Source: Bdellovibrio bacteriovorus (GTDB taxonomy: Bacteria > Bdellovibrionota > Bdellovibrionia > Bdellovibrionales > Bdellovibrionaceae). Taken from it: a stretch of DNA of 64,000 nucleotides. The notes under the pieces are model-generated. The model saw nothing but the letters and a program-made list of their open reading frames with translations. It was not told the DNA's origin and did not search any database. How positions within the stretch are numbered: the first letter of the stretch is position 1; every line of letters starts with the position of its first letter. The position numbers were made by a program, and so were the translations under genes. Positions 1 through 64,000 of the stretch are shown in pieces. The stretch spans positions 124,001 to 188,000 of the forward strand of contig NZ_LUKF01000020.1 of NCBI RefSeq assembly GCF_001592755.1. The letters are read 5' to 3'.

Positions 1-2
1 TT

Positions 3-995
3 ATGCATGATGAAGCCTATCATAAATTCTTAGTGACGATTGGCGAGCCCATCAATCAATTTGAGAAAGAATTGCAAGCCCGCACCGACGGAGCTGTTGA
101 AAAGGCATTGCGTTTTGCTCAAGTAGGCATGGCCAGTGTGGCTTTGATGATCATCGGTCTTTCTTTTTCGATGTTCATGTCTTCAAATGCATTAAAGCAA
201 GGCATTCGCTTGCAAACAGAGGCTTTATCTAAAGCATATGGAAAAATCCGTGACCTCGTTTCAAATCTATCTTCTTCAAGCTCTGATTTATCTGCGGCAT
301 CGACAGAGTCTGCGGCCTCTTTGGAAGAAACAGTCGCTTCTTTAGAAGAACTTTCAAGTATGATCAAGCTGAACGCTGACAATGCCAAGTCGGCTTCGGA
401 TCTATCGCAAACATCCAAGCTTTCGGCAGAAGAGGGTTCACGAGAAATCGCCTCGTTGATGAACTCGATGAATGAAATCGCGTCGTCATCAAAGAAAATC
501 GAAGATATTATCAACGTGATTGATGATATTGCTTTTCAGACAAACTTATTAGCCCTGAATGCAGCAGTGGAAGCTGCTCGTGCCGGAGAGCAGGGGAAAG
601 GTTTCGCCGTTGTTGCGGATGCCGTTCGTGCCTTGGCGCAAAGAAGTGCGACTTCGGCGAAAGAGATTTCCGATCTTATTTCTGAAAGTGTCGCGCAAGT
701 GGAAAATGGTCAGAAGGTCGCAGATTCCAGTCATGAAGTTTTAAAGCGCATCGTGGATTCTGTTAATAAAGTGGCGGCATTGAATGATGAAATCGCGACA
801 GCCAGTGTGGAGCAAAGCACGGGTGTAGGACAAATCACTCAAGCCATGAATCAACTGGATCAAGCGACCCAAACTAACGCGGCTTCTTCAGAGACGATTT
901 CTCAGGCGGCGTCCAGCTTGAATGAATCCACCGAAGGTCTGACAGAGACGATTGTGCATTTAGAAACTTTGACGGGCCTTAAAAAGTCCGCTTAG
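3..995 (+). CDS. Methyl-accepting chemotaxis protein, C-terminal part (5' end outside window)
   Basis: Chemoreceptor that signals to CheA/CheW. The reading frame is already open at the window edge, and the first Met is probably internal, so this is the 3' part of a larger gene. A single membrane segment lies at about residues 43-60. It is followed by a long helical region, typical of the cytoplasmic signalling hairpin. The hairpin tip is plainly visible ([16 protein letters not shown], then [16 protein letters not shown]) and is nearly invariant in this family. Ser/Ala/Glu-rich flanks would carry the methylation sites. The stop overlaps the convergent downstream gene by three bases. Ligand unknown because the sensor domain is missing. 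Confidence 0.93.
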
Positions 996-2503
996 TCGCA
1001 GAAGTTTTGGAAAGAAGATTTTCCTTGAGGCAGGGGTTTGCAAACGCCCGCGGCGAATTGCGCTCCTGCTAAGTGTTGAGAGACTGTCCAGTCGAAATCC
1101 ACTTCCCAAGTGCGCAAAGTGTTTAAAGCTTTGCGACAGCTTTCTAAAGACAACCCTTTTCCACAGATATTTAACGGCAAATGGCCCTGTCCCACGAGCC
1201 ATTTCATAAATGGATGAGGGCCAAAGAGTTGGTCGCGCGTGCAAGGAATGCTGATGCCCGCGACTTTTCCAGTGATATTCCAGGAAGTGTAGACACCACT
1301 CGGGATCATCATATCCAGATACTTATTAAGCTGTTCTTCGGCGCGGGCCGCCGCACGAGGTGAGGTTAAGTCAAAGCCCGATCCCACTTTATAGAGAAGC
1401 TCACACAAAGGATCTGTTTCGACCTTTTTCATCGTGCACTCTTTATTGGTACCGCGATCTAAAGCCTTGCGGATCACGGCTTGTTCAAAGGTGTAGGAGT
1501 GAGGACGACGTAGTAATTCCGGCATTTTTTGAAGTTTCCAGAAAAGGCTTGCCGGAGCCTCAATGTTTTGACACAAGCGAATTCCGCGATACAGATTCGC
1601 GGCCGTAGTTTCTACTTGAACAGCCAGATAGGGATTTAAGCCCGCTTCAATCATCTGACACGTCATAAAGGCAGCACCCAGAACGTGATAGTTCTTAGAG
1701 GCGATTTGTTCCGCTTTTTTGCCGGGATATTGAACGTCCAAAATACGACGTTTTAAACTGTCACTAATATCCGATTTTTTCGATAAAGAGCGTGCAATAT
1801 AAAAATCGGATTCACGAGGAGGACAAAAAGTTTCTTCTTCACCCGTTGTATCCGGATCTAAATAGAGATCTTCCCATTTATAACCTTGCGCCAAAAGCTT
1901 GTCTTCGGCTTCTTGGTTGAAAGCAGTTCCTTGAGCAATATCATCGTGCCCACAAATCCCGATCAAGCTCAAAGCGGCGTTTGGGTTTCCCTTTGTAAAA
2001 GTCAGAGCTTTTTGGAAGAGCCAGCCTGCAGGCAGGTCTTTGCGCGTTTCTCCGGCAGTATCACCTAAAGAAGTGCGACTGTGGCGTTGCATTTGAGGAT
2101 CGGGTCTTTGTGTGTTTTTCGTGTTGGATCTTATATCGTGGTAAAAGCGCAAGGTCTTTTCAGCAAAGCAAGCATTGCCTTTGAACTGACGAGCGAAGTA
2201 CAGACTTAAACCGGAATTAGTGAACGCCACTTCGGCATCTGCCTCATAAGCACTGGGATTGATGATTTCATAGTAGCGTTGCAGGCCTTTTTTTACCCCG
2301 GATTCAGGCAAAGAATTAATCAGAATGTTAGCGATGCGATCCGCAGAAGAAAGCTTCTGGTTTCCCGGATCAATCTGGACTGCATCTTGAGCGAACACAG
2401 CTCCCGAAAAGAGCAGAGTTGCGAAGAGCAAAGCTCTCGCAGAACGTTTCAAAATGAGACAGTCTAAAAACATTGAAAACATATCATCGAAAAGAGCAAA
2501 CAT
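992..2503 (-). CDS. Secreted hypothetical protein, about 500 residues
   Basis: Not recognised. The N-terminus holds a signal peptide of the pattern [16 protein letters not shown] with an Ala-x-Ala-like cleavage zone (VFAQ) near residue 39, so the product is exported. The first ATG has a possible GAGG upstream, but its n-region would be unusually long. In-frame ATGs about 20-30 bases in, or a TTG just before KRSAR, are alternative starts. The mature part is mixed alpha/beta, with about ten scattered cysteines (for example [26 protein letters not shown]) that could form disulfides in the periplasm. It converges on the chemoreceptor with a three-base overlap of the stop codons. No catalytic motif was seen. 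Confidence 0.7.
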
Positions 2504-2666
2504 GAGGCCGACCTCATTGCGCTTAAGATCTTTATGACAGCGGAAACTTTAGTCAGGGTGCCAAAAATTAGCCAGTGCTTCTGAAGATTGCATAATCGAA
2601 ACACTACTTAGCTTTCTTTGCTCCTATGATGGGATGATGTTTTTTAGAGGGGCTTAAGTCAGTTTT

Positions 2667-3236
2667 ATGTATTTCACTTCAGCTAATGAAAAAGAAAATT
2701 CCGTTAAAGCCACAGCTATGGCCGCGCAAAACAGGATTGGTTTTTACTTTTCACTTGTTCAGTGGATTGTATCAACGATGTTTTGTTCTTATTACCTTAC
2801 GATGGGAATTGATTTGTGGGCGGTTCTTTTGGCAGTAGCCGTGTGCTCTGCAGGTCAATTAGGTTCTGCTTACCTTTTCCTGAAACAGAAAAACTATCTC
2901 GCGGTCATTGTGTTATGCGTGCTGACTCAGATCTGCAGTGCGCAGGTCTTTTTCTTTCCTGAGATCGGAAAAGAGATCAATATCTTCCTGGCACTGGTGG
3001 TTCTATTTCCACTTTTCTTGCTGGAGGAGATTGATCACACCGTGGTCTTTTCGAATTTCGCGGGCTGTATGGTGCTCTTAGTCTGTAGTGAACTACTAAA
3101 TTACCAGGACGTCTCTGTTTCCAAACAGATATTTTCATTCCTTGTGAAATTCACTCTGATTATCTTCAATTTTGGTCAGGTGTATTTTCTTCGGACTTAT
3201 CTTGAGCAAAAACGCGCTAGCGCTCTTGAGGATTAA
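2667..3236 (+). CDS. Multi-pass membrane protein resembling an isolated sensor domain
   Basis: No enzyme motif. About five or six hydrophobic helices span roughly residues 25-175, broken by short charged loops. The protein then stops at a short charged, helix-like tail (YLEQKRASALED). This layout is like the membrane input domain of bacterial histidine kinases or nucleotide cyclases, where such a helix leads into a catalytic domain, but here the output domain is absent. It may be a truncated receptor or a stand-alone membrane protein. An AGAGGGG lies about 14 bases upstream of the start, rather far for a ribosome site. The stop overlaps the convergent GNAT-like gene by four bases. Confidence 0.6.
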   Translation: MYFTSANEKENSVKATAMAAQNRIGFYFSLVQWIVSTMFCSYYLTMGIDLWAVLLAVAVCSAGQLGSAYLFLKQKNYLAVIVLCVLTQICSAQVFFFPEIGKEINIFLALVVLFPLFLLEEIDHTVVFSNFAGCMVLLVCSELLNYQDVSVSKQIFSFLVKFTLIIFNFGQVYFLRTYLEQKRASALED

Positions 3237-4360
3237 AGAGCGAAGAACGGCTCCATTTCAACGGGTTTTTCGTTCGTCGGATGCAGGAACTCAGGCGGTT
3301 CTTGATCCGGCATCAAAAGCACGTAAACTCCAAAAGGCATCTTCGCTGAAATCCAGTTGCGCGGGCGGCGATAGATGAATTCCGAGCGGCTTTGATTGTA
3401 AACGATAAATTCGTTTTCATGGGCTTCATCGTAAGCTCGCCATAAAAGACTTTCAAAAATATCGCCATTATCAGCAAAAAGAAAATTCAGATATTTGAAA
3501 TTCAGTCCCGCTTCGACCTTTAGGCGCGAATAGGGCTTTGTCAGAGTGCGCGTCCATCCCAGGGTTTTTCCGAACTTCAAGAATTGACGGAAATTATGAG
3601 CGCGCAGGGAGTAAGACATCGGAATAAATTCCTGCATTCCTCCAGCGGACCAGGGCGCTGCGCAGCCCACGATATTGTCGTCTTTGTCGAAAGCAATCAG
3701 GAAGTCTTCAAGCTTTAAGCCTTTCCAACGTTCCAATTTATCGTGAAAGCTTTGCGCGTCCCACACTGTCGCTAAATCTCTTTGTCGAGATTTTTGAATG
3801 ATATAGTAAATCAAGGCATCGACGTTGGCGGCACTGCCACGACGTATGCGCAAATGCGGCAAAGGAACAGAAGCCCACGGAAGCTTTCCGTGCACTGAAA
3901 CCATATTAAAGCGGCGATAGAGATAGTAATGTGGGAGCGGGCGCTTCATCGTACGCGGGCGCACAAAGGCATTTAAAGCTTGTGCATCACTCAGACTTAA
4001 AACCGAAATCAGATGTTTACATCCAAAAGTGTGAAAGACTTCTTCCATCACCGGTAAAAAGTGCTGGGACCATTCCAGAATGGCGCGGCGGTTGGAAGAA
4101 ATACGTAAATCCCGACCGAAAGCCACAGGGCGAACTTTGTTATTCAAAAGAACGTCCCGGACCACGAAGCTCGCGATACCTTCGATTTTTTCTTCTTCCT
4201 TCAATTGATACGTCAAATATTGATCGGACTGAACCGCATAAGGCGCAAAAAAATCCTGACCACGATCGGTTTTCATTTCAAGCAGACCGCGTGTCGGAAA
4301 GGTTTTATAGAATTCAGCCAGGGCGGCCGCATCTTCGGGCTTAGCGATCTCTAACTTCAT
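3233..4360 (-). CDS. GNAT-like acyltransferase family protein
   Basis: Likely cytoplasmic, with no signal peptide. The N-terminal section (MKLEIAKPEDAAALAEFYK and the strands after it) has the start typical of GNAT acyltransferases, and a second GNAT-like half may follow from about residue 175. The acetyl-CoA loop is not clear enough to name a substrate. The chosen ATG at 4360 overlaps the TAA of the upstream adenosyltransferase by one base, so the two genes look translationally coupled. A longer frame upstream runs antisense-like through the neighbour and was discarded. Length is 375 residues. Acyltransferase activity is inferred only from fold-like pattern. Confidence 0.6.
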   Translation of the reverse strand: MKLEIAKPEDAAALAEFYKTFPTRGLLEMKTDRGQDFFAPYAVQSDQYLTYQLKEEEKIEGIASFVVRDVLLNNKVRPVAFGRDLRISSNRRAILEWSQHFLPVMEEVFHTFGCKHLISVLSLSDAQALNAFVRPRTMKRPLPHYYLYRRFNMVSVHGKLPWASVPLPHLRIRRGSAANVDALIYYIIQKSRQRDLATVWDAQSFHDKLERWKGLKLEDFLIAFDKDDNIVGCAAPWSAGGMQEFIPMSYSLRAHNFRQFLKFGKTLGWTRTLTKPYSRLKVEAGLNFKYLNFLFADNGDIFESLLWRAYDEAHENEFIVYNQSRSEFIYRRPRNWISAKMPFGVYVLLMPDQEPPEFLHPTNEKPVEMEPFFAL

Positions 4361-4935
4361 TAAGTCTTCTTCCAAAGGACATCGTGATGGCCGGTTTTTA
4401 GGTTCACCCAACGGGCCGCCACAAAAAGATAATCGCTCAAACGATTTAGATACTGCAAAGCGGAAGCGTAACGCTCGTCTTTCACGGCAATTTCGGCCGA
4501 ACGTCTTTCGCTGCGACGGCAACTCGTGCGCGCCACGTGAAGGTGAGAGGCGACGATGTGACCAGCCGGCAAAATAAAGTTACGCAGTTCGGGAAGTTCT
4601 ACGGTCAAAGCGTCAATCTGTTTTTCTAAATGGCGAATCTGTTCTTCTGTGATCGGCGGAAGCATTTTAAACACGTCATCTTTTTCCGTCGCCAGAAGGC
4701 TTCCTATGTTGAAAAGCTCGTTTTGGATTTTTTCTAAAGTTTGATCCAAAGAATGCACTTCGGGCACCGAAGCCATGGCAGAGCGAACAACGCCGATGAA
4801 ACTATTCAGCTCATCCACCGTTCCGTAAGCTTCAACACGAGGATTGAACTTTTCGACGCAGGAGCCATCGACAAGCCTTGTCGTTCCTTTGTCACCAGTC
4901 CGTGTATAAATCTTTGCTTTCGGAGCGTCCGTCAT
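4360..4935 (-). CDS. pduO: Cob(I)yrinic acid a,c-diamide / cob(I)alamin adenosyltransferase, PduO type
   Basis: Transfers adenosine from ATP to cobalt(I) corrinoids, making adenosylcobalamin in the cytoplasm. The N-terminal IYTRTGDKGTTRL nucleotide loop and YGTVDELNSFIG are family hallmarks. The Arg-rich SCRRSERRSAE and YLNRLSDYLFVAARW follow near the C-terminus, as expected. Length is 191 residues, normal for the family. The ATG at 4935 was chosen because AGAGG lies eight bases upstream and the family signature begins at once; the longer upstream extension has no family counterpart. It is divergent from the amidohydrolase gene at 5003 and first in a two-gene unit with the GNAT-like gene. Confidence 0.92.
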   Translation of the reverse strand: MTDAPKAKIYTRTGDKGTTRLVDGSCVEKFNPRVEAYGTVDELNSFIGVVRSAMASVPEVHSLDQTLEKIQNELFNIGSLLATEKDDVFKMLPPITEEQIRHLEKQIDALTVELPELRNFILPAGHIVASHLHVARTSCRRSERRSAEIAVKDERYASALQYLNRLSDYLFVAARWVNLKTGHHDVLWKKT

Positions 4936-5002
4936 AATAACCTCTATTAAAGTTTTGCCTATGCCTTCAAAGAGGTCAAGGTGGAAGCACAAGGAGTAAA
5001 GC

Positions 5003-5815
5003 ATGGCTGACAATGAAGTTCCTTTGATCGTGACAATTCCGCATTCGGGCGAAAAAGTGCCGCCGCAGACGCCATGGTTGAATTCATTGCCGGAAGAAAT
5101 TCTGATGTGCGATGTGGATCGTTATGTCGATTTTCTGTATGAACCTGCTTTACACAAACTGCACATCCCTTTGGTGAAAACAGAATGGCATCGTTATGCG
5201 GCGGATTTAAACCGCATCCCTGACGACGTGGACGCATCATCGGTGGTGGGACATGCCAACGCTGCGGGAATGCACAATCGAGGCTTTCACTGGGTTATTA
5301 CGACTTATAAGCACGCTTTGATGAAAGAGCCGATGAGTGTTGAAACTCATAACGAACTGGTGAAGCTCGTTTACGAACCCTTCCATGCCGGCGTTCGTCA
5401 GCTTTACCAAGATCTTCACGCCAAGGGTTTTAAAAAAACCTTTCACATTGATGCGCACAGCATGCCCTCTGTGGGAACGAGTGAACATCGCGATCCAGGG
5501 GAGCACCGTGCCGACATCGTTGTCAGTGATAGCAAAGGAAAAAGCTGTGATCCGCGATTCAAAGACTTGGTCATTGCCGCTTATGTGACGGCCGGGTTCA
5601 AAGTCGGCTACAACTGGCCGTATTTTGGTGGACGTGTCACAGAGCAGTATGGTGATCCTCGTCGCGATCAGCATACACTGCAGGTGGAGATGAACCGCGC
5701 TCTTTACATGGATGAAAAAACCAAAAAGCTAAAACCTGAAGAAGCGAAGAAAGTTCAGGAGAAAGTTCTGTTTGCTTTGAGCTACATCCGCAACAATCTG
5801 ATGCACATAATGTAG
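5003..5815 (+). CDS. N-formylglutamate amidohydrolase family protein
   Basis: The FGase/HutG2-like fold hydrolyses N-formylglutamate or related N-acyl amino acids. Visible signatures are VTIPHSGEKVPP at the start, DVDRYVDFLYEP, the Arg/Asn segment AADLNRIPDD, the metal-ligand-like FHIDAHSMPS, and the closing LQVEMNRALYMDE. Length of 270 residues fits. AAGGAG sits seven bases upstream of the ATG. There is no histidine-degradation neighbour, so the physiological substrate is open. It is divergent from the cobalamin adenosyltransferase, with a 67-bp gap that must hold both promoters. Confidence 0.87.
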   Translation: MADNEVPLIVTIPHSGEKVPPQTPWLNSLPEEILMCDVDRYVDFLYEPALHKLHIPLVKTEWHRYAADLNRIPDDVDASSVVGHANAAGMHNRGFHWVITTYKHALMKEPMSVETHNELVKLVYEPFHAGVRQLYQDLHAKGFKKTFHIDAHSMPSVGTSEHRDPGEHRADIVVSDSKGKSCDPRFKDLVIAAYVTAGFKVGYNWPYFGGRVTEQYGDPRRDQHTLQVEMNRALYMDEKTKKLKPEEAKKVQEKVLFALSYIRNNLMHIM

Positions 5816-5909
5816 GGCGTCGAACGGAAAAAGGCGTAGTCACCAAAGCCGACTTAAATTATTGATAGCAGTGAAGAAATACTACTGGCTTTCAATAAGG
5901 ATTTTCTCT

Positions 5910-7331
5910 TTGAAAAAAGCGGACTCATCACTGCTGTCGACAATAAAAAAGTACAACCGTCCGTTGGCTTCTTTGAAGCTGGCCGTTTTCATCATTCTTT
6001 CAATTGCTGTGATCACGGCGGTCGGAACCTTTGTTGAAGCCAAATACGATGCGTATGCGGCCCGCAAGCTTGTGTACGATACTTGGTTTATGTACACGAT
6101 CATGGGTCTTTTGGTGATCAATCTTCTTGCGGTCATGCTGGATCGTTTTCCTTGGCGAAAACGTCATGCGGCTTTCGTGCTTGCTCATATTGGTATCATC
6201 ATTCTTTTAGCGGGTGCCTATCTGACGATGGAGTTTGGCCTTGATGGATCGATGCGCGTGGGGATTGGTGAAACCAATAATTTTGTGCAAACTTCCGAGA
6301 CAGATTTAGTCGTTTACACATCCTTTGATGGGGACCGCTACTCAAAAACTCTCGAACAAGAAGTGGATTTTTTTAGAAATCCTCCTTCTGAAAAAAAGCC
6401 CTACGTGATTCCGGCTTACGAAGGTGAAATTCGAATCGTCGACTACAAAAAATATGTGATTCCTTCAAAAAAAGTTTTGCCGGGCGACGATGGTAAAAAC
6501 GGAGCGGGTTTGCGCTTCCAACTGCAAAATCCCAACGTGAATGTGATCGAGTGGCTGGTGCAGAAAAAGCCAAACAACCTGACGTCCCATAATTTCGGTC
6601 CCGCGCAAATTCACTTAGGTCCGGCGCCTGAAAAACCGCGCGGTGCTAACGAAATCTTTTTAACTCCTGAAAAAGACGGTCTTCGGTATGTGGTTTTCCA
6701 GAAAGACTCAGAGAAACCTTTGAAAAAAGGTTTTGTCAAAGAAGGGGACGTCTTTGATCCCGGCTTTAAGATGGCCTTGTCTTTCCGTGTCCTGCGCTAC
6801 CTTCCAACGGCGAAAGAAGATTGGGATATTCAAACTCTGGAAAGACCGACACCGATGACGACCGCGGCCATTAAAATCATCTTTGACGGTAAAGAGAACT
6901 GGGTTCTTTTGAACGACATGGTGAAACTGTTCACGACGAATTCGGTTTATCTTTTAACGTACGGAAACCGCCGCATTGATATCGGTTTTCCTCTGAAACT
7001 AAATAAGTTTCAAGTGAGTCACTACCAAGGCACCATGCGGGCGATGGCCTATGAAAGTTTAGTGCAAGTTCCCGATCTCGGAGAACACGTGATTTCAATG
7101 AATGAACCTTTGAAATACAAAGGTCTGACAATTTACCAAGCCAGTTTCCAAGAAGACAATGGTCAGCCTGTGGCTTCGGTGTTTTCCGTGAATCACGATC
7201 CAGGACGCTTTTTGAAGTATCTGGGCTCTTTGATTATCAGCTTGGGAACGATTTTACTTATGTGGTTTAAGCATTTGGATTTTAAAATTGCGCGCAAATC
7301 CCAAAAGAATGACGACGGGGTGAATTCATGA
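5910..7331 (+). CDS. resB: Cytochrome c biogenesis protein ResB (system II)
   Basis: Membrane partner of CcsA in haem delivery to apocytochromes c. Hydrophobic segments occur near residues 20-40, 60-80 and 90-110. A large periplasmic domain follows, then one C-terminal membrane helix, which is the ResB layout. The conserved YDTWFMYTIMGLLVINL and the final FQEDNGQPVASVFSVNHDPG are ResB-like. The TTG at 5910 is preferred because AAGGA lies eight bases upstream; an upstream TTG at 5862 has no such site. The gene overlaps ccsA by four bases (ATGA), so the two halves of the cytochrome c synthetase should be co-translated. It precedes the haem-rich Act cluster. Confidence 0.88.
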   Translation: MKKADSSLLSTIKKYNRPLASLKLAVFIILSIAVITAVGTFVEAKYDAYAARKLVYDTWFMYTIMGLLVINLLAVMLDRFPWRKRHAAFVLAHIGIIILLAGAYLTMEFGLDGSMRVGIGETNNFVQTSETDLVVYTSFDGDRYSKTLEQEVDFFRNPPSEKKPYVIPAYEGEIRIVDYKKYVIPSKKVLPGDDGKNGAGLRFQLQNPNVNVIEWLVQKKPNNLTSHNFGPAQIHLGPAPEKPRGANEIFLTPEKDGLRYVVFQKDSEKPLKKGFVKEGDVFDPGFKMALSFRVLRYLPTAKEDWDIQTLERPTPMTTAAIKIIFDGKENWVLLNDMVKLFTTNSVYLLTYGNRRIDIGFPLKLNKFQVSHYQGTMRAMAYESLVQVPDLGEHVISMNEPLKYKGLTIYQASFQEDNGQPVASVFSVNHDPGRFLKYLGSLIISLGTILLMWFKHLDFKIARKSQKNDDGVNS

Positions 7332-8965
7332 AGAATATCTTAATAGTTGCCATGGCTTTATTCATGGCGGTGCCGGCCTTCGCCAAAGACGGCGATGCTT
7401 TGAAGTATCTGCCGGTTCAAGATGGTGGACGTATTAAACCTTATGACAGCTTCTCTCGCGAGATGTTGGAAATCGTTTACGGAAAAACGAAGTACGAAGG
7501 TCGCGCGGCGACGGAAATCGTCATGACGTGGATGCTTTCTCCGCAGGCGTGGCAAGATAAAAAAATCTTTGAAGTTCGCAATCACCAGGTTTTGACTTCA
7601 ATGAATCTGCCAAAAGATCAACGCTATTTTTCTGGCGAAGAGCTTTTTGCTGGGGATCGTTTCAATCTTCTTCGTCAAGAGCTGCAAGCAAAACGTGACA
7701 CAAAAGAAAAGCTAAATCCTTACTTCCAAGCTTTGCAACGCCTGGAAAATCAGTACTTCGTGTTTCAAGAAATCGCGGCGGGCCGCATGTTGAAAATCGT
7801 GCCTCCGAAAGAAGGCGATGCTTGGATTTCTGTCGCTGATATGGATGCGACGATGCAAGAAAAGTTCATGGACTTCACAAAAGCTTTTGTGAATCACATT
7901 GGTGCTGTGGCTGCGGCCTCTGACACCAGTGCGACAGGTAAAGAATTAGATGCGAAAGTCGCGGCCTTTGAAGAAGCGGCGAAAGCAAATAATCCAGCTC
8001 TTTATGATCACGCAACTAAGATCAAAGCCGAAGTCCACTACAACAATTTTCATCCATTCCGTTGGGCGTATATTTTTTATTTCCTAGCGTTCACAGTTCT
8101 TCTTTTGGTTTGGACATTGAAAAAAGAATCTTTGATGAAGATTGCTTGGGTTTTTCTCGGCCTGGGTTTTGTTCTCAACACATACGGATTCGTTCTGCGC
8201 ATGTACATCATGGATCGTGCGCCGGTCACAAATATGTATGAGACCGTGGTGTGGGTCGCGTGGGGGACCGTGCTGTTTGCCGCGATATTGGAAATCATTT
8301 ACAAGTTCCGTTTGATCCTTGTCGCGGGAACTTTGGTCGGGACTTTTGGATTGGTGATTGCGGATTTTGCTCCAGCAGTTCTTGATCCAACGCTTCAACC
8401 ACTAGAACCTGTTTTGCGCAGCAACTATTGGCTGACGATCCACGTGATGACTATCACTATCAGTTACGCCGCGTTTTTCTTGGCGTTTGGTTTAGCCGAC
8501 ATCGGTCTGATCTATTACTTGCGCGGCGAAGAAAAATTCCAAAAAGAAATTCGCGCGATTGTTTCAGGAATCTATCGCTCGATGCAAATCGGGGTGGCGT
8601 TCTTGGCTCCTGGAATTATCTTGGGTGGTATCTGGGCCGATTATTCTTGGGGCCGTTTCTGGGGTTGGGACCCTAAAGAGACGTGGGCGTTGATCGCCTT
8701 GCTAGGATATCTAGCGGTCCTGCATGCTCGCTATGCGGGCTTTATCAAAAATTTTGGTATGGTTGTTACGGCGGTGATTACGTTCTCGCTTGTTATCATG
8801 GCTTGGTACGGAGTGAATTTTGTCCTTGGCGCGGGGCTTCATTCGTACGGCTTTGGTGCAGGCGGAGTCGAATATGTCTCGGCATTCGTAGCAGCACACA
8901 TACTCCTCGTCATCTATGTAGGCATAGTACGTCGAGGAAAACAGACAACACAAACAACAAACTAA
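7328..8965 (+). CDS. ccsA: Cytochrome c biogenesis protein CcsA (haem handling, system II)
   Basis: Multi-pass protein that binds haem and presents it to CXXCH apoproteins. The tryptophan-rich WGRFWGWDPKETWALI motif is at about residue 441, the defining haem-handling signature. Conserved His residues lie in flanking loops (for example HVMTITISYAAF). The first 240 residues are unusual for the simple family: a signal peptide (MKNILIVAMALFMAVPAFA) and a long periplasmic, partly helical region come before the first of about eight C-terminal membrane helices. Similar extended CcsA proteins exist in delta-proteobacteria-like lineages. It is translationally coupled to resB. A 190-bp gap separates it from actA. 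Confidence 0.92.
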   Translation: MKNILIVAMALFMAVPAFAKDGDALKYLPVQDGGRIKPYDSFSREMLEIVYGKTKYEGRAATEIVMTWMLSPQAWQDKKIFEVRNHQVLTSMNLPKDQRYFSGEELFAGDRFNLLRQELQAKRDTKEKLNPYFQALQRLENQYFVFQEIAAGRMLKIVPPKEGDAWISVADMDATMQEKFMDFTKAFVNHIGAVAAASDTSATGKELDAKVAAFEEAAKANNPALYDHATKIKAEVHYNNFHPFRWAYIFYFLAFTVLLLVWTLKKESLMKIAWVFLGLGFVLNTYGFVLRMYIMDRAPVTNMYETVVWVAWGTVLFAAILEIIYKFRLILVAGTLVGTFGLVIADFAPAVLDPTLQPLEPVLRSNYWLTIHVMTITISYAAFFLAFGLADIGLIYYLRGEEKFQKEIRAIVSGIYRSMQIGVAFLAPGIILGGIWADYSWGRFWGWDPKETWALIALLGYLAVLHARYAGFIKNFGMVVTAVITFSLVIMAWYGVNFVLGAGLHSYGFGAGGVEYVSAFVAAHILLVIYVGIVRRGKQTTQTTN

Positions 8966-9155
8966 GTTGGTGACCGCTGAAACTTCGGTGGAGGCGGGTG
9001 CTTAAGGATTGAGCGGAAAGGTTTGAAGTCTCCCTCTTTTTCAATATGCTTGCAAAAAGAATATGGACAACTGGACTTTTCCACCATTAAATAAGAGCAA
9101 ACTAAAATTAGGACAGCATTCGTTTGTCTTTGGCAACAAGAAGCGAAGGATGATT

Positions 9156-9680
9156 ATGCATCGAGGTTTCAATATAGTCGCGTTGTTAAGCGCGCTCATG
9201 ATTTCAACACTTCTCACGGGTTGTAAATTCCAGCCTGGGTTTGGTTACAATAAAGGATATGCTCCAGAACAGCCGATTCCTTTTGATCACTCACTGCACG
9301 TGGGAACTCACAAAATTCAATGTCAGTACTGCCACAATCAAGTGGAAAGAACGAAGCATTCGAATATTCCGGCTCTTTCAACTTGTATGAATTGCCATCT
9401 TCAAGTTGCAACAGATAAACCAAGCATTCAAAAACTTCGTGAAGCTTATGACAGCGGCGGCTCTGTAGAGTGGGTTCGTGTTCACATGCTTCCTGACTTC
9501 GTTCACTTCAACCACAACGCGCACATTGCTAAAGGTGTGAACTGCCAAACATGTCACGGTCCTATCGAGACAATGAAAAAGGTAGAGCAATTTTCAGATC
9601 TTTCAATGGGATGGTGTGTGAACTGCCATCGTCAGCCTGAAAACAAAGCGCCAATCAACTGTTCAACTTGTCACTACTAA
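9156..9680 (+). CDS. actA: Alternative complex III subunit ActA, pentahaem cytochrome c lipoprotein
   Basis: Periplasmic electron-transfer subunit of the quinol-oxidising alternative complex III. Five CXXCH haem sites are visible (CQYCH, CMNCH, CQTCH, CVNCH, CSTCH), the count expected for ActA. Extra His residues (FDHSLH, HFNHNAH) are candidate axial ligands. The N-terminus is a lipoprotein signal with lipobox LLTGC. The ATG at 9156 was chosen because AAGGA sits five bases before it and it gives a proper signal peptide; the upstream ATGs at 9063 and 9150 do not fit as well. It is first gene of actABCDEF, 16 bases before actB. Confidence 0.93.
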   Translation: MHRGFNIVALLSALMISTLLTGCKFQPGFGYNKGYAPEQPIPFDHSLHVGTHKIQCQYCHNQVERTKHSNIPALSTCMNCHLQVATDKPSIQKLREAYDSGGSVEWVRVHMLPDFVHFNHNAHIAKGVNCQTCHGPIETMKKVEQFSDLSMGWCVNCHRQPENKAPINCSTCHY

Positions 9681-9696
9681 GGTTTCGGAAGGTACC

Positions 9697-12600
9697 ATGT
9701 CTGAAATGCATCATGACCATGATAATGAATTAGAAATGAAAAAAGCGCTTCGTCCTAAGATCGAGCGCGACAACAAGTATTGGCAAAGTCTTGAACAATG
9801 GAGCAATGATCCTGAGTTCAATAAAGCTGCTGAAACTGAGTTTATGTCTTCACCTCTTCGCGAAAAAGACGGGGAAGACGGTTGGGCCCGTCGTGAATTC
9901 TTGAAATTGATGGGTGCTTCAATTGCTATGGCGTCAGCGGGTTGTATCCGCCGTCCTGTGCAAAAAATCGTTCCTTACAACAAACAACCTGAAGAAGTAA
10001 CTTTGGGTATTGCGAACTACTATTCATCGGCTTACTTCGACGGTAACGATGCTTTGGGTATGTTGGTAAAAACTCGTGAAGGCCGTCCTATCAAGATTGA
10101 GCCAAACGAAGGTCACCCCTTCAGCCAAAGTGGTTTGAGCATTCGTTCTCAAGCTTCTGTTTTGCACCTTTACGATCCAGAGAGATTGAAAGGCCCGCAA
10201 CGCAATCTTTTCAACGAAAAGAAATCCAACAGCCAAGTTATCGACGTAAAATGGGAAGAGTTGGATAAAAAAGTTGTTGAGCAGCTTCAAAAAGGTGGCG
10301 TGACAGTTTTGACGGCGCCTATCGCTTCTCCGGCAACTCGCGCGGTGATTGGTGATTTCGCTCAAGGTTTCAAAGCCAACCACGTAGTTTGGGATGCATT
10401 CTCAAACGAAGACGTGCGTGAGGGTCAAAAAGCTTCTTACGGCGATGACGTCGTTCCAGCTTTCCGCTTCGATAAAGCGAAAATGATCGTGTCTGTTGAC
10501 GCAGACTTCTTGGGCACTTGGATTTCTCCAACGGCATTCACGAACCAATTCGTGAATGGCCGTAAAGACATCAAAAACATGAATCGTATGGTGTCTTTTG
10601 ACTCCAACTATTCATTGACGGGTGCCAACGCGGATATTCGTTTCAGAATCAAGCCTTCGCAACAACTTGATGTTGTGATGGGTCTTCTTCATGAAATCAT
10701 CGTTAAAAAAGGGGCCACTGGTTACGCAGGCAATGCGTCTGTAAAATCAGCTTTGGCTCCATTTGCAGATACAGCGAAAAAATTGGGTTTTGATCCAGAA
10801 GCTTTCGCAAAAGTAGCTGCAGATCTATTGGCAAACCAAGGCGAATCTTTGGTTGTTGCCGGTGGTATCCAAACTTGGACTGAAAAATCTCGTGAACTTC
10901 AAATTGCAGTGAACTTCTTGAACACTGTTTTGGGTAACGAAGGTAAGACCGTGGAAGCTCGTGGCGGAAACCCGGCTTTGAAAGGTTCTTACGCTGATTT
11001 GTCCGCTCTTATTAAAGACATGAAAGATGGCAAAGTTAAGACTTTGATCATCCACGGTGTGAACCCTGGATTTGTATTGCCTGCGGAAATGGGCTTTGCA
11101 GATGCCGTGAAAAAAGTGGAAATGGTTATCTACACAGGTGACCGTATCGACGAAACAGGTGTTTTTGCGGATTACATCACTCCAGACAACCACGCGTTGG
11201 AGTCTTGGAATGACATGGAATTGACGGCGGGAGTTTACTCTATCTGTCAACCGGCGATCCGTCCTATGTATGACACTCGTTCTTTCCAATTGTCGTTGAT
11301 GACTTGGGCGTACATCGCAAACCAAGGTCCATCGCGTCTTCGTGATTACGAGACATTCTATGACTACCTCAGAGTTTTCTGGAAATCAGACATCATGCCT
11401 AAAGTAGGCAAGGGTGACTTCGAAGATTTCTGGCAACAAACTTTGCAAAAAGGTTACGCGGGTCAATTGAGCTCGGGTTCTTCAGCTCGTTCTTTCAAAA
11501 CAGATGCTTTCACTGCTATTAAGCCGGCGAATGCACAATCTGGTTTTGAATTAGTTCTTTACTCAACTCCACAAATGGGCGACGGTTCCTTGAACAACGT
11601 TTCTTGGTTGCACGAGCTTCCAGATCCTGTAACGAAAATCGTTTGGGATAACTACGTGATGGTTTCTTTGGCTGCGGCCGAGAAGCACGGTTTGAAACAA
11701 GCTTCTGTTGTTGAGTTGACAGTGGGCGGAAAGAAACTGGAACTTCCAGTTCACATCCAACCAGGCTTGCATGACGAAGTTCTTGCTGTCGCAGTGGGTT
11801 TCGGTCGTACACGCGTAGGTAAAGTCGGTAACGGTATCGGTAAAAATGCCTTTGAGTTGGCGACTGCAAAAGCCGGCCAAATGATCTTTGCCGGTCAACC
11901 AGCGACTTTCACAAAAACAAATAAAAAGTATGAGCTTGCTTGCACGCAAGGTCACCACTCTATGGAAGGCCGTAACATCGTTGCTGAAGCAACGAACAAA
12001 GACTATGCGAAGAGCAAGTCGGCAGGCATCCACAGACATCACACTTGGTCTATCTGGTCAGGTCACGAATACAGCGGCCACAAATGGGGTATGGCTGTAG
12101 ATCTTCACACTTGCACAGGCTGTTCTTCTTGCGTGATTGCATGTCAATCCGAGAACAACATCCCTGTAGTAGGTAAGAGATACGTTCTTGAAGGTCGTGA
12201 AATGCACTGGATCCGTATTGACCGTTACTACACAGGCAATCCGGCGGAAGCAGAAGCTGTTTTCCAACCAGTTATGTGTCAACACTGTGACAATGCTCCT
12301 TGCGAAACGGTATGTCCGGTTCTTGCGACTGTTCACTCTGACGAAGGTCTCAATGACATGGTTTACAACCGTTGCGTAGGAACTCGTTACTGCGCGAATA
12401 ACTGTCCTTATAAAGTTCGTCGTTTCAACTGGTTCAACTATGCGAAACAAATCGAGAAGCCACTTCACATGGCTTTGAACCCTTCAGTGGGCGTTCGTAC
12501 TCGCGGGGTTATGGAAAAATGTACGTTCTGCGTGCAAAGAATCCAAGACGCGAAGACAGTGGCTCGCAATGAAAAACGCCCGTTGAAAGACGGAGATGTT

Positions 12601-12834
12601 AAAGTAGCCTGCCAAACTGCATGTCCTGCAGGTGGTATCGTATTCGGTGACTTGAATGATCCGAACTCACAAGTGGCGAAGATCTTTAAATCAGAAGAAC
12701 GTGCTTACGCTCTTCTTGAAGAATGGCATGCAGCACCTTCCGTGCGCTACCTTTCTAAGATCCGTAACAATGATAAAGAATCAACTGGTGGCCACAAAGG
12801 TCACGGTACTGCAAAACAAGGTGAGCACTCATGA
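9697..12834 (+). CDS. actB: Alternative complex III subunit ActB (molybdopterin-like domain fused to iron-sulfur domain)
   Basis: Large peripheral subunit of complex III. After about 60 residues comes a Tat-type twin-Arg signal (RREFLKLMG, residues 65-73) ending in a Cys near 83. Next is a molybdopterin-oxidoreductase-like domain up to about residue 790; ActB proteins of this class lack the cofactor. The C-terminal ferredoxin-like part has four Cys clusters: [24 protein letters not shown], a third reading [11 protein letters not shown], and CTFC with CQTACPAGG. The third cluster's spacing is that of a 3Fe-4S site, so three 4Fe-4S plus one 3Fe-4S are expected. Length of 1045 residues is normal. 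The stop overlaps actC by four bases. Confidence 0.95.
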
Positions 12835-14192
12835 TGAAGCGTAGCCCATTAGTCCTTGGCAATAAGACTTTAAAAGACGTTACAGACGACATCTGTGCAC
12901 CGGTGGAAAGATTCCCATCCAAAGGTTGGGTGGGAATGTTCCTGGGCGCGAAGACGTTGTTATTATTCTACATCGCGATCTTGGCGAGCGTTGTTGGTGT
13001 TGGTATCGGTTTGCTGGGTGTAAATAGCCCGGTATTCTGGGGTACGATGATCGTTACGTTCGTATTCTGGATCGGTATTGGTCACGCCGGCACTCTGATC
13101 TCTGCGGTTCTTTTCTTGTTCCGTCAAAAATGGAGAACTTCAGTCGCGCGTACTGCAGAAGCGATGACGGTCTTCGCCGTTATGACAGCGGGTCTTTTCC
13201 CGTTGCTTCACACAGGTCGTCCTTGGCTTGATTACTGGTTGTTCCCGTATCCAAATCAACGTGGTCCATTGTGGGTGAATTTCCGTTCACCACTTCTTTG
13301 GGACGTTTTCGCCGTATCTACATACGCGACGGTGTCGATGGTATTCTGGTACATCGGTTTGGTTCCTGACTTTGCAACTATCAAAGACCGTGCGAAGAAC
13401 AAACTTCGCCGTACAGTTTACGGTGCGCTTTCTTTGGGATGGCGTGGAACTGCGAAGAACTGGTCACACTATGAAATGGTGTACTTGATCCTTGCAGGTC
13501 TTTCGACTCCACTCGTTCTTTCCGTACATACGATCGTATCCTTCGACTTCGCGGTTTCTAACTTGCCAGGTTGGCATACAACGATCTTCCCTCCATACTT
13601 CGTTGCCGGAGCGATTTTCTCTGGTTTCGCGATGGTTGTGACTTTGATGACTTTGGTACGTATCGGATTCCCTGAATTCAAAAACTACGTAACTCTAGAT
13701 CATATGGAAGTGATGAATAAAATCATCATGACGACAGGTATGCTAGTAGGTTACGCGTACGCTTCTGAGTTCTTCATTGCTTGGTATTCTGGTAACCAAT
13801 ACGAGCGTTTCGTATTCGTCAACCGTGCATTCGGTCCATACGGTTGGTCTTACTGGGTGATGGTATCATGTAACGTTTTGATCCCTCAGTTGTTCTGGTT
13901 CAAATCAATGCGTCGTTCGATCCCAGTGATGTTCGTTGTTTCTATCTTCGTAAACATCGGTATGTGGTTTGAGCGTTTCGTGATCACGGTGACTTCTTTG
14001 CACCGCGATTTCTTGCCTTCAAGCTGGGGCATGTACGCATGGTCATGGTTTGATACGGGCGTCCTTGTCGGATCGTTCGGTATGTTCCTGACCTTGTTCT
14101 TGTTGTATCTACGTTTGTTCCCTGCGGTTTCTATCGCGGAAGTGAAGCCTGTACTCCATGTTGGTTACGATGAAAAAGGAGGGCACCACTAA
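12831..14192 (+). CDS. actC: Alternative complex III subunit ActC (NrfD/PsrC-like quinol-binding membrane protein)
   Basis: Integral subunit of the NrfD family that oxidises quinol and passes electrons to the ActB iron-sulfur chain. About ten hydrophobic helices are evident over 453 residues. Family-like segments include [18 protein letters not shown] near residue 85, [19 protein letters not shown] and [19 protein letters not shown]. The start is one of two adjacent ATGs (12831 or 12834); 12831 overlaps the actB stop. The C-terminus overlaps actD by one base (TAATG). Codon use is like the neighbours and the gene appears intact. Confidence 0.94.
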
Positions 14193-14716
14193 TGGCTAAT
14201 AATTATACAAAAGGTATCGCTGGTATCTGGGAAGAAGAACATTTGATCTTGAAGGCCGCTCGCAAAACTCGCGAAGCGGGCTTCACAAAGTTCGAAGCCA
14301 TCTCTGCTTATCCTATTCACGGTATGGAAGAAGCTTGCGGAATCAAAAGATCTTGGATTCCCTATGTGACTTTCGTAGCGGGTTGCGTGGGTCTTTTGGC
14401 AGGTCTTGCTTTGACGTATTGGACGTCAGCAGTGGACTGGGCTGTGAACGTGGGCGGTAAACCGTTCTTCTCGTTGCCAGCTTTCATTCCAATCATGTTC
14501 GAATTAACAATCTTGTTTGCAGCTCTTTGTTCCGTGGGCGCTTTGTTCTATGCGTGCAAAATCCCACGCATCGATCCGCCAAGCATTGACCCTGATTTGA
14601 GCTCTCATAAATTTGCGATCTTCATCCCGCACAATGACATTGGCTACGATGAAACGAAAATCGAGAGAATGTTCAAAGATTTGGGCGCAACTGAAGTTAA
14701 GAAGACGGAGTACTAA
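14192..14716 (+). CDS. actD: Alternative complex III subunit ActD (DUF3341 membrane protein)
   Basis: Small subunit with a soluble N-terminal alpha/beta part and two transmembrane helices at about residues 59-80 and 100-122. The segment FEAISAYPIHGMEEACGIKR before the first helix, and a second soluble tail ending DLGATEVKKTEY, match the ActD pattern. Its role is structural, pairing with ActC and ActF in the membrane. It follows actC with a one-base overlap, and actE begins two bases after its stop. Length of 174 residues is as expected. Confidence 0.92.
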   Translation: MANNYTKGIAGIWEEEHLILKAARKTREAGFTKFEAISAYPIHGMEEACGIKRSWIPYVTFVAGCVGLLAGLALTYWTSAVDWAVNVGGKPFFSLPAFIPIMFELTILFAALCSVGALFYACKIPRIDPPSIDPDLSSHKFAIFIPHNDIGYDETKIERMFKDLGATEVKKTEY

Positions 14717-14718
14717 TA

Positions 14719-15297
14719 ATGAGAAGCCTCGTGAATTTATCAGTAGGAATTGCGGCAGCAGGCTTGGCAGCATTAGCCCTGTCTAGCTGTGGTCCTCGTG
14801 GCAACAAAGCCAACGTAGAACTTATCCAAGATATGATGGAGTCTCCGGCAATCAAAGCTCAGGAGTACGACGAAACATCTCCACATCACAGCGGTATGCG
14901 CGTTCCTCCAGAAGGAACAGCTCCGGTAGGTTTTGAGCCTTACCGTTACGCGACTGATGTTGAAGGTGCCTCTAAAAACTTGAAGAACCCGCTTGCGGGC
15001 CAAATGGATGAGACGACTTTGCTTGTAGGACAAAAATACTACGAGACAAACTGTGCGATCTGCCACGGCTTTAAAGGTGAGGGCGGCGTTGCTGCGAAAT
15101 CTTCGGTTTCTGAAAAAATGGCTTTAAAACCACCAGCGGTTATCAGTGATAAAGTAAAAGCATGGCCAGATGGACATCTTTACCACGTGATCACGATGGG
15201 CCAAGGTGTGATGGGTCCTTATGCGGCTCACATCCCGCAAAAATACCGTTGGCAAGTTGTTAACTACATTCGCTTCCTAGAGAAGCAATCTAAGTAG
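14719..15297 (+). CDS. actE: Alternative complex III subunit ActE, monohaem cytochrome c lipoprotein
   Basis: Membrane-anchored cytochrome c that receives electrons from the complex and passes them on. A lipoprotein signal ends at LALSSC (Cys near residue 24). One haem site, CAICH, occurs near residue 112 with FKGEGG after it. The downstream ITMGQGVMGPYAAHIP supplies the likely Met axial ligand, and WQVVNYIRFLEKQ is the typical closing helix of class I cytochromes c. Two bases separate it from actD, so co-translation is likely. Confidence 0.93.
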   Translation: MRSLVNLSVGIAAAGLAALALSSCGPRGNKANVELIQDMMESPAIKAQEYDETSPHHSGMRVPPEGTAPVGFEPYRYATDVEGASKNLKNPLAGQMDETTLLVGQKYYETNCAICHGFKGEGGVAAKSSVSEKMALKPPAVISDKVKAWPDGHLYHVITMGQGVMGPYAAHIPQKYRWQVVNYIRFLEKQSK

Positions 15298-15305
15298 GGT
15301 TGAAG

Positions 15306-16505
15306 ATGGGCGAACATAATCACGTAAACCTTCATGTATCTAAATTCGAAGCTCCGGCGAAATTGAAAACGTTGAGCTTCGCGCTGATCGCGATTGGTCT
15401 TTTGACTTTCGTAGTTGGCTTGATGAAAAACCAAGAAAGACTTTGGACTTCGTACCTAGTGGCTTTCTTCTTCTTCGCATCGATGGCGGTGAGTGGACTT
15501 TTCTGGGTGGCTATCAATAACGTAGCTAAAGCCGGCTGGTCTGTAACTATCCGTCGTTTTGCTGAGGCGACAACTTCGTTCATTCCTGCGATCTTGATCG
15601 GTGGCTTGGTGTTGTTGGTGGGTTTCAAAACTCTTTACCCTTGGGCCAACCAAGAAGTGCTTGATGCAAGCCCTGTGGTAGCTGCGAAAACAGCTTACTT
15701 GAATACAGGTTTCTTCGTCGTACGTCTTTTCATCTTCGCTTTGGGTTGCATGATTTTCCGCTATATCATTGTTGGAAATTCTTTGAAGCAAGACCAAACA
15801 GGTGACGAAAATCTAACGAATAAGAACGTGTCTCCAGCAGTAGGGTTCATCGTATTCTTCGCTTTGGCGTTCTCTTTCTTCAGCGTGGATCTATTGATGT
15901 CGTTGTTGCCAACTTGGTACTCGACGATCTTCGGTATCTACACGTTCTCTGGTATGTTCCAGGCGGGTATGGCTTTCTTGGCTATCGTGATCGTTCTTAT
16001 GAGACGTCATGGTTTTGTTAAAGGCTATGTCACAGATGAACACCAGCACGATGTTGTGAAGTATCTTAAAGGCTTCTCGATCTTCTGGGCTTACATTGCA
16101 TTCTCTCAATTCATGTTGATTTGGTACGCAAACTTGCCGGAAGAAACTGAATACTACATCATGCGCTCTCAAGGCGGCTGGATGGGTGTTTCTTTGGCTC
16201 TTTTGATCTTCCGTTTCGTAGTTCCATTCTTGGCATTGCTTCCTCGCGGAGCTAAACGCAATGGCAACCACGTGATCCTGGTTTCTACGATTGTTCTTAT
16301 CATGCAATACGTAGACATCTACTGGATGGTGTATCCGAACTTCTTCGACGGTCATGTGACTTTCGGTTTCTGGGAGATCGGTATCTTCGCGGGATTCGCG
16401 GGCTTGTTTATTCTGACTGTTATGTCTTTCTGGAGTAAGCATAGTTTGGTTCCGCTTAAGGATCCTCGAATTCGTGAGGCGATCAACCACCACGTCGCGT
16501 ATTAA
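15306..16505 (+). CDS. actF: Alternative complex III subunit ActF (quinol-binding membrane protein)
   Basis: Second large membrane subunit of the complex, about ten helices over 400 residues, homologous in fold to ActC. Recognisable stretches are SVDLLMSLLPTWYSTIFGIY and YADNLPEETEYY-like text (here YANLPEETEYYIMR) in the second half. The ATG at 15306 is favoured over the in-frame TTG two codons upstream; either fits the short gap after actE. It is the last gene of the cluster. No terminal oxidase genes follow, unlike many act clusters, and a terminator lies 66 bases after the stop. Confidence 0.92.
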   Translation: MGEHNHVNLHVSKFEAPAKLKTLSFALIAIGLLTFVVGLMKNQERLWTSYLVAFFFFASMAVSGLFWVAINNVAKAGWSVTIRRFAEATTSFIPAILIGGLVLLVGFKTLYPWANQEVLDASPVVAAKTAYLNTGFFVVRLFIFALGCMIFRYIIVGNSLKQDQTGDENLTNKNVSPAVGFIVFFALAFSFFSVDLLMSLLPTWYSTIFGIYTFSGMFQAGMAFLAIVIVLMRRHGFVKGYVTDEHQHDVVKYLKGFSIFWAYIAFSQFMLIWYANLPEETEYYIMRSQGGWMGVSLALLIFRFVVPFLALLPRGAKRNGNHVILVSTIVLIMQYVDIYWMVYPNFFDGHVTFGFWEIGIFAGFAGLFILTVMSFWSKHSLVPLKDPRIREAINHHVAY

Positions 16506-16511
16506 GCGACT

Positions 16512-16692
16512 CGGGGACGGGCTTGGGCAAGGCTCTCTGCCTTGTGGGCCCTTCGGACACATCCTCGCGCTAAGGGAGCTCTTTGTGGCTCCCTTTTCTT
16601 TTTTCTTTTGTTTTCTGAGTGCTAATTTGGATTTTCGGGCGCTGCGGAACTTGGTCCCGCAAGGCAGAGAGCCTTGCCCAAGCCCGTCCCCG
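16512..16692. repeat. 33-bp perfect inverted repeat enclosing a terminator (REP doublet-like)
   Basis: Arms at 16512-16544 and 16660-16692 are exact reverse complements over 33 bases, with about 115 bases between them. Each arm carries its own small stem-loop, CAAGGC-TCTCT-GCCTTG. The arrangement is like paired REP/BIME elements after a stop codon; the first arm begins seven bases after the actF stop. It could also be the ends of a tiny non-autonomous element. Confidence 0.8.
16572..16604 (+). terminator. Rho-independent terminator of the act operon
   Basis: Stem AAGGGAGC (16572-16579) pairs with GCTCCCTT (16588-16595) over an eight-base loop, and a T-rich run follows to about 16608. It lies inside the 33-bp inverted repeat. 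Confidence 0.8.
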
Positions 16693-16793
16693 GTGCTTTT
16701 CGTTGTTTTTTTCTTCGAGGGGTTTTGATGGGCTTTTTCGGAGGGGAGGAGCTTCGTGCAGATGCGCTTTCGCGCGTATGTGGGTTCGGTGTG

Positions 16794-16990
16794 AAAAGGT
16801 GCCTGCTTCCCTTTGTGTTGTAAAGGTACCAGGTTCTCTTTTCTACGGGCGATGCTGCTTCTCATCGTGTTCGAAAGGTGCAAAGCTGCTTTCTTTTGCG
16901 CTAACGGTACTCAGTTCTTTTCAATTAAAAGGTAAGTGCTTTCCTATTGTTTGGAGAGGGTACATGATCCTTCTTACTTCCACCGTGGAA
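16794..16990. repeat. Degenerate repeat, about 27-bp period
   Basis: Six clear units, each beginning near AAAGGTRC and ending in a CTTCYYTTTT-like pyrimidine run. Their GGT cores are at 16798, 16825, 16877, 16906, 16931 and 16959. A weaker unit at about 16848 fills the double-length step, and another may sit near 16988. Spacing is 23-30 bases. The first unit shares 14 identical bases (AAGGTGCCTGCTTC) with 23430-23443, next to a palindromic element. Unit identity is too low for CRISPR repeats. Confidence 0.5.
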
Positions 16991-16994
16991 GTAA
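16974..16994. repeat. 21-bp perfect palindrome, copy 1
   Basis: TTACTTCCAC, centre C, GTGGAAGTAA: ten-base arms with a single central base. It is related to the palindrome at 17107-17127. It could fold as a hairpin in RNA or bind a dimeric protein. Confidence 0.7.
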
Positions 16995-17106
16995 CTTTCT
17001 GCCTTCTTTATGGATTTCCCGTTTGTATTTGCCAATGTCTAATGGCGGAACGGCTTGAGTGTGTGGCACTTAAAAGCACTTCTCAATCGATCCTTGACGC
17101 ATTTGC

Positions 17107-17127
17107 TTACTGCCACGGTGGCAGTAA
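17107..17127. repeat. 21-bp perfect palindrome, copy 2
   Basis: TTACTGCCAC, centre G, GTGGCAGTAA. It differs from the copy at 16974 at one position in each arm, and the two changes keep the symmetry, so the palindrome itself appears to be conserved. Confidence 0.7.
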
Positions 17128-17442
17128 CTAATTCCTCTCTGAGGTGAATGCGTTTTCACTTGTACAAAAGTACCGCTTCCTATCTTTGGAAAAGGGGGCA
17201 GATTTAACCGCTATTAATTCCCTCTTGGAAGTTAAATTCCCTTCGTTCGCTCAGAGATGACTGTCGCTTTTTCGTAGATGTCTAAATTGTTTTCGATTGG
17301 GAGTTCGGGCACGAGGCCTCAGCTTGTTTCTATTGATTGTGAGGTTTATTTTTCCCGGTTTCGTCGTGGCCTCTTTATTGCTCCTTGGGGTTCCGGATTA
17401 TTTTAAATAGGTCGTTAACCAATTCTTTACTAGGGAGCGTTT

Positions 17443-18000
17443 ATGATTACTGATTTTAGAAAAGCCGTTCTTTTGGTGCTAGGTTGTTGTCTTTTCCTTG
17501 GAGTGTCTGCTCAAGCGCAGAACCGTGGGGATCGCGAGTCCGAGCGTATTCGTATTCTTGAGTCGAAAGTTCAACAGCTTGAGAGCTTGATTTACAATTT
17601 GAATCAGCGTGTTTCTAATCTTGAATATCGTGGGACGCCGACTTTGCCTCCTCCGCCAGTGCCGGCTTCTGAGGTGGCTTGTATGATTACGGATAGTGGT
17701 TACGGCAAGGTGTTCTTGGGCAAGGGCCGCACGAAGCTTGAGGCGGAAGCTAAGGCTAAGGAAGTGTGCGGAGCTAACGTGCATGCTACCTACTGCAATA
17801 ATACTTTGAAGTGCAGTGATCCTGTACAAGATCGCGTGATCCAGGGTGCTATCTGCGTAATTACTGATTCTGGTTACGGTAAGACATTCAAAGGCGAAGC
17901 TAAGAGCGTCCTTGAAGCTGAGTACAATGCTCGTAAAGCTTGTAACAACGCGGTTCACGCTACTTACTGCAACACCAATGCTCGTTGCGATACCTTCTAA
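17443..18000 (+). CDS. Secreted coiled-coil protein with duplicated cysteine module, paralogue 1
   Basis: Function unknown. A signal peptide (residues 1-25, ending VSAQAQ) is followed by a short coiled coil at about 29-60 (ILESKVQQLESLIYNLNQRV), which suggests oligomerisation. A Pro-rich hinge (TLPPPPVP) comes next. Then two copies of a 45-50 residue module follow: each begins C-x-I-T-D-S-G-Y-G-K, has a charged helix (KLEAEAKAKEVC, then VLEAEYNARKAC), and ends HATYCN with a final Cys. Four Cys per module suggests two disulfides in each. AGGGAG precedes the ATG by six bases. The next gene is a close paralogue. Confidence 0.85.
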   Translation: MITDFRKAVLLVLGCCLFLGVSAQAQNRGDRESERIRILESKVQQLESLIYNLNQRVSNLEYRGTPTLPPPPVPASEVACMITDSGYGKVFLGKGRTKLEAEAKAKEVCGANVHATYCNNTLKCSDPVQDRVIQGAICVITDSGYGKTFKGEAKSVLEAEYNARKACNNAVHATYCNTNARCDTF

Positions 18001-18023
18001 TTTTCGTCGAAATTCTCTTCTTC

Positions 18024-18060
18024 AAAAGCCTCACCGAATCGAACGGTGGGGCTTTTTTAT
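18024..18060 (+). terminator. Rho-independent terminator
   Basis: AAAAGCCTCACCG pairs with CGGTGGGGCTTTT (one G-U pair) over a seven-base loop, followed by TTTTTATTT. It ends the first secreted paralogue's transcript. Confidence 0.85.
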
Positions 18061-18187
18061 TTCCACAAAAGAAGTGGTAAACGCCGGTGTATTTTTGACT
18101 CTTTCGCACTTGGCTTTGTTATTGCTTTAAGGGAGTTTGTCTTACTTCTTGGTGAAGTTTGGTAACCACTGTCCTTGGGGGATCTCA

Positions 18188-18730
18188 ATGTCTGTACTTA
18201 GAAAATCACTGGTTTTGGTTTTAGGTTGTTGTCTTTTGCTGGGAGTGTCTGCTCACGCGCAAAGTCGCGAGGCCGAACGTATTCGTATTCTTGAGACGAA
18301 GGTGAGTCAGCTTGAAGGGCTTATTTACAATCTGAACCAACGTGTTTCTAATTTGGAATATCAAAATCCTCCCATGCCGCCTCCTCCGCCTCCGATTGTG
18401 GAAGTGGCTTGTATGACGACGGATACGGGTTACAACAAAGTCTTCTTAGGAAAAGGTCGCACGAAGCTTGAGGCTGAAGCGAAGGCGAAAGAGTCTTGCG
18501 GCAATTCGGTAAATGCCGTGTATTGCAATGGCTCGGTGAAGTGCAGTGATCCGGCTCAGGATCGTCTGACTCAAGGGGCTCTTTGTGTTCTTACAGATAC
18601 TGGATACAACAAAATCTTCCGTGGAGAAGGACGTTCTCCAGTGGAAGCGGAATACAATGCACGCAAAGCCTGTGGAAACTCTGTGAACCCGGTGTATTGC
18701 ACGGCTTCTGTTCGCTGCGAAACATTCTAA
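18188..18730 (+). CDS. Secreted coiled-coil protein with duplicated cysteine module, paralogue 2
   Basis: Tandem paralogue of the gene at 17443, with the same order: signal peptide ending VSAHAQ, coiled coil (ILETKVSQLEGLIYNLNQRV), Pro hinge (MPPPPPP), and two modules starting CMTTDTGYNK and CVLTDTGYNK. Eight module cysteines are kept. The ATG at 18188 has GGGGGA seven bases upstream and begins the signal peptide at once; a longer frame upstream lacks support. Each paralogue has its own terminator, so they may be separately expressed and differently regulated. Confidence 0.85.
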   Translation: MSVLRKSLVLVLGCCLLLGVSAHAQSREAERIRILETKVSQLEGLIYNLNQRVSNLEYQNPPMPPPPPPIVEVACMTTDTGYNKVFLGKGRTKLEAEAKAKESCGNSVNAVYCNGSVKCSDPAQDRLTQGALCVLTDTGYNKIFRGEGRSPVEAEYNARKACGNSVNPVYCTASVRCETF

Positions 18731-18753
18731 TAATTACGCGTTATTCATTCTTC

Positions 18754-18788
18754 CAAAAGCCTCTTTCACAGAGGCTTTTGTCGTTTTC
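18754..18788 (+). terminator. Rho-independent terminator
   Basis: CAAAAGCCTC pairs perfectly with GAGGCTTTTG (18771-18780) over seven loop bases, followed by TCGTTTT. Confidence 0.8.
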
Positions 18789-18877
18789 CGACTGGACTGC
18801 TGTATTTTTCCCTAAGAAAACTCTGCCTCTTGAAACCGCCCTCCATCATCAACGACCATGAAAGAGCAGGGGGGATC

Positions 18878-19420
18878 ATGCGTATAGCGTTGTCAGTTTT
18901 CTTTATTCTTTCAGTCTTACTTACCATCGAAAGTGTGGCCGCGACATCTCAGAAAACTCAACAGCTTATCGATCAATATCATTCTGAAAAGGCTCTTTGG
19001 GCGGTAATCTTAAACGCGCCACGACCGCGTCCACTTCCTGACGAGCCTTCTCAACCTGCTCCGCCGACAAAGCCCAATCCTCCGCCGAATCGGCCTCCGA
19101 ATTGTCCTCCTCCTGGGGGCTTTCCTAGCGACTGTATTGAAGCCGTTTGCAATCAGATGAGCCGCTTTGAATGCGATGACCGTCAGGACATGCTTGAGGT
19201 CGCACGGGCCTGTCATAATGTAAACGGGGATTGCATCCGCACGGTCTGTGGGAAAGTCAGTCGTTTTGCTTGTGATGAGAAGTTAGAACTCTTTGAAGTG
19301 ACCTCGATGTGCCGAGGACTCTATGACTCTTCATGTATCGAATATGTGTGCTCGCGAGTTTCGCGCTTTGACTGCGACGAGCTTTCAGAGATTCGCGAAA
19401 TCGCGCAACAGTGTCGTTAA
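18878..19420 (+). CDS. Secreted protein with Pro-rich linker and three Cys-x(4)-Cys repeats
   Basis: Unknown function. Signal peptide to about residue 22 (SVAATS), a helical stretch, then a strongly Pro-rich linker (roughly residues 44-80). Three repeats of about 36 residues follow: each reads C-I-x-x-V-C, then a SRF segment with C-D, then a helix ending in Cys (for example CIEAVCNQMSRFECD, CIRTVCGKVSRFACD, CIEYVCSRVSRFDCD). Four Cys per repeat suggest disulfide-linked helical hairpins. The start at 18878 follows GGGGGG closely and opens the signal peptide. It sits beside two other cysteine-module secreted genes. Confidence 0.82.
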   Translation: MRIALSVFFILSVLLTIESVAATSQKTQQLIDQYHSEKALWAVILNAPRPRPLPDEPSQPAPPTKPNPPPNRPPNCPPPGGFPSDCIEAVCNQMSRFECDDRQDMLEVARACHNVNGDCIRTVCGKVSRFACDEKLELFEVTSMCRGLYDSSCIEYVCSRVSRFDCDELSEIREIAQQCR

Positions 19421-19423
19421 AAG

Positions 19424-19457
19424 AAAGTACGAAAAGCCCGAGGGCCTTTCGTACTTT
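19424..19457. terminator. Bidirectional terminator between convergent genes
   Basis: AAAGTACGAAAAGCCC (19424-19439) pairs with GGGCCTTTCGTACTTT (19442-19457) apart from one mismatch. It has A-rich and T-rich flanks on the two sides. Confidence 0.75.
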
Positions 19458-19464
19458 GATCTAG

Positions 19465-19761
19465 CTATTCAGAAACCTTATCTTTCGTGTTTTTGACTCC
19501 GTCGCCGACAGCGTCAGCACCTTCTTCAACACGGTTGCCTGCTTTTTTAGCAGCGCATTTCACGTCGCCTTCCATGCAAGTCGCTTCTTCAACGCGATGG
19601 CCGGCTTTCTTCGCCGACGACTTTACTTTGCGGCCTGCTTTTTTTGTGGCGTCCTTAGTAGACTCCGCAGCATTGTCCATCTTTTGGCCCATAGTTTCTT
19701 CCGCGTGAACCACAGAGCCTGTCATAAAGACTGCGACCAAAATGGCAAAAATAGTTTTCAT
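19465..19761 (-). CDS. Small secreted Lys/Ala-rich protein
   Basis: 98 residues with a signal peptide ending VVHAEE near residue 21. The mature part is low-complexity, charged and probably helical. A KKAGxRV-like unit recurs four times (KKAGRKVK, KKAGHRVEE, KKAGNRVEE and a related start), and there are two Cys around CMEGDVKC. This resembles LEA-like or entericidin-like periplasmic stress proteins, but the match is compositional. AAAGGAG lies six bases before the ATG. It shares the terminator at 19424 with the convergent gene. Confidence 0.75.
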   Translation of the reverse strand: MKTIFAILVAVFMTGSVVHAEETMGQKMDNAAESTKDATKKAGRKVKSSAKKAGHRVEEATCMEGDVKCAAKKAGNRVEEGADAVGDGVKNTKDKVSE

Positions 19762-19922
19762 GTTTTCTCCTTTGGTTGTTTACATGTTTCATCGTGTGGG
19801 GACTTTTTGCTTTGGTAAATCAGTAATTTAACAATGTTGTTTAAAGCTTTCTTTGCACCTGTCCACAGCGTAGACGGTGAAAGACGGATCATTTTGATCT
19901 GAGCTTGGGCTTCAAGATTGCA

Positions 19923-20636
19923 ATGCATTCATCCATGCAGAAAAAGCCCGTGAAAGACCTGATCTATCTCAGTTCGAGTCAAAACACTGTTCCTGGATTG
20001 GCGTCGGTTCCGGCTTATTTGCAGGGGATTCAAGGTGTGCGCTGGCATCTGGCTCCGCCGCCTGAACTCTTAAAGGATTTCTTAAAGTCGCAACCTGGGG
20101 AGCTATTCGTGATTGTTCATTCGAAGTCATTATCAGTTAAAGTCGCCGAAGCCTTCTTAGCTTGGACGAAAACAAAAGTTAAAGTGAGCTTTATCTTTAT
20201 CGCGCAAACTATTGAAAAGGCGACCTTTCAGCTGTCGCATGCCTTTCCCCAAGCCCTCTTTCTTTATGAATCAGAAGGACTGCGTATTGGAGAGATTGTG
20301 ACTCGTCGCCTCCAAGGAAAGCCAGTTAAAAGCCGCAAGCAAGAGCGCATGCGTGTGCAATCGGAAGTGATGCTCAAGAAGTCAGTAACGGCGGAAGCGT
20401 CACCAACGGGATCCTCCGTTCAGTTCCTAAAAGAGGGTCATATGCAGGACTTCTCCCAAGGGGGAGCCCAGATCACCGTGGAAGAAGGTGAAATCAGTGT
20501 GAAGGACTTTATCAGCCTGATGTACAAGAACCGCCATGGCCGTTGGGTCTCTGTAGAGTCCCAAGTTCGCTGGGTTGTGTCGACCGCACCGGGGGAGCAA
20601 ATTATAGGTGTGCAATTTCTCGCGGTGAGTGCTTGA
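19923..20636 (+). CDS. PilZ domain protein with an N-terminal receiver-like region
   Basis: The C-terminal 100 residues look like a PilZ c-di-GMP-binding domain: a basic start (KSRKQERMRVQSEVML), then DFSQGGAQI, which fits the DxSxxG motif, and a closing strand GVQFLAV. The first 140 residues form alternating strands and helices of about 25 residues, similar in rhythm to a receiver or Rossmann domain, but no phospho-Asp motif is evident. Start is uncertain: ATG at 19923 and 19935, or TTG at 19905, all lack a strong ribosome site. c-di-GMP controls life-cycle switching in predatory bacteria, but no target is suggested here. Confidence 0.75.
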   Translation: MHSSMQKKPVKDLIYLSSSQNTVPGLASVPAYLQGIQGVRWHLAPPPELLKDFLKSQPGELFVIVHSKSLSVKVAEAFLAWTKTKVKVSFIFIAQTIEKATFQLSHAFPQALFLYESEGLRIGEIVTRRLQGKPVKSRKQERMRVQSEVMLKKSVTAEASPTGSSVQFLKEGHMQDFSQGGAQITVEEGEISVKDFISLMYKNRHGRWVSVESQVRWVVSTAPGEQIIGVQFLAVSA

Positions 20637-20661
20637 CCCTTCGTGGCTAGGGGATTACTAA
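20633..20661 (+). promoter_or_regulatory. Candidate promoter for thrS-infC
   Basis: TTGACC at 20633-20638, a 17-base spacer, then TACTAA at 20656-20661. The match to the -10 consensus is weak. It lies about 80 bases upstream of the thrS ATG. Confidence 0.35.
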
Positions 20662-20710
20662 TGATGTGATGCAAATGCATATTTCTTCATCACATTCTCA
20701 AACAATCTCA

Positions 20711-20728
20711 GGTCGTTTCGCGACGACC
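20711..20728 (+). promoter_or_regulatory. Leader hairpin just before thrS
   Basis: GGTCGT and ACGACC pair around the loop TTCGCG, ending 11 bases before the ATG. No Shine-Dalgarno sequence is seen between hairpin and start. Placement is compatible with leader-mRNA control as in other thrS genes, but it is not a recognised T-box. Confidence 0.4.
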
Positions 20729-20739
20729 ACTCTATCGTA

Positions 20740-22716
20740 ATGTCACAAACTACTATTATTCTGCCGGATAACTCGACGAAGGTTTTTGACCACGAACCGA
20801 CAGCGCTGGAAGTGGCGCAGTCCATCGGTCCTCGTTTGGCTAAAGAAACCCTTGGTGTACAACTGAATGGTTCTAAAGAGATCTCTGACCTTAGAACCCC
20901 CCTTAAAGATCAAACTAAAATCGCCTTGATCACCACGAAAAGCCCTGAAGCGGTGGAGGTGATTCGTCACTCCTGCGCGCATATCATGGCTCAAGCGGTT
21001 CAAGATATTTGGCCTGAAGTGAAAGTGACCATCGGTCCTGTGATCGACAATGGCTTTTATTATGACTTCGATTCTCCGTTTGCTTTTACAGAAGAGCATT
21101 TCGAGAAAATCGAAAAGAAGATGGCCGAGATTGTCGCGAAAGATCTGCCTATCACTCGTGAAAACTGGCCGATTGCCAAAGCCATTGAAACTTTCAAAGG
21201 CATGGGCGAGCGTTTCAAAGTCGAGTTGATCGAAGACCTTGCGAAAAAAGGCGAAACTGTTGTCGGTATCTATCACAACGGCGACGCTTGGTTTGACCTT
21301 TGCCGTGGTCCGCACATTCAAAGCACTGGACAAATCAAAGCTTTCAAACTTCTTTCGGTAGCGGGAGCTTACTGGAGAGGGGATGAAAAGAACGCCATGC
21401 TTCAGCGTGTGTACGCAACGGCGTTTGGCGATAAAAAAGAGTTGGATCAATATCTTCACAATATCGAAGAAGCGAAGAAACGCGACCACCGTAAATTGGG
21501 TAAAGAGCTAGGTCTTTTCCATTTCCACGAGTGGGCTCCAGGTTCTCCGTTCTTTACAGGAAAGGGTGCGGTTGTTTACACAGAACTGCAAACTTACTTG
21601 CGCGAACTTTATTTCGAGACGGGTTACCAAGAAGTTATCACTCCGCAAATTTTTGATGTGAACCTGTTCCATACATCAGGTCACTATCAAAACTATAAAG
21701 AGAACATGTTCTTCACGAAAGTGGACGAGCGTGACTTTGCTTCAAAACCGATGAACTGTCCTTCGCACTGTTTGCTTTTCAACTCTGAAAAGTATTCGTA
21801 CCGTGATCTGCCGATCAAAATGGCGGACTTTGGACGTTTGCACCGCTTTGAAAAATCAGGCGCTATGCACGGTTTGACTCGTGTTCGTACGTTCTGTCAG
21901 GACGACGCGCACATCTTCTGCCGCATGGATCAGTTGCAAGACGAGATCGCGAAGTTCATGCACTTGCTAAATCGTGTTTACGATAAGCTGGGAATGAACA
22001 ACTACAAGATCTATCTTTCCACTCGCCCTGACAATCGCATGGGAAGTGAAGAGTACTGGGATATGGCCGAAGGCGCTTTGGCTGAAGCCTTAAAGACTTT
22101 GAATTTGCCATTCACGATCAATCCGGGCGACGGTGCTTTCTACGGACCGAAGTTGGATATCATGTTTGTCGATGCTTTGAACCGCCCTTGGCAGTTGGGG
22201 ACACTTCAAGTGGACCCGAATCTTCCAGAGGCGTTTAATTTGAAATACACAGGCGAAGACAACAAGGAACACCGTCCGATCATGCTTCACCGTGCGATCT
22301 TGGGCTCTTTAGAGCGCTTTATCGGTGTTTACATCGAGCATACGGCGGGACACTTGCCTCCATGGTTGTGCCCAACTCAAGTGGCGATTTTGAACGTCAC
22401 AGACCGTGTAAATACGTTCTGTGAAGATTTAATGAAACTTCTCAAAGAGCATAAAGTTCGTGTTGAATTTGACCGCCGTAATGAGAAGCTAAACTACAAG
22501 ATCCGCGAAGCTCAGCTCCAAAAAGTTCCTTACATGGTTATTGTCGGGGATAAAGAAGCCGAGACCAAGACCGTGTCTTTGCGTTTAAGAGATGGCTCTG
22601 AACACAAAGGTTTGACTGTGGATCAGTTAATGAAAACAATTTTAGACGACATTAGTACAAGAAAGTTGCAATCTTCACTTGCGAAGGCTGCGACTGTAAC
22701 TGAAAGTCAGCCATAG
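20740..22716 (+). CDS. thrS: Threonyl-tRNA synthetase
   Basis: Charges tRNA-Thr. The order is complete: a TGS domain (residues 1-60, IILPDNSTKVFDHEPTALEV), then the SAD editing domain with HSCAHIMAQAV at about 77. Next is the class II catalytic core, with RTFCQDDAHIFC and the final GSLERFIGVYIEH. Last is the anticodon-binding domain from about residue 540 (PTQVAILNVTDRV). Length of 658 residues is normal. There is no clear ribosome site upstream. infC follows 14 bases after the stop, the classic thrS-infC pairing. Confidence 0.97.
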   Translation: MSQTTIILPDNSTKVFDHEPTALEVAQSIGPRLAKETLGVQLNGSKEISDLRTPLKDQTKIALITTKSPEAVEVIRHSCAHIMAQAVQDIWPEVKVTIGPVIDNGFYYDFDSPFAFTEEHFEKIEKKMAEIVAKDLPITRENWPIAKAIETFKGMGERFKVELIEDLAKKGETVVGIYHNGDAWFDLCRGPHIQSTGQIKAFKLLSVAGAYWRGDEKNAMLQRVYATAFGDKKELDQYLHNIEEAKKRDHRKLGKELGLFHFHEWAPGSPFFTGKGAVVYTELQTYLRELYFETGYQEVITPQIFDVNLFHTSGHYQNYKENMFFTKVDERDFASKPMNCPSHCLLFNSEKYSYRDLPIKMADFGRLHRFEKSGAMHGLTRVRTFCQDDAHIFCRMDQLQDEIAKFMHLLNRVYDKLGMNNYKIYLSTRPDNRMGSEEYWDMAEGALAEALKTLNLPFTINPGDGAFYGPKLDIMFVDALNRPWQLGTLQVDPNLPEAFNLKYTGEDNKEHRPIMLHRAILGSLERFIGVYIEHTAGHLPPWLCPTQVAILNVTDRVNTFCEDLMKLLKEHKVRVEFDRRNEKLNYKIREAQLQKVPYMVIVGDKEAETKTVSLRLRDGSEHKGLTVDQLMKTILDDISTRKLQSSLAKAATVTESQP

Positions 22717-22730
22717 GCTGGGAGGTTCCC

Positions 22731-23399
22731 ATTAGCAAGTTCGAAGGTAATTTTAGAGGCGGTGGTCGTTTTGATCGCAACAAGAAAGACTCTAAAGACT
22801 CTTTAAGAGTAAACCGTGAGATTCGTGCCCAACAAATCCGTGTTATCGACGACGAAGGTAACATGTTGGGGGTGATGACTGTTCCTGAGGCGTTACGTAT
22901 TGCTGAAGATAGAGGCCTCGATCTTCTAGAGATTGCTCCAACAGCTTCTCCTCCTACTTGTAAAATCATGGATTACGGCAAGTGGAAGTACGAAAATAAA
23001 AAGAAAGCCACGGCCGCTCGTAAAAAACAAACTGTCGTGACGATCAAAGAGATCCAAATGCGTCCACGCACGGATCAACATGACTTTGAAACAAAGATGA
23101 ACCACGCCCGCCGTTTCCTTTTGGACGGCGACAAGGTGAAAGTCTCTTTGCGTTTCATGGGGCGTGAGATGGCCCATCAAGAGTTGGGTATGGAAGTGAT
23201 GCAGAAGTGTATCGCCTTCGTAAACGATCTTGCGATGGTTGAGTCTCAACCAAAAATGGAAGGTAAGAACATGTTCTTAATGTTGGGCCCAGACCCACTT
23301 AAGATCAAAGAATACCAAAAACTTCACCCTAATAAGTCGAAGCAAGACACCAAAGAACTTGCCGACCTAGAAGAAGTCGAAGAAGAAGACGAAGACTAA
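22731..23399 (+). CDS. infC: Translation initiation factor IF-3, ATT start codon
   Basis: Binds the 30S subunit and proofreads start-codon choice. The start is ATT at 22731, preceded by GGGAGG with five-base spacing. Reading from it gives the missing N-terminal region (ISKFEGNF, then LRVNREIRAQQIRVIDDEGN) in frame with the rest. The ATG at 22863 would remove 44 residues, including much of the conserved N domain. Non-AUG ATT starts let IF-3 repress its own mRNA in E. coli, so the same control is likely here. Linker and C domain (RTDQHDFETKMNHARRFL, VKVSLRFMGREMAH) are normal; the tail is acidic (EEVEEEDED). 222 residues. Confidence 0.95.
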   Translation: MSKFEGNFRGGGRFDRNKKDSKDSLRVNREIRAQQIRVIDDEGNMLGVMTVPEALRIAEDRGLDLLEIAPTASPPTCKIMDYGKWKYENKKKATAARKKQTVVTIKEIQMRPRTDQHDFETKMNHARRFLLDGDKVKVSLRFMGREMAHQELGMEVMQKCIAFVNDLAMVESQPKMEGKNMFLMLGPDPLKIKEYQKLHPNKSKQDTKELADLEEVEEEDED

Positions 23400-23400
23400 A

Positions 23401-23428
23401 AAAAGGAGCCCACAAGGCTCCTTTTTTT
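23401..23428 (+). terminator. Rho-independent terminator of thrS-infC
   Basis: AAAAGGAGCC pairs with GGCTCCTTTT over CACAA, then a run of T. It begins directly after the infC stop. Confidence 0.9.
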
Positions 23429-23477
23429 GAAGGTGCCTGCTTCTTTTCTGCAACCCACCGTGTAAATCCGAATTTTT

Positions 23478-23559
23478 CCAAAAGGTGCCAGGGGATATTT
23501 TCCAACCGTCGCGCGTTCAACGCGGATAGGTTGAAAAATATCCCCTGGCACCTTTTTGG
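23478..23559. repeat. Palindromic element A (MITE/REP-like), about 82 bp
   Basis: Outer arms of about 30 bases (23478-23507 and 23529-23559) are near-perfect reverse complements built on AAAGGTGCCAGGGGATATTT. The centre is a second palindrome, CGCGTT-C-AACGCG (23512-23524). A second copy with the same arms and core lies at 24160-24240. Confidence 0.88.
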
Positions 23560-23736
23560 TTTTTAACACTGCCGGATTTCCAGCAGCGGGTGAATCGGCG
23601 GCAGCAGGGGCTGTCGGGCCCTCGTCAGGTCTAGCTTCGTCTGTTGTTTTATTCGATTAGGCACCCCGTTTCCGACGGCACAGCCAGTGCAATCTTCTTT
23701 TGTTGTGAGTTCAACAAAACAACAAAAGGGGACTTT

Positions 23737-24153
23737 ATGAAAATCAAATCTAAAATCTTAACTCTGGCACTTCTTGGAATTCTTGGCACGGTGACTTTCG
23801 CAGCGAAACCGGCCAAAGCGGATATTCTGCCTTTACCGACGGTGAATCTTTCTAACAAATCCGTTTGGATCACTGTTTATAGCCTCATAACACACCAGCA
23901 GCTCGACTGGGGTTGTCTGCCAGCGCAAAGTCAGCGTGGGTGGTGGAGTGGAAACTACGTGGTCCTTGTTCCTTACTACGTTCGTGGTGAAGTGAAAGAA
24001 AACGCCGATTGCAGTGGCAGAACAATTGGTGACAATGGAACACAGATTCAGCTTCCCAGCGTCGCATGGATCGATCAGAACTTTAATTGGCATACAACTC
24101 CAACACCACCGACCTCTCACGAAGCAGACTCCCAATACCTGGACGCAGAATAG
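23737..24153 (+). CDS. Small secreted protein between two palindromic elements
   Basis: Unknown function, 138 residues. The signal peptide (MKIKSKILTLALLGILG) ends near residue 28 at KPAKA. The mature domain is rich in Trp, Tyr and beta-strand pattern (SVWITVYSL, WGCLPAQSQRGWWSG, YVVLVPYYVRGEV), with two Cys (WGC and ENADC) that could pair. Small beta-sandwich folds look like this, but no family was recognised. AGGGGA precedes the ATG at 23737; a longer upstream frame has no ribosome site. The gene is bracketed by two copies of the same 80-bp palindrome. Confidence 0.75.
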   Translation: MKIKSKILTLALLGILGTVTFAAKPAKADILPLPTVNLSNKSVWITVYSLITHQQLDWGCLPAQSQRGWWSGNYVVLVPYYVRGEVKENADCSGRTIGDNGTQIQLPSVAWIDQNFNWHTTPTPPTSHEADSQYLDAE

Positions 24154-24159
24154 AAAAAA

Positions 24160-24240
24160 ACAAAAGGTGCCAGGGGATATTTTCTAACCAAACCGCGTTG
24201 AACGCGTGACAGTTGGAAAATATCCCCTGGCACCTTTTGG
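24160..24240. repeat. Palindromic element B, second copy
   Basis: Arms at 24161-24188 and 24212-24239 repeat the AAAGGTGCCAGGGGATATTT design of element A. The core CGCGTT-G-AACGCG is at 24194-24206. It ends 22 bases before the ArsC-like gene, so it also lies in that gene's upstream region. Confidence 0.88.
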
Positions 24241-24262
24241 CTTTCCGTCTTATTTATGTGGG

Positions 24263-24622
24263 ATGGAAAAATGGATTCTTTATCACAACCCGAAGTGCAG
24301 TAAAAGTCGTGAGGCTTTAGCTCTGTTGCAATCTCAATCGACGGCTTTTGAAGTCGTTGAGTATCTTAAAAATCCACCCGACGAAAAAGAATTGCGTACG
24401 ATTGTCGCGAAACTTCAGGGTCCTCTTTCGGCACTTGTTCGCATGAAAGAAGAAGAATTTCAATCAGCTCCTTTTGATGTCGAGTCTGAAGACGTCGTAA
24501 TTCAAAAAATTCTGCAGCAACCGAAGTTGCTCGAGCGACCGCTGTTGTTGACTCAAGATGCCGCAGTGATAGGACGTCCGCTTGAAAATATCGAAGCCGA
24601 AATTAAAAGAGCGGGCAAATAA
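24263..24622 (+). CDS. ArsC/Spx-family thioredoxin-fold reductase (arsenate reductase-like)
   Basis: 119 residues, no signal peptide. The glutaredoxin-like start YHNPKCSKSREALALL has the single catalytic Cys at about residue 12 in the NPxCSKSR context of ArsC. RPLLL near residue 93 and IGRP near 103 match the family's later strands. The reaction would be glutathione/glutaredoxin-linked arsenate reduction, though many such chromosomal genes have other roles. There is no arsenic operon around it. dtd begins directly after its stop (TAAATG), so the two are co-translated. The start at 24263 gives the expected short N-terminus. Confidence 0.85.
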   Translation: MEKWILYHNPKCSKSREALALLQSQSTAFEVVEYLKNPPDEKELRTIVAKLQGPLSALVRMKEEEFQSAPFDVESEDVVIQKILQQPKLLERPLLLTQDAAVIGRPLENIEAEIKRAGK

Positions 24623-25060
24623 ATGAAAGCCGTCGTACAAAGAGTTTTGAATGCTTCAGTCACGGTGGATGGAAAACTGATTTCTTCCATCGACAAAGGC
24701 TTTCTGACTTTGTTAGGTGTAGCGAAAGGCGATACTGAAGAGCAACTGCAAAAGCTCATCAACAAGATCATTGCTCTGCGCGTGTTCCCTGATGAAAACG
24801 GCAAAATGAATCTGTCACTCAAAGATGTTGGCGGCCAGCATTTGATTGTTTCGCAATTCACCTTGTTAGGTGATGCCTCAAAAGGGAATCGTCCCAGCTT
24901 TATCAATGCAGAGGCACCTGAAATCGCAAACGCCCTGTATGAAAAAGCTCTCGAGCTCAGTCAGGCGCAAGGAGTACCTACTCACGGTGGGGTCTTTGGT
25001 GGCGATATGAAAGTCGGTCTGACGAATGACGGTCCCGTCACTTTACTTCTAGAAGTCTAA
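24623..25060 (+). CDS. dtd: D-aminoacyl-tRNA deacylase
   Basis: Removes D-amino acids (and Gly from tRNA-Ala) from mischarged tRNAs. Starts [17 protein letters not shown] as nearly all Dtd proteins do. The two active-site motifs are visible: SQFTL near residue 78 and TNDGPVT close to the C-terminus. Length of 145 residues is exact for the family. It abuts the ArsC-like gene with no gap, and converges on the lipoprotein gene after one base. Confidence 0.96.
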
Positions 25061-25061
25061 G

Positions 25062-25685
25062 TTATTTCTGCGAAGTGAGTTTCCAGCTCCATACACTATC
25101 GCTGAAACTCACGGTCACGGAATTTTCTTTCAAAAGTTTTCTAATTTCTTTCAAAGCAGATGTTCGCTGAGCGTCCGAAATGTGAAGCAGACGCAGTAGT
25201 TCGTTGAGCTTCTTTCCTTTTCCTATTTGTATTTCTTTTCGCAAGCTTTCAAAATTAAGTGTGATGAATTGGCGTACTTCCAAAGCTTGTTGAGAGCTCA
25301 AGTCCGCCACTTTCACAGGATGAATATTCACGACGTATTTTTGAGGAGACAGCTCGTAAATCGCGCCTGTACTGTAATCGACAGCGTAGCCAATAAAGAG
25401 GCCCGCTAAAAGATTCCAGTAAAATAGGTCTGTGGTTTTGGTGGGAAGTGTGACGGTTTGAGAGTGAAATCCATCTTTTTCAATAGTGAGGACAGGGTTT
25501 TTACTTTTAGGTACTTGGCCTGAAAACGGTGTTACACCAATCTTCTTTCCATTGTAGATAACATTGGCGGACTCAATATTGGAATTCACTTTGAGCTCTT
25601 GTTGAGTGCCGCGCAAGATGGTAGCGCAACCTGTAGATGCCAGCAAAACCGCTAGGGACAAGTGTTTTATAATGAGCTTGTTCAA
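25062..25685 (-). CDS. PEGA-like lipoprotein
   Basis: Start is TTG at 25685, with GGAGGA five bases upstream; this gives a lipoprotein signal whose lipobox is LLASTGC (Cys near residue 20), followed by ATILRGTQQ. Next comes a PEGA-type carbohydrate/peptidoglycan-associated fold: NVIYNGKKIGVTPFSG, then a TIEKDGFHSQTVTL strand pair. A hydrophobic stretch (FYWNLLAGLFIGYAVDYSTG) and a helical C-terminal part follow. Family members are membrane lipoproteins of unclear role. The upstream coding frame back to 25844 lacks a start signal. 207 residues. Confidence 0.8.
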   Translation of the reverse strand: MNKLIIKHLSLAVLLASTGCATILRGTQQELKVNSNIESANVIYNGKKIGVTPFSGQVPKSKNPVLTIEKDGFHSQTVTLPTKTTDLFYWNLLAGLFIGYAVDYSTGAIYELSPQKYVVNIHPVKVADLSSQQALEVRQFITLNFESLRKEIQIGKGKKLNELLRLLHISDAQRTSALKEIRKLLKENSVTVSFSDSVWSWKLTSQK

Positions 25686-25881
25686 GAGTCTCCTCCAAAT
25701 AAAAACGTTCCAGTGTTTAAAGGATTTCGTGAAAACAAAATCAGTATATAATTTTGTTGTGCCAGCTTCAATGAACGTCACAGAAAAAAGTTGGACATTA
25801 AATTCACCTGCATTTAGTCTTAAATTGAGAATTGTTTTTGGCACTTTGTTTCGGAACTTTCATGTAAAGAGGTGACAACTC

Positions 25882-27096
25882 ATGCTCCGCTTTCGGTACG
25901 TTTTTATAACAGCGGTGTTCTTCAGTGTGCAGGCTTTCGCGCAACTGATCCCAACTCCATTTTGGACAGAAAAAGAAAAAGGCCCGGTGAGTTTCGCATT
26001 CGCTGATGTTGCGGGCGTGAATCCGTCTACAATGGTTGTCTCGGATTCAATCACGTTGGCGGGATACGGCGGAACTTATAATGCCACTTGCAGTGGTTGC
26101 GAAATCGAACGCAATGGCAACGGAACTTGGAGCACTTCTGTTTCTGGGTTTAATATGGGCGACACCATCCGTATTCGTCTGACCTCCAGTGCGTCGCTCA
26201 GCGGGACCGCTACGGGAACGGTCACAGTCGGAGAAACAGTGGCGGGGGCTTGGACAGTAACAACTCGTCATCCGTATCCATGCGCCACGGCGGAATGGGG
26301 AAGCATTCCTCACGGAAGTTCGGTAACAGCGTATTCGGCGTCAACCTCGAACGCGTGCGCAAGTATATCTGAGTCGCGCACTTGCACCGACGGAAGTTTG
26401 AGTGGCACCTATACTTTCAACGTGTGCAATAATAATTGTAACGTGGCGCCTTGGGGCTGGGTTGCTCATGGAGCAGGAGTCACCGCTTATCAAACCGTCA
26501 CCGCAAATTCTTGCGCGGCGGTGGCTGAAACCCGTACGTGTAATAACGGAACTCTAAGTGGTTCTTACACAAATGCCAATTGCAGTAATAACTGCAATGT
26601 CAGTCCTTGGGGATGGGTCACTCATGGGAACTCTGTCACGGCCTATGCTTCAGCCACTTCCAATTCCTGCGCTGGAGTTGCACAAACTCGAACTTGCAGT
26701 AATGGAACTTTGGCGGGAACTTACGCTTATGGAACTTGTAATAACAATTGCAATGTCAGTCCTTGGGGTTGGATCGCGCACGGCACATCAGTCACCGCGT
26801 ACGCGGGGCCCACAGGGCCTTGTGTTTCGCAAAGTCGCAGTTGCAGCAACGGTTCGTTAAGTGGCAGTTACACCTACGCCGGCTGTACGGCTTGCAACGC
26901 CGCCAGCAACACGACCAATATGTGTGCTGGGTATACGTATGATGCGGGCGGAGCGTGTATTTCAGCGGCGGGATATTGCGCTTCAGGCAGTGGCACCTGC
27001 GTGATTTCATATTACTACGGCACGGGAAGTGGATCGTACTGTGGCGACGCTTACGGTCCGGGGCCTCAACCTTATTACTTGCTTCAGTGTTATTAA
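25882..27096 (+). CDS. Secreted cysteine-rich repeat protein
   Basis: Exported (signal peptide to about residue 21, VQAFAQ). Residues about 35-128 form a beta-rich domain with TSS...VTVGETVAGAWTVTTR at its end, a pattern common in surface-associated bacterial proteins. Four repeats of about 48-50 residues follow, each with a WGW/WGS-x(2)-HG-x-SVTAY core, a RTC-NG-TLSG-Y segment and paired Cys. The C-terminus (from about 345) is Gly/Tyr/Cys-rich. In all there are about 25 Cys, so heavy disulfide bonding is expected. The repeats recall thrombospondin type 1-like modules only loosely. AGAGGTGA precedes the ATG. A DsbA-like gene follows four bases after the stop. Confidence 0.82.
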   Translation: MLRFRYVFITAVFFSVQAFAQLIPTPFWTEKEKGPVSFAFADVAGVNPSTMVVSDSITLAGYGGTYNATCSGCEIERNGNGTWSTSVSGFNMGDTIRIRLTSSASLSGTATGTVTVGETVAGAWTVTTRHPYPCATAEWGSIPHGSSVTAYSASTSNACASISESRTCTDGSLSGTYTFNVCNNNCNVAPWGWVAHGAGVTAYQTVTANSCAAVAETRTCNNGTLSGSYTNANCSNNCNVSPWGWVTHGNSVTAYASATSNSCAGVAQTRTCSNGTLAGTYAYGTCNNNCNVSPWGWIAHGTSVTAYAGPTGPCVSQSRSCSNGSLSGSYTYAGCTACNAASNTTNMCAGYTYDAGGACISAAGYCASGSGTCVISYYYGTGSGSYCGDAYGPGPQPYYLLQCY

Positions 27097-27100
27097 AATT

Positions 27101-27865
27101 ATGTGGAAGATATCGATCGCATCCTTTTTATTAGCGGGTTGCGCTCCTTCCACGGAAGAGCTGAAAAAAGTTTTTGCTGAAAATCCAGATATCGTTTTTA
27201 CGGCGATTGAAAAAGATCCCGAGCGTTTTGTAGATCTGACGAAGCAGGCAATCAACCCTGATTATCGTCAGCGCCAAAAGGAAAGCGCCCAAGAAAATGA
27301 GCGTCTGAAAAAAGCCGAGGCTCCCATCGTTGATGAAAAGCGTATTTCCTTGGGGCCTAAAAATGCCGCGGTCACCATCATTATTTTTTCGGATTTTTTA
27401 ACATGTTACAAGTGCCCGCAAGCGGAAGAAGGAGCACTGCAAATGCTACAGCGATTTCCGAACCAGGTGCGTATCGTCTATCGCCACCTTCCTGCTTCGC
27501 GAGGTAAAGACGCCATTCAAGCCGCGGAATACGTAGAGGCGATAGGGCGGCAAGATTTCAAAATGGTCGCTCTTTTTCGCGAGCGTGTTTTCGCTAATCA
27601 CGGACGCGTTCGTAACGAAGGCGAAGCTTACTTTAAAAGCCTCACTAGAAAGCTAGATGTGGATATGGCTCGACTCCATTCGGACTTGGCAGAAATCCGA
27701 CAAGAAAAGCTCGTTAAAAAAGATATCGATGAAGCGGCAAAACAAGGAGCTAAAACGCCTCCGTTTTTTGTTGTCAACGGAGTGGGTGTCTCTGGGAAAG
27801 CAGCCCCATTAGAAAATCTGATTAACAAAATCCTTTCTCAAGAAAAGAAAAAGGGGGACCTGTGA
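27101..27865 (+). CDS. DsbA-like thiol oxidoreductase lipoprotein
   Basis: Periplasmic, membrane-anchored: lipobox LLAGC near residue 14. After a helical region there is a thioredoxin fold beginning at about residue 85 (GPKNAAVTIIIFSDFLTC). The active-site pair is C-Y-K-C (residues 102 and 105), and cis-Pro context KTPPFFVVNG comes near the end. This is the DsbA/BdbD-like layout, for disulfide formation or isomerisation. It begins four bases after the cysteine-rich repeat gene without its own clear ribosome site, so translation probably depends on that gene. Its 3' end overlaps the next gene by four bases (GTGA). Confidence 0.88.
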   Translation: MWKISIASFLLAGCAPSTEELKKVFAENPDIVFTAIEKDPERFVDLTKQAINPDYRQRQKESAQENERLKKAEAPIVDEKRISLGPKNAAVTIIIFSDFLTCYKCPQAEEGALQMLQRFPNQVRIVYRHLPASRGKDAIQAAEYVEAIGRQDFKMVALFRERVFANHGRVRNEGEAYFKSLTRKLDVDMARLHSDLAEIRQEKLVKKDIDEAAKQGAKTPPFFVVNGVGVSGKAAPLENLINKILSQEKKKGDL

Positions 27866-28305
27866 AGATTCCATTGATGACAGCATTTTTCTTGCTAAGT
27901 TCAACAGCGCAGGCCACGGTCAATGGTCCGGCAGAGATGGGCGTCTACGTAGGTAAGACCGACAAAAATGCGCCCTGTGAATTGGAGATATCCCGAGTTT
28001 ATCGCGAAGGAACTATCGAGAGTATTTTCACCTTGCGTCTTTCCGCAAAAGTAAATGGCGAAAACTTTGTTCTTGCGGTTCCTCCTGAGCTTAAAGAGGA
28101 AAGTGGCGAAGTTCTTAATAGTCATAAATTTGTCGGACTTAATCCATCCACCACGGGCGCTCGGGCACTTGTCGTAAAATTTGAAAGAGACCCTAAAAGC
28201 AAAGCTTATCTCGATGAATATATTTTATTAGATCATCAACCCCGTTCAGGTCGCGCCGTGAAATCTGTGGCAACGGGTTGTTACGGGTTGAAACTTCGTA
28301 AATAG
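27862..28305 (+). CDS. Small secreted hypothetical protein
   Basis: 147 residues, GTG start with AAAGGGGG a few bases before it, overlapping the DsbA-like gene. The signal peptide (MKIPLMTAFFLLSSTAQA) ends near residue 18. The mature protein is beta-rich with two Cys (APCELEIS and ATGCYGL), one at each end, suited to a single disulfide. No family recognised. It sits inside a tight run of exported-protein genes. Confidence 0.75.
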   Translation: MKIPLMTAFFLLSSTAQATVNGPAEMGVYVGKTDKNAPCELEISRVYREGTIESIFTLRLSAKVNGENFVLAVPPELKEESGEVLNSHKFVGLNPSTTGARALVVKFERDPKSKAYLDEYILLDHQPRSGRAVKSVATGCYGLKLRK

Positions 28306-28317
28306 GAAACAAGCAGA

Positions 28318-29193
28318 GTGTTAAAAAGTTTCTTCGTTCTTTTAATCATGTTCGGTGTAAGTTCTGCGCAAGCCAGAGCTTTCAATGTGACATTGTTAGG
28401 AACAGGGAACCCGTGGCCAAGGCCTGAGCGTATGGGGCCAGCAGTGGTCGTAAAAGTGGGTGAGGAGTCGTTTCTTTTTGATGTTGGACGAGGTGCTTAT
28501 CTCCAGTTGCATAAAGCAGGAATCGCGACAAAAAGCCTTCGTCACATTTTTCTCACTCATCTTCACTCGGACCACACCGTAGGACTGCCTGATTTATGGT
28601 TAAGTTCTTCTCTTGTAAGCCGAGGCCTGGAAGCTTGGGAGATCTCGGGTCCTCAGGGGACAAAGAGTTTTATTTCCTACATGCAAAAAGCATTTTCTGC
28701 GGATACTGAAACTCGTATCCGCGAAGATAAAACGCCTCAGGTGAAATTCAAAATCAATGTCCACGAAATCACGGAAGGTCTTGTTTATAATAAAAATGGA
28801 ATAAAGATCACGGCCTTTAAAGTCGAGCACGGACCGATTGGTGAGGCCTTCGGATATCGCATCGATGCCGAAGGAAAGTCTGTCGTAATTTCCGGAGACA
28901 CCGTCTATAGCGAAAATCTTATTAAGCACTCAAAGGGTGTGGATCTTTTAATTCACGAAGTGGCGTACTTTACTGGTGTGGAAGTGAAATCATCCCCGGT
29001 TTTAAGTCATCACACTCTTCCAGATCAGGCGGGCCGGGTGTTTTCGCAGGTGAAACCTGGCAAGGCCGTTTACACTCATATTGTTGTTTCTAAAGATATC
29101 ACTCCAGAAAAACTGATTGAACTGACTAGGAAGACATACCAAGGACCGCTCGTCGTCGGTGAAGATCTTATGTTTTTTGAGTTGAACAAGTAA
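28318..29193 (+). CDS. Secreted metallo-beta-lactamase fold hydrolase (RNase Z-like subgroup)
   Basis: The di-zinc motif THLHSDHTVG (H81, H83, D85, H86) and later ligands (VEHGPIGEAFGYR, SGDTVYSENL, SHHTLPDQAG) are all visible, giving a complete active site. The overall order resembles arylsulfatase/RNase Z-like members of the superfamily. A signal peptide of about 20 residues (MLKSFFVLLIMFGVSSAQA) sends it to the periplasm, which argues against tRNA processing. GTG start, with AGGAAAC about nine bases upstream. Substrate unknown. Confidence 0.87.
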   Translation: MLKSFFVLLIMFGVSSAQARAFNVTLLGTGNPWPRPERMGPAVVVKVGEESFLFDVGRGAYLQLHKAGIATKSLRHIFLTHLHSDHTVGLPDLWLSSSLVSRGLEAWEISGPQGTKSFISYMQKAFSADTETRIREDKTPQVKFKINVHEITEGLVYNKNGIKITAFKVEHGPIGEAFGYRIDAEGKSVVISGDTVYSENLIKHSKGVDLLIHEVAYFTGVEVKSSPVLSHHTLPDQAGRVFSQVKPGKAVYTHIVVSKDITPEKLIELTRKTYQGPLVVGEDLMFFELNK

Positions 29194-29223
29194 AGCTAAA
29201 GCACGTTGCAGGGATGGTGAGAA

Positions 29224-30207
29224 ATGAAACTCTTAGTTATCGCATTGGTCGTAAACGTATTCTTTGCAGTTCCATCGAAGGCGCAAACCGGGAAGCCTGC
29301 GGTGACTCCGCGACAGGCGCTTTTAAGCCGTCATATGCAAAAGCTAGATCCTTCGCAAATGGAAATGAATGGAATTCGTCTGAAGGATTACGAAGGCTTT
29401 GAAAAAAACTGGAAGTTTGTCACGGTAAGATATCGAAAAGATTCGACAGAGATGCGTTACACCTACGCAAACGATCTTGCATGGAAAGCTTTGACGAGTG
29501 GAGAAAAATATCCAGACGGAGCCGTTTTTGCCAAGATTGGAGTGATCACCGAAGAGGATCCTTCTTTTGCAAGTTCCGTGGTTCCCATGGGAGCCATCCG
29601 CTATCAATTCATGGTTCGCGACGAAAAAAAATGTAAACATACGGACGGATGGTGTTACGCCCTATTTGGTGGCCTGGGTGTTGCGCTTACAAATGATGTG
29701 AAAACGGAAGAAATGGCCTGCGCTGCCTGTCACAAAATTGTTCCAGAAAGACAGTACGTTTTTTCTCAAGTAGCACCACTGACTTCTTATATGAAGCAAG
29801 TACAGGAAAAAGCCGCCAAAGCTATGGAGGCCATTCTGCCTCCAGTGCCGGTGGATCAAAAAGCCGTACAATTCAAAACAATTTCTGCCAGTGACCTTCC
29901 CGAGGATGCACAGCGCTTTTTAAGTTCAAAACAAAAAAAGGTTCGTGACTTAGTGGGGCCACTCAAAGAGTCGGCGTTCGAGGGCACCTTGAATGAAATG
30001 CTTCCGAATTTGATCAAAGAAGCACTGGCGACAAACCAGCCAGCCATTTTTACAACGACGGATCAAAAGTATTTCACGATGGCATTTCCTGACCATCAAA
30101 GAAAAACGCCGTGTAACGACGGAATGCACCCGATCGCTTTTGTCGAAACGGTGTGGGGCTCGCCAAGTCGCCGTATTAACTTAAATGTCGGCTGCTACGG
30201 CAAGTAG
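29224..30207 (+). CDS. Cytochrome P460-like haem protein, secreted
   Basis: The signal peptide ends near residue 20 (SKAQ). A P460-type domain follows: VTVRYRKDSTEMRYTYAND, AWKAL...YPDGAVFAKIG, and YQFMVRDEKK with DGWCYALFG. The c-type haem site is CAACH at residues 166-170. In known cytochromes P460 a Lys crosslinks to the haem and the enzyme oxidises hydroxylamine; whether the crosslink Lys is present cannot be judged by eye. About 155 residues follow the haem motif, longer than classical P460. GGTGAG precedes the ATG. Confidence 0.8.
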   Translation: MKLLVIALVVNVFFAVPSKAQTGKPAVTPRQALLSRHMQKLDPSQMEMNGIRLKDYEGFEKNWKFVTVRYRKDSTEMRYTYANDLAWKALTSGEKYPDGAVFAKIGVITEEDPSFASSVVPMGAIRYQFMVRDEKKCKHTDGWCYALFGGLGVALTNDVKTEEMACAACHKIVPERQYVFSQVAPLTSYMKQVQEKAAKAMEAILPPVPVDQKAVQFKTISASDLPEDAQRFLSSKQKKVRDLVGPLKESAFEGTLNEMLPNLIKEALATNQPAIFTTTDQKYFTMAFPDHQRKTPCNDGMHPIAFVETVWGSPSRRINLNVGCYGK

Positions 30208-30215
30208 AGGTGATT

Positions 30216-31223
30216 ATGAAGTACGTTTTAGCTTTCACTCTTCTTTTTGGGGCCTCTTTTTCTTTCGGCACACCTAAGACCGAAAAAGAGGCTATCCAGT
30301 ACGCGACAGTAATCATGGATGGTTTCCATATTAAGAAGATCTATACTTCGATGACGGGGCCCCTTAAAGAAAAAGGCGTCGCGCTGACGCCCGAAGATAA
30401 ATTCGCTTCGATCTGGGTGAAAAGCATGTCGGTCGATATCTTCAACGAGAAAGGCCAAAAGGAATCCGAAGAGTATCTCTGTCATGCATGGGTGACAATT
30501 CCGACGCCGATGAATGAAGAAAAGTATGGCCGAGTCTCTGGCATGCTGACAATTTCGCAAGGCATGCCTGAAATGGAATTTCCTCCAGGGTACGCGATGA
30601 AAATGGCGAAAGTGATCGATTCGCAAGTCAATGTGCTTGTTCAAGCTCTGAACAACGTCGAAACGAAAATCGATAAAAAGCTGATTTATAGAATTAAGAT
30701 TGGCTACATTGATGACAAAGATGCGCAAGCCTTAGGAATAAAGCAGCTCTACGGTGACAGTTTCGCGACTCAGGTGCCCCCAGAAAAAAGACACAGGCCT
30801 CCGTCAAAGCCTGAACGTTTAGGCGAGGACCCCCATAAAGGCCACAGCATGACTGGTATGGGCGGTGCTGACCCCGTGCACTTCATCGTGCCGCCCGGTA
30901 AGCACGAGTATCGCTGGCCTCTTTCTCAAGACATGGTCTCAATACGAAACAACGGTGTGATTCGCTTGATCAAGCTTCATCTGCATCCCTATGGAGAGTC
31001 CGTGGCGCTTTATGATAAGACCGCTAAAAAGTTCGTATGGAAGGGGACGGCGACCCAAGATCCGAAGCGGGCGGTTCTCTTAAAGACCGAAAGTTATTCC
31101 AGCACAGAAGGTATTAAGCTGAATAACCAGCACAGCTACGAAGTAGTCACTACGTATAACAACACCAGCAAGCAAACTGTCGACGGTATGGGAGTGCTCA
31201 GAGTTTACTACGGACTAAAGTAG
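30216..31223 (+). CDS. Secreted hypothetical protein with His-rich C-terminal domain
   Basis: ATG at 30216 with AGAGGTGA just before it; an in-frame GTG six bases upstream is less likely. Signal peptide to about residue 18. The N-terminal half is alpha/beta. A His/Met-rich hinge (EDPHKGHSMTGMGG) leads into a beta domain with VHFIVPPGKHEYR and KLHLHPYGESVALYD. HxH in such a beta context can bind copper or another metal, but this is inference. It follows the P460 gene by eight bases and probably shares its transcript. Confidence 0.72.
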   Translation: MKYVLAFTLLFGASFSFGTPKTEKEAIQYATVIMDGFHIKKIYTSMTGPLKEKGVALTPEDKFASIWVKSMSVDIFNEKGQKESEEYLCHAWVTIPTPMNEEKYGRVSGMLTISQGMPEMEFPPGYAMKMAKVIDSQVNVLVQALNNVETKIDKKLIYRIKIGYIDDKDAQALGIKQLYGDSFATQVPPEKRHRPPSKPERLGEDPHKGHSMTGMGGADPVHFIVPPGKHEYRWPLSQDMVSIRNNGVIRLIKLHLHPYGESVALYDKTAKKFVWKGTATQDPKRAVLLKTESYSSTEGIKLNNQHSYEVVTTYNNTSKQTVDGMGVLRVYYGLK

Positions 31224-31250
31224 GTTTTCAAAAACGCCGATAAGTTCAAT

Positions 31251-31730
31251 ATGAAAACTTGGATCTTACTCGGTACGTTTTTGATGATGATCTTGTCCGG
31301 CTGTGGAGCTGTCGACGCCGAATTTTTTGGTCCTTCCGAAAAAGTGAAGTTAGATCCTCGCAATGTCACTGGATTTGCGGCCACCCCATACAATGTGGCT
31401 TACACTGCAGATGGCGAGTACTGGATTGAAGGCTCCGGGGGAGCTCTGGTTGGAGAGGTTCGCGTTGAGTCTACGTCACACCGGATCTCAGTCAGTCGCC
31501 AAGGTACAATGATGAGTCTGCGTAGACCGGCGGCGTTTCATGCAATGGCACCGTAAGAAAAAGAATTCGATCTCCGCGCGAACGAAGAATTTGTGGTGCT
31601 CATGAAGGCTCAGGGTCCTCGTGGTTCAGAGACCTTTTTAGAGGCCTCATTTCCCTCTGAAATCATGCGTGTTGACGGAAAGTATTTTCGCTCCTCACAG
31701 CTCTATTATTTCTATTTAAAAAGCCGTTAA
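31251..31730 (+). pseudogene. Small lipoprotein gene interrupted by an in-frame TAA
   Basis: The first part encodes a lipoprotein signal (lipobox MILSGC) and a beta-rich stretch up to a TAA at 31554-31556. The same frame stays open for 57 more codons and reads like protein (EFDLRANEEFVVLMKAQGPR, then SSQLYYFYLKSR) before a second TAA at 31728. The downstream part has no ribosome site, so a single base change in one ancestral gene of about 159 codons is the simplest reading. Alternatives are a sequencing error or a genuine short protein of 101 residues (31251-31556). Confidence 0.6.
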
Positions 31731-31813
31731 AATGTCTCATCCTGAGTGCTCAATCAGGTTCTCAGGCACCTCGGCATCTTTAGAAATCCGAAAATAATTC
31801 CGAAAAGTAGAGC

Positions 31814-33577
31814 ATGGGACAATTCGGTACGTTTCTATTTTTCAGTCTGTCCTTCCTTCTGGTACAGCCTTCGCTGGCAGCCTCGTCGCTGACATATCAA
31901 GGCCGCATCATCAAAAAGGATGGAACTCCTGTTTCCACTCAAAACGTGGTTTTCACCATAAATCTATACAGCCCCGGTTCTGAAAACTGTTTGATCTTTC
32001 AAGAGACACATACATTGGACATGCGAAACTCTGATGGGATTTTTTCTCTAGAAATCGGCAAAGGGACCCGAGCCGGAGCGGCGGTTGACGGGGGATTTTC
32101 ATTAAGCCAGATTTTGTCGAACAAAGCCGCAACGATAGGTCCATTTCCTTCTTGCGCCAGTGGAAGTGATTTCGTACCAGGGCCCCTGCAAACGCGTAAG
32201 CTCGTTATCAACTTCAACGATGGTTCCGGTGCTCAAACCATTCAATCACAGAATATTTCGCAAGTTCCGTACTCTGTAGAATCACAACAGGTCGGAGGAT
32301 ATAAATCGGAAAACCTCCTGCGCGTAGACGGCGGAACCGCGACACCGATGACACAGACTCAAGCCAACGAGTTGTTAGCGTTGATTAGCGGGACCTCGAC
32401 TCAATATTCTAAAGCCGGCACTTTAGGTGGTATCACGATTCCTAATCCCGCGTCACTGACTCCCGGAGAGTCTTTGCGTTGGAACGGGACGGGGTGGGAA
32501 ACTTTTGTGCCTGGAGAATCCGGAGTGGTGATCGCCAATATCACCAGTAGCAATAGTTACCTCACGGCAACGACGTCTTCCGGAAGTACGACGTTGACTC
32601 TCAACGTGGGCACCACTGCCAACACAGTCGCGGCAGGTAATGATTTACGAATCGTGAATGCCTTTCAAAGTACGGCATCCTTGGGAGGAGATCTGAGCGG
32701 CACTTTGCCGAACCCGACAGTTGCAAAACTTCAAGGTCGAAATGTCGCATCGACAATTCCAGCGCTGGGATCTTTTTTAAAATGGGATCAAGCCACGACG
32801 ACCTGGGTTTCCACGCCTTTACCAGATTGTGCCATTAATGAAACTCTGACTTTCAATACGGTGACGGATATTTATGAGTGCTCTGCGATTGGGTTGAATG
32901 CGAATCAGATTACCGCGGGAGCACTTCCGATTCTTCGCGGTGGTACAGGGCTTTCAACGACGCCAACCGATGGTCAATTGCTTATCGGAAATGGCAGTGG
33001 CTACACGCTAGCTGCGCTGACTGCCGGAGATAATATCTCTATCACTAACGGAGCGGGAAGTATCGAGATTGATCTTGCTGGTCCTATTGCAGACTCAAAG
33101 CTCGACACAATCACAACCGCAGGAAAAGTTTCTGGAAGTGCCATCACATCCGGCACTATCAGTGGAACAACTGCAATCAACACCTCAGGCAATATTCACA
33201 CCTCAGGGCGCATGATTGCTTCAGATACTTCTACGACGACAGCAAAGCTTGAGGTGTCGGGGCAAGTTCTGTCGAAGGTGTTCAACGCCGGTAACAGCAC
33301 TTCCATCGATTGGAATAACGGAAACGTTCAGTACACATCCGCTGATTGTGGCGCCTTCACGTTTTCAAACATGTTTGAAGGCGGATCTTATACTTTGATT
33401 GTCACGGGAGCAGGAGGAGGTTCGTGTTCGTTCTCTCAAGCTGCGCCGGATTCATTATCGGCGGGCGCATTCAAGGCCGTTCCCGCGGGGCCAACAGCGC
33501 AATCGGGAAGATCAACAGTCATCACATTCTTAAGAGCCGGGAACACTGTCTATACGACGTGGATCACTGGTTATTAA
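31814..33577 (+). CDS. Secreted tail-fibre-like adhesin (mosaic fibre candidate)
   Basis: 587 residues. The signal peptide (to about residue 22) is followed by a beta domain starting LTYQGRIIKKDGTPV and ending near residue 160. Then comes a long repetitive Ser/Thr/Gly/Asn-rich shaft. The shaft has phage-fibre signatures: LGGDLSGTLPNPTVAKLQG, GALPILRGGTGLS, DGQLLIGNGSGY, and GDNISITNGAGSIEIDL. The C-terminal 100 residues form a separate beta tip with Cys pairs (SADCGAFTF, GGGSCSFSQ). Trimeric fibres with variable tips are known surface proteins of Bdellovibrio used in prey contact, so a similar role is inferred. It is convergent with the gliding operon. Confidence 0.78.
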   Translation: MGQFGTFLFFSLSFLLVQPSLAASSLTYQGRIIKKDGTPVSTQNVVFTINLYSPGSENCLIFQETHTLDMRNSDGIFSLEIGKGTRAGAAVDGGFSLSQILSNKAATIGPFPSCASGSDFVPGPLQTRKLVINFNDGSGAQTIQSQNISQVPYSVESQQVGGYKSENLLRVDGGTATPMTQTQANELLALISGTSTQYSKAGTLGGITIPNPASLTPGESLRWNGTGWETFVPGESGVVIANITSSNSYLTATTSSGSTTLTLNVGTTANTVAAGNDLRIVNAFQSTASLGGDLSGTLPNPTVAKLQGRNVASTIPALGSFLKWDQATTTWVSTPLPDCAINETLTFNTVTDIYECSAIGLNANQITAGALPILRGGTGLSTTPTDGQLLIGNGSGYTLAALTAGDNISITNGAGSIEIDLAGPIADSKLDTITTAGKVSGSAITSGTISGTTAINTSGNIHTSGRMIASDTSTTTAKLEVSGQVLSKVFNAGNSTSIDWNNGNVQYTSADCGAFTFSNMFEGGSYTLIVTGAGGGSCSFSQAAPDSLSAGAFKAVPAGPTAQSGRSTVITFLRAGNTVYTTWITGY

Positions 33578-33587
33578 AACGAAAGAA

Positions 33588-33612
33588 GCCGCTGAGTAGC
33601 GGCATTTTATTT
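33588..33612. terminator. Terminator after the fibre gene
   Basis: GCCGCT and AGCGGC pair around GAGT, followed by ATTTTATTT on the plus strand. It lies between convergent genes. Confidence 0.75.
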
Positions 33613-33628
33613 CAGTCTTAGAAGAAAA

Positions 33629-34876
33629 CTAATTCTTTAAAGTTAGTGGAACAAGGTCCACCGAGAATCGAGCGCCTTCGACATATTGGTAGTCGATATC
33701 TCCAGAAAGAACGATCGAGTTGTCTTCTGGGTTGTACAACCAGCCACCTTTTGCTTTTTGCGGGATGACTTGTTTACCGTAACGAACACGCACCATCAGC
33801 TGACCGTTTTTATCAGCGCGCGGACGTTGGCTTAAGAAGATCTCTTTCGACAAAGTCTTCACCGTGATGTCGGAACCGATTTGAGCCAACTCGTCACCGA
33901 ACTTAGGGCTGACGATGCTCATGATGTGTTTTGCGCGAATTTGTTCTGGAGTTCCTTCGTTCGGATTTGCCGCCACAATCAATTGTTCTAAACGTGCAGG
34001 ACCGAAACCAGTACACTTGCCATTGTTCTTCGGAGTTTTTTGATTCATATCGAAGCACTCAGGATGATACTTCGGATGAATACGCAAATCCCAGTCTTTG
34101 TACGTGTCAGGATCTTGAGGACGCACAAGAACACCGTAGACTGCGACTTTTTCAGTGCGGCCGCCTTTAAAGTCGATCAGTTTTTGCGCCATCTCTTCTG
34201 GATTCAGATTTTTAGAAGAATCGTCAGCATCCGTCAAAAGAACCACAACAAGTTGTGCTTCCTTACGGAAGAATCCTTCGTTAGCAGCGCCACGGCCGGT
34301 CTTTTCCAAAGCTGCCGCTAAAGGAGAGAACAGCTCTTCAAACTCAGGGCCGCCTTGAGCATACGGAGTCACACCGATATTCAAAGTGGAAGCAATCAAT
34401 TTGCTGTTATTGTCAGATTTAGCCACGAAACGACGGCTTTGCGATGTCTGGCCTTGAGTGTTCTTAATGTAACGAAGATCACCAATTTGGTAGATATCTT
34501 TTTTAGTTTGTGCATAACGATCTGAACTGTCCCACACAGAAATAACCCCGATGTGGTAGTCGATCATTTTATTTTTTAAAATACCCGCAGTAAAACGGTC
34601 GATGTTGCGCAAAAGATTGTCTTGCGCCGTCTTCATACTGTCAGAGTTGTCTGTCACAAAAAGAATGTCCACTTCAGGATTGAAGTCAAATTGGCTTTGA
34701 CCACCATCTTCTGTGATCCACTCAAAAGTTTGAGCCGGGATCTGGTCATACTGAGGGATTTGAACCTGTTCCTCAACCAAAGGTCTTTCAACTCTTAAAG
34801 TTGCAGACTCTGGACTGCAGGCAGAGACCAACATAAATGCTGTAAAATAAATTGCTACGATAACGAGGTTTCTCAC
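33629..34876 (-). CDS. von Willebrand factor A domain lipoprotein, CglB-like gliding adhesin
   Basis: 415 residues. GTG start with AGGAGG five bases upstream and a GTGA overlap with the preceding gene. Lipobox LVSAC puts the lipidated Cys at about residue 20. The VWA domain begins near 68 with VDILFVTDNSDSM, whose D-x-S-x-S is a complete MIDAS metal site, and continues with VVVLLTDADDSS. In Myxococcus, CglB (about 416 residues, VWA, outer-membrane lipoprotein) is the adhesin that couples the gliding machine to the substrate. Size, signal, domain and operon context all agree. Last gene of the operon. Confidence 0.85.
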   Translation of the reverse strand: MRNLVIVAIYFTAFMLVSACSPESATLRVERPLVEEQVQIPQYDQIPAQTFEWITEDGGQSQFDFNPEVDILFVTDNSDSMKTAQDNLLRNIDRFTAGILKNKMIDYHIGVISVWDSSDRYAQTKKDIYQIGDLRYIKNTQGQTSQSRRFVAKSDNNSKLIASTLNIGVTPYAQGGPEFEELFSPLAAALEKTGRGAANEGFFRKEAQLVVVLLTDADDSSKNLNPEEMAQKLIDFKGGRTEKVAVYGVLVRPQDPDTYKDWDLRIHPKYHPECFDMNQKTPKNNGKCTGFGPARLEQLIVAANPNEGTPEQIRAKHIMSIVSPKFGDELAQIGSDITVKTLSKEIFLSQRPRADKNGQLMVRVRYGKQVIPQKAKGGWLYNPEDNSIVLSGDIDYQYVEGARFSVDLVPLTLKN

Positions 34877-35910
34877 ATTTTCCTCCTGATCCCTTTGGCG
34901 CAAGTTTTTGCAGCCACTTCGAACTTATCTAGTTCGTCGATCCAAGGTCTTCCGTCGTCCATAAATACCAGCTTGTCGTCGCCAACTTTTTCAAATTGGT
35001 TTTTCTTATACATGCTGTCAGCTAACTCCATATCCGTGTGAACACGTTGGATGGCTTCAACCTCAACTAGGTTGAGCTTTTGAATGACGTTGAAGTTTTC
35101 GTTTGTTTCTTCTTGAGCTAATTCTTGAACACGTTTTTTCAAAGCCAAGAAGCTTTGCGTGTTTGTTTTTTCTAGTTGATCCTTAGCACGAACAGAATCA
35201 GCCAAAGCAATCGCTCTTTCTGAAGCTTTGAAACGCAAAGCCTGCTTTTGGAATTCCACGTCTTTATAGATCAACAGTGGAAGACGTTGAACAGCGTCAC
35301 CCATATCGTCCAAAGTTAAAGGAAACTTGTCGGCCTTTTTCAAAACTTGAGTCAAAGCATCGTTCCAACCGGTTTTAGCCAACTGTTGAACTTCCATAAT
35401 ACGGTTTTTTTGTTTTTCTTTAAAAATTTGGTGAGTTTCAAAAACACCTTTGTAATCACAGATCTTTAATTGAGTTAAAGACTGTAATAAGAAAGCCTCT
35501 GAATTAGAAATCTCAGCAAATTGAGGGGCTAGCAAAGTCTTAGTTTGCGCCAAAGCTTTCTCGTAATCTTCCTGACGGAAATAAGCCCAACCTTTTTCCT
35601 CTACCGCTGACAACCAGTATGTGTTGCCACGAGGAATTTCATTGTAAGTGCGAATAGCCTGTTCAAATTGACCTTTTGTGAAAAGCTTACGGCCTTCCGC
35701 AAGTGCACTCTTGTTATCGCAATCACTGCAAGTACCTAAAGCTTTTTTCTCAAGGTCTGAAGTGCTAAATGGGACATTCTTTTTAGCGGCTTTGTCGGAC
35801 CAAGTTTGCACCCAGTCTTTAACCGACACGCGATTCTGAGCCAGAGCTTGCGTCGACAAGCCCAGGCTTAGAACCGCCATTGTGCTAAGAGCGACGAAAG
35901 ACTTCATCAT
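34873..35910 (-). CDS. Periplasmic TPR-like protein, GltC-like
   Basis: Signal peptide (KSFVALSTMAVLSLG) ending near residue 25 at ALAQ. The mature part is nearly all helix, with TPR-like units (LAEGRKLFTKGQFEQAIRTY, EKGWAYFRQEDYEKALAQTK). A Cys pair (CSDC) lies near residue 60. In the Myxococcus gliding operon a periplasmic TPR protein, GltC, is encoded beside an outer-membrane barrel and the same holds here. Start ATG at 35910 or 35907, overlapping the barrel gene's TGA. The assignment rests on context more than on sequence. Confidence 0.72.
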   Translation of the reverse strand: MMKSFVALSTMAVLSLGLSTQALAQNRVSVKDWVQTWSDKAAKKNVPFSTSDLEKKALGTCSDCDNKSALAEGRKLFTKGQFEQAIRTYNEIPRGNTYWLSAVEEKGWAYFRQEDYEKALAQTKTLLAPQFAEISNSEAFLLQSLTQLKICDYKGVFETHQIFKEKQKNRIMEVQQLAKTGWNDALTQVLKKADKFPLTLDDMGDAVQRLPLLIYKDVEFQKQALRFKASERAIALADSVRAKDQLEKTNTQSFLALKKRVQELAQEETNENFNVIQKLNLVEVEAIQRVHTDMELADSMYKKNQFEKVGDDKLVFMDDGRPWIDELDKFEVAAKTCAKGIRRKM

Positions 35911-36650
35911 AAAATCCATCCAAGTCCAAGAGATCCAGTTACAACATCGAGCTTACGAGCTCCCGTTGCAATTTGGTCTTCATAAGTTTGGTAACGAATC
36001 TCAGCGCGAGCGGAAACGTGTTTCGTAATCCACGCCCCCAAACCCAAACCACCAGTCATAACCGATGTCGAACCGCTAGAAAGAGTGATCGAACCGCCAC
36101 CTGCTAAAAGATAAAGGTCAAACTGAGTCACACCCATATCATAGAAGCTTGTCTTACCGTAAACAGGGTACCAATTCACAACGGCAATTGTAGAGTTCAA
36201 CGGGTAGTCGATGTCTACAGGAAGGGCGCGACCGCCAGCTTGTTCAGCCGCTTTCGCATCGTCATAGATACGCTGACCTTCTGAAGTCAGACTGTTACCG
36301 AAATCATAATAACGAACGCCCAAAGACCAGCGAGGAGTGATGTGGTAATCCACTTGAGCACCCAAGGCTTGAGTTTTAACGTAAGCATCACCACCGAAGA
36401 CAGAACCGTAAGAAAGACCGAACTCCAAAGTATTGCGGCGATCTACGATGCGCTCTTGAACGATTCGAGAACGGCTAGTGGATTTAACTTTTTCAGCCAT
36501 CTCCATCAATTCTCTGTTACCACCTAAAGTGTCGATGTCCTCATTGGCGTTAATTTGTTTTGCTGAAGACTTCGTAGAAGCTGCGAAAGTCGAAGTTGCC
36601 GTCAAAGAAATCGCAAGGAAGGCGATTGTTAGTAAATTCATAGTTTTCAT
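35907..36650 (-). CDS. Outer-membrane beta-barrel protein, GltA/GltB-like
   Basis: Signal peptide ending TSTFAAS near residue 25, then a helical segment (to about 75). Alternating strands follow: RNTLEFGLSYGSVFGG, WSLGVRYYDFGNSL, FYDMGVTQFDLYLLAGG and a closing VTGSLGLGWIL. The barrel is of the small eight-strand size. The final residues fit an outer-membrane insertion signal only loosely. GGAGG precedes the ATG at 36650, which overlaps the previous stop (ATGA). Context points to the outer-membrane part of the gliding complex. Confidence 0.75.
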   Translation of the reverse strand: MKTMNLLTIAFLAISLTATSTFAASTKSSAKQINANEDIDTLGGNRELMEMAEKVKSTSRSRIVQERIVDRRNTLEFGLSYGSVFGGDAYVKTQALGAQVDYHITPRWSLGVRYYDFGNSLTSEGQRIYDDAKAAEQAGGRALPVDIDYPLNSTIAVVNWYPVYGKTSFYDMGVTQFDLYLLAGGGSITLSSGSTSVMTGGLGLGAWITKHVSARAEIRYQTYEDQIATGARKLDVVTGSLGLGWIL

Positions 36651-38014
36651 TGTGCAGCCTCCGTAGCGCAAAGTTTTTTGTCTTCAGTTGAAGCCACTAC
36701 TTTAAGCTTATAAGGGGTAACGTCCGAATTTCTGCCGTTAATAACAGCTTGAGCATTCATTGTGATTTCGCCGTTTAATTGCTCTGACTTCGCGTCACAA
36801 GGAACAGTCCAAGTCAAAGAGCACTCTTGCTTCGCCGCTGTCGTGGCTGAATTCTTACATTCAACAACGGGAGTACCAGGCAAAGTAGATACGGCAGATT
36901 CAACTTTCACCAACGCTTGGTTATCCGCAGAAGACACCGCAAATTTAAGATTTACAGATTGACCTGGACTCACCACCAAACCTTGTTGTCCCAAACCTGA
37001 AAGGTCAAAGCGGGGAGCCTGGATGGCTTTTGTGTAGCGAACTTTAACCTGAGTCAAAGATTCAGGTGTCGAAAGGCCGTAGGGGCTGTAAACTTTAAAG
37101 CTCAAGCGAACACGCGTTCCATCGGCAGAAGCCATGATCGCGCCATCTTTAGCAAGCTGAGGTTGAACAGAGATATTTTTAGTATCAAAGATCAAAGTGA
37201 ACTTCCAATTAGAGTCACCAAGATATTCAGCGTCTTTTTTATTCAAATCAGCAACGACGTAACGAGCTCCATCCAATTCAAGGAAGCTGTTACCAGCCGT
37301 GTAGCTGACGCCATCATAGCTCACAACCAAACGTGGTTTTTGTGGAGCTTTATTGTCGATACCAGGGATTTTCACTGTCACAGTGAAAGGAACTAACGAC
37401 CCTTCATTCACTTCTGAATTTAAGCCTGTCACCGTCAAACCTGATGGAGCTTCCTGATTGCGGAATAGGAAGATATTAAATTCTTTTTCGCGAACAAGAC
37501 CTTTTAATTTGTCAGCTTCTGCTTGGGTGTTGGCTTTAGAAACCTCAGCGACAACTTTAGCAGTATAGCTTTTCATAGCCGCATTTGCAGGAACCGTGTA
37601 AAGAGCTGGATTCCAAGTTAAGATATAAAGATCTTTTTCTTGCGTGGATTTTTCCAAGCGAGCACCTTCAGGCAAGCCTTGCGCTGACAATTTAATCTCA
37701 ATACCCGGCACTAGGACACGCGCGCGGATTTTAAACTGAGCTTGTTGACCTTCATTGAAAGTCATTTGTGCGTCTGGAGTAATAACAATGAATTTCTCGT
37801 CGATCGTCGATTCTTCTTTTACAACCAGAACCGGTTTTTCAACCACCACTGTTTTTGTGATCTCACGAGGTTTGTCAGGACCTTGCTGAGTTTGAACCTT
37901 TGCGTTCTCGCGCATAGTCGCAAGACCTGGAGCCGGATCTTTTTGATATTCGCCACAAGCAGCGGTGAAGAGGCTTAGAGCGATAACGGGGATTAGGGTA
38001 GGCATGTGTTTCAT
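36647..38014 (-). CDS. Lipoprotein with immunoglobulin-like repeats, part of gliding operon (possibly GltK-like)
   Basis: 455 residues. Lipobox LFTAAC near residue 20. The mature protein is beta-rich, with two or three Ig-like units, each with a strand pattern such as EGQQAQFKIRARVLVPGIEI and EGSLVPFTVTVKIPGI. Four Cys lie toward the C-terminus (VVECKNS, KQECSLTW, TVPCD, KKLCATE). The ATG at 38014 has GAGGAG at a six-base spacing; the ATG at 38020 abuts that site and is unlikely. Equivalence to Myxococcus GltK is inferred from operon position only. Confidence 0.65.
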   Translation of the reverse strand: MKHMPTLIPVIALSLFTAACGEYQKDPAPGLATMRENAKVQTQQGPDKPREITKTVVVEKPVLVVKEESTIDEKFIVITPDAQMTFNEGQQAQFKIRARVLVPGIEIKLSAQGLPEGARLEKSTQEKDLYILTWNPALYTVPANAAMKSYTAKVVAEVSKANTQAEADKLKGLVREKEFNIFLFRNQEAPSGLTVTGLNSEVNEGSLVPFTVTVKIPGIDNKAPQKPRLVVSYDGVSYTAGNSFLELDGARYVVADLNKKDAEYLGDSNWKFTLIFDTKNISVQPQLAKDGAIMASADGTRVRLSFKVYSPYGLSTPESLTQVKVRYTKAIQAPRFDLSGLGQQGLVVSPGQSVNLKFAVSSADNQALVKVESAVSTLPGTPVVECKNSATTAAKQECSLTWTVPCDAKSEQLNGEITMNAQAVINGRNSDVTPYKLKVVASTEDKKLCATEAAQ

Positions 38015-38026
38015 TGTCATCTCCTC

Positions 38027-39253
38027 TTATCGAGCGCTCACGCGAGTCAGTTCAAATGGATAAAGCACGTCGACGTTAACTTGTCCTACAGGACGAGGGA
38101 ATTGCCATGTTTTCATTCTTTGCAGCATGCAGCTTTCAACCATGCGCGAACCTAAAGAAGATTCCGCCACTTTAGCTGTTGTGATGCGACCGGAAGCACC
38201 GATCACGAAGCTCACTGCCACGCGACCACCGATAGACGGTTGAGCTTGCAAGCCTTTTTCGTAACAGTAAGTGATTTGACCTTTGTTACGATTGATAACC
38301 GCGATGATTTGGTCTTGGTCTAAACCACCTTCAACCGAAACTTCTTCATCCAGCGGCAAACTCACTGCTGAAGTACCACCGACCAAAGAGATTTTTCCGT
38401 AACCAGCGCGACCGCCACCAGAACCACGAGTTCCGTAACCGCCAGCACCTTGAGCACGAGCACCTTCACCTGCAGAGCCCGCGATAAGACCGTTGCCAGT
38501 CATATAACCACGAGCACCACCACGGCCGGCGTTACCGATACCACCGCCACCAGCACCTGTGCCAGCAGCGCGAATGTTTTTAAGAGATTGCATATCCAAG
38601 CCTTCAGCGCCTTTGTGGCCGGTTTTCAAACCACCCAAGGCAGCTAAGGCGCCAACACGGCGAACGTCACGTGCTTTAGCCGTGTTGACTTTGTAGGGCT
38701 TTGTTTTCAATTTTTGAGCAACCGGGCGATAGATTTTGTTGCTCTTTTGGATTTTCGTCTTAGAAACCTTTACTGTCGGACGAGCTTGAGGCTGAGGTTT
38801 CACGACTTCTTCTTGGGGAAGCATGATTGTCACAAGAGGTGGCTCTTGAGTTTTCATGAAATAGTTTGTGTAAATCCAAGAACCCAAAAGCAGCAAGAAG
38901 ATCGCCGCTAAGTGAGTTGCGGTGGTTTTTTGCAAGATAGTTTTAAGCTGCTCTTCGTCGTTTTCTTCAGGAAGGGTGTGAGTCGGGCTGTTTTTTACGG
39001 CCGCACTCGGGAACGCTCTTAAGCGTCCCAAACCTTGCAATTCAAAACCTTCTTCAGAAAGTTCGGAGATATCAATTTGTTTTAAAAGAGTGTAAGCAAT
39101 TTTATTGTCATCAAGAGCTTGAAGGTCGGCAAACGCTTCAATACGGCGACTTTCTTTCAGGTACACAAGATTCATCGTTGTCGCTTGTACCGCGAAAGTG
39201 CGAACCTTTTGCCCCATTGTGTTTTCAAGAATCAGAAGTTTCGCTGCGCTCAT
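38027..39253 (-). CDS. TonB-like envelope-spanning protein with AgmX/PglI C-terminal domain (GltG/GltJ-like)
   Basis: The layout has four parts. A cytoplasmic N-terminal domain (about 1-105) is followed by one membrane helix (about 112-132, AAIFLLLLGSWIYTNYF). A Pro/Lys-rich periplasmic linker (about 140-200) and a very Gly-rich segment (about 225-290) come next. The last part is a TonB-type C-terminal domain (about 310-408) with ITYCYEKGLQAQPSIGGRV and QRMKTWQFPRP. That C-terminal domain is typical of AgmX/PglI proteins that link the gliding motor to the outer membrane. Myxococcus has two such proteins (GltG, GltJ); here only one is encoded in the operon. Confidence 0.85.
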   Translation of the reverse strand: MSAAKLLILENTMGQKVRTFAVQATTMNLVYLKESRRIEAFADLQALDDNKIAYTLLKQIDISELSEEGFELQGLGRLRAFPSAAVKNSPTHTLPEENDEEQLKTILQKTTATHLAAIFLLLLGSWIYTNYFMKTQEPPLVTIMLPQEEVVKPQPQARPTVKVSKTKIQKSNKIYRPVAQKLKTKPYKVNTAKARDVRRVGALAALGGLKTGHKGAEGLDMQSLKNIRAAGTGAGGGGIGNAGRGGARGYMTGNGLIAGSAGEGARAQGAGGYGTRGSGGGRAGYGKISLVGGTSAVSLPLDEEVSVEGGLDQDQIIAVINRNKGQITYCYEKGLQAQPSIGGRVAVSFVIGASGRITTAKVAESSLGSRMVESCMLQRMKTWQFPRPVGQVNVDVLYPFELTRVSAR

Positions 39254-39268
39254 ATGTCTTTCTGCCTT

Positions 39269-39544
39269 CTAGTTACGTTCAGTTTCTTTTGCCTGACGAT
39301 CGTTAAAGTGCGTTCGTCCTTTCAAAAGATCTTCCAACAGTTTATCGTTTTCGACCGTCGCTGCCGTACCCATTGAACTTTGGTACTTACCTCTCAGGGT
39401 GGAACCGTTAAATCTAAACGAGGTTCCTAGCTGAGATTTTTTAGCTGCGGGCTTCACAGATTTTCCATCTTTTCCCGCGGCCACTGACACTTCGGTCGTT
39501 AACAGAGATAGCAAAACCAGGGCCAAAGAAATTACTGATTTCAT
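39269..39544 (-). CDS. Small exported protein of the gliding operon
   Basis: 91 residues. Signal peptide (MKSVISLALVLLSLLTTEVSVAA without long n-region) ending near 23. The mature part is basic and polar, with no Cys and no recognised domain. Its ATG overlaps the TGA of the TPR gene (ATGA), and 15 bases separate it from the TonB-like gene, so it is embedded in the operon. It could be a small periplasmic linker. Confidence 0.72.
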   Translation of the reverse strand: MKSVISLALVLLSLLTTEVSVAAGKDGKSVKPAAKKSQLGTSFRFNGSTLRGKYQSSMGTAATVENDKLLEDLLKGRTHFNDRQAKETERN

Positions 39545-42501
39545 AAGCTTTTTCCCTTCTGAAGATGGCTTATACGCGCTTCCAAGTAAGAAGGCATAAG
39601 GGGATGGCCAATTTTCGTCTCGATCAGTTTCAAATTTTCAATTTCACGGATGTTTGCAGGGTCATCTGCAACAGATTTGCGGGCAGACACTAAATCACGT
39701 GACGAAAATGGTCTCTCGTCCATAGCGTCTTCTAAAGCGGACTTCATAGCGCCCTTACCCGGGATCTGGTTTAACAATGTCAATTCACGCGCTAACAAAG
39801 GACGAAGTTCCGCACGGGCCGTTCTGTAGTCCTTGATAGTTTGCGCCAAAGCCGAGGATTTATTCCAGATTTCCTGTTGCTTTTGCTGAGCCACGCGCGC
39901 CTTGTACAGGAACGGTTTGGACTGCGCTTTCAACAAAGCGATGTACTGATTTTGCTCTTGCGGAGTCAAATTCGCTGGCAATGGGAGGCCGGCTAAGTCA
40001 CGAACCATGCGTTCATTTTCTGAAGACACGAGATTCAAAGACATCATTTGTGCAGTCACGTCTTTCAACGTCAAACTTTCAGCCAATAATTTGTCAGCCT
40101 TCTTAAGCAAAGACACGCGTTCCGCAATTGTCTTTTGCAACAGGCGATCTTTACTTGAATTCAACTGATGAGCTGAAATAGAAGCTTTCGCCTGCAGAAC
40201 CTTTTCGTAAAAATCTTGTTTCTTCACGAAAAGAGGCGCTGATTGTTTGCGAAGCTCTTTCATCTCAAGAACGGACTTCATCGCAGAAGCGTTCTCGGTT
40301 TTTGCGTAAACTAATAAAGCCGTTTCATTTAAAAGAGCGGGTCTTTGCTTAAGCTCAGGCGCTTGGGCTTTTAGTTCCTTCACTGGGTTTTCGGAAGTCA
40401 AAACTAAGCGGGAACGAATGACCAAAGATCTTTCACCACGAAGACCTGCATCTAAAGATTTGCGGTAGTGTTTAGAGGCATTTAAACCGGCTAAGTCCGC
40501 TAGGGTTCCAAGACGGAATTCTTTTTCCTTTTCAGAAATCTTAGATTGCTCCATACGAAGTGCCGTCGCATAGGCATTTCTGAAGTCTAATTTTTTCTCG
40601 TAGTAACCAGTCAATTGCTCTAAAGCCGACTCACGCTGAGCTTCCGTCAGTCCAGGAACAGCCATCAACGAAGATAATGCGCCAACATAAACTTTTTCTT
40701 CATCTAACTTCTTAGCCAAAACAGCCTGATTGTTAAAGAAAAGAATCTTTTCTTGGTTACTGGCATTTTTAACTTTATCCGAATCAAGACTGTTTAAAGC
40801 TTTCTTTAAGTCCGAAGAACTTGATTTAGGATCGTTAGCGACACGTGCTACACGATTCATCAAGGATTTACGAGCAATCCCTTCGAATTCAACTCGAGCA
40901 GACGGGAAGATCTCGGCATAATCCCAAGCCAGGTCTTCAAGAACTTTTTCGTTTTTAAGCTGCGCCAATGCATCTAAAGAAAGGTCCGCAGATTTTTTAC
41001 GAAGATCTGCCGTTCCCGATTTGTCTTTAGCCAAGTCTTCAAAAGACTCCGCCGCATCCGCAAATTTCTTCTGCGTGTAACTGAGGTAAGCTAATTGATA
41101 TTTCACTTCAAATGACTTCGCATCGCGCGGAGCATACTTTAAATAGTGAAGATAAGCTTCACGTTGCAATTGGGGATTTTTAGATTTTTCTGCCGCAGAA
41201 ACTTCGTTCAAAAGAGCTTCGTTGCGCTCTTTTTGAGAAAACTGACGGCTTTCACTCACAGTTCGGTAAAGAGCTACAGCAATAGGGAAGTTATTAAGTT
41301 CCATAGCCACAGAAGCCCCACGTTGAGTCATTTCCATATCAGAAGGGAAAGTTCTGTTATACGTGATATAAGCGTTCATCAAATCTTGATCCGGCTTCAA
41401 CTTCTTCGAGCGATGAAGTTCTGTTACATAACGTTTCATCGACTTTTGGATTTCTTCACACTTGTCACCAGAACAGCCCGCTTTTTGTAAAGCCAAAGCG
41501 GCTTTAGAAAACTCAGATACTGATTCTGTTGTTTGACCGCGATCATAGTTGATCTGCGCCAACTGGATGGATGCTTCGATACGCTCTTCCTTAGAAAGCG
41601 CACTATGAGCCATGTAACGGCTCATGATTTCTTGAGCGGCCTTCTTCTGACCGATACGATCCGTTTCTTTCGCGAAGTATAATAGAAGATCTTTGCGCTT
41701 TTCTTCGGGAGTTAAAGATTCAAATTTCGTGATTTCACGGGAAGTCACGTCTTGCTTTGTATAGAACATCGCAAGATCACGTAAAACGTCGGTATGAAAA
41801 GGGGCATCGTATTTAGAACCCTCTTCCGTCTGACGAGTGATAGCCGTAGGATCTTTTAAAAGATCTTCTAGTGTTGCGATTGCCGACTTTAAGTTGTCCG
41901 TGTTGAAGTCACACCATGCGACGTTGTAGATCGTCAAATAGCGATTTTCCAAGCTCTTATCTTTAAGAGCGATTTGATAGTTTTGTTTGGCTTCAACAAA
42001 GCGACCTTTTTGGAAAAGAAGATCGCCAAGTCCCACGTGGGAACGAACCACGATGTCTTTATTGATATTTTTCTTTTTAGCGTCTTTGATGATGTTTTCA
42101 TAAAGAGCGATGGCTTTATCGACTTGGCCCGCCATCTCGTAAAGATGGGCCAATTGGAAAAGAATAGGGCCGTGCTCATTGAGTTTTACTTCCTGAAGAA
42201 GCATTTCATAAATTCTAATAGCCTTTTGACGGTCGTCTTTAGAACCTTTGCAGCCTTCACAGTTGGCTTCCACTTCCAGCATAAAACGAGTGCGCGCGCG
42301 CTCGGAAAGAAGATCCGCCAGACGCTGCTGGCTCGCAAGCCATGCCGGATCAGACTTATCTAAAGCCGATAAGACACGTTCCATTTTTTTGATAACGAGA
42401 TCCTGAGTGCCTGCCGCCATTTTTTCGGCAAATGCCGGAGGAGTACTCAAAATACCGCCTAAAAATGCTCCAAGAACTAGGATATCGTTAAGTGTTTTCA
42501 T
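39541..42501 (-). CDS. Large periplasmic TPR protein, AglT/GltE-like
   Basis: 986 residues, the largest gene of the operon. Signal peptide ends near residue 25 (PPAFAE). The rest is almost all alpha-helix, with TPR-like pairs in the first 500 residues (for example GPILFQLAHLYEMAGQVDKA, VVRSHVGLGDLLFQKGRFVE, DVLRDLAMFYTKQD). A Cys pair (CEGCKG) lies near residue 85. Myxococcus AglT/GltE is a periplasmic TPR protein of the gliding complex and has the same neighbours. Overlaps the TolR-like gene before it and the small gene after it by four bases each. Confidence 0.82.
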   Translation of the reverse strand: MKTLNDILVLGAFLGGILSTPPAFAEKMAAGTQDLVIKKMERVLSALDKSDPAWLASQQRLADLLSERARTRFMLEVEANCEGCKGSKDDRQKAIRIYEMLLQEVKLNEHGPILFQLAHLYEMAGQVDKAIALYENIIKDAKKKNINKDIVVRSHVGLGDLLFQKGRFVEAKQNYQIALKDKSLENRYLTIYNVAWCDFNTDNLKSAIATLEDLLKDPTAITRQTEEGSKYDAPFHTDVLRDLAMFYTKQDVTSREITKFESLTPEEKRKDLLLYFAKETDRIGQKKAAQEIMSRYMAHSALSKEERIEASIQLAQINYDRGQTTESVSEFSKAALALQKAGCSGDKCEEIQKSMKRYVTELHRSKKLKPDQDLMNAYITYNRTFPSDMEMTQRGASVAMELNNFPIAVALYRTVSESRQFSQKERNEALLNEVSAAEKSKNPQLQREAYLHYLKYAPRDAKSFEVKYQLAYLSYTQKKFADAAESFEDLAKDKSGTADLRKKSADLSLDALAQLKNEKVLEDLAWDYAEIFPSARVEFEGIARKSLMNRVARVANDPKSSSSDLKKALNSLDSDKVKNASNQEKILFFNNQAVLAKKLDEEKVYVGALSSLMAVPGLTEAQRESALEQLTGYYEKKLDFRNAYATALRMEQSKISEKEKEFRLGTLADLAGLNASKHYRKSLDAGLRGERSLVIRSRLVLTSENPVKELKAQAPELKQRPALLNETALLVYAKTENASAMKSVLEMKELRKQSAPLFVKKQDFYEKVLQAKASISAHQLNSSKDRLLQKTIAERVSLLKKADKLLAESLTLKDVTAQMMSLNLVSSENERMVRDLAGLPLPANLTPQEQNQYIALLKAQSKPFLYKARVAQQKQQEIWNKSSALAQTIKDYRTARAELRPLLARELTLLNQIPGKGAMKSALEDAMDERPFSSRDLVSARKSVADDPANIREIENLKLIETKIGHPLMPSYLEARISHLQKGKSL

Positions 42502-42992
42502 CGTGCTGGTACCACCGCAAATTTCATTTTCTCAAAACCCGATTCAGAACTTGCTCTTAACAAAGGATCCAAATCTTCGTACTTCATCTCTTGGTCAGCC
42601 TGAACTAAAAGTTCAACCAACTTTTCTTCTGATCTCGCTTTAAGCTCGGTCAGCTTTTGTCCTAAAGCGCGCACGGGAACGACTTCGTCATTCAGGCGAT
42701 AAACACCTTTTTGAATTGTCAAAATAGGCGTTTCCTTGTCGATACCGACACTGTGTTCAGCCATCGGCAGGGACATCTTCGCCGGAACTGTCGACTCAAT
42801 GCCGCTATTTTGAGTTCCGATAAGAAGATAGATCACGATGATCGAAAAAGCGTCGATCAACGAAGTCAAAGGAAGTGCTAAAGCCAAACTGCTTGCCGCA
42901 CCTTTCTTTTTCTTCATTCCCGGCTTTAGGTTTTGTAAATCACCTAAAGGAGATCTTTTTTTACCAACGTTAGCAAAGGACGATGTTTTCAT
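42498..42992 (-). CDS. ExbD/TolR-family protein of gliding motor, second copy (AglS-like)
   Basis: 164 residues: a basic cytoplasmic tail of about 40 residues, one membrane helix (about 41-60) with the proton-carrying Asp47 in LTSLIDAFSIIVIYLL, and a periplasmic domain ending FEKMKFAVVPAR. This is the stator-rotor-pin type of TolR/ExbD. With the preceding TolR- and TolQ-like genes it reproduces the aglR-aglQ-aglS set (one TolQ, two TolR). The N-terminal tail is longer than in typical ExbD. Four-base overlap with the TPR gene. Confidence 0.88.
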   Translation of the reverse strand: MKTSSFANVGKKRSPLGDLQNLKPGMKKKKGAASSLALALPLTSLIDAFSIIVIYLLIGTQNSGIESTVPAKMSLPMAEHSVGIDKETPILTIQKGVYRLNDEVVPVRALGQKLTELKARSEEKLVELLVQADQEMKYEDLDPLLRASSESGFEKMKFAVVPAR

Positions 42993-42997
42993 AAGTC

Positions 42998-43465
42998 CTA
43001 CCCAAGTGGGGATAAACCCACACCTTCAAATTGATTCTGTTTCAGCTTGTCCATAATACGAATCACGTCACCGTAAGAGGCTTGTGCTTCAGGACGAACT
43101 ACGCCTGTTTTAAGATCAGGCCATTTTGCACGCAGAGCTTGAAGTTTTTGTTCAAGCACGGCCCAGTTCACACTGCGACCTGAAGCCTGAATTTGCTCTT
43201 CGTGAGTTTTAGCATTGGGCAAATCGCGCAAGGACAGTTGAACTGCACCCTGTGTGTTTACCGTGATCCAAAGGGATGGAGGATTCTTTGCTCCAGCCAC
43301 AGAGTTATCACCGATCGCTTGGCGCGTATCGATTGTTCCGATCTGAATCCAAACCGCTGTTAGAAGAAGGAAGCAGATAAGAACCGATAAAATGTCCAAG
43401 ATCGGTAAAATATTAAGTTCAAAGTTCAAATCTTTGTCGTCGCCCGATCCGCCCATCATGCTCAT
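42998..43465 (-). CDS. ExbD/TolR-family protein of gliding motor, first copy (AglQ-like)
   Basis: 155 residues. Short N-terminus, then a helix at about 19-42 with Asp24 (NILPILDILSVLICFLLLT), the residue that carries protons in this family. A periplasmic domain follows, with SLWITVNTQGAVQLSLRDL and the closing IMDKLKQNQFEGVGLSPLG. In Myxococcus the AglQ-like subunit is essential for gliding force. GGGAG sits before the ATG. Three bases separate it from the TolQ-like gene. Confidence 0.9.
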   Translation of the reverse strand: MSMMGGSGDDKDLNFELNILPILDILSVLICFLLLTAVWIQIGTIDTRQAIGDNSVAGAKNPPSLWITVNTQGAVQLSLRDLPNAKTHEEQIQASGRSVNWAVLEQKLQALRAKWPDLKTGVVRPEAQASYGDVIRIMDKLKQNQFEGVGLSPLG

Positions 43466-43467
43466 AA

Positions 43468-44157
43468 CTATCTCCCAGAGTTAGCAGGAACTTCTTTAGT
43501 TGTAGAAACCGGCTCGTAGTGGAAACCCAATTGGATGAAAAGGTTCAAAGCACCTTTGTTAAGGTCATCCGTCAAACGAGATGCACGGTTTTGCAAAACC
43601 GCATACATGATCAAAGCAGGAACTGCCACGATCAAACCGTAAGCTGTTGTATTCATCGCCAAAGAAATACCTTGAGAAAGGATTGTCGCTTTTTCCGCTG
43701 GGTTCGCATTTGAGATACCCGCGAAAGAGTGGATCAAACCTGTGATTGTACCTAATAGACCTAATAGAGTGGCAACGTTAGCAAACATCGCCAAGAAACC
43801 AATGCGTTTTTCTACACGAGAGTTTTCTTCAAGAAGAACTTCATCCATTTTAAGTTGGATCTCTTCTTTACCGCCCATATCCATTGCCGCTTGAATGCCG
43901 GCCGCCGCCACTACGCCCAAGGGTTCTTTAGTGCCCATTTGCAAAGAGCGACGAAGAGCTTTTTCTAAGTTTCCAGAGCGAATATCTTCCGCCAGAACTT
44001 TCGAAAGTTCTTTCTGATTTGTTTTACGAGCACCAAAAAGCGCAAAAGCTCTTTCTGCGATGATCGCGATTGAAACGATTTGGGCTGCTAGAATAGTCCA
44101 CATCCAGATTGCATCTGCTGATGTAAAGCCACGACCTAATGATAATAAGAATTCCAT
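43468..44157 (-). CDS. MotA/TolQ/ExbB-family proton channel (AglR-like)
   Basis: 229 residues, three membrane helices (about 15-35, 123-148 and 165-190). Family features are MKMDEVLLEENSRVEKRIGF-like text (ending ENSRVEKRIGFLAMF), the glycine-rich ANVATLLGLLGTITGLIHSF and the third-helix ISLAMNTTAYGLIVAVPALI. With two TolR-type partners downstream it forms the proton-driven motor. First gene of the ten-gene operon; GGAGG lies about nine bases before the ATG. The operon promoter should be in the 272 bp upstream. Confidence 0.9.
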   Translation of the reverse strand: MEFLLSLGRGFTSADAIWMWTILAAQIVSIAIIAERAFALFGARKTNQKELSKVLAEDIRSGNLEKALRRSLQMGTKEPLGVVAAAGIQAAMDMGGKEEIQLKMDEVLLEENSRVEKRIGFLAMFANVATLLGLLGTITGLIHSFAGISNANPAEKATILSQGISLAMNTTAYGLIVAVPALIMYAVLQNRASRLTDDLNKGALNLFIQLGFHYEPVSTTKEVPANSGR

Positions 44158-44233
44158 AATAATTTATCCTCCACGGTAAATTCTGAACCCTTAGGAGCAA
44201 TGAAGGTGCCAGAAGAGGCGTCGAAGTTTTTGA

Positions 44234-44248
44234 CACTTTTCAAAAGTG
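44234..44248. promoter_or_regulatory. Palindrome upstream of the gliding operon
   Basis: CACTTTT, centre C, AAAAGTG, with an imperfect extension to TTTGACA/TGACAAA on either side. It lies about 80 bases upstream of the first motor gene, where an operator or promoter element would be expected. The TTGTCA on the minus strand could be a -35 box, but no clear -10 was found. Confidence 0.35.
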
Positions 44249-44429
44249 ACAAAATAAGGCTCATGGAACAGCGGGAAGCATTAGTTTTGAGATCGCAGTG
44301 AAAAGGACGGAAAAGTTTTTCCTAAATTATTCCTTAGTGATTTTCCTAGATGAAATTCAGATTTTCTGAAGAAGCCAGAATTTATACTTAGTTCACACTA
44401 GAGCCGCAAATTGGCGCAAGCTGAAGTGC

Positions 44430-45251
44430 TTAAGGAGTTTTAAACCAGCAAGCGGGGCGGGCGGAAACTCCCTCCGCGCAAAGGTTGAGTTGCATGTCTT
44501 TTCGCTCATAATCCAAAGGGAGCACATCTTTGCACAGAGCTCCGGCAAAAAGAGTGTCCAGGCGACATTGTCGAGAAGGATAGCTATCGGCAATCGTAGT
44601 ATCACTGACAGTTTTATCGGGAGTGTTAAATGAAATAGGGAAGTCCATCACCATCGTCAGAAAACTAAATCCTGCTAAAGCCGTTCTTTGGCAAAGATAC
44701 GATTCAGACGTGCGCAACCCCCACACCGAATCACATAAGTTTGTAACACGTTGAGGAATCTCTTTTCCATTTAAGGCCGCTCGATGATCTTCCCCCGCGA
44801 CCATTTTTCTAAAGCAGACCGCCGTCGAGTAATAATCTGATTGTCCTTCTGAAGTTAAAAGACTCTTGCCGCTTTCATCGATCGGGCCTTCCCACTCAGC
44901 GGGAACACTTCTTAACGGGCGACCTCCAAAAAGATGTCCCGCTTCATGACAAAGTGTTAAGGCTAGAGCATCTTCGCTCACACGCGAAGACGTCAGCATC
45001 CCCACATCAACACCGATGCCGTACTTTTTTAGTTCGTTGCGCACGGCTTGCGCCGAAACGGTTGTTCGATCCCAATGAATCTCTAGAAAGAATTCTTCCC
45101 CTCGGGCTTTGGCGATGGGCTCATAAAGACTTTTAGTTTTCGCGAAAAGAGCTTGCGCTTTTTCCGGCGCGACTGAAGTTTGCGCTACGCTGAGCGCACT
45201 TGAAAGAAATAATAGGAGTAATAAGAACGAACTAAAAAGTCTCAAAAGCAT
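44430..45251 (-). CDS. Secreted zinc-metalloprotease-like protein (HEAGH motif)
   Basis: 273 residues from the ATG at 45251; an ATG 36 bases further upstream would add 12 residues before the signal peptide. Signal peptide ends near residue 24 (SVAQ). The zinc-binding LCHEAGHLFGG is at residues 100-110 (H102, E103, H106). DESGKSLLTSEGQSDYY, about 25 residues later, may supply the third ligand. The remainder is Cys-rich (about eight Cys). This fits a small periplasmic metallopeptidase; substrate unknown. About 180 bases separate it from the start of the gliding operon on the same strand downstream. Confidence 0.78.
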   Translation of the reverse strand: MLLRLFSSFLLLLLFLSSALSVAQTSVAPEKAQALFAKTKSLYEPIAKARGEEFFLEIHWDRTTVSAQAVRNELKKYGIGVDVGMLTSSRVSEDALALTLCHEAGHLFGGRPLRSVPAEWEGPIDESGKSLLTSEGQSDYYSTAVCFRKMVAGEDHRAALNGKEIPQRVTNLCDSVWGLRTSESYLCQRTALAGFSFLTMVMDFPISFNTPDKTVSDTTIADSYPSRQCRLDTLFAGALCKDVLPLDYERKDMQLNLCAEGVSARPACWFKTP

Positions 45252-45510
45252 ACAGGTCTTATCGGAAGAAACCAGAAGTAAGATCACTGGACTTAGTGCC
45301 GTAAAGCATGTTCATGCAGATACTTCATGTTCTTTATCCTGAACACAGAAAATTTTATTGAGGCTTTGCGCGAATTTTTCAATCCTATTTGTGGGCAGCT
45401 TAAAAAGTTTCGCCCGTTTCACTTCGAGGGAAGATTGTTGGATAAGCAATCAGTCACCGACGGTGAGCCTTGGGGGAGGCAAATTGACCATGGACGGTCA
45501 ATCCTTGCCG

Positions 45511-46524
45511 TTACATCTCTTCTGTCGTCCCGGTCTTAAATACCTTCATCAAATAGAACAGACTTGGAAAAATAAAAAGACTTCCGACTAAAAGAGCCAT
45601 CACCAATTGCCAAAGTGTCGCTAAGGGAGCTGCGGCTTCGTAAAAACTGACCGGTCCTTGCGCCGTCAAAAGAGCGTTCGGTGCATTGAGCACATACCAT
45701 CCTGCCAAAATCAAAGTGATTTGTCCGGCTGCCACCGTGCGGGTTAACAGAGTTTGTCGTTTTCTAATAAAAAACCAAAGCGCGATGAAGAGCGCTGTTG
45801 CCGCAATCATGATGGCCATAGTGATTTTACTTTCAAAGAAGTCAGCAAACAAAGGCGTGCGCTCATCGGCTGAGGCCGCAAAAACAAAAGCGCCAGAAAG
45901 GACGACTAAGTAATTAAGAATAAAAGCGCGTTTGATAAACATCTTTTTAAGATCCAGATTTTCTGTTTCACCGATCAAATACACACTGGCTAGGAAAGCG
46001 AAGATACAGACAACGAAGATACCCATGCAGAAAGGATAGAGTCCCCACCACGGAGCGATGTACGCTTCGTGAAAGTCGGTGCTTAACGGATCAATCAAAC
46101 CACGATTCAAGCTTCCGGCAATGATACCTAACCACATCGCCGTCCAAAGACTCGAAGTTCCAAAAAGAACTGTGTAGACGTTTTGTGATTGAGGCGCTTG
46201 CACAGCATCGTAATGCCGAAAGGTGAAAGCACATCCGCGAACAACGATGCCGAAAAGCAGAGCCACCATTGGAATGTGCAAAGACGTCATAAGAAGCGTG
46301 AAGATCGAAGGAAATCCCATGAAAAGTATCACGACAACTAAGATCAGCCACATGTGATTGGCCTCCCACACGGGACCCATCGCATCGTTGATAACCTTTT
46401 TTTGTGAATCTCGTAAACTGCCTGCAGGAAGAAGTTCTAAAATACCGGCACCATAATCGGCGCCACCAAACAGAACGTAAAGTAAAAGCGAAGCTCCAAT
46501 AAAGAAAAGAAGAATTTCAATCAT
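45511..46524 (-). CDS. cydB: Cytochrome bd ubiquinol oxidase subunit II
   Basis: Partner of CydA in the high-affinity bd-type quinol oxidase of the inner membrane. The N-terminal LYVLFGGADYGAGILEL and the following GPVWEANHMWLILVVVILF are CydB hallmarks. About eight to nine helices over 337 residues, slightly shorter than E. coli CydB. Overlaps cydA by four bases (ATGA). No CydX-like small gene was found directly downstream; that gap (45252-45510) has only small inverted repeats, such as ATTGACC/GGTCAAT at 45483-45502. Confidence 0.95.
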   Translation of the reverse strand: MIEILLFFIGASLLLYVLFGGADYGAGILELLPAGSLRDSQKKVINDAMGPVWEANHMWLILVVVILFMGFPSIFTLLMTSLHIPMVALLFGIVVRGCAFTFRHYDAVQAPQSQNVYTVLFGTSSLWTAMWLGIIAGSLNRGLIDPLSTDFHEAYIAPWWGLYPFCMGIFVVCIFAFLASVYLIGETENLDLKKMFIKRAFILNYLVVLSGAFVFAASADERTPLFADFFESKITMAIMIAATALFIALWFFIRKRQTLLTRTVAAGQITLILAGWYVLNAPNALLTAQGPVSFYEAAAPLATLWQLVMALLVGSLFIFPSLFYLMKVFKTGTTEEM

Positions 46525-47822
46525 TGAACCTCAAACTTTCTTTGGGCGACGGCAACTTGCCGTTTTAGCAGCCAGACCGTAACGAAACTTAAGAATAGAT
46601 ACAAAGCTAAGAATAAAAAGAAATGATATTTCATTCCTGGCACTGGGGTGACGGCATCGCGTGTTTTCAGAATCCCGTAAATGATCCAAGGTTGTCGTCC
46701 CACTTCAGTGACGATCCATCCAGCTTCCATCGCAACAAATCCCAAAGGTGAAAAGGCGATGATGGTTTTTAAAAGCCAAGATGGAAAAGTGTTCTTCCGT
46801 TGATAGATGAAAAATAAGATCGCGATAAGAGCCATTGCTGTTCCAATGGCGACCATGATTTGAAAGCTAATGTGAGTGATGACTAGCGGAGGCCACAACT
46901 CTCGAGGAACTTGATCTAAACCCATCACTTCGGCATCAACATCATTGAAAGCCAGAAAGCTGAGCATTCCAGGAAGAGGAATGCTATAATCCATAGTTTG
47001 GGTTTCGGCATTTGGAATACCCCCAATGTGCAAAGGGGCACGTCTTTCGGTTTTAAAGTGACCTTCCATCGCAGCCAACTTCACCGGTTGCAACACGGCC
47101 ACTCGTTGAGCAGCAAAGTGTCCAATAAAAGGCTGGGCAATGGAAGCGGCGGCTCCAAAACACATCGCGATTTTAAATGCTTTCAGATGAAGTTCTTGAG
47201 CCCGGCCTCGAAGATATAAGAAGGCATGAATACCCGCGACCGCAAAGCCCACCGCTTGCAAGGCGGCAAATTGCATGTGCAAGGTTTGATGGAGCCACGC
47301 CTTATTAAACATCGCGGCCACAGGATCAATATTCATTGCTTCGCCATTCACCCAATCAAAACCGGCCGGCGAATTCATCCAGCCATTCGCAGCGACGACG
47401 AAGACGCCAGAAGCAAAGCCGCTAATACCCACCATTAAACCAGTGCCCCAGTGAACCCAAGGTCGCATCTTCTTCCAACCATAAAGAAAAAGACCAATGG
47501 CAATAGCTTCTAAAAAGAAAGCGGTGCCTTCCCACGAAAAAGGCATTCCAATAATGGGGCCGGCGTATTTCATAAACCCGGGCCAAAGGAGTCCCAATTC
47601 AAAAGACAGTACAGTTCCCGAAACCGCGCCCACCGCAAATAAAATCGCGACACCTTTCATCCACATTTTAGTAAGCTCTAGATATTCAGGATTTTTCTTC
47701 TTTAAAAAAAGATAGTGAGCCGCTGACATAAAAAAAGGCATTGTCATGCCGACCGCAGCAAAGATTATGTGAAACCCTAAAGAAAAAGCCATCGTTGAGC
47801 GGGCAGCCATCAGGTCTGTCAT
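46521..47822 (-). CDS. cydA: Cytochrome bd ubiquinol oxidase subunit I (short Q-loop type)
   Basis: Oxidises quinol and reduces oxygen. Visible are the haem-ligand region AFSLGFHIIFAAVGM at the N-terminus, FSWEGTAFFLEAIAIGLFLYGW, the GRQPWIIYGILKTRDAVTP motif, and a Met in the preceding helix. Length of 433 residues is shorter than the E. coli protein (about 522). That matches the group with a short quinol-binding loop, sometimes called cyanide-insensitive oxidase. No strong ribosome site was seen before the ATG. With the act cluster it indicates a branched respiratory chain. Confidence 0.95.
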   Translation of the reverse strand: MTDLMAARSTMAFSLGFHIIFAAVGMTMPFFMSAAHYLFLKKKNPEYLELTKMWMKGVAILFAVGAVSGTVLSFELGLLWPGFMKYAGPIIGMPFSWEGTAFFLEAIAIGLFLYGWKKMRPWVHWGTGLMVGISGFASGVFVVAANGWMNSPAGFDWVNGEAMNIDPVAAMFNKAWLHQTLHMQFAALQAVGFAVAGIHAFLYLRGRAQELHLKAFKIAMCFGAAASIAQPFIGHFAAQRVAVLQPVKLAAMEGHFKTERRAPLHIGGIPNAETQTMDYSIPLPGMLSFLAFNDVDAEVMGLDQVPRELWPPLVITHISFQIMVAIGTAMALIAILFFIYQRKNTFPSWLLKTIIAFSPLGFVAMEAGWIVTEVGRQPWIIYGILKTRDAVTPVPGMKYHFFLFLALYLFLSFVTVWLLKRQVAVAQRKFEVQ

Positions 47823-47900
47823 GGCTTCACTTTATTCAATTCAAAATCTTAGGTCAAAGTGAACCTGCGACTGCAACTCTGTGTTGCTTTACACAAGCAG

Positions 47901-48941
47901 CTAATCAAACCAACTTGAAACTAAGTTCGCGGGAGGAATATTGACGTTCTCGAAGCGATAAGAATAGAACACCAAAAGTTCAATATTGCTTGATTCGATA
48001 TTGCCGCTTTCGATGGTGGTGCTGACAGCATCGGAGATGGCTTGGAATCCGACGGAGTGTCGCAGACCATTGTATCCAAAACCCAGGCGTCCCGTACTGA
48101 AAGTGCCCATGGATTCGCTAGTTTCATCGTCTTTTACAACGTACTCTAAGTTCACTCGTTGATAGCCTACGCCCAATCCGATAAAACCCGTCGCATAGAA
48201 ATTCTGATAAACGGCAATTCCGCCAATAGCGACACCCGGGCCCGCCGTGTCCCGTTGCATGCCATCTAAATCGCCCAGGCTTCCAAATTGCGATGTTGCG
48301 GACGGCGGGATAAACGCATCCTTTGCGGCAATTGAATTTCGACTGGCATGAAAATAAGCGGAAACACCCCAATCACTTTTCTTTTGAAAACCCGCCTGAT
48401 CAAAAGCCATGGCTTGCGAAAAAGTTTCTTCGTTCAGGTTCCAGTAAAAGTTAAATCCAAAGTTTCGCGTTTTAATATCATCGCGAAATATCTTTTTCGA
48501 AGTGTTTGCATAGGAAGGATCTAGCTCGGCCGAGTTTTCAATATAATATCCATCGTAAGCTTGCAGAAAAAATTCATAGCTACGCTTACCAAAAAATCTA
48601 AGTTGAAAATCGACCGCGGAAGAAGAGCCGTAATTTTCTTTATCCTCTTCGTCGACAGGATTTTGCACTGAAGCGGTAAAACCCAAATTACGATAAGAAA
48701 ATCCAACACTCGTTTTTGACGGCGAGTTCGGTAAAAACTTCGCATCCGCCAGTCCCGAGGGGGCAAGAATAGTAAAATTATAACGAGGCACCGCCAAACC
48801 CAGTTTTACTTTCAATGTGTCCTTGGATTGCGGTGTCCAGCTCCAGTCTTCGTATTCTGAAGCCGTGTTGAATTCAGGAGTGGAGGTTTGGGCCTGGGCG
48901 ATGTTGAAAGCCAAAACCGCGCAGAGGAACATCCACTTCAT
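47901..48941 (-). CDS. Outer-membrane beta-barrel protein (DUF4421-like)
   Basis: 346 residues from the ATG at 48941, which overlaps the esterase stop (TAATG) and has GGAG six bases upstream. The signal peptide MKWMFLCAVLAFNIAQAQ gives a clean start. The mature part is a string of amphipathic strands (VKLGLAVPRYNFTI, SVGFSYRNLGFTASVQNP, FGFNFYWNLNEETFS, GFIGLGVGYQRVNLEYV, ELLVFYSYRFENV), typical of a barrel of about 14 strands. The order resembles DUF4421 proteins. Function unknown. Confidence 0.75.
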   Translation of the reverse strand: MKWMFLCAVLAFNIAQAQTSTPEFNTASEYEDWSWTPQSKDTLKVKLGLAVPRYNFTILAPSGLADAKFLPNSPSKTSVGFSYRNLGFTASVQNPVDEEDKENYGSSSAVDFQLRFFGKRSYEFFLQAYDGYYIENSAELDPSYANTSKKIFRDDIKTRNFGFNFYWNLNEETFSQAMAFDQAGFQKKSDWGVSAYFHASRNSIAAKDAFIPPSATSQFGSLGDLDGMQRDTAGPGVAIGGIAVYQNFYATGFIGLGVGYQRVNLEYVVKDDETSESMGTFSTGRLGFGYNGLRHSVGFQAISDAVSTTIESGNIESSNIELLVFYSYRFENVNIPPANLVSSWFD

Positions 48942-49972
48942 TAAGTTCTCCATAGTGAAGAAAGCCATTTCCAAACTTCCACGCGTCGCTCGCCAATATC
49001 AAAATGATTTCCATCAAACTCGACATACTCGTGAGAAAGACCTTGAGATTTAAAGAATTTAGAAATCTGACGACTGCCGTATTGAAGGTGGAAGTTGTCT
49101 TTGCTTCCAACATCCAAATAGATACCCGAAAGTTTTTTTAAATTAGAAATACGCTTTGGAAGAAAATGAAGGGGATCTTTTTCAAGCCACTGCTCCCAGA
49201 TAGCGGGGATTTTTTCTGCCGTGTGAAGGTCGAGCGGCCAGTGAAATTCAACGCCGTGACCTTTCGCCGAATAACAAGAAGCCATGCCGAACGCATTCAC
49301 CACGGAATGCCAGTTTTTCGCTTTCAATAATTTTTTATTTCTAAGTTCTTCAAGAGCACGGGCAGCCGACTCTTTATATTTTTCCCAAAACGGATGGGCG
49401 TGATAAAGCTCGGGTAAGAGGCTCGCCTCAAAAAAACAATCCGGCGCGATCGCTCCGACATAACCGAAGATTTCAGGATGCTTAGATCCTAAATGAAGGG
49501 CCCCATAGCCTCCGCTGGAACCTCCCATCACACACCAGTCTTGGGTATTGTGAGAAACTGGGAAGTGCTCTTTTAATGCAGGGATGATTTCTTGAATAAT
49601 ATAGTCTTCATAGTTTCCCGTGGCTGCGGAATTTAAGAACTGCGATCCGCCCCAAGAAGTCAAAGCATCGACAAACACGTACAAAGCTTCGGGCGCTTCG
49701 CCACGTTCAAAGGCTTGGTCTATCACCTGTACGGCATTTTGTTCATTAAACTTGGGATTGAAATAAAACGGAGAATTTCCTGTGAATCCGCCTAAGACCA
49801 TGACGACAGGCCATGGACCTTCATTGCGAGGAAGAAGAAGGGGATTAAAGCGTGTCGCCGGATCTTTCAGAGGATTGTTCTTAAGCGCAGCACTTTCAAT
49901 TTTAAGTGTTTCAATTTGAAAGTGCTGAACTTCGTAAGCGCGATAATTTTTTAAAACTTCAGAGGTGATCAT
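48941..49972 (-). CDS. Esterase of the alpha/beta-hydrolase fold (esterase D/Fes-like)
   Basis: 343 residues, no signal peptide. The nucleophile elbow MGGSSGGYGALHLG puts Ser153 as catalytic Ser. Later GIYLDVGSKDNFHLQYG gives a candidate Asp, and EFDGNHFDIGERR the His. The sequence before it (WPVVMVLGGFTG) is the first strand and oxyanion region. Overall it resembles the putative-esterase (S-formylglutathione hydrolase/enterochelin esterase) group. It is co-translated with the downstream barrel gene. Substrate unknown. Confidence 0.85.
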   Translation of the reverse strand: MITSEVLKNYRAYEVQHFQIETLKIESAALKNNPLKDPATRFNPLLLPRNEGPWPVVMVLGGFTGNSPFYFNPKFNEQNAVQVIDQAFERGEAPEALYVFVDALTSWGGSQFLNSAATGNYEDYIIQEIIPALKEHFPVSHNTQDWCVMGGSSGGYGALHLGSKHPEIFGYVGAIAPDCFFEASLLPELYHAHPFWEKYKESAARALEELRNKKLLKAKNWHSVVNAFGMASCYSAKGHGVEFHWPLDLHTAEKIPAIWEQWLEKDPLHFLPKRISNLKKLSGIYLDVGSKDNFHLQYGSRQISKFFKSQGLSHEYVEFDGNHFDIGERRVEVWKWLSSLWRT

Positions 49973-50003
49973 GAAAAAAGTCTGTCACCTTCTGAAACTT
50001 CAA

Positions 50004-50558
50004 TCAACGCTTATCGTGGTATGAAAGGGGCAGGCGTTCGGCTTTTTCCAAACGAAGGTCTTTCCTGATAAATCCTGTGTAGTTCATATCGCCGTCGACC
50101 ACGGCTTCGGCCGATTCGCTTAAGACCACCATGTGTGTGGATTCAAAAAAGCGACCTGTGCCATCAAAGCGAAAGCCGACAAACAAAGTGTAAGCCGCGC
50201 CCGCAGACATCCAGCCACCGCGACCAAAAGATGTTTGTACTAAATCTGTCCATTCGACAGCGCCGCACTGAGGGATGTAACCGTCAGGCGTCGTGCTAGT
50301 TTCCTGGCAGTTTTCTATTTCAAGCTCGTGTTTGATCTTGCTCAGTTCAGACGTGGGATCCTGAAGCATGATTTGGATGAATTCAGGCATTTCAGAGGCA
50401 TCGATGTAGGCGGCGACCTGAGTGCCGTCCTTTTCTTCTGTTTCGATGCGAACCGTGGCGCTATTGGCACCCGTTTTTAAGATTTTCTTGGGCTCTATCG
50501 CATGAGCAGATAAAGAAAGTGAGACTAGCAATACGACAGTCGAAACAAGTTGGTTCAT
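50004..50558 (-). CDS. Secreted hypothetical protein
   Basis: 184 residues. The signal peptide (MNQLVSTVVLLVSLSLSAHA) ends near residue 20. The mature protein is acidic and beta-rich, with one Cys pair (IENCQETS and PQCGAVEW) that could close a loop. GRGGWMSAGAAYTLFVGFRF suggests a beta hairpin. No family recognised. AGAGGG lies about seven bases before the ATG. It is transcribed toward the esterase, with 31 bases between them. Confidence 0.72.
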   Translation of the reverse strand: MNQLVSTVVLLVSLSLSAHAIEPKKILKTGANSATVRIETEEKDGTQVAAYIDASEMPEFIQIMLQDPTSELSKIKHELEIENCQETSTTPDGYIPQCGAVEWTDLVQTSFGRGGWMSAGAAYTLFVGFRFDGTGRFFESTHMVVLSESAEAVVDGDMNYTGFIRKDLRLEKAERLPLSYHDKR

Positions 50559-50863
50559 ACAAGACCCTCTTTGAGTAGGTTGGTTTAATCACCTTATTTT
50601 TAAGCAAAATTCTTGTATCAAAGAATGGTGGGGAACTCTCTAGAAATCTCTGAAATCTGTCTTAAATTATTGAAATTATGAGGAAAACGAAATAACTTGG
50701 CTTATCCGCAAGGTCCTCTTTAATTCCGGCTAACCCCTCAAAAAAGCTTGCTTTTACCCGACATGCGACATAAAACCATGAGTCCATAATTATGACTGTC
50801 TAAGGCAATGGTTAAGAGCTGTCCCCAACGGGAAAGACGCCTTATCGGTGGAAGGTAAACATT
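50559..50863. other. Intergenic stretch with rpmI leader
   Basis: 305 bp between divergent genes. The right part is the probable rpmI-rplT leader: TAAGGC (50801-50806) can pair with GCCTTA (50839-50844). That stem encloses smaller stems around GTCCCCAACGGG. An L20-type autoregulatory leader is plausible by position, but the structure is not one I can match. No gene seen. Confidence 0.4.
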
Positions 50864-51055
50864 ATGAAAATGCGCACTCACTCAGGCGCTAAAAAACGTT
50901 TGAAAGTTCTTTCAAGCGGTAAAGTTAAGAAAAAAAGCACTCGCATGCGTCACTTGAACTCACACATGAGCTCAAAAACGAAAAGACAACTAGGTAAGAC
51001 ATCATACGTAGAAGACGCGAACATGTTACAAGTTCGTCGTTGCTTGGTGTTCTAG
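50864..51055 (+). CDS. rpmI: 50S ribosomal protein L35
   Basis: 63 residues, very basic. MKMRTHSGAKKRLKVLSSGK and KKKSTRMRHLNSHMSSK match the L35 pattern (KMKTKKSAAKRF-like start, then a HxLxxKS-like core). GGAAGG precedes the ATG. It is followed by rplT after 83 bases, as in most bacteria. infC, usually directly upstream, is 28 kb away in this window. Confidence 0.95.
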   Translation: MKMRTHSGAKKRLKVLSSGKVKKKSTRMRHLNSHMSSKTKRQLGKTSYVEDANMLQVRRCLVF

Positions 51056-51093
51056 GAATTAATCTAAAAATTTTAAATGTCTTTTCCGTACGT

Positions 51094-51108
51094 AACTTCG
51101 ACGAAGTT
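51094..51108 (+). promoter_or_regulatory. Hairpin between rpmI and rplT
   Basis: AACTTCG, centre A, CGAAGTT: perfect seven-base arms. It lies 31 bases before the rplT start. It may be an L20 recognition element or an RNA-processing site. Confidence 0.35.
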
Positions 51109-51138
51109 CGAAGATGTACAGTAAATTTGAGGTAGAAA

Positions 51139-51486
51139 ATGGCTCGTGTAAAAAGTGGTAAAACAAATCGTGCTCGTCACAAAAAGGTTCTTAAAAGAGC
51201 AAAAGGTTACTATTCAGCTGGTTCTCGCGCGTACATCCACGCGGTAGAGAAAAATGACCGTGGTATGGCGTATGCTTACCGCGACCGTAAAGCTAAAAAA
51301 CGTAACTTCCGCACATTGTGGAATCAACGTATCAATGCAGCAGCTCGTTTGAACGGAACTACATATTCTCGTTTGATCGGTGGCTTGATTAAAGCTGGCA
51401 TCCAAGTTGACCGTAAGATCTTGGCTGACCTTGCAATCAACGATGCAGCAGCATTCACTGCTCTTTGCAAACACGCTTTGGCGTAG
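51139..51486 (+). CDS. rplT: 50S ribosomal protein L20
   Basis: 115 residues with the family start [37 protein letters not shown] and [20 protein letters not shown]. Needed for early 50S assembly, and in many bacteria it represses its own operon. GAGGTAG precedes the ATG. The mevalonate operon begins 17 bases after its stop, so read-through from ribosomal genes into fni is likely. Confidence 0.97.
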
Positions 51487-51503
51487 GTCTGCAATAGCAA
51501 CCC

Positions 51504-52559
51504 ATGGAAGAGTCTAATAGCCAATTTGAACAAAGAAAGCGCGATCACATCAAAATCGCGCTGGATCCAAGGTCGCAGACTGAGGGACAAAATGGTTTAG
51601 ACTCGATCGAATTAATTCATGAGGCTTTGCCTAATTTGGATTTTAAAGAGGTCGATATTTCGACCTCTTTCTTTTTAAAAGACCCCGTCACAAAAGATTC
51701 TGTTTCTCTTTCTTCTCCCATTTTTATTTCCTCTATGACTGCAGGCCATGAACAAGGCCGTGAAATCAACGAAGCTTTGGCTCGTTTGAGTGACCGTCGC
51801 CAGATTCTTATGGGTGTAGGCTCGCAAAGAAGAGAGTTGGAAGATTCCAATGCCGCTGAAGAGTGGAACCGAGTGCGCCGTCAGGCTCCGAAGGCTTTGC
51901 TTTTGGGAAATATTGGAATCGCTCAACTGATCAAAAGTCCGATCGACAAAGTCCAACGTCTGATCGAGTCCACCGAAGCCATCGCGCTTTTTGTGCACGT
52001 GAATCCTCTTCAAGAGGCTTTGCAGCCCGAAGGCACTCGTGACTTTCGACATGGAATAGAAGCTCTAGAAAACCTAGTAAAAATCGCTGGCGTGCCCGTC
52101 ATTGTGAAGGAAGTGGGCTGCGGTTTTTCCGTAGAAACTCTAAAACGTCTCGAAAATGCCGGTATTTACGCTGTCGACGTCGCTGGCAAGGGTGGAACTC
52201 ATTGGGGGCGCGTAGAAGGCTATCGCTCTCAAGAGAATGATTTACTGTATAAAGTAGCGCAAACTTTCGCAAATTGGGGTATTAGTACAGTACAGTCTGT
52301 TTTGAATGCCAAAGAAGCCCGCGTGAGTTATGAAATCTGGGCTTCGGGTGGCGTTAGAAACGGACTTGAAGTCGCAAAACTTTGCGCTTTAGGTGCTAAC
52401 AAAGTAGGGCTCGCAAGACCCTTTTTAGAGGCGGCTCTGAAAGGTGATGAGGCCTTGGAAGAGCTTATGAATAAATTAGAAACTGAACTTAAGATTGCTT
52501 TGTTCTGTACTGGTTCAAAAAATCTTAAAGACCTTCAAACAAAGAGGGTGATTCGATGA
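51504..52559 (+). CDS. fni: Isopentenyl-diphosphate delta-isomerase, type 2 (FMN-dependent)
   Basis: Interconverts IPP and DMAPP. Type 2 motifs are visible: SSPIFISSMTAGH near residue 74, MGVGSQRREL near 104, LLGNIGIAQL, AVDVAGKGGTHWGRVEGYR near 225 and ASGGVRNGLEVAKLCALGA near 276. Length of 351 is typical. It is the first gene of the mevalonate operon and overlaps mvaA by four bases (ATGA). It has no clear ribosome site and starts close after rplT. Confidence 0.95.
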   Translation: MEESNSQFEQRKRDHIKIALDPRSQTEGQNGLDSIELIHEALPNLDFKEVDISTSFFLKDPVTKDSVSLSSPIFISSMTAGHEQGREINEALARLSDRRQILMGVGSQRRELEDSNAAEEWNRVRRQAPKALLLGNIGIAQLIKSPIDKVQRLIESTEAIALFVHVNPLQEALQPEGTRDFRHGIEALENLVKIAGVPVIVKEVGCGFSVETLKRLENAGIYAVDVAGKGGTHWGRVEGYRSQENDLLYKVAQTFANWGISTVQSVLNAKEARVSYEIWASGGVRNGLEVAKLCALGANKVGLARPFLEAALKGDEALEELMNKLETELKIALFCTGSKNLKDLQTKRVIR

Positions 52560-53872
52560 AAAAGCAGCTTCTAGACATCTTTAAAGGTTTCTCAAAACTT
52601 TCTCGCGAGGAAAGATTGAAAGCGTTGATGGACGTTGGCGTTCTTCATGATTCCGATGTGGAGTATCTGTCTAAGGGCGGATTGCGCGACACTTCTTTGG
52701 GCGAAAAGTTTATCGAAAACGTCATCGGCTATTTCCAGCTTCCTTTGGGAGTAGCAACTAACTTCAATATCGATGGCAAAGACTACGTGATCCCGATGGC
52801 GGTGGAAGAAACTTCTATCGTTGCAGCGGTTTGTAAGTCGGCGAAATGGATTCGTGAATCAGGTTCCATTACAACGGAAGTTGTGGGTAACGATATCATC
52901 GGTCAAATTCAATGCGCAAAGATCAAAGACTTTGCGAAGTTTGAAAAACAAATTCTATCTCAGAAAAACTTCTTAATTGAAATCTCAAACCGTGAAGTGG
53001 CGTTCGGTCTTGTTCGTCGTGGCGGTGGGGTGCGTGATATCCAAGTTCGCCGTGTGCCTCGTGGTGACGGAACGGACATGGCTGTTGTTCATGTGTTGAT
53101 GGACCCATGCGATGCTATGGGCGCCAACATCATGAACCAAGTTTGTGAATTCTTAAAAGAGCCGATCGAACAATTCACCGGCGAAAAAGTGACGATGTGT
53201 ATTCTTTCGAATCTTGTCGATTCAAAAGTCACTCGTGCAACAGTTCACATCAAAGACATCGATCCTGAGTTGGCTGAAAAAATTGAAGAAGCTTCTTTGT
53301 TTGCTCAACAAGATCCTTATCGTGCAGCGACGAACAATAAGGGCGTTCTTAATGGGATCGACCCAGTTCTGATCGCAACCGGAAATGATTGGCGCGCGGT
53401 GGAAGCAGGCATTCATGCTTATGCTTCACGTGATGGACAATACCGTTCGATCACTCGTTGGTTCCGTGATGGCGAAGGTGGACTTAAAGGTATCTTTGAA
53501 GCCCCTTTGATCGTGGGTACGGTTGGTGGTGTAACAACTCTTCATCCGACAGCGATGATGTGTATGAAGATGTTGGGAACGACTTCGGCAAATGAGCTTT
53601 CTCGCGTGATTGCGGCTGTTGGACTGGTGCAAAACCTGGGGGCTTTAAAAGCTCTGACGACAGTGGGAATTATTGAAGGCCATATGAAACTTCACACGAA
53701 GAATTTGGCTTTGGGCGCGGGCGCTGAAGAAAAAGAAATTCCTCTTGTACAAAAGAAACTTGAAGAAATCTTAGCGGTTCGTAAACGCATCTCTTTAAGC
53801 AATGCAATTGACGTGCTTAAAGAACTTCGCTCTTCGCAAAGAGCGACGACGACAACACACACACACAGTTAG
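52556..53872 (+). CDS. mvaA: Hydroxymethylglutaryl-CoA reductase, class II
   Basis: Reduces HMG-CoA to mevalonate (biosynthetic here, by context). ENVIGYFQLPLGVATNF near residue 58 and AVEETSIVAA near 83 carry substrate-binding and catalytic Glu positions. ASRDGQYRSITRW holds the catalytic Asp, and APLIVGTVGGVTTLHP follows. GHMKLHTKNLALGAGA near 378 gives the catalytic His. The DGQY form and length of 438 residues fit class II bacterial enzymes. The last codons are a CA-rich simple repeat giving TTTTHTHS. AGGAGAGG after it serves the next gene. Confidence 0.95.
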   Translation: MKKQLLDIFKGFSKLSREERLKALMDVGVLHDSDVEYLSKGGLRDTSLGEKFIENVIGYFQLPLGVATNFNIDGKDYVIPMAVEETSIVAAVCKSAKWIRESGSITTEVVGNDIIGQIQCAKIKDFAKFEKQILSQKNFLIEISNREVAFGLVRRGGGVRDIQVRRVPRGDGTDMAVVHVLMDPCDAMGANIMNQVCEFLKEPIEQFTGEKVTMCILSNLVDSKVTRATVHIKDIDPELAEKIEEASLFAQQDPYRAATNNKGVLNGIDPVLIATGNDWRAVEAGIHAYASRDGQYRSITRWFRDGEGGLKGIFEAPLIVGTVGGVTTLHPTAMMCMKMLGTTSANELSRVIAAVGLVQNLGALKALTTVGIIEGHMKLHTKNLALGAGAEEKEIPLVQKKLEEILAVRKRISLSNAIDVLKELRSSQRATTTTHTHS

Positions 53873-53880
53873 GAGAGGCC

Positions 53881-54780
53881 ATGTCCCTGGTCTTCTCCGT
53901 ACCCGGCAAAACTTTTATCGCGGGCGAATACCTGGCTTTGCAAGAAGGACCGACACTGGTCTTTTTGTCACAACCTTGTTTTGAGCTTGAAGCCAACAAA
54001 GGCACGGGCCGCTTAGGTTCGATTCATCCTGAATCTCCGGCGGGTCTTTTTGCGCGCAAACATCAGGATTACTTCTCTCAATTTGATCTTAATTTTAAAG
54101 ACGCTTATGCAGGCAAAGGTGGCTTTGGTGCTTCAACAGCCCAATTTTTAGGTGTCTATGCTTTGTGGCTTTATAAAGAAGCGCCTCAGCAGGACATGGA
54201 AAAGCTTCTGGATTTCAAACATCTTTTAGAAGCTTATTACGAAGTCGCGTGGAAAGGTGAAGGTCAACGTCCTAGTGGCGCTGATCTTGTAGGACAACTC
54301 AAAGGTGCTTTAACTTTCTTTGAAAAGCGCAAAGGTCTGATTTCGGTTAAGAGCTGGCCGTTTGAAGATTTGGAGCTGCACCTTCTGCACACTGGAAATA
54401 AAGTCGCCACCCACGAGCATCTTAAGAATTTAAAAACTTTTGATGCAAGCTCTTTAGAAAAAAGTTTCGCGACGATTCGCGAGTCTTTTGAGACTCAAGA
54501 TAGTTCTGTTTTTGTTTCAGGCATTAACGCCTATGCTGATTCTTTAAAGTCCTTGGGCTTTACCTGCAACGAAACTCTTTCTTTATTAAATGACATCAAG
54601 CAAATTCCTGGCGTGGTGGCGGCGAAAGGCTGTGGTGCTTTAGGTGCCGACGTCGTCCTGGTGGTCACTCGTAAACTTGAGTCGGAAGGACTGAAACAGT
54701 TCTGCCAAACACGTCAATTATCCTTAATGGCATCTTCGCAAAAGATCGCCAATGGTCTGCAAGTTCGAGGAACTCTATGA
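53881..54780 (+). CDS. mvaK2: Phosphomevalonate kinase-like GHMP kinase
   Basis: Phosphorylates mevalonate 5-phosphate. It starts FSVPGKTFIAGEYLALQEGP, as GHMP kinases of this pathway do. The ATP loop GKGGFGASTAQFLGVYALW is near residue 80, and a C-terminal GHMP segment PGVVAAKGCGALGADVV is near 245. Assignment as phosphomevalonate rather than mevalonate kinase is by elimination: the gene two steps downstream fits mevalonate kinase better. Overlaps mvaD by four bases. The ribosome site AGGAGAGG overlaps the mvaA stop. Confidence 0.82.
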   Translation: MSLVFSVPGKTFIAGEYLALQEGPTLVFLSQPCFELEANKGTGRLGSIHPESPAGLFARKHQDYFSQFDLNFKDAYAGKGGFGASTAQFLGVYALWLYKEAPQQDMEKLLDFKHLLEAYYEVAWKGEGQRPSGADLVGQLKGALTFFEKRKGLISVKSWPFEDLELHLLHTGNKVATHEHLKNLKTFDASSLEKSFATIRESFETQDSSVFVSGINAYADSLKSLGFTCNETLSLLNDIKQIPGVVAAKGCGALGADVVLVVTRKLESEGLKQFCQTRQLSLMASSQKIANGLQVRGTL

Positions 54781-55757
54781 ATCAAGTTTTAGTTTCTGCT
54801 CCTTCCAATATCGCTCTTATCAAATACATGGGTAAGATCGAAGGCTCTGGCAATAAGCCGACGAATGGCTCTTTATCTTATACTTTGGAAAATTTAAGAA
54901 CCTTCGTGCGTTTGACAGAGATTGAAGGTGGGAAGGATCAATGGAAGCTTCTTGTTCGCGAAGATCTAGAAAAAATGGATCTTTCCGAAAAAGGGCAACA
55001 ACGATTTTTAAAACATCTGCAAAATCTGAAAGACAAGTGGGGAGTCACCAAGAACTTCCTTGTTGAGTCTGCGAATAACTTTCCTTCCGACTGTGGTCTT
55101 GCAAGTTCCGCTTCGAGCTTCGCAGCTTTGACTTTGGCAGCAGCGCAGATGTTTCAAAAAATCAATCCGCAGCCTTGGGGTGAAGATAAGAAGGTTTTAT
55201 CTGAACTATCTCGTCAGGGGTCCGGCTCTTCGTGTCGTTCGTTATTTTCTCCTTGGGCGATTTGGTTGCATGAGTATGCAGAACCTATGAATCTTCCGGT
55301 CAAAGACATGCATCACATCGTCGTTGTCGTAGAAGATTCAAAAAAAGAGGTCTCAAGTTCAGAAGCTCATAAGCTAGTGACGACGAGCCCTCGTTTCGAG
55401 GGTCGTGTGGAGCGTGCTGAGATTCGCCTTAAAGATCTTTCGCAAGCTTTGCAATTTGATGACTGGCACATGGCCCGTCAGATTGTCTGGGATGAGTTCA
55501 TTGATATGCATCGCTTGTTTGAAACAAGCACACCGTCGTTCAGCTATATGACGGACGGATCCAAAAAAGTTTTGGAGGAATGCCAAAAGCTTTGGAATAA
55601 ATGGCAAGACGGTCCTTTGGTGACGATGGACGCGGGTGCGAACGTGCACATGCTTTTCAGGAATGATCAGAAGAAGTCTTTTGAAACTTATCGCGAGCTT
55701 TTTAAAAACGAATTCAAAGTCTTAGCCTTTGAAGGTGTGAAATCCGATGTCCATTGA
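54777..55757 (+). CDS. mvaD: Diphosphomevalonate decarboxylase
   Basis: Makes isopentenyl diphosphate from mevalonate 5-diphosphate. Start SAPSNIALIKYMGKIEGSG matches the family's APxNIAxIKYWGK, with Met in place of Trp. The ATP loop SDCGLASSASSFAALTLAAA is near residue 106, followed by LSRQGSGSSCRSLFSPWAIW. The catalytic Asp segment VTMDAGANVHMLF is near 285. Length of 326 is typical. Overlaps both neighbours (4 bp with mvaK2, 11 bp with the mevalonate kinase), which implies coupled translation. Confidence 0.9.
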   Translation: MNQVLVSAPSNIALIKYMGKIEGSGNKPTNGSLSYTLENLRTFVRLTEIEGGKDQWKLLVREDLEKMDLSEKGQQRFLKHLQNLKDKWGVTKNFLVESANNFPSDCGLASSASSFAALTLAAAQMFQKINPQPWGEDKKVLSELSRQGSGSSCRSLFSPWAIWLHEYAEPMNLPVKDMHHIVVVVEDSKKEVSSSEAHKLVTTSPRFEGRVERAEIRLKDLSQALQFDDWHMARQIVWDEFIDMHRLFETSTPSFSYMTDGSKKVLEECQKLWNKWQDGPLVTMDAGANVHMLFRNDQKKSFETYRELFKNEFKVLAFEGVKSDVH

Positions 55758-56634
55758 TTTTACTTGTAAATCATTTGGAAAATGGATCCTTGCTGGCGAA
55801 CACGCCGTCCTGCGCGGTGTTCCCGCGTTGGTTTTTCCTATTCAGTCGCGCAACTTAGAATTGAGTTACGCACGCACGGAGTCCGCATTGGAGCTTCGTC
55901 TGGTCGGAGACCACGGCAAAGATCTTCAGCTTCTGGTTTGGGGAGTTTTGGAAAAGGCCTGTGAACTTAAAAAAATCTCTCGGCAAGATCTTAAGGGGAT
56001 TCTTCTTTTAGAGTCTTCAATTCCCGTGGGTGCGGGGATGGGTGCTTCGGCTGCTCTTTGTGTCGCACTCACTCGTTGGCTAGGTTATCTGGGATATGTC
56101 CAGGAGAATGAATACTACGAGTTTGCGCGTGATCTAGAAAACCTGTTTCATGGTGAAAGCAGTGGGGTGGATATCGCCGTCGCTTTATCGGGCGAGGGTT
56201 TATACTTCGTGCGAAATGGGGAACGCAAGCCATTGTCTACTTCGTGGAAACCGCATTGGTATATTTCCTATTCGGGCAAACGTGGCGTCACGGTGGATGC
56301 TGTTAATAAAGTTAAAGATCTTCTTTTGCAGAATCCTGAGGTCGGAGAAAAAATCGATAAGCAAATGGCGGAAGCCGTGGCAATCGCAGAAAAAGCATTA
56401 AAGCTTGATAGGCAAGAGGGGCTTCCTCTTCTGGCAAAAGCCATTGAAGAAGGCGGAGAATGTTTTGAGCAGTGGGGCTTGAATGAAGGGGCTCCAGGCA
56501 AGCACATACAATGGCTTAAAGAAAAAGGTGCTCTTGCTGTGAAACCGACCGGTTCTGGTGGTGGCGGCTATGTACTGTCATTGTGGGATAAAGTTCCATC
56601 TGAAGACGTCCTTGAAAAATTGATTCCTTGTTAA
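55747..56634 (+). CDS. mvk: Mevalonate kinase
   Basis: Phosphorylates mevalonate. FGKWILAGEHAVLRGVPALV near the start and the ATP loop SIPVGAGMGASAALCVALTR near residue 95 are mevalonate-kinase-like. ESSGVDIAVALSGEGLYF carries the catalytic Asp. A GHMP C-terminal segment, VKPTGSGGGGYVLSLWD, lies near 260. Length of 295 residues. Last gene of the operon, overlapping mvaD by 11 bases and followed by a strong hairpin. Confidence 0.88.
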   Translation: MSIDFTCKSFGKWILAGEHAVLRGVPALVFPIQSRNLELSYARTESALELRLVGDHGKDLQLLVWGVLEKACELKKISRQDLKGILLLESSIPVGAGMGASAALCVALTRWLGYLGYVQENEYYEFARDLENLFHGESSGVDIAVALSGEGLYFVRNGERKPLSTSWKPHWYISYSGKRGVTVDAVNKVKDLLLQNPEVGEKIDKQMAEAVAIAEKALKLDRQEGLPLLAKAIEEGGECFEQWGLNEGAPGKHIQWLKEKGALAVKPTGSGGGGYVLSLWDKVPSEDVLEKLIPC

Positions 56635-56640
56635 TAGACG

Positions 56641-56667
56641 ACAGACTTCTGCAAAACAGAAGTCTGT
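56641..56667 (+). terminator. Terminator of the mevalonate operon
   Basis: ACAGACTTCTG pairs perfectly with CAGAAGTCTGT (11 bp) over CAAAA. The T-run after it is short and mixed (TCCTTTG), so termination may be partial. Confidence 0.75.
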
Positions 56668-56709
56668 TCCTTTGTTGCGCTGACGAAGTTTCTCTCGTAC
56701 CCTCAAGAA

Positions 56710-57414
56710 ATGTTAGCGATCCAAAAAGATATTCTTAAGAAAAGAAAACCAGCCCGCGCGAAAACGCTGCAGCGTTTTTTTAAGACGGGACCTGGCGACT
56801 ATGCGGAAGGGGATATCTTCTTAGGTTTGACTGTTCCGGAAAGCCGGTTGATCGCTAAGAAGTATAAGGATCTGCCACTGAAAGAAGTCAGCGTTCTTGT
56901 TAAATCCCCGCATCATGAAGAGCGCCTGATTGGACTTTTGATTTTGGTAAGTCAATTCTCGAAAAGTTCTGAAGAAGTGCAAGAAAAGATCTATAAGTTT
57001 TATCTAAAGCACACGAAATATATCAATAATTGGGACCTCGTTGATTCTTCGGCAGAATACATCGTCGGCGCTTTTCTGTATAATCGCGATCGCAAGATTT
57101 TGCAGAAGTTAGCAAAATCAAAAAGCCTTTGGGAGCGCCGGATTGCCATGCTCTCCACGTTTCATTTCATCAAAAAAGGCGAATTGAAGGACACCTTCAA
57201 AATCGCTGAAATTCTAATGAAGGACCGTCACGACCTTATTCACAAAGCCAGCGGCTGGATGTTGCGAGAAGCTGGGAAAAGAGTGAGTGAAAAAGACCTT
57301 CGCCAGTTCCTGGATCGCTATGCTGCTCAAATGCCTCGAACCATGCTTCGTTACGCCATCGAACGGCTGCCCAAAGAAGATCGTCTTCGTTATTTGTCTC
57401 TCAAATCTAATTAA
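56710..57414 (+). CDS. AlkD-like DNA alkylation repair glycosylase
   Basis: 234 residues made of HEAT-like helical pairs. Family features: FFKTGPGDYAEGDIFLGLTV at the start; INNWDLVDSSAEYIVGAFL near residue 110, with the Trp/Asp pair of the active site; WERRIAMLSTFHFIKKG; and HKASGWMLREAGKRV near 180. AlkD excises bulky or cationic alkylated bases without flipping them. The gene is monocistronic between two terminators or gaps. The ATG at 56710 gives the expected N-terminus, though no strong ribosome site is visible. Confidence 0.9.
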   Translation: MLAIQKDILKKRKPARAKTLQRFFKTGPGDYAEGDIFLGLTVPESRLIAKKYKDLPLKEVSVLVKSPHHEERLIGLLILVSQFSKSSEEVQEKIYKFYLKHTKYINNWDLVDSSAEYIVGAFLYNRDRKILQKLAKSKSLWERRIAMLSTFHFIKKGELKDTFKIAEILMKDRHDLIHKASGWMLREAGKRVSEKDLRQFLDRYAAQMPRTMLRYAIERLPKEDRLRYLSLKSN

Positions 57415-57508
57415 TGAAGTTTAGCGATGCTCACAGGGTGTCATCGATCCCTTTTTTTGGTGACCCGGCCTCAGAGCTGAAATAGCTCCTTCTTTCAGAG
57501 GGGGCTTT

Positions 57509-58345
57509 ATGAAGATTTTCTTAATCACCATTCTGTTGGCGACACAGTCTTGGGCTTTGACGAATGCGGTTCCTGCGGAAACACCCGAACTTGAATCCGT
57601 CGTTTTCTTTAGCGCCTTGGGATATGATCCTGAAAGCAAAGACACTGTTCCTGGAATGTGTAACGGAAATCTTTTGTCGGACCGGGTGATGGTGACCGCC
57701 GCCCACTGCGTTTATCAATCCGAAGTTTTAAAGTCCTGGGAAATCGATATTCAAGTCGGTGAGTACATCTATCGCAAAGCTCCGACGGGCGAAACTCGCC
57801 GCATCGGCTATATGACAAAGTATCGTGAGACCGTAAAGGCGCGATTTGTTTACGCCGCCGATTTAAAACGCCGTCTAGATTCTCAAGGTCTTCGTCTGCG
57901 TATCGGTCCTGCAGAAGACATCGCCATTGTTATTTTTGAAAAGCCGTTAGCACTGAAAGTAGACTTTCAATTCACTCAAATTGTTGCTCAGAAGGAGTTA
58001 CCGTCGATTCACTCGCAGTTGATCAATTACTGGCCGACAGTTGTTACGATCAATCCCATCGAAGAAATCGCAACGACGGACACAAAAAGAATGGCACGAT
58101 TAGATCGTATTACAAAAAGCTCTAGCACTTACGAATCTAAATCCACGTCGCGCGTACAGCCCGGTGACAGTGGGGCACCTCTATTTGCCAGAGTCGGGAC
58201 TCAATGGAAGCAAATCGGTGTGACCAAAGGCCGTGCTGAGACTCTGTTTTCAAATTGGGACGTCTATGGAGTTTTAGACCAAAAGATCTGTCAGATGGCC
58301 CAACAGATCCCTGAAGCTGAAATCAAAAGTTTACTGTGTAAATAA
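57509..58345 (+). CDS. Secreted trypsin-like serine protease (S1 family)
   Basis: Signal peptide MKIFLITILLATQSWA. The catalytic triad is readable: His66 in VMVTAAHCVY, Asp137 in PAEDIAIVIFEKP, and Ser221 in VQPGDSGAPLF. The bacterial insert before the Asp is longer than in trypsin. Cys residues (MCNGN and AAHC, ICQ and LLCK) could form disulfides. GAGGGGG lies about four bases before the ATG. Substrate unknown; secreted S1 proteases are abundant in predatory bacteria and may act on prey proteins. Confidence 0.92.
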   Translation: MKIFLITILLATQSWALTNAVPAETPELESVVFFSALGYDPESKDTVPGMCNGNLLSDRVMVTAAHCVYQSEVLKSWEIDIQVGEYIYRKAPTGETRRIGYMTKYRETVKARFVYAADLKRRLDSQGLRLRIGPAEDIAIVIFEKPLALKVDFQFTQIVAQKELPSIHSQLINYWPTVVTINPIEEIATTDTKRMARLDRITKSSSTYESKSTSRVQPGDSGAPLFARVGTQWKQIGVTKGRAETLFSNWDVYGVLDQKICQMAQQIPEAEIKSLLCK

Positions 58346-58369
58346 GCTGCCTTCAAACGCAGCTTATTT
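58340..58369. terminator. Bidirectional terminator containing both stop codons
   Basis: AAATAAGCTGC pairs perfectly with GCAGCTTATTT over CTTCAAAC. The left arm holds the protease TAA, and the right arm holds the TAA of the opposite methyltransferase gene. Confidence 0.8.
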
Positions 58370-59119
58370 CTGAGAAACAGAATAGCTGAATAGAGCAATA
58401 CTGGCAGCCACGGTCGCATTCAAGGATTCCACGCTTTGCGTAGCGACTGACAAGCGCTTTAAACCTTTAAGGCCACTAAACCCAGGTCCCTCTTCACCAA
58501 TAGCTAAGCGGATGTTTTTGGGCCATTTGAAAGTAGCGACATTTTCGCCTTTCATATCTAAAGCGTACACATCTTCGTTGCCGGCAACAAAGTCCGTGAA
58601 TTTGCCAATGCGATAAAGCGGCAACTTTAAAAGAGCTCCGGCCGAGGATTTAATCGCCTTCGGATGGAACGGGTTGCAACTTTCTTCCGTCAGAATCATT
58701 TTGCTCGCACCAAAAGCTAAAGCCGAGCGCGCCAAAGCCCCAAGATTCGAAGGATCTCCCAATGGAGAAAGCACTTCCAAACCTTGAGTTTTTTCTGCCG
58801 ACAACGCCGGAATTTCTTTCGGCTCTAAAACTAAGAGATTGTAATGGGTGCCAATGACATCGACTTCGTTAAACAGAGCTTTCGGAAGCTTAAAAACAGG
58901 GATGCGCTGGCCTTTTAAGGAGGCTGCCGTCATCGTCAAAGATTTAAGATCTTCATGAACCAACTCCGCTTTCACTTTGAAATTTGGATTTTCTAAAAAC
59001 TCACCAATAAGCTTTTCTCCCATCAGGATGAACTCTTGGTGTTTTTTGATTCCGCGGGCGGAAGCTAAATCCACCCAGCGGCGAAAGTGGTCGTTGCTTT
59101 TTGAGCTGATCTCAATCAC
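58364..59119 (-). CDS. TrmH/SpoU-family RNA methyltransferase
   Basis: 251 residues with an N-terminal substrate-binding region (to about 100) and a C-terminal trefoil-knot SPOUT domain. Knot motifs: VLSPLGDPSNLGALARSALA near residue 115, NPFHPKAIKSSAGALLKLPL, the RLAIGEEGPGFSG loop and the final SLNATVAASIALF. The reaction is 2'-O-methylation of rRNA or tRNA using SAM; the exact target is not clear. It shares a stem-loop terminator with the convergent protease gene. Confidence 0.9.
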   Translation of the reverse strand: MIEISSKSNDHFRRWVDLASARGIKKHQEFILMGEKLIGEFLENPNFKVKAELVHEDLKSLTMTAASLKGQRIPVFKLPKALFNEVDVIGTHYNLLVLEPKEIPALSAEKTQGLEVLSPLGDPSNLGALARSALAFGASKMILTEESCNPFHPKAIKSSAGALLKLPLYRIGKFTDFVAGNEDVYALDMKGENVATFKWPKNIRLAIGEEGPGFSGLKGLKRLSVATQSVESLNATVAASIALFSYSVSQK

Positions 59120-59130
59120 GGTGCAAATCC

Positions 59131-59547
59131 TTATTTCTGACGATACAGTCTAACATCGACGTAGCGGTTGTGGCCTTTGGCGATACGAAGCTTCGTGCCT
59201 TCATAGTCTTTGTAAAGAACGATGGCTGCTGAGTGGTTGGCGTCCATAACCAGCTTACCCCAAAACACATTGTCTCCGCGGTAAAGGGAGCCGACAGCTT
59301 TGTGAGTGAAAACAGCGCCAGAAGAAATCGCAATGGAAGCGCGGCCGATCTCTAAAGGATCTTTTTGAATATTGATATACCAAACGGCATTGTGTTCGTA
59401 AGCGACCCAATCACCATAGATCGTCGTTTCATTGAGGGCTTCACGCACCACGCTGGTTGGCCAAGGAACGATAGGTCCATCGCCAGGGCCGGCAAAGCTG
59501 AAAGAGGTCATGATGAAGACGGCCATAAAAGAGCTTAGGAGTTTCAT
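59131..59547 (-). CDS. Small secreted hypothetical protein
   Basis: 138 residues. Signal peptide (MKLLSSFMAVFIMTSFSFA) ends near residue 19. The mature protein is strand-rich and cysteine-free, with Tyr/Trp-rich segments (YGDWVAYEHNAVWYINIQ, YVDVRLYRQK). No family recognised. Its ATG overlaps the TGA of the regulator gene (ATGA), so the two are co-expressed; it could be a target or envelope partner of that regulator. Confidence 0.7.
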   Translation of the reverse strand: MKLLSSFMAVFIMTSFSFAGPGDGPIVPWPTSVVREALNETTIYGDWVAYEHNAVWYINIQKDPLEIGRASIAISSGAVFTHKAVGSLYRGDNVFWGKLVMDANHSAAIVLYKDYEGTKLRIAKGHNRYVDVRLYRQK

Positions 59548-60668
59548 AGTGGAGCTTCCTCTAAATTCTTAAAATGAACATGGGTTTGTGAGTTAAAGTA
59601 ATAACCTTTGCGATCGCGCAGGATATAGCGCGGACTTTCTAAATCCGGCTCTAGCAAAGTGCGCAAACGTTTGATCGAAACATAGATCAAATTGTCGTGC
59701 AGATCGGGATCGTAAACTTGCGACCAGATTTTTTCCGCCAAATCTTCTTTGGAATAGCGTTGACCTGGGGTTTTGATGAACATCAAGGCCATATCAAAAA
59801 GTATGTGCTGATTTTTAAAATCAATCGGGCCTTTGGTTCTTTCGCGCACGAAACGATTCTTTTCGTCGATCTCGAAATCGTAGTGAGCTTTCTGATTGCG
59901 CTCGCTTTCGGGATAGATTTTTAGGATGCGCTTATAAAGGCGCGGCGTCTTTTGCGGATTTAAACCCTTCAAGGCAAGTTCAGCATAAAGGCGATAGTGT
60001 TCATGTTGTTGTTGGGCGCGAGCGACCAAGGCGAGTTCACCCAAGACCGAAGAAATGGATGTCTGATAACCATGAAGCTTCGCGGTTTCATAGTTTTTCC
60101 AAAGCGTGTTCAATGCAGCATCATGTTGTTGAGATTCGAGATAAACATATCCGCGAACATTATTTGCAATCAGTGAAAGCTCGGGGTTTTCGATCTCTGC
60201 CAAAAGTGTATCAATCTTGCTTAAGAGCTGAAGTGCCTGCGTGAAGGTTTTGGGATTGAACGACAGTTGAAAGGCATTGATGAGAAGGGCTCTGGCCAAA
60301 ACTTCCAAATCACGACTGTGAGTGGCCTTGGTGATAGCAGAATCCAAGTAAGCTTGCGATTCTGCGGCTTTTCCTTGCGCCAAAAACCAGGATGCAATCA
60401 AAGTCTGTGCAGAGGCTTGAAGAGACTCAGAAAGTTTTCCCGAAGCCAAAAGCTCTAAGGCTTCCAGCATGACCTTTTCAGCCGTGGCGATGTCTTCAAG
60501 TTCAATACAAGATTGAAGATAAACACGCGCGCTTTCAATCCAGAAGGAATACTGTTCTGTCCGTGCAAATGTGTGCAAGGCTTCCGCCGCCGTTTCACGA
60601 GCCTCTGGCATATCCCCGTTGCGGGACTGCAGTTTGGCTAGTTGTAAAAGGTGGGGAAGATTTGTCAT
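59544..60668 (-). CDS. TPR-winged helix transcriptional regulator
   Basis: 374 residues. The N-terminal 250 residues are TPR-like helical pairs (ARETAAEALHTFARTEQYSF, SLIANNVRGYVYLESQQHDA). The C-terminal 100 look like an OmpR-type winged helix: DMALMFIKTPGQRYSKEDLA, then the recognition-helix region HDNLIYVSIKRLRTLLEP, then the wing YILRDRKGYYFNS. There is no receiver or ATPase domain, so input probably comes through TPR contacts. Cytoplasmic. First gene of a pair with the small secreted protein. Confidence 0.82.
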   Translation of the reverse strand: MTNLPHLLQLAKLQSRNGDMPEARETAAEALHTFARTEQYSFWIESARVYLQSCIELEDIATAEKVMLEALELLASGKLSESLQASAQTLIASWFLAQGKAAESQAYLDSAITKATHSRDLEVLARALLINAFQLSFNPKTFTQALQLLSKIDTLLAEIENPELSLIANNVRGYVYLESQQHDAALNTLWKNYETAKLHGYQTSISSVLGELALVARAQQQHEHYRLYAELALKGLNPQKTPRLYKRILKIYPESERNQKAHYDFEIDEKNRFVRERTKGPIDFKNQHILFDMALMFIKTPGQRYSKEDLAEKIWSQVYDPDLHDNLIYVSIKRLRTLLEPDLESPRYILRDRKGYYFNSQTHVHFKNLEEAPL

Positions 60669-60742
60669 CGTTCGGGTTTCTATTTCTATGGGGAAAGAGA
60701 GTCAATTCTTAAAATTTCTTACTTGCCGGAGGAAAACGAGGC

Positions 60743-61594
60743 TTAAGTATATTTGGCCCAGCGTCTTTTCTCGTCTCCTGAGAGCTCATCAAATAAAAGC
60801 TCTTCGCCTTCATCCTCTTCGGGTAATGGTTTGTTTTTAATCTTTTCGTAAACAACCAAGCGGCGCTCGTGAGGCGTTTGCGGAAGAGTGTAGGCGACGT
60901 CTTCAACAAGTTTGTAATACTCAGACCACTCGGTGTCTTGAAAGGCTTTGATTTCGGGATCGACTCCAGGGCCTTTCATGAAATAAACGCGGCCGCCGGT
61001 TTGAAGGCAACTGATCACGTTCCCCAAAGTGTTACCGATATCTTCTACTGCGCGAGTAATTGCTCCATTCACAGGATACATGCAGTGTTGGTTGATATTG
61101 CGACCCAAGATATCAAGGTTTTGCAGTTTCATTTCAGAGCGGACGTGCTTTAAAAACTCCACTCGGCGCTGAACGCCTTCTCCTAAAAGAATCTTCTCTT
61201 CGGGAAGCATGATTTTTAAAGGAATTCCCGGAAAGCCCGGGCCCGTGCCCACGTCCAAAAGCGGGAATTGGAGTTTCGTGTATTTCAGAATGATGATGCT
61301 ATCGATGAAATGTTTAATAGCGACGTCGCGCAGTTTCAGCAGGCGAGTAAAATTCTCTTTTTCCTGATTTAACATCAAAAGGCGGTAAAAATGCGCTAGC
61401 TGCAGGCGTTGTTGGTGGTTCACCATATCAAAACCATGATTGCGGAAGACATCGGCCAGGCGATCATTGGCCTCATTGAGCTCATAAATCAGCTCTGGCT
61501 TCTTATGACGACCCATATTTGAAGGGGAGAAGTTTCCGCGGGCTTCTTGACGGGCTTTATAGGGACTGTAATTCGATTTATTTTTATGCGCCAT
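60743..61594 (-). CDS. rsmG: 16S rRNA (guanine527-N7)-methyltransferase RsmG
   Basis: SAM-dependent methylation of G527 in 16S rRNA. NQEKENFTRLLKLRD near residue 77, HFIDSIIILKY, and the SAM loop FPLLDVGTGPGFPGIPLKI near 110 are family signatures. EGVQRRVEFLKHV and GAITRAVEDIG follow as expected. The protein is 283 residues, longer than the usual 200-215. It has an extra basic N-terminus of about 40 residues (KNKSNYSPYKARQEAR) and an acidic C-terminal tail (LPEEDEGEELLFDELSGDEK). Shorter starts are possible at the ATG in SNMGRHK. Confidence 0.9.
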   Translation of the reverse strand: MAHKNKSNYSPYKARQEARGNFSPSNMGRHKKPELIYELNEANDRLADVFRNHGFDMVNHQQRLQLAHFYRLLMLNQEKENFTRLLKLRDVAIKHFIDSIIILKYTKLQFPLLDVGTGPGFPGIPLKIMLPEEKILLGEGVQRRVEFLKHVRSEMKLQNLDILGRNINQHCMYPVNGAITRAVEDIGNTLGNVISCLQTGGRVYFMKGPGVDPEIKAFQDTEWSEYYKLVEDVAYTLPQTPHERRLVVYEKIKNKPLPEEDEGEELLFDELSGDEKRRWAKYT

Positions 61595-61695
61595 AAGGGT
61601 CCTGGGAAGATAGGGGGAAAGCCTTTAAACCTCAAGGCTTTTCTGCGCTGTGTGTAAAAGCTAAATGCTTGAAAATACGGGCCTCTGAGGTGATT

Positions 61696-61725
61696 ATGAG
61701 ACCCTATGTCCACGACCAAACTTGA
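61696..61725 (+). other. Nine-codon upstream ORF overlapping the pheS start
   Basis: ATG AGA CCC TAT, ending TGA at 61723-61725, gives the peptide [13 protein letters not shown] at 61687-61690 is five bases before this ATG but 15 before the pheS ATG, so ribosomes may load here first. It has no Phe codons, so it is not a classical attenuator. Confidence 0.4.
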
Positions 61726-62731
61726 TTCCATCAAAGATACAGCCCTGGCGGCTTTTAAAGCTGCTCCAACATCCAAAGACCTCTACGACCTGAAGGTTCA
61801 GTACCTTGGGAAGAGTGGTTCTTTAACAGAGATCATGAAAGAAATGGCCTCTTTGCCGAAAGAGGAAAAGCCTCTGTTTGGTAAAAAGGTGAATGAAGTG
61901 AAGCAGCTTCTTGAAGCGGCTTACACGGAAGCTGAAGATGCTCTGAAGAAAAAAGAGATTTCGGCGAAAATGGCGGCTGAAGAAATCGACCTGACATTGC
62001 CTGCGGCTTCGCAGCCAAAAGGTTCGGCTCACCCAGTGAATATCGTCGTGGAAGAAATCTTTACGGTGATGGCGCGTTTGGGTTACAGCGTGCGCACAGG
62101 TCCATTGATTGAAAAAGATTATTATAACTTTGAAGCTTTGAATATCCCTGCGGATCACCCCGCGCGTGATATGCAAGATACTTTCTTCATCGATAAAAGC
62201 CATGTGCTTCGCACGCACACGTCACCGATTCAAATTCACTCTTTGGAAACAGAACAGTTGCCATTGCGTGTGATTGGTACGGGCCCGGTGTTCCGTTGTG
62301 ACAGCGATATTTCGCATCTTCCAAACTTCCATCAGATTGAAGCTTTGTGTGTGGATGAGAAAGTTTCGATGGCGGATCTTAAAGGCACGATCAGTTTCTT
62401 CGTTCGTGAATTTTTTGGTCCTGGATTGAAAACAAGATTCCGTCCTAGTTTCTTCCCTTTCACCGAGCCTTCGGCAGAAGTGGATTGCTCTTGCCCAATT
62501 TGTAAAGGCAAAGGTTGCAGTCTTTGTAAACAATCGGGTTGGATTGAAATCGGTGGTTGTGGTCTTGTGAATCCGAAAGTATTCCAAGCCGCGAAAATCG
62601 AATATCCAAAATGGCAAGGCTTTGCGTTCGGCTTTGGTGTTGAGCGTATGGCGATTATTAAATACGGCATCGAAGACATTCGTTTATTCCCTGAAAATGA
62701 TGTGCGTTTCTTAAGGCAGTTTGTAAAATGA
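61706..62731 (+). CDS. pheS: Phenylalanyl-tRNA synthetase alpha subunit
   Basis: Catalytic subunit of the alpha2-beta2 enzyme. An N-terminal coiled coil (to about 85; [20 protein letters not shown]) precedes the class II core. Core motifs: [23 protein letters not shown]-like (here [15 protein letters not shown]), [53 protein letters not shown]. Length of 341 is normal. In-frame stops just upstream fix the start at 61706 or later. Overlaps pheT by four bases (ATGA). Confidence 0.97.
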
Positions 62732-64000
62732 AGATCAGTTTAAAATGGCTCCAAGATTATGTTGATGTGACCGAATTCTTTCAAAAACCGGAAGAGTTGG
62801 GTGAAGCTCTCACTCGCGCGGGTCTTGAGGTGGAAGAAATCACCAATCGCGCGAAAGACTTTAACCACGTGGTTGTAGGTCACATCTTAGAAAAAGATAA
62901 ACATCCTAATGCGGATAAACTTTCTTTGTGCCGCGTTTCTACAGGTGAGGGTGTTGTTCACCAGATCGTGTGTGGAGCGCAAAATCACAAAGCCGGGGAC
63001 CGTGTGATCGTGGCTTTGCCGGGAGCTGTGTTGCCTGGTAATTTTGCGATTAAAAAATCAGCAGTTCGTGGTGTGGATTCAGCTGGCATGCTTTGTTCTT
63101 TAAAGGAACTTGGTTTAGCGAAAGAATCTGAAGGTATCGCGATTCTGCCTGTGGATGCTCCCGTCGGCAAACCTTATGCAGAATACGCTGGTTATGACGA
63201 CATCACTTTCGAATTAAAAGTAACACCGAATAGAGCGGACTGCTTAAGCCACTACGGTTTGGCGCGCGAAGTGGCCTGCCTCTATGGTAAAGAATTGAAA
63301 GTTCCCAATACAGAACCGAAAGTAAATTCTCAATCTACAAAGAGTGAAATCTCTTTGGATGTGAAGGCTTTTGATTTGTGCCCTCGTTATACCGGCCGTT
63401 ATCTGAAGGGCTTAAAAGTAGGCCCTTCTCCAGAGTGGTTGGTGAAGCGTCTTGAAAGTGTGGGTATGAACTCTATTAATAACATCGTCGACGTCACAAA
63501 CTACGTGATGATGGAATTGGGTCAGCCTCTGCATGCCTTTGATGCGGCTTTTATCGCGGGTAAAAAAGTGATTGTGGATCGCGCGACGAAAGGTGAAAAG
63601 TTCATCACTCTTGATGGCTCTGAAATCACTTTGACGGGTGAGGAGCTGACTATTCGTGATACGTCTCATCCAGCTTGTCTTGCAGGTGTTGTCGGTGGAA
63701 AGAACTCCGGCGTTACTGAATCTACGACTGAAGTTTTCTTGGAATCTGCCTACTTCCTGCCAATGAGTGCTCGTAAAACATCTCGCACTCACGGTATTGA
63801 CACGGATTCCGCTTACAGATTCTCTCGCGGTGTAGATCCAGATGGTGCGCTTCGTGGATTGAATCGTGCGACAGCTTTGATTTTAGAAGTTGCGGGTGGC
63901 GAAGCTTTTGGTGATCACCATGACTTCTATCCAAATCCAGTGAAAAAAGCTCCCGTGACGATCTCTGTACAAACGGTGACGGATCGTTTGGGCTATCAAG
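62728..64000 (+). CDS. pheT: Phenylalanyl-tRNA synthetase beta subunit, 3' end outside window
   Basis: The first 424 codons are present and open to the window edge; a complete PheT is about 800 residues. The start ATG overlaps the pheS stop. Visible: [14 protein letters not shown] and [11 protein letters not shown] at the N-terminus, then the tRNA-binding EMAP-like domain ([35 protein letters not shown]). [20 protein letters not shown] and [21 protein letters not shown] mark the B1 and B3/B4 domain, which includes the editing site. No frameshift seen. Confidence 0.96.

Follow-up and report, generated by a model that had tools for sequence, protein, structure and literature searches.

The genes of accessory DsbA enzymes, such as those of the DsbL/DsbI system and SrgA, can adjoin the gene of their client. 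Accessory enzymes with special clients are known in this family, and DsbL and SrgA are presented as extra, strain-specific DsbA enzymes in an excerpt of the literature (PMC6067686). Proteus ScsC is likewise described, in the excerpt of a second source, as a trimeric isomerase (PMC5524982).

Here we analysed a window, i.e. the whole stretch of 64,000 nucleotides from Bdellovibrio bacteriovorus, in which a gene for a secreted, cysteine-rich protein of 404 amino acids with a signal peptide at about residues 1-20 (P1, positions 25882-27096, forward strand) precedes, on the same strand, that of a 254-amino acid lipoprotein of the DsbA/Thioredoxin_4 family (P2, 27101-27865). Like DsbL and SrgA, as portrayed in the excerpt above, P2 is an extra, strain-specific DsbA, and it shares with DsbL-type pairs the immediate adjacency of the two genes (4-nt gap). 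Whereas DsbL comes together with a dedicated redox partner, DsbI, none is encoded for P2 on the genomic island that carries it, nor is there a quinone-linked partner alongside, and the pair is not conserved across genomes. The pair is not mentioned in the titles or abstract openings of the Bdellovibrio papers listed on DsbA, disulfides and cysteine-rich proteins, sushi domains and VKOR (including PMC12750041), and a literature search for dedicated disulfide oxidoreductases encoded beside cysteine-rich genes found no paper. The arrangement is ordinary in kind and lies on a species-specific island; it is the unusual active site of P2 and the unnamed repeat of P1 that deserve attention.

A tightly spaced gene pair on a species-specific island

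The TAA stop of P1 ends at 27096 and the ATG of P2 begins at 27101, leaving 4 nt between them (27097-27100), in agreement with a preliminary description of the locus. That description also held that P2 had no ribosome site of its own, and indeed no purine-rich Shine-Dalgarno-like site was found in the 20 nt before its ATG; however, 29 of 60 open reading frames (ORFs) of the window, whose starts were chosen mechanically, equally lacked a site under the same loose screen, so that its absence from P2 says little alone. The next gene has its GTG start at 27862, inside the end of P2 with a 4-base overlap of the stop, which leaves P2 coupled on both sides, within a same-strand run (25882-31556) whose successive gaps are 4, -4, 12, 30, 2 and 27 nt. 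P1 and P2, presumably cotranscribed, are probably translated from one message by coupling. The fixed ratio that had been proposed for the two products is conjectural; with reinitiation across a gap of 4 nt, their amounts may differ.

The pair lies within a species-specific block (25062-33577) with no counterpart at the equivalent site of the closest relative (G003), where DNA equal to window position 25061 is followed by about 38 nt and then by DNA equal to position 33578. The flanks share 90-91% DNA identity with those of G003 on both sides, and the junction implies that 8.5 kb are either extra here or lost there. Another genome (G021) carries about 2.5 kb of different genes at this site, which, lying between the genes at 24623-25060 and 33629-34903 (the latter for a lipoprotein), is variable, with other genes or none in these two genomes. 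No integrase was seen among the island ORFs on reading the ORF list.

Downstream of P2, and on the same strand, follow genes for a secreted protein of 147 amino acids with two Cys (27862-28305), which had no match in the 23 other genomes of the genus; a secreted metallo-beta-lactamase-fold protein without Cys (28318-29193); a secreted cytochrome P460-domain protein with a CxxCH motif and four further Cys (29224-30207); a secreted protein of 337 amino acids with no Pfam family (30210-31223); a putative lipoprotein of 101 amino acids (31251-31556); and a secreted, repetitive fibre-like protein of 587 amino acids (31814-33577). Their Cys counts are, in order, 2, 0, 6, 1, 1 and 6. The metallo-beta-lactamase-fold protein had only weak matches, in five genomes of the genus (25-27% identity, E about 1e-4 to 9e-4), which we took for other proteins of that fold. 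Homologues of the P460 gene occurred in 12 other genomes among the 143 of the class that were searched; that the P460 and metallo-beta-lactamase genes travel with P2 was considered and discarded, as none of the 14 P460 loci fetched from other genomes has a further island gene nearby.

The 587-amino acid protein, which may be called MAT-like by resemblance only, is similar (96 bits) to two long fibre-like secreted proteins encoded in another genome (L100, G005:C1:208000-224000, positions 6639-14940), which start like it. The stop of each of those two fibre genes overlaps the start of a gene for a cysteine-rich protein of 242 or 249 amino acids with a P1-type repeat, so that fibre and cysteine-rich protein recur as a pair. 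The MAT fibres of Bdellovibrio are themselves treated in an excerpted source (PMC10769870). Elsewhere in the window, four adjoining ORFs (16619-19420) contain 5.4-9.4% Cys and match no convincing Pfam family.

The cysteine-rich repeats of P1

P1 contains 25 Cys, all of them after residue 20, i.e. 25 in the 384 residues past its apparent signal peptide, which bears out the earlier count of about 25 in some 385 mature residues. Since this number is odd, at least one Cys must be free or bonded to another chain. Residues from about 31 to 130 make up an N-terminal beta domain, with a CSGC motif at 70-73 and strands taken from a low-confidence model, which is also present in longer lipoproteins (L087, L088 and L089). 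Four tandem four-Cys repeats follow (26281-26886, forward strand; residues about 130-335), in units of 49-53 residues spaced C-x24-C-x8-C-x13-C in units 1-3 and 23-6-13 in the last unit, and then a cysteine-rich tail with seven Cys. A Cys period of 52 residues gave 13 matches in P1, against a maximum of eight among 2000 random placements. Each repeat is a four-Cys module, probably with two disulfides. A model of the whole protein from 14 sequences (pLDDT 49.7) was too poor for fold searches, and a two-repeat model from 68 sequences (pLDDT 94.4) was used instead.

Exactly four Cys were present in 355 of 383 P1-type repeat units taken from the frames of 90 loci and six added loci, the commonest spacing being 26-6-13. 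Repeats of this type occurred in 15 of 24 genomes of the genus (E<=1e-3) and in 35 of 138 genomes of the order (E<=1e-8). A set of 28 repeat loci came from named GTDB contigs assigned, among others, to Bdellovibrio, Alphaproteobacteria, Myxococcota, Methylomonas and candidate phyla, e.g. Kaiserbacteria; most of these contigs are MAGs, so that single cases could reflect contig misassignment. A P1-type protein of 15 units matched no Pfam family at E<=0.01. P1 itself scored 21.4 bits with Sushi_2, under the Pfam cut-off of 22.1, and this family was matched at E up to 1 by three of 68 repeat segments.

Both Foldseek (E 2.2, non-significant) and VIA-align (Z 4.2, rmsd 7.5 over 87) placed factor H CCP19-20 in the top row for the two-repeat model, the best hits being CCP pairs, and the repeat profile (A4) found none among PDB sequences at E<=10. 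The P1 repeat shares with sushi/CCP modules (factor H CCP19-20, beta-2-glycoprotein I domain V) the four Cys per module and short linkers, and differs from them in that P1-type units are only 49-56 residues long. In CCP modules the disulfides join Cys I to III and II to IV. Judging from the model, the P1 repeat may be called sushi-like, and not a sushi domain. The P1-type repeat is a tandem four-Cys module that extends from Bdellovibrio to candidate phyla, with no Pfam family above threshold.

P2 and disulfide oxidation in the genus

The Cys of P2 are Cys14, in a lipobox (LLAG/C), and Cys102 and Cys105, in an active site C-Y-K-C, and its cis-Pro is P221 in alignment A2 (region KTPPFF). Scores of 51.4 bits with Thioredoxin_4 (cut-off 23.2) and 29.5 bits with DSBA (cut-off 25.6), together with the CxxC and the cis-Pro, place P2 in the DsbA/Thioredoxin_4 superfamily and uphold its initial portrayal as a membrane-anchored thioredoxin-fold protein. 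It falls outside the core subfamily of CPxC DsbA lipoproteins, having C-Y-K-C whereas Pro is found in 18 of 19 others, and below the cut-off of the NCBIfam family NF041057, the Rcas_1661 (seleno)lipoprotein (68.1 against 190 bits). The family profile (A2) matched structures of the BdbD, DsbA and ScsC types (E 1e-20 to 1e-23), among them 3eu3, 4pwo, presumably Corynebacterium DsbA, and 4xvw, which we take to be Proteus ScsC and where the match extends into part of the N-terminal stretch. P2, related to ScsC by sequence, differs from these in being a lipoprotein.

DsbA-family matches were present in all 24 genomes of the genus, the best of each genome, P2 apart, being 34-38% identical to P2, and in 133 of 140 genomes of the order, where the top identity outside P2 was 38% among the matches listed. 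An orthologue of P2 was found in none of the 23 other genomes of the genus or the 139 other genomes of the order, and a direct scan of GTDB contigs yielded no relative. With the core Bdellovibrionales DsbA lipoprotein (e.g. L005, from the same genome), whose active site is CPYC in the rows aligned from the genus core, P2 shares the lipobox, the N-terminal helical stretch and Thioredoxin_4; it departs from it by CYKC, by an additional residue ahead of the first Cys and, in an ungapped alignment, by Pro for Thr before the cis-Pro. In all, 18 near-invariant columns of the family are altered in P2, including the Pro of CPxC and that Thr, so that its activity could be altered or lost, whereas the retention of both active-site Cys and the cis-Pro despite a long end branch (3.7 against a median of 0.45 in a 20-row tree), which leaves the position of P2 in the tree unsure, argues that the protein is used. 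By these comparisons P2 is a paralogue that has diverged strongly from the ordinary DsbA lipoprotein of the Bdellovibrionales, predicted to be membrane-anchored and to face the periplasm, and most likely fast-evolving.

VKOR (PF07884) was found in all 24 genomes of the genus and DsbB (PF02600) in one; the latter is absent from the genome of the window, whose single VKOR gene lies on another contig (C17) than the island (C20). The VKOR gene that was translated (L175, from G004) encodes a VKOR-DsbA fusion, and open frames of 402-424 amino acids suggest that the other VKOR genes of the genus do likewise. All 24 genomes also encode a DsbA-family lipoprotein other than P2. As VKOR occurs in every genome of the genus, general oxidation exists without P2; P1-type proteins elsewhere can apparently be oxidised without it, and P1 itself probably can. 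With VKOR and the core DsbA lipoprotein already supplying oxidation, P2 would be a helper and not a necessity. The sole DsbB of the genus (L117/L174, G011:C9) lies beside a DsbA-like gene. Second DsbA lipoproteins, with CPAC or CPYC, at six loci (L101, L102, L104, L106, L107 and L109) adjoin the gene of a membrane protein and mostly also that of a small regulator, neighbours that by eye look like BlaR/BlaI types.

Pairing across genomes and the role of P2

All listed repeat places of the order genomes outside the window, those of the genus and the 28 GTDB loci were fetched, two places of the genus (G014:C37 and G009:C30) being left out of the flank test. Repeat frames were held by 89 of the 90 fetched loci, of which at least four duplicate others (L121/L089, L133/L096, L125/L179 and L127/L177), giving at most 85 distinct loci, and two (L087 and L003) are other sites of the genome from which the window comes. 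A profile of the DsbA family and the VKOR-fused DsbA domain (E<=5), which scored in all six added loci (the pair of the window itself together with DsbA and VKOR genes already known), scored in none of the 90 and so detected no DsbA-family gene near any of the 89 other repeat loci, several of which stop at contig ends or have a flank of 1.5 kb; thioredoxin folds of other kinds could be missed by this profile. P1-type proteins of up to 15 units are thus encoded with no DsbA nearby. From the other side, the fetched flanks of 55 distinct DsbA-family genes contained no P1-type repeat. The co-occurrence that the preliminary description proposed to look for was seen in one genome only, and relatives of P1 are found with no DsbA neighbour, largely the outcome that it had set against its own proposal. 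As P2 has no orthologue in the genomes searched, the pair can be scored in this genome alone.

Among the 109 neighbouring ORFs of the 55 DsbA-family genes, four had at least 5% Cys, three of these on the opposite strand and the fourth a 30-Cys protein of G027. The locus of the latter (L119, G027:C4, 2683-5358), a secreted CPYC DsbA followed by a secreted protein of 559 amino acids unrelated to P1, was rejected as a second pair, the protein having neither P1-type repeats nor a Pfam family. A weak P2 match by a repeat gene of G009 (L037/L092, E 2e-3 to 3e-4) was also discarded, being antisense to longer ORFs and given no score by the DsbA profile.

Our preferred reading, itself held tentatively, is that P2 may be an accessory thiol oxidoreductase, acting as an oxidase or an isomerase on the secreted proteins of the island operon, with P1 as its main, probably non-exclusive client. 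The lipoprotein would sit at the membrane, facing the periplasm, and would exchange disulfides with proteins of its operon; both its redox activity and the place of P1 as a client are inferred. P1 would come first because of its 25 Cys, against at most six in any other island protein, and it need not be the sole client, since the run holds six or seven genes for secreted proteins, two more of them with at least two Cys. Should P1 contain CCP-like, non-consecutive bonds, an isomerase would be more useful than an oxidase. From the dedicated catalyst and client originally proposed, the secreted cysteine-rich protein, the DsbA-family lipoprotein and their tight spacing stand, whereas dedication finds no support at the other repeat loci and DsbA genes; a dedicated partnership is no more than possible. 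It is quite improbable, on our assessment, that the altered site of P2 (CYKC, the extra residue and the Pro before the cis-Pro) is that of an isomerase remodelled to sort the non-consecutive disulfides of the sushi-like modules of P1. In that case the pair would have originated on one island, from duplicates of a chromosomal DsbA and of a chromosomal repeat lipoprotein.

The same observations could be explained by chance adjacency on a patchwork island, P1 being oxidised by VKOR and the core DsbA while P2 has another job or is drifting, an account that we consider possible, if on the unlikely side. In its favour, the pair was met a single time; the entire block is missing from the nearest relative, while G021 has different genes there; 10 of the 60 ORFs of the window adjoin an ORF with at least 5% Cys, so that the chance of such adjacency is not small; and P2 combines a long branch with its 18 changed residues. 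Against this, P2 retains an intact reading frame, lipobox, CxxC and cis-Pro, and the 4-nt spacing on one side and 4-nt overlap on the other suggest a kept operon. That P2 serves the whole operon with no preference for P1, the 147-amino acid and P460 proteins being clients as well, agrees with its position within a closely spaced same-strand run and with the Cys of those two proteins (two, and CxxCH plus four), but most Cys reside in P1 and neither P2 nor any other island gene lies beside the P460 loci of other genomes, and we regard this as unlikely. Very improbable is a role like that of CcmG or ResA, in which P2 would mainly reduce or protect the CxxCH of the P460 haem protein encoded three genes downstream: the CxxCH protein does belong to the same gene run, but P2 is of the DsbA/ScsC kind and not of the TlpA/CcmG kind, and P460 homologues elsewhere lack such a neighbour.

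In this case the comparison across genomes makes plain why adjacency by itself is poor evidence of a partnership; should P1 and P2 indeed be partners, they would illustrate how quickly a pair of this kind can come about. The P1-type repeat may matter more than the pair, as it forms long arrays in secreted proteins and lipoproteins of predatory bacteria and candidate phyla.
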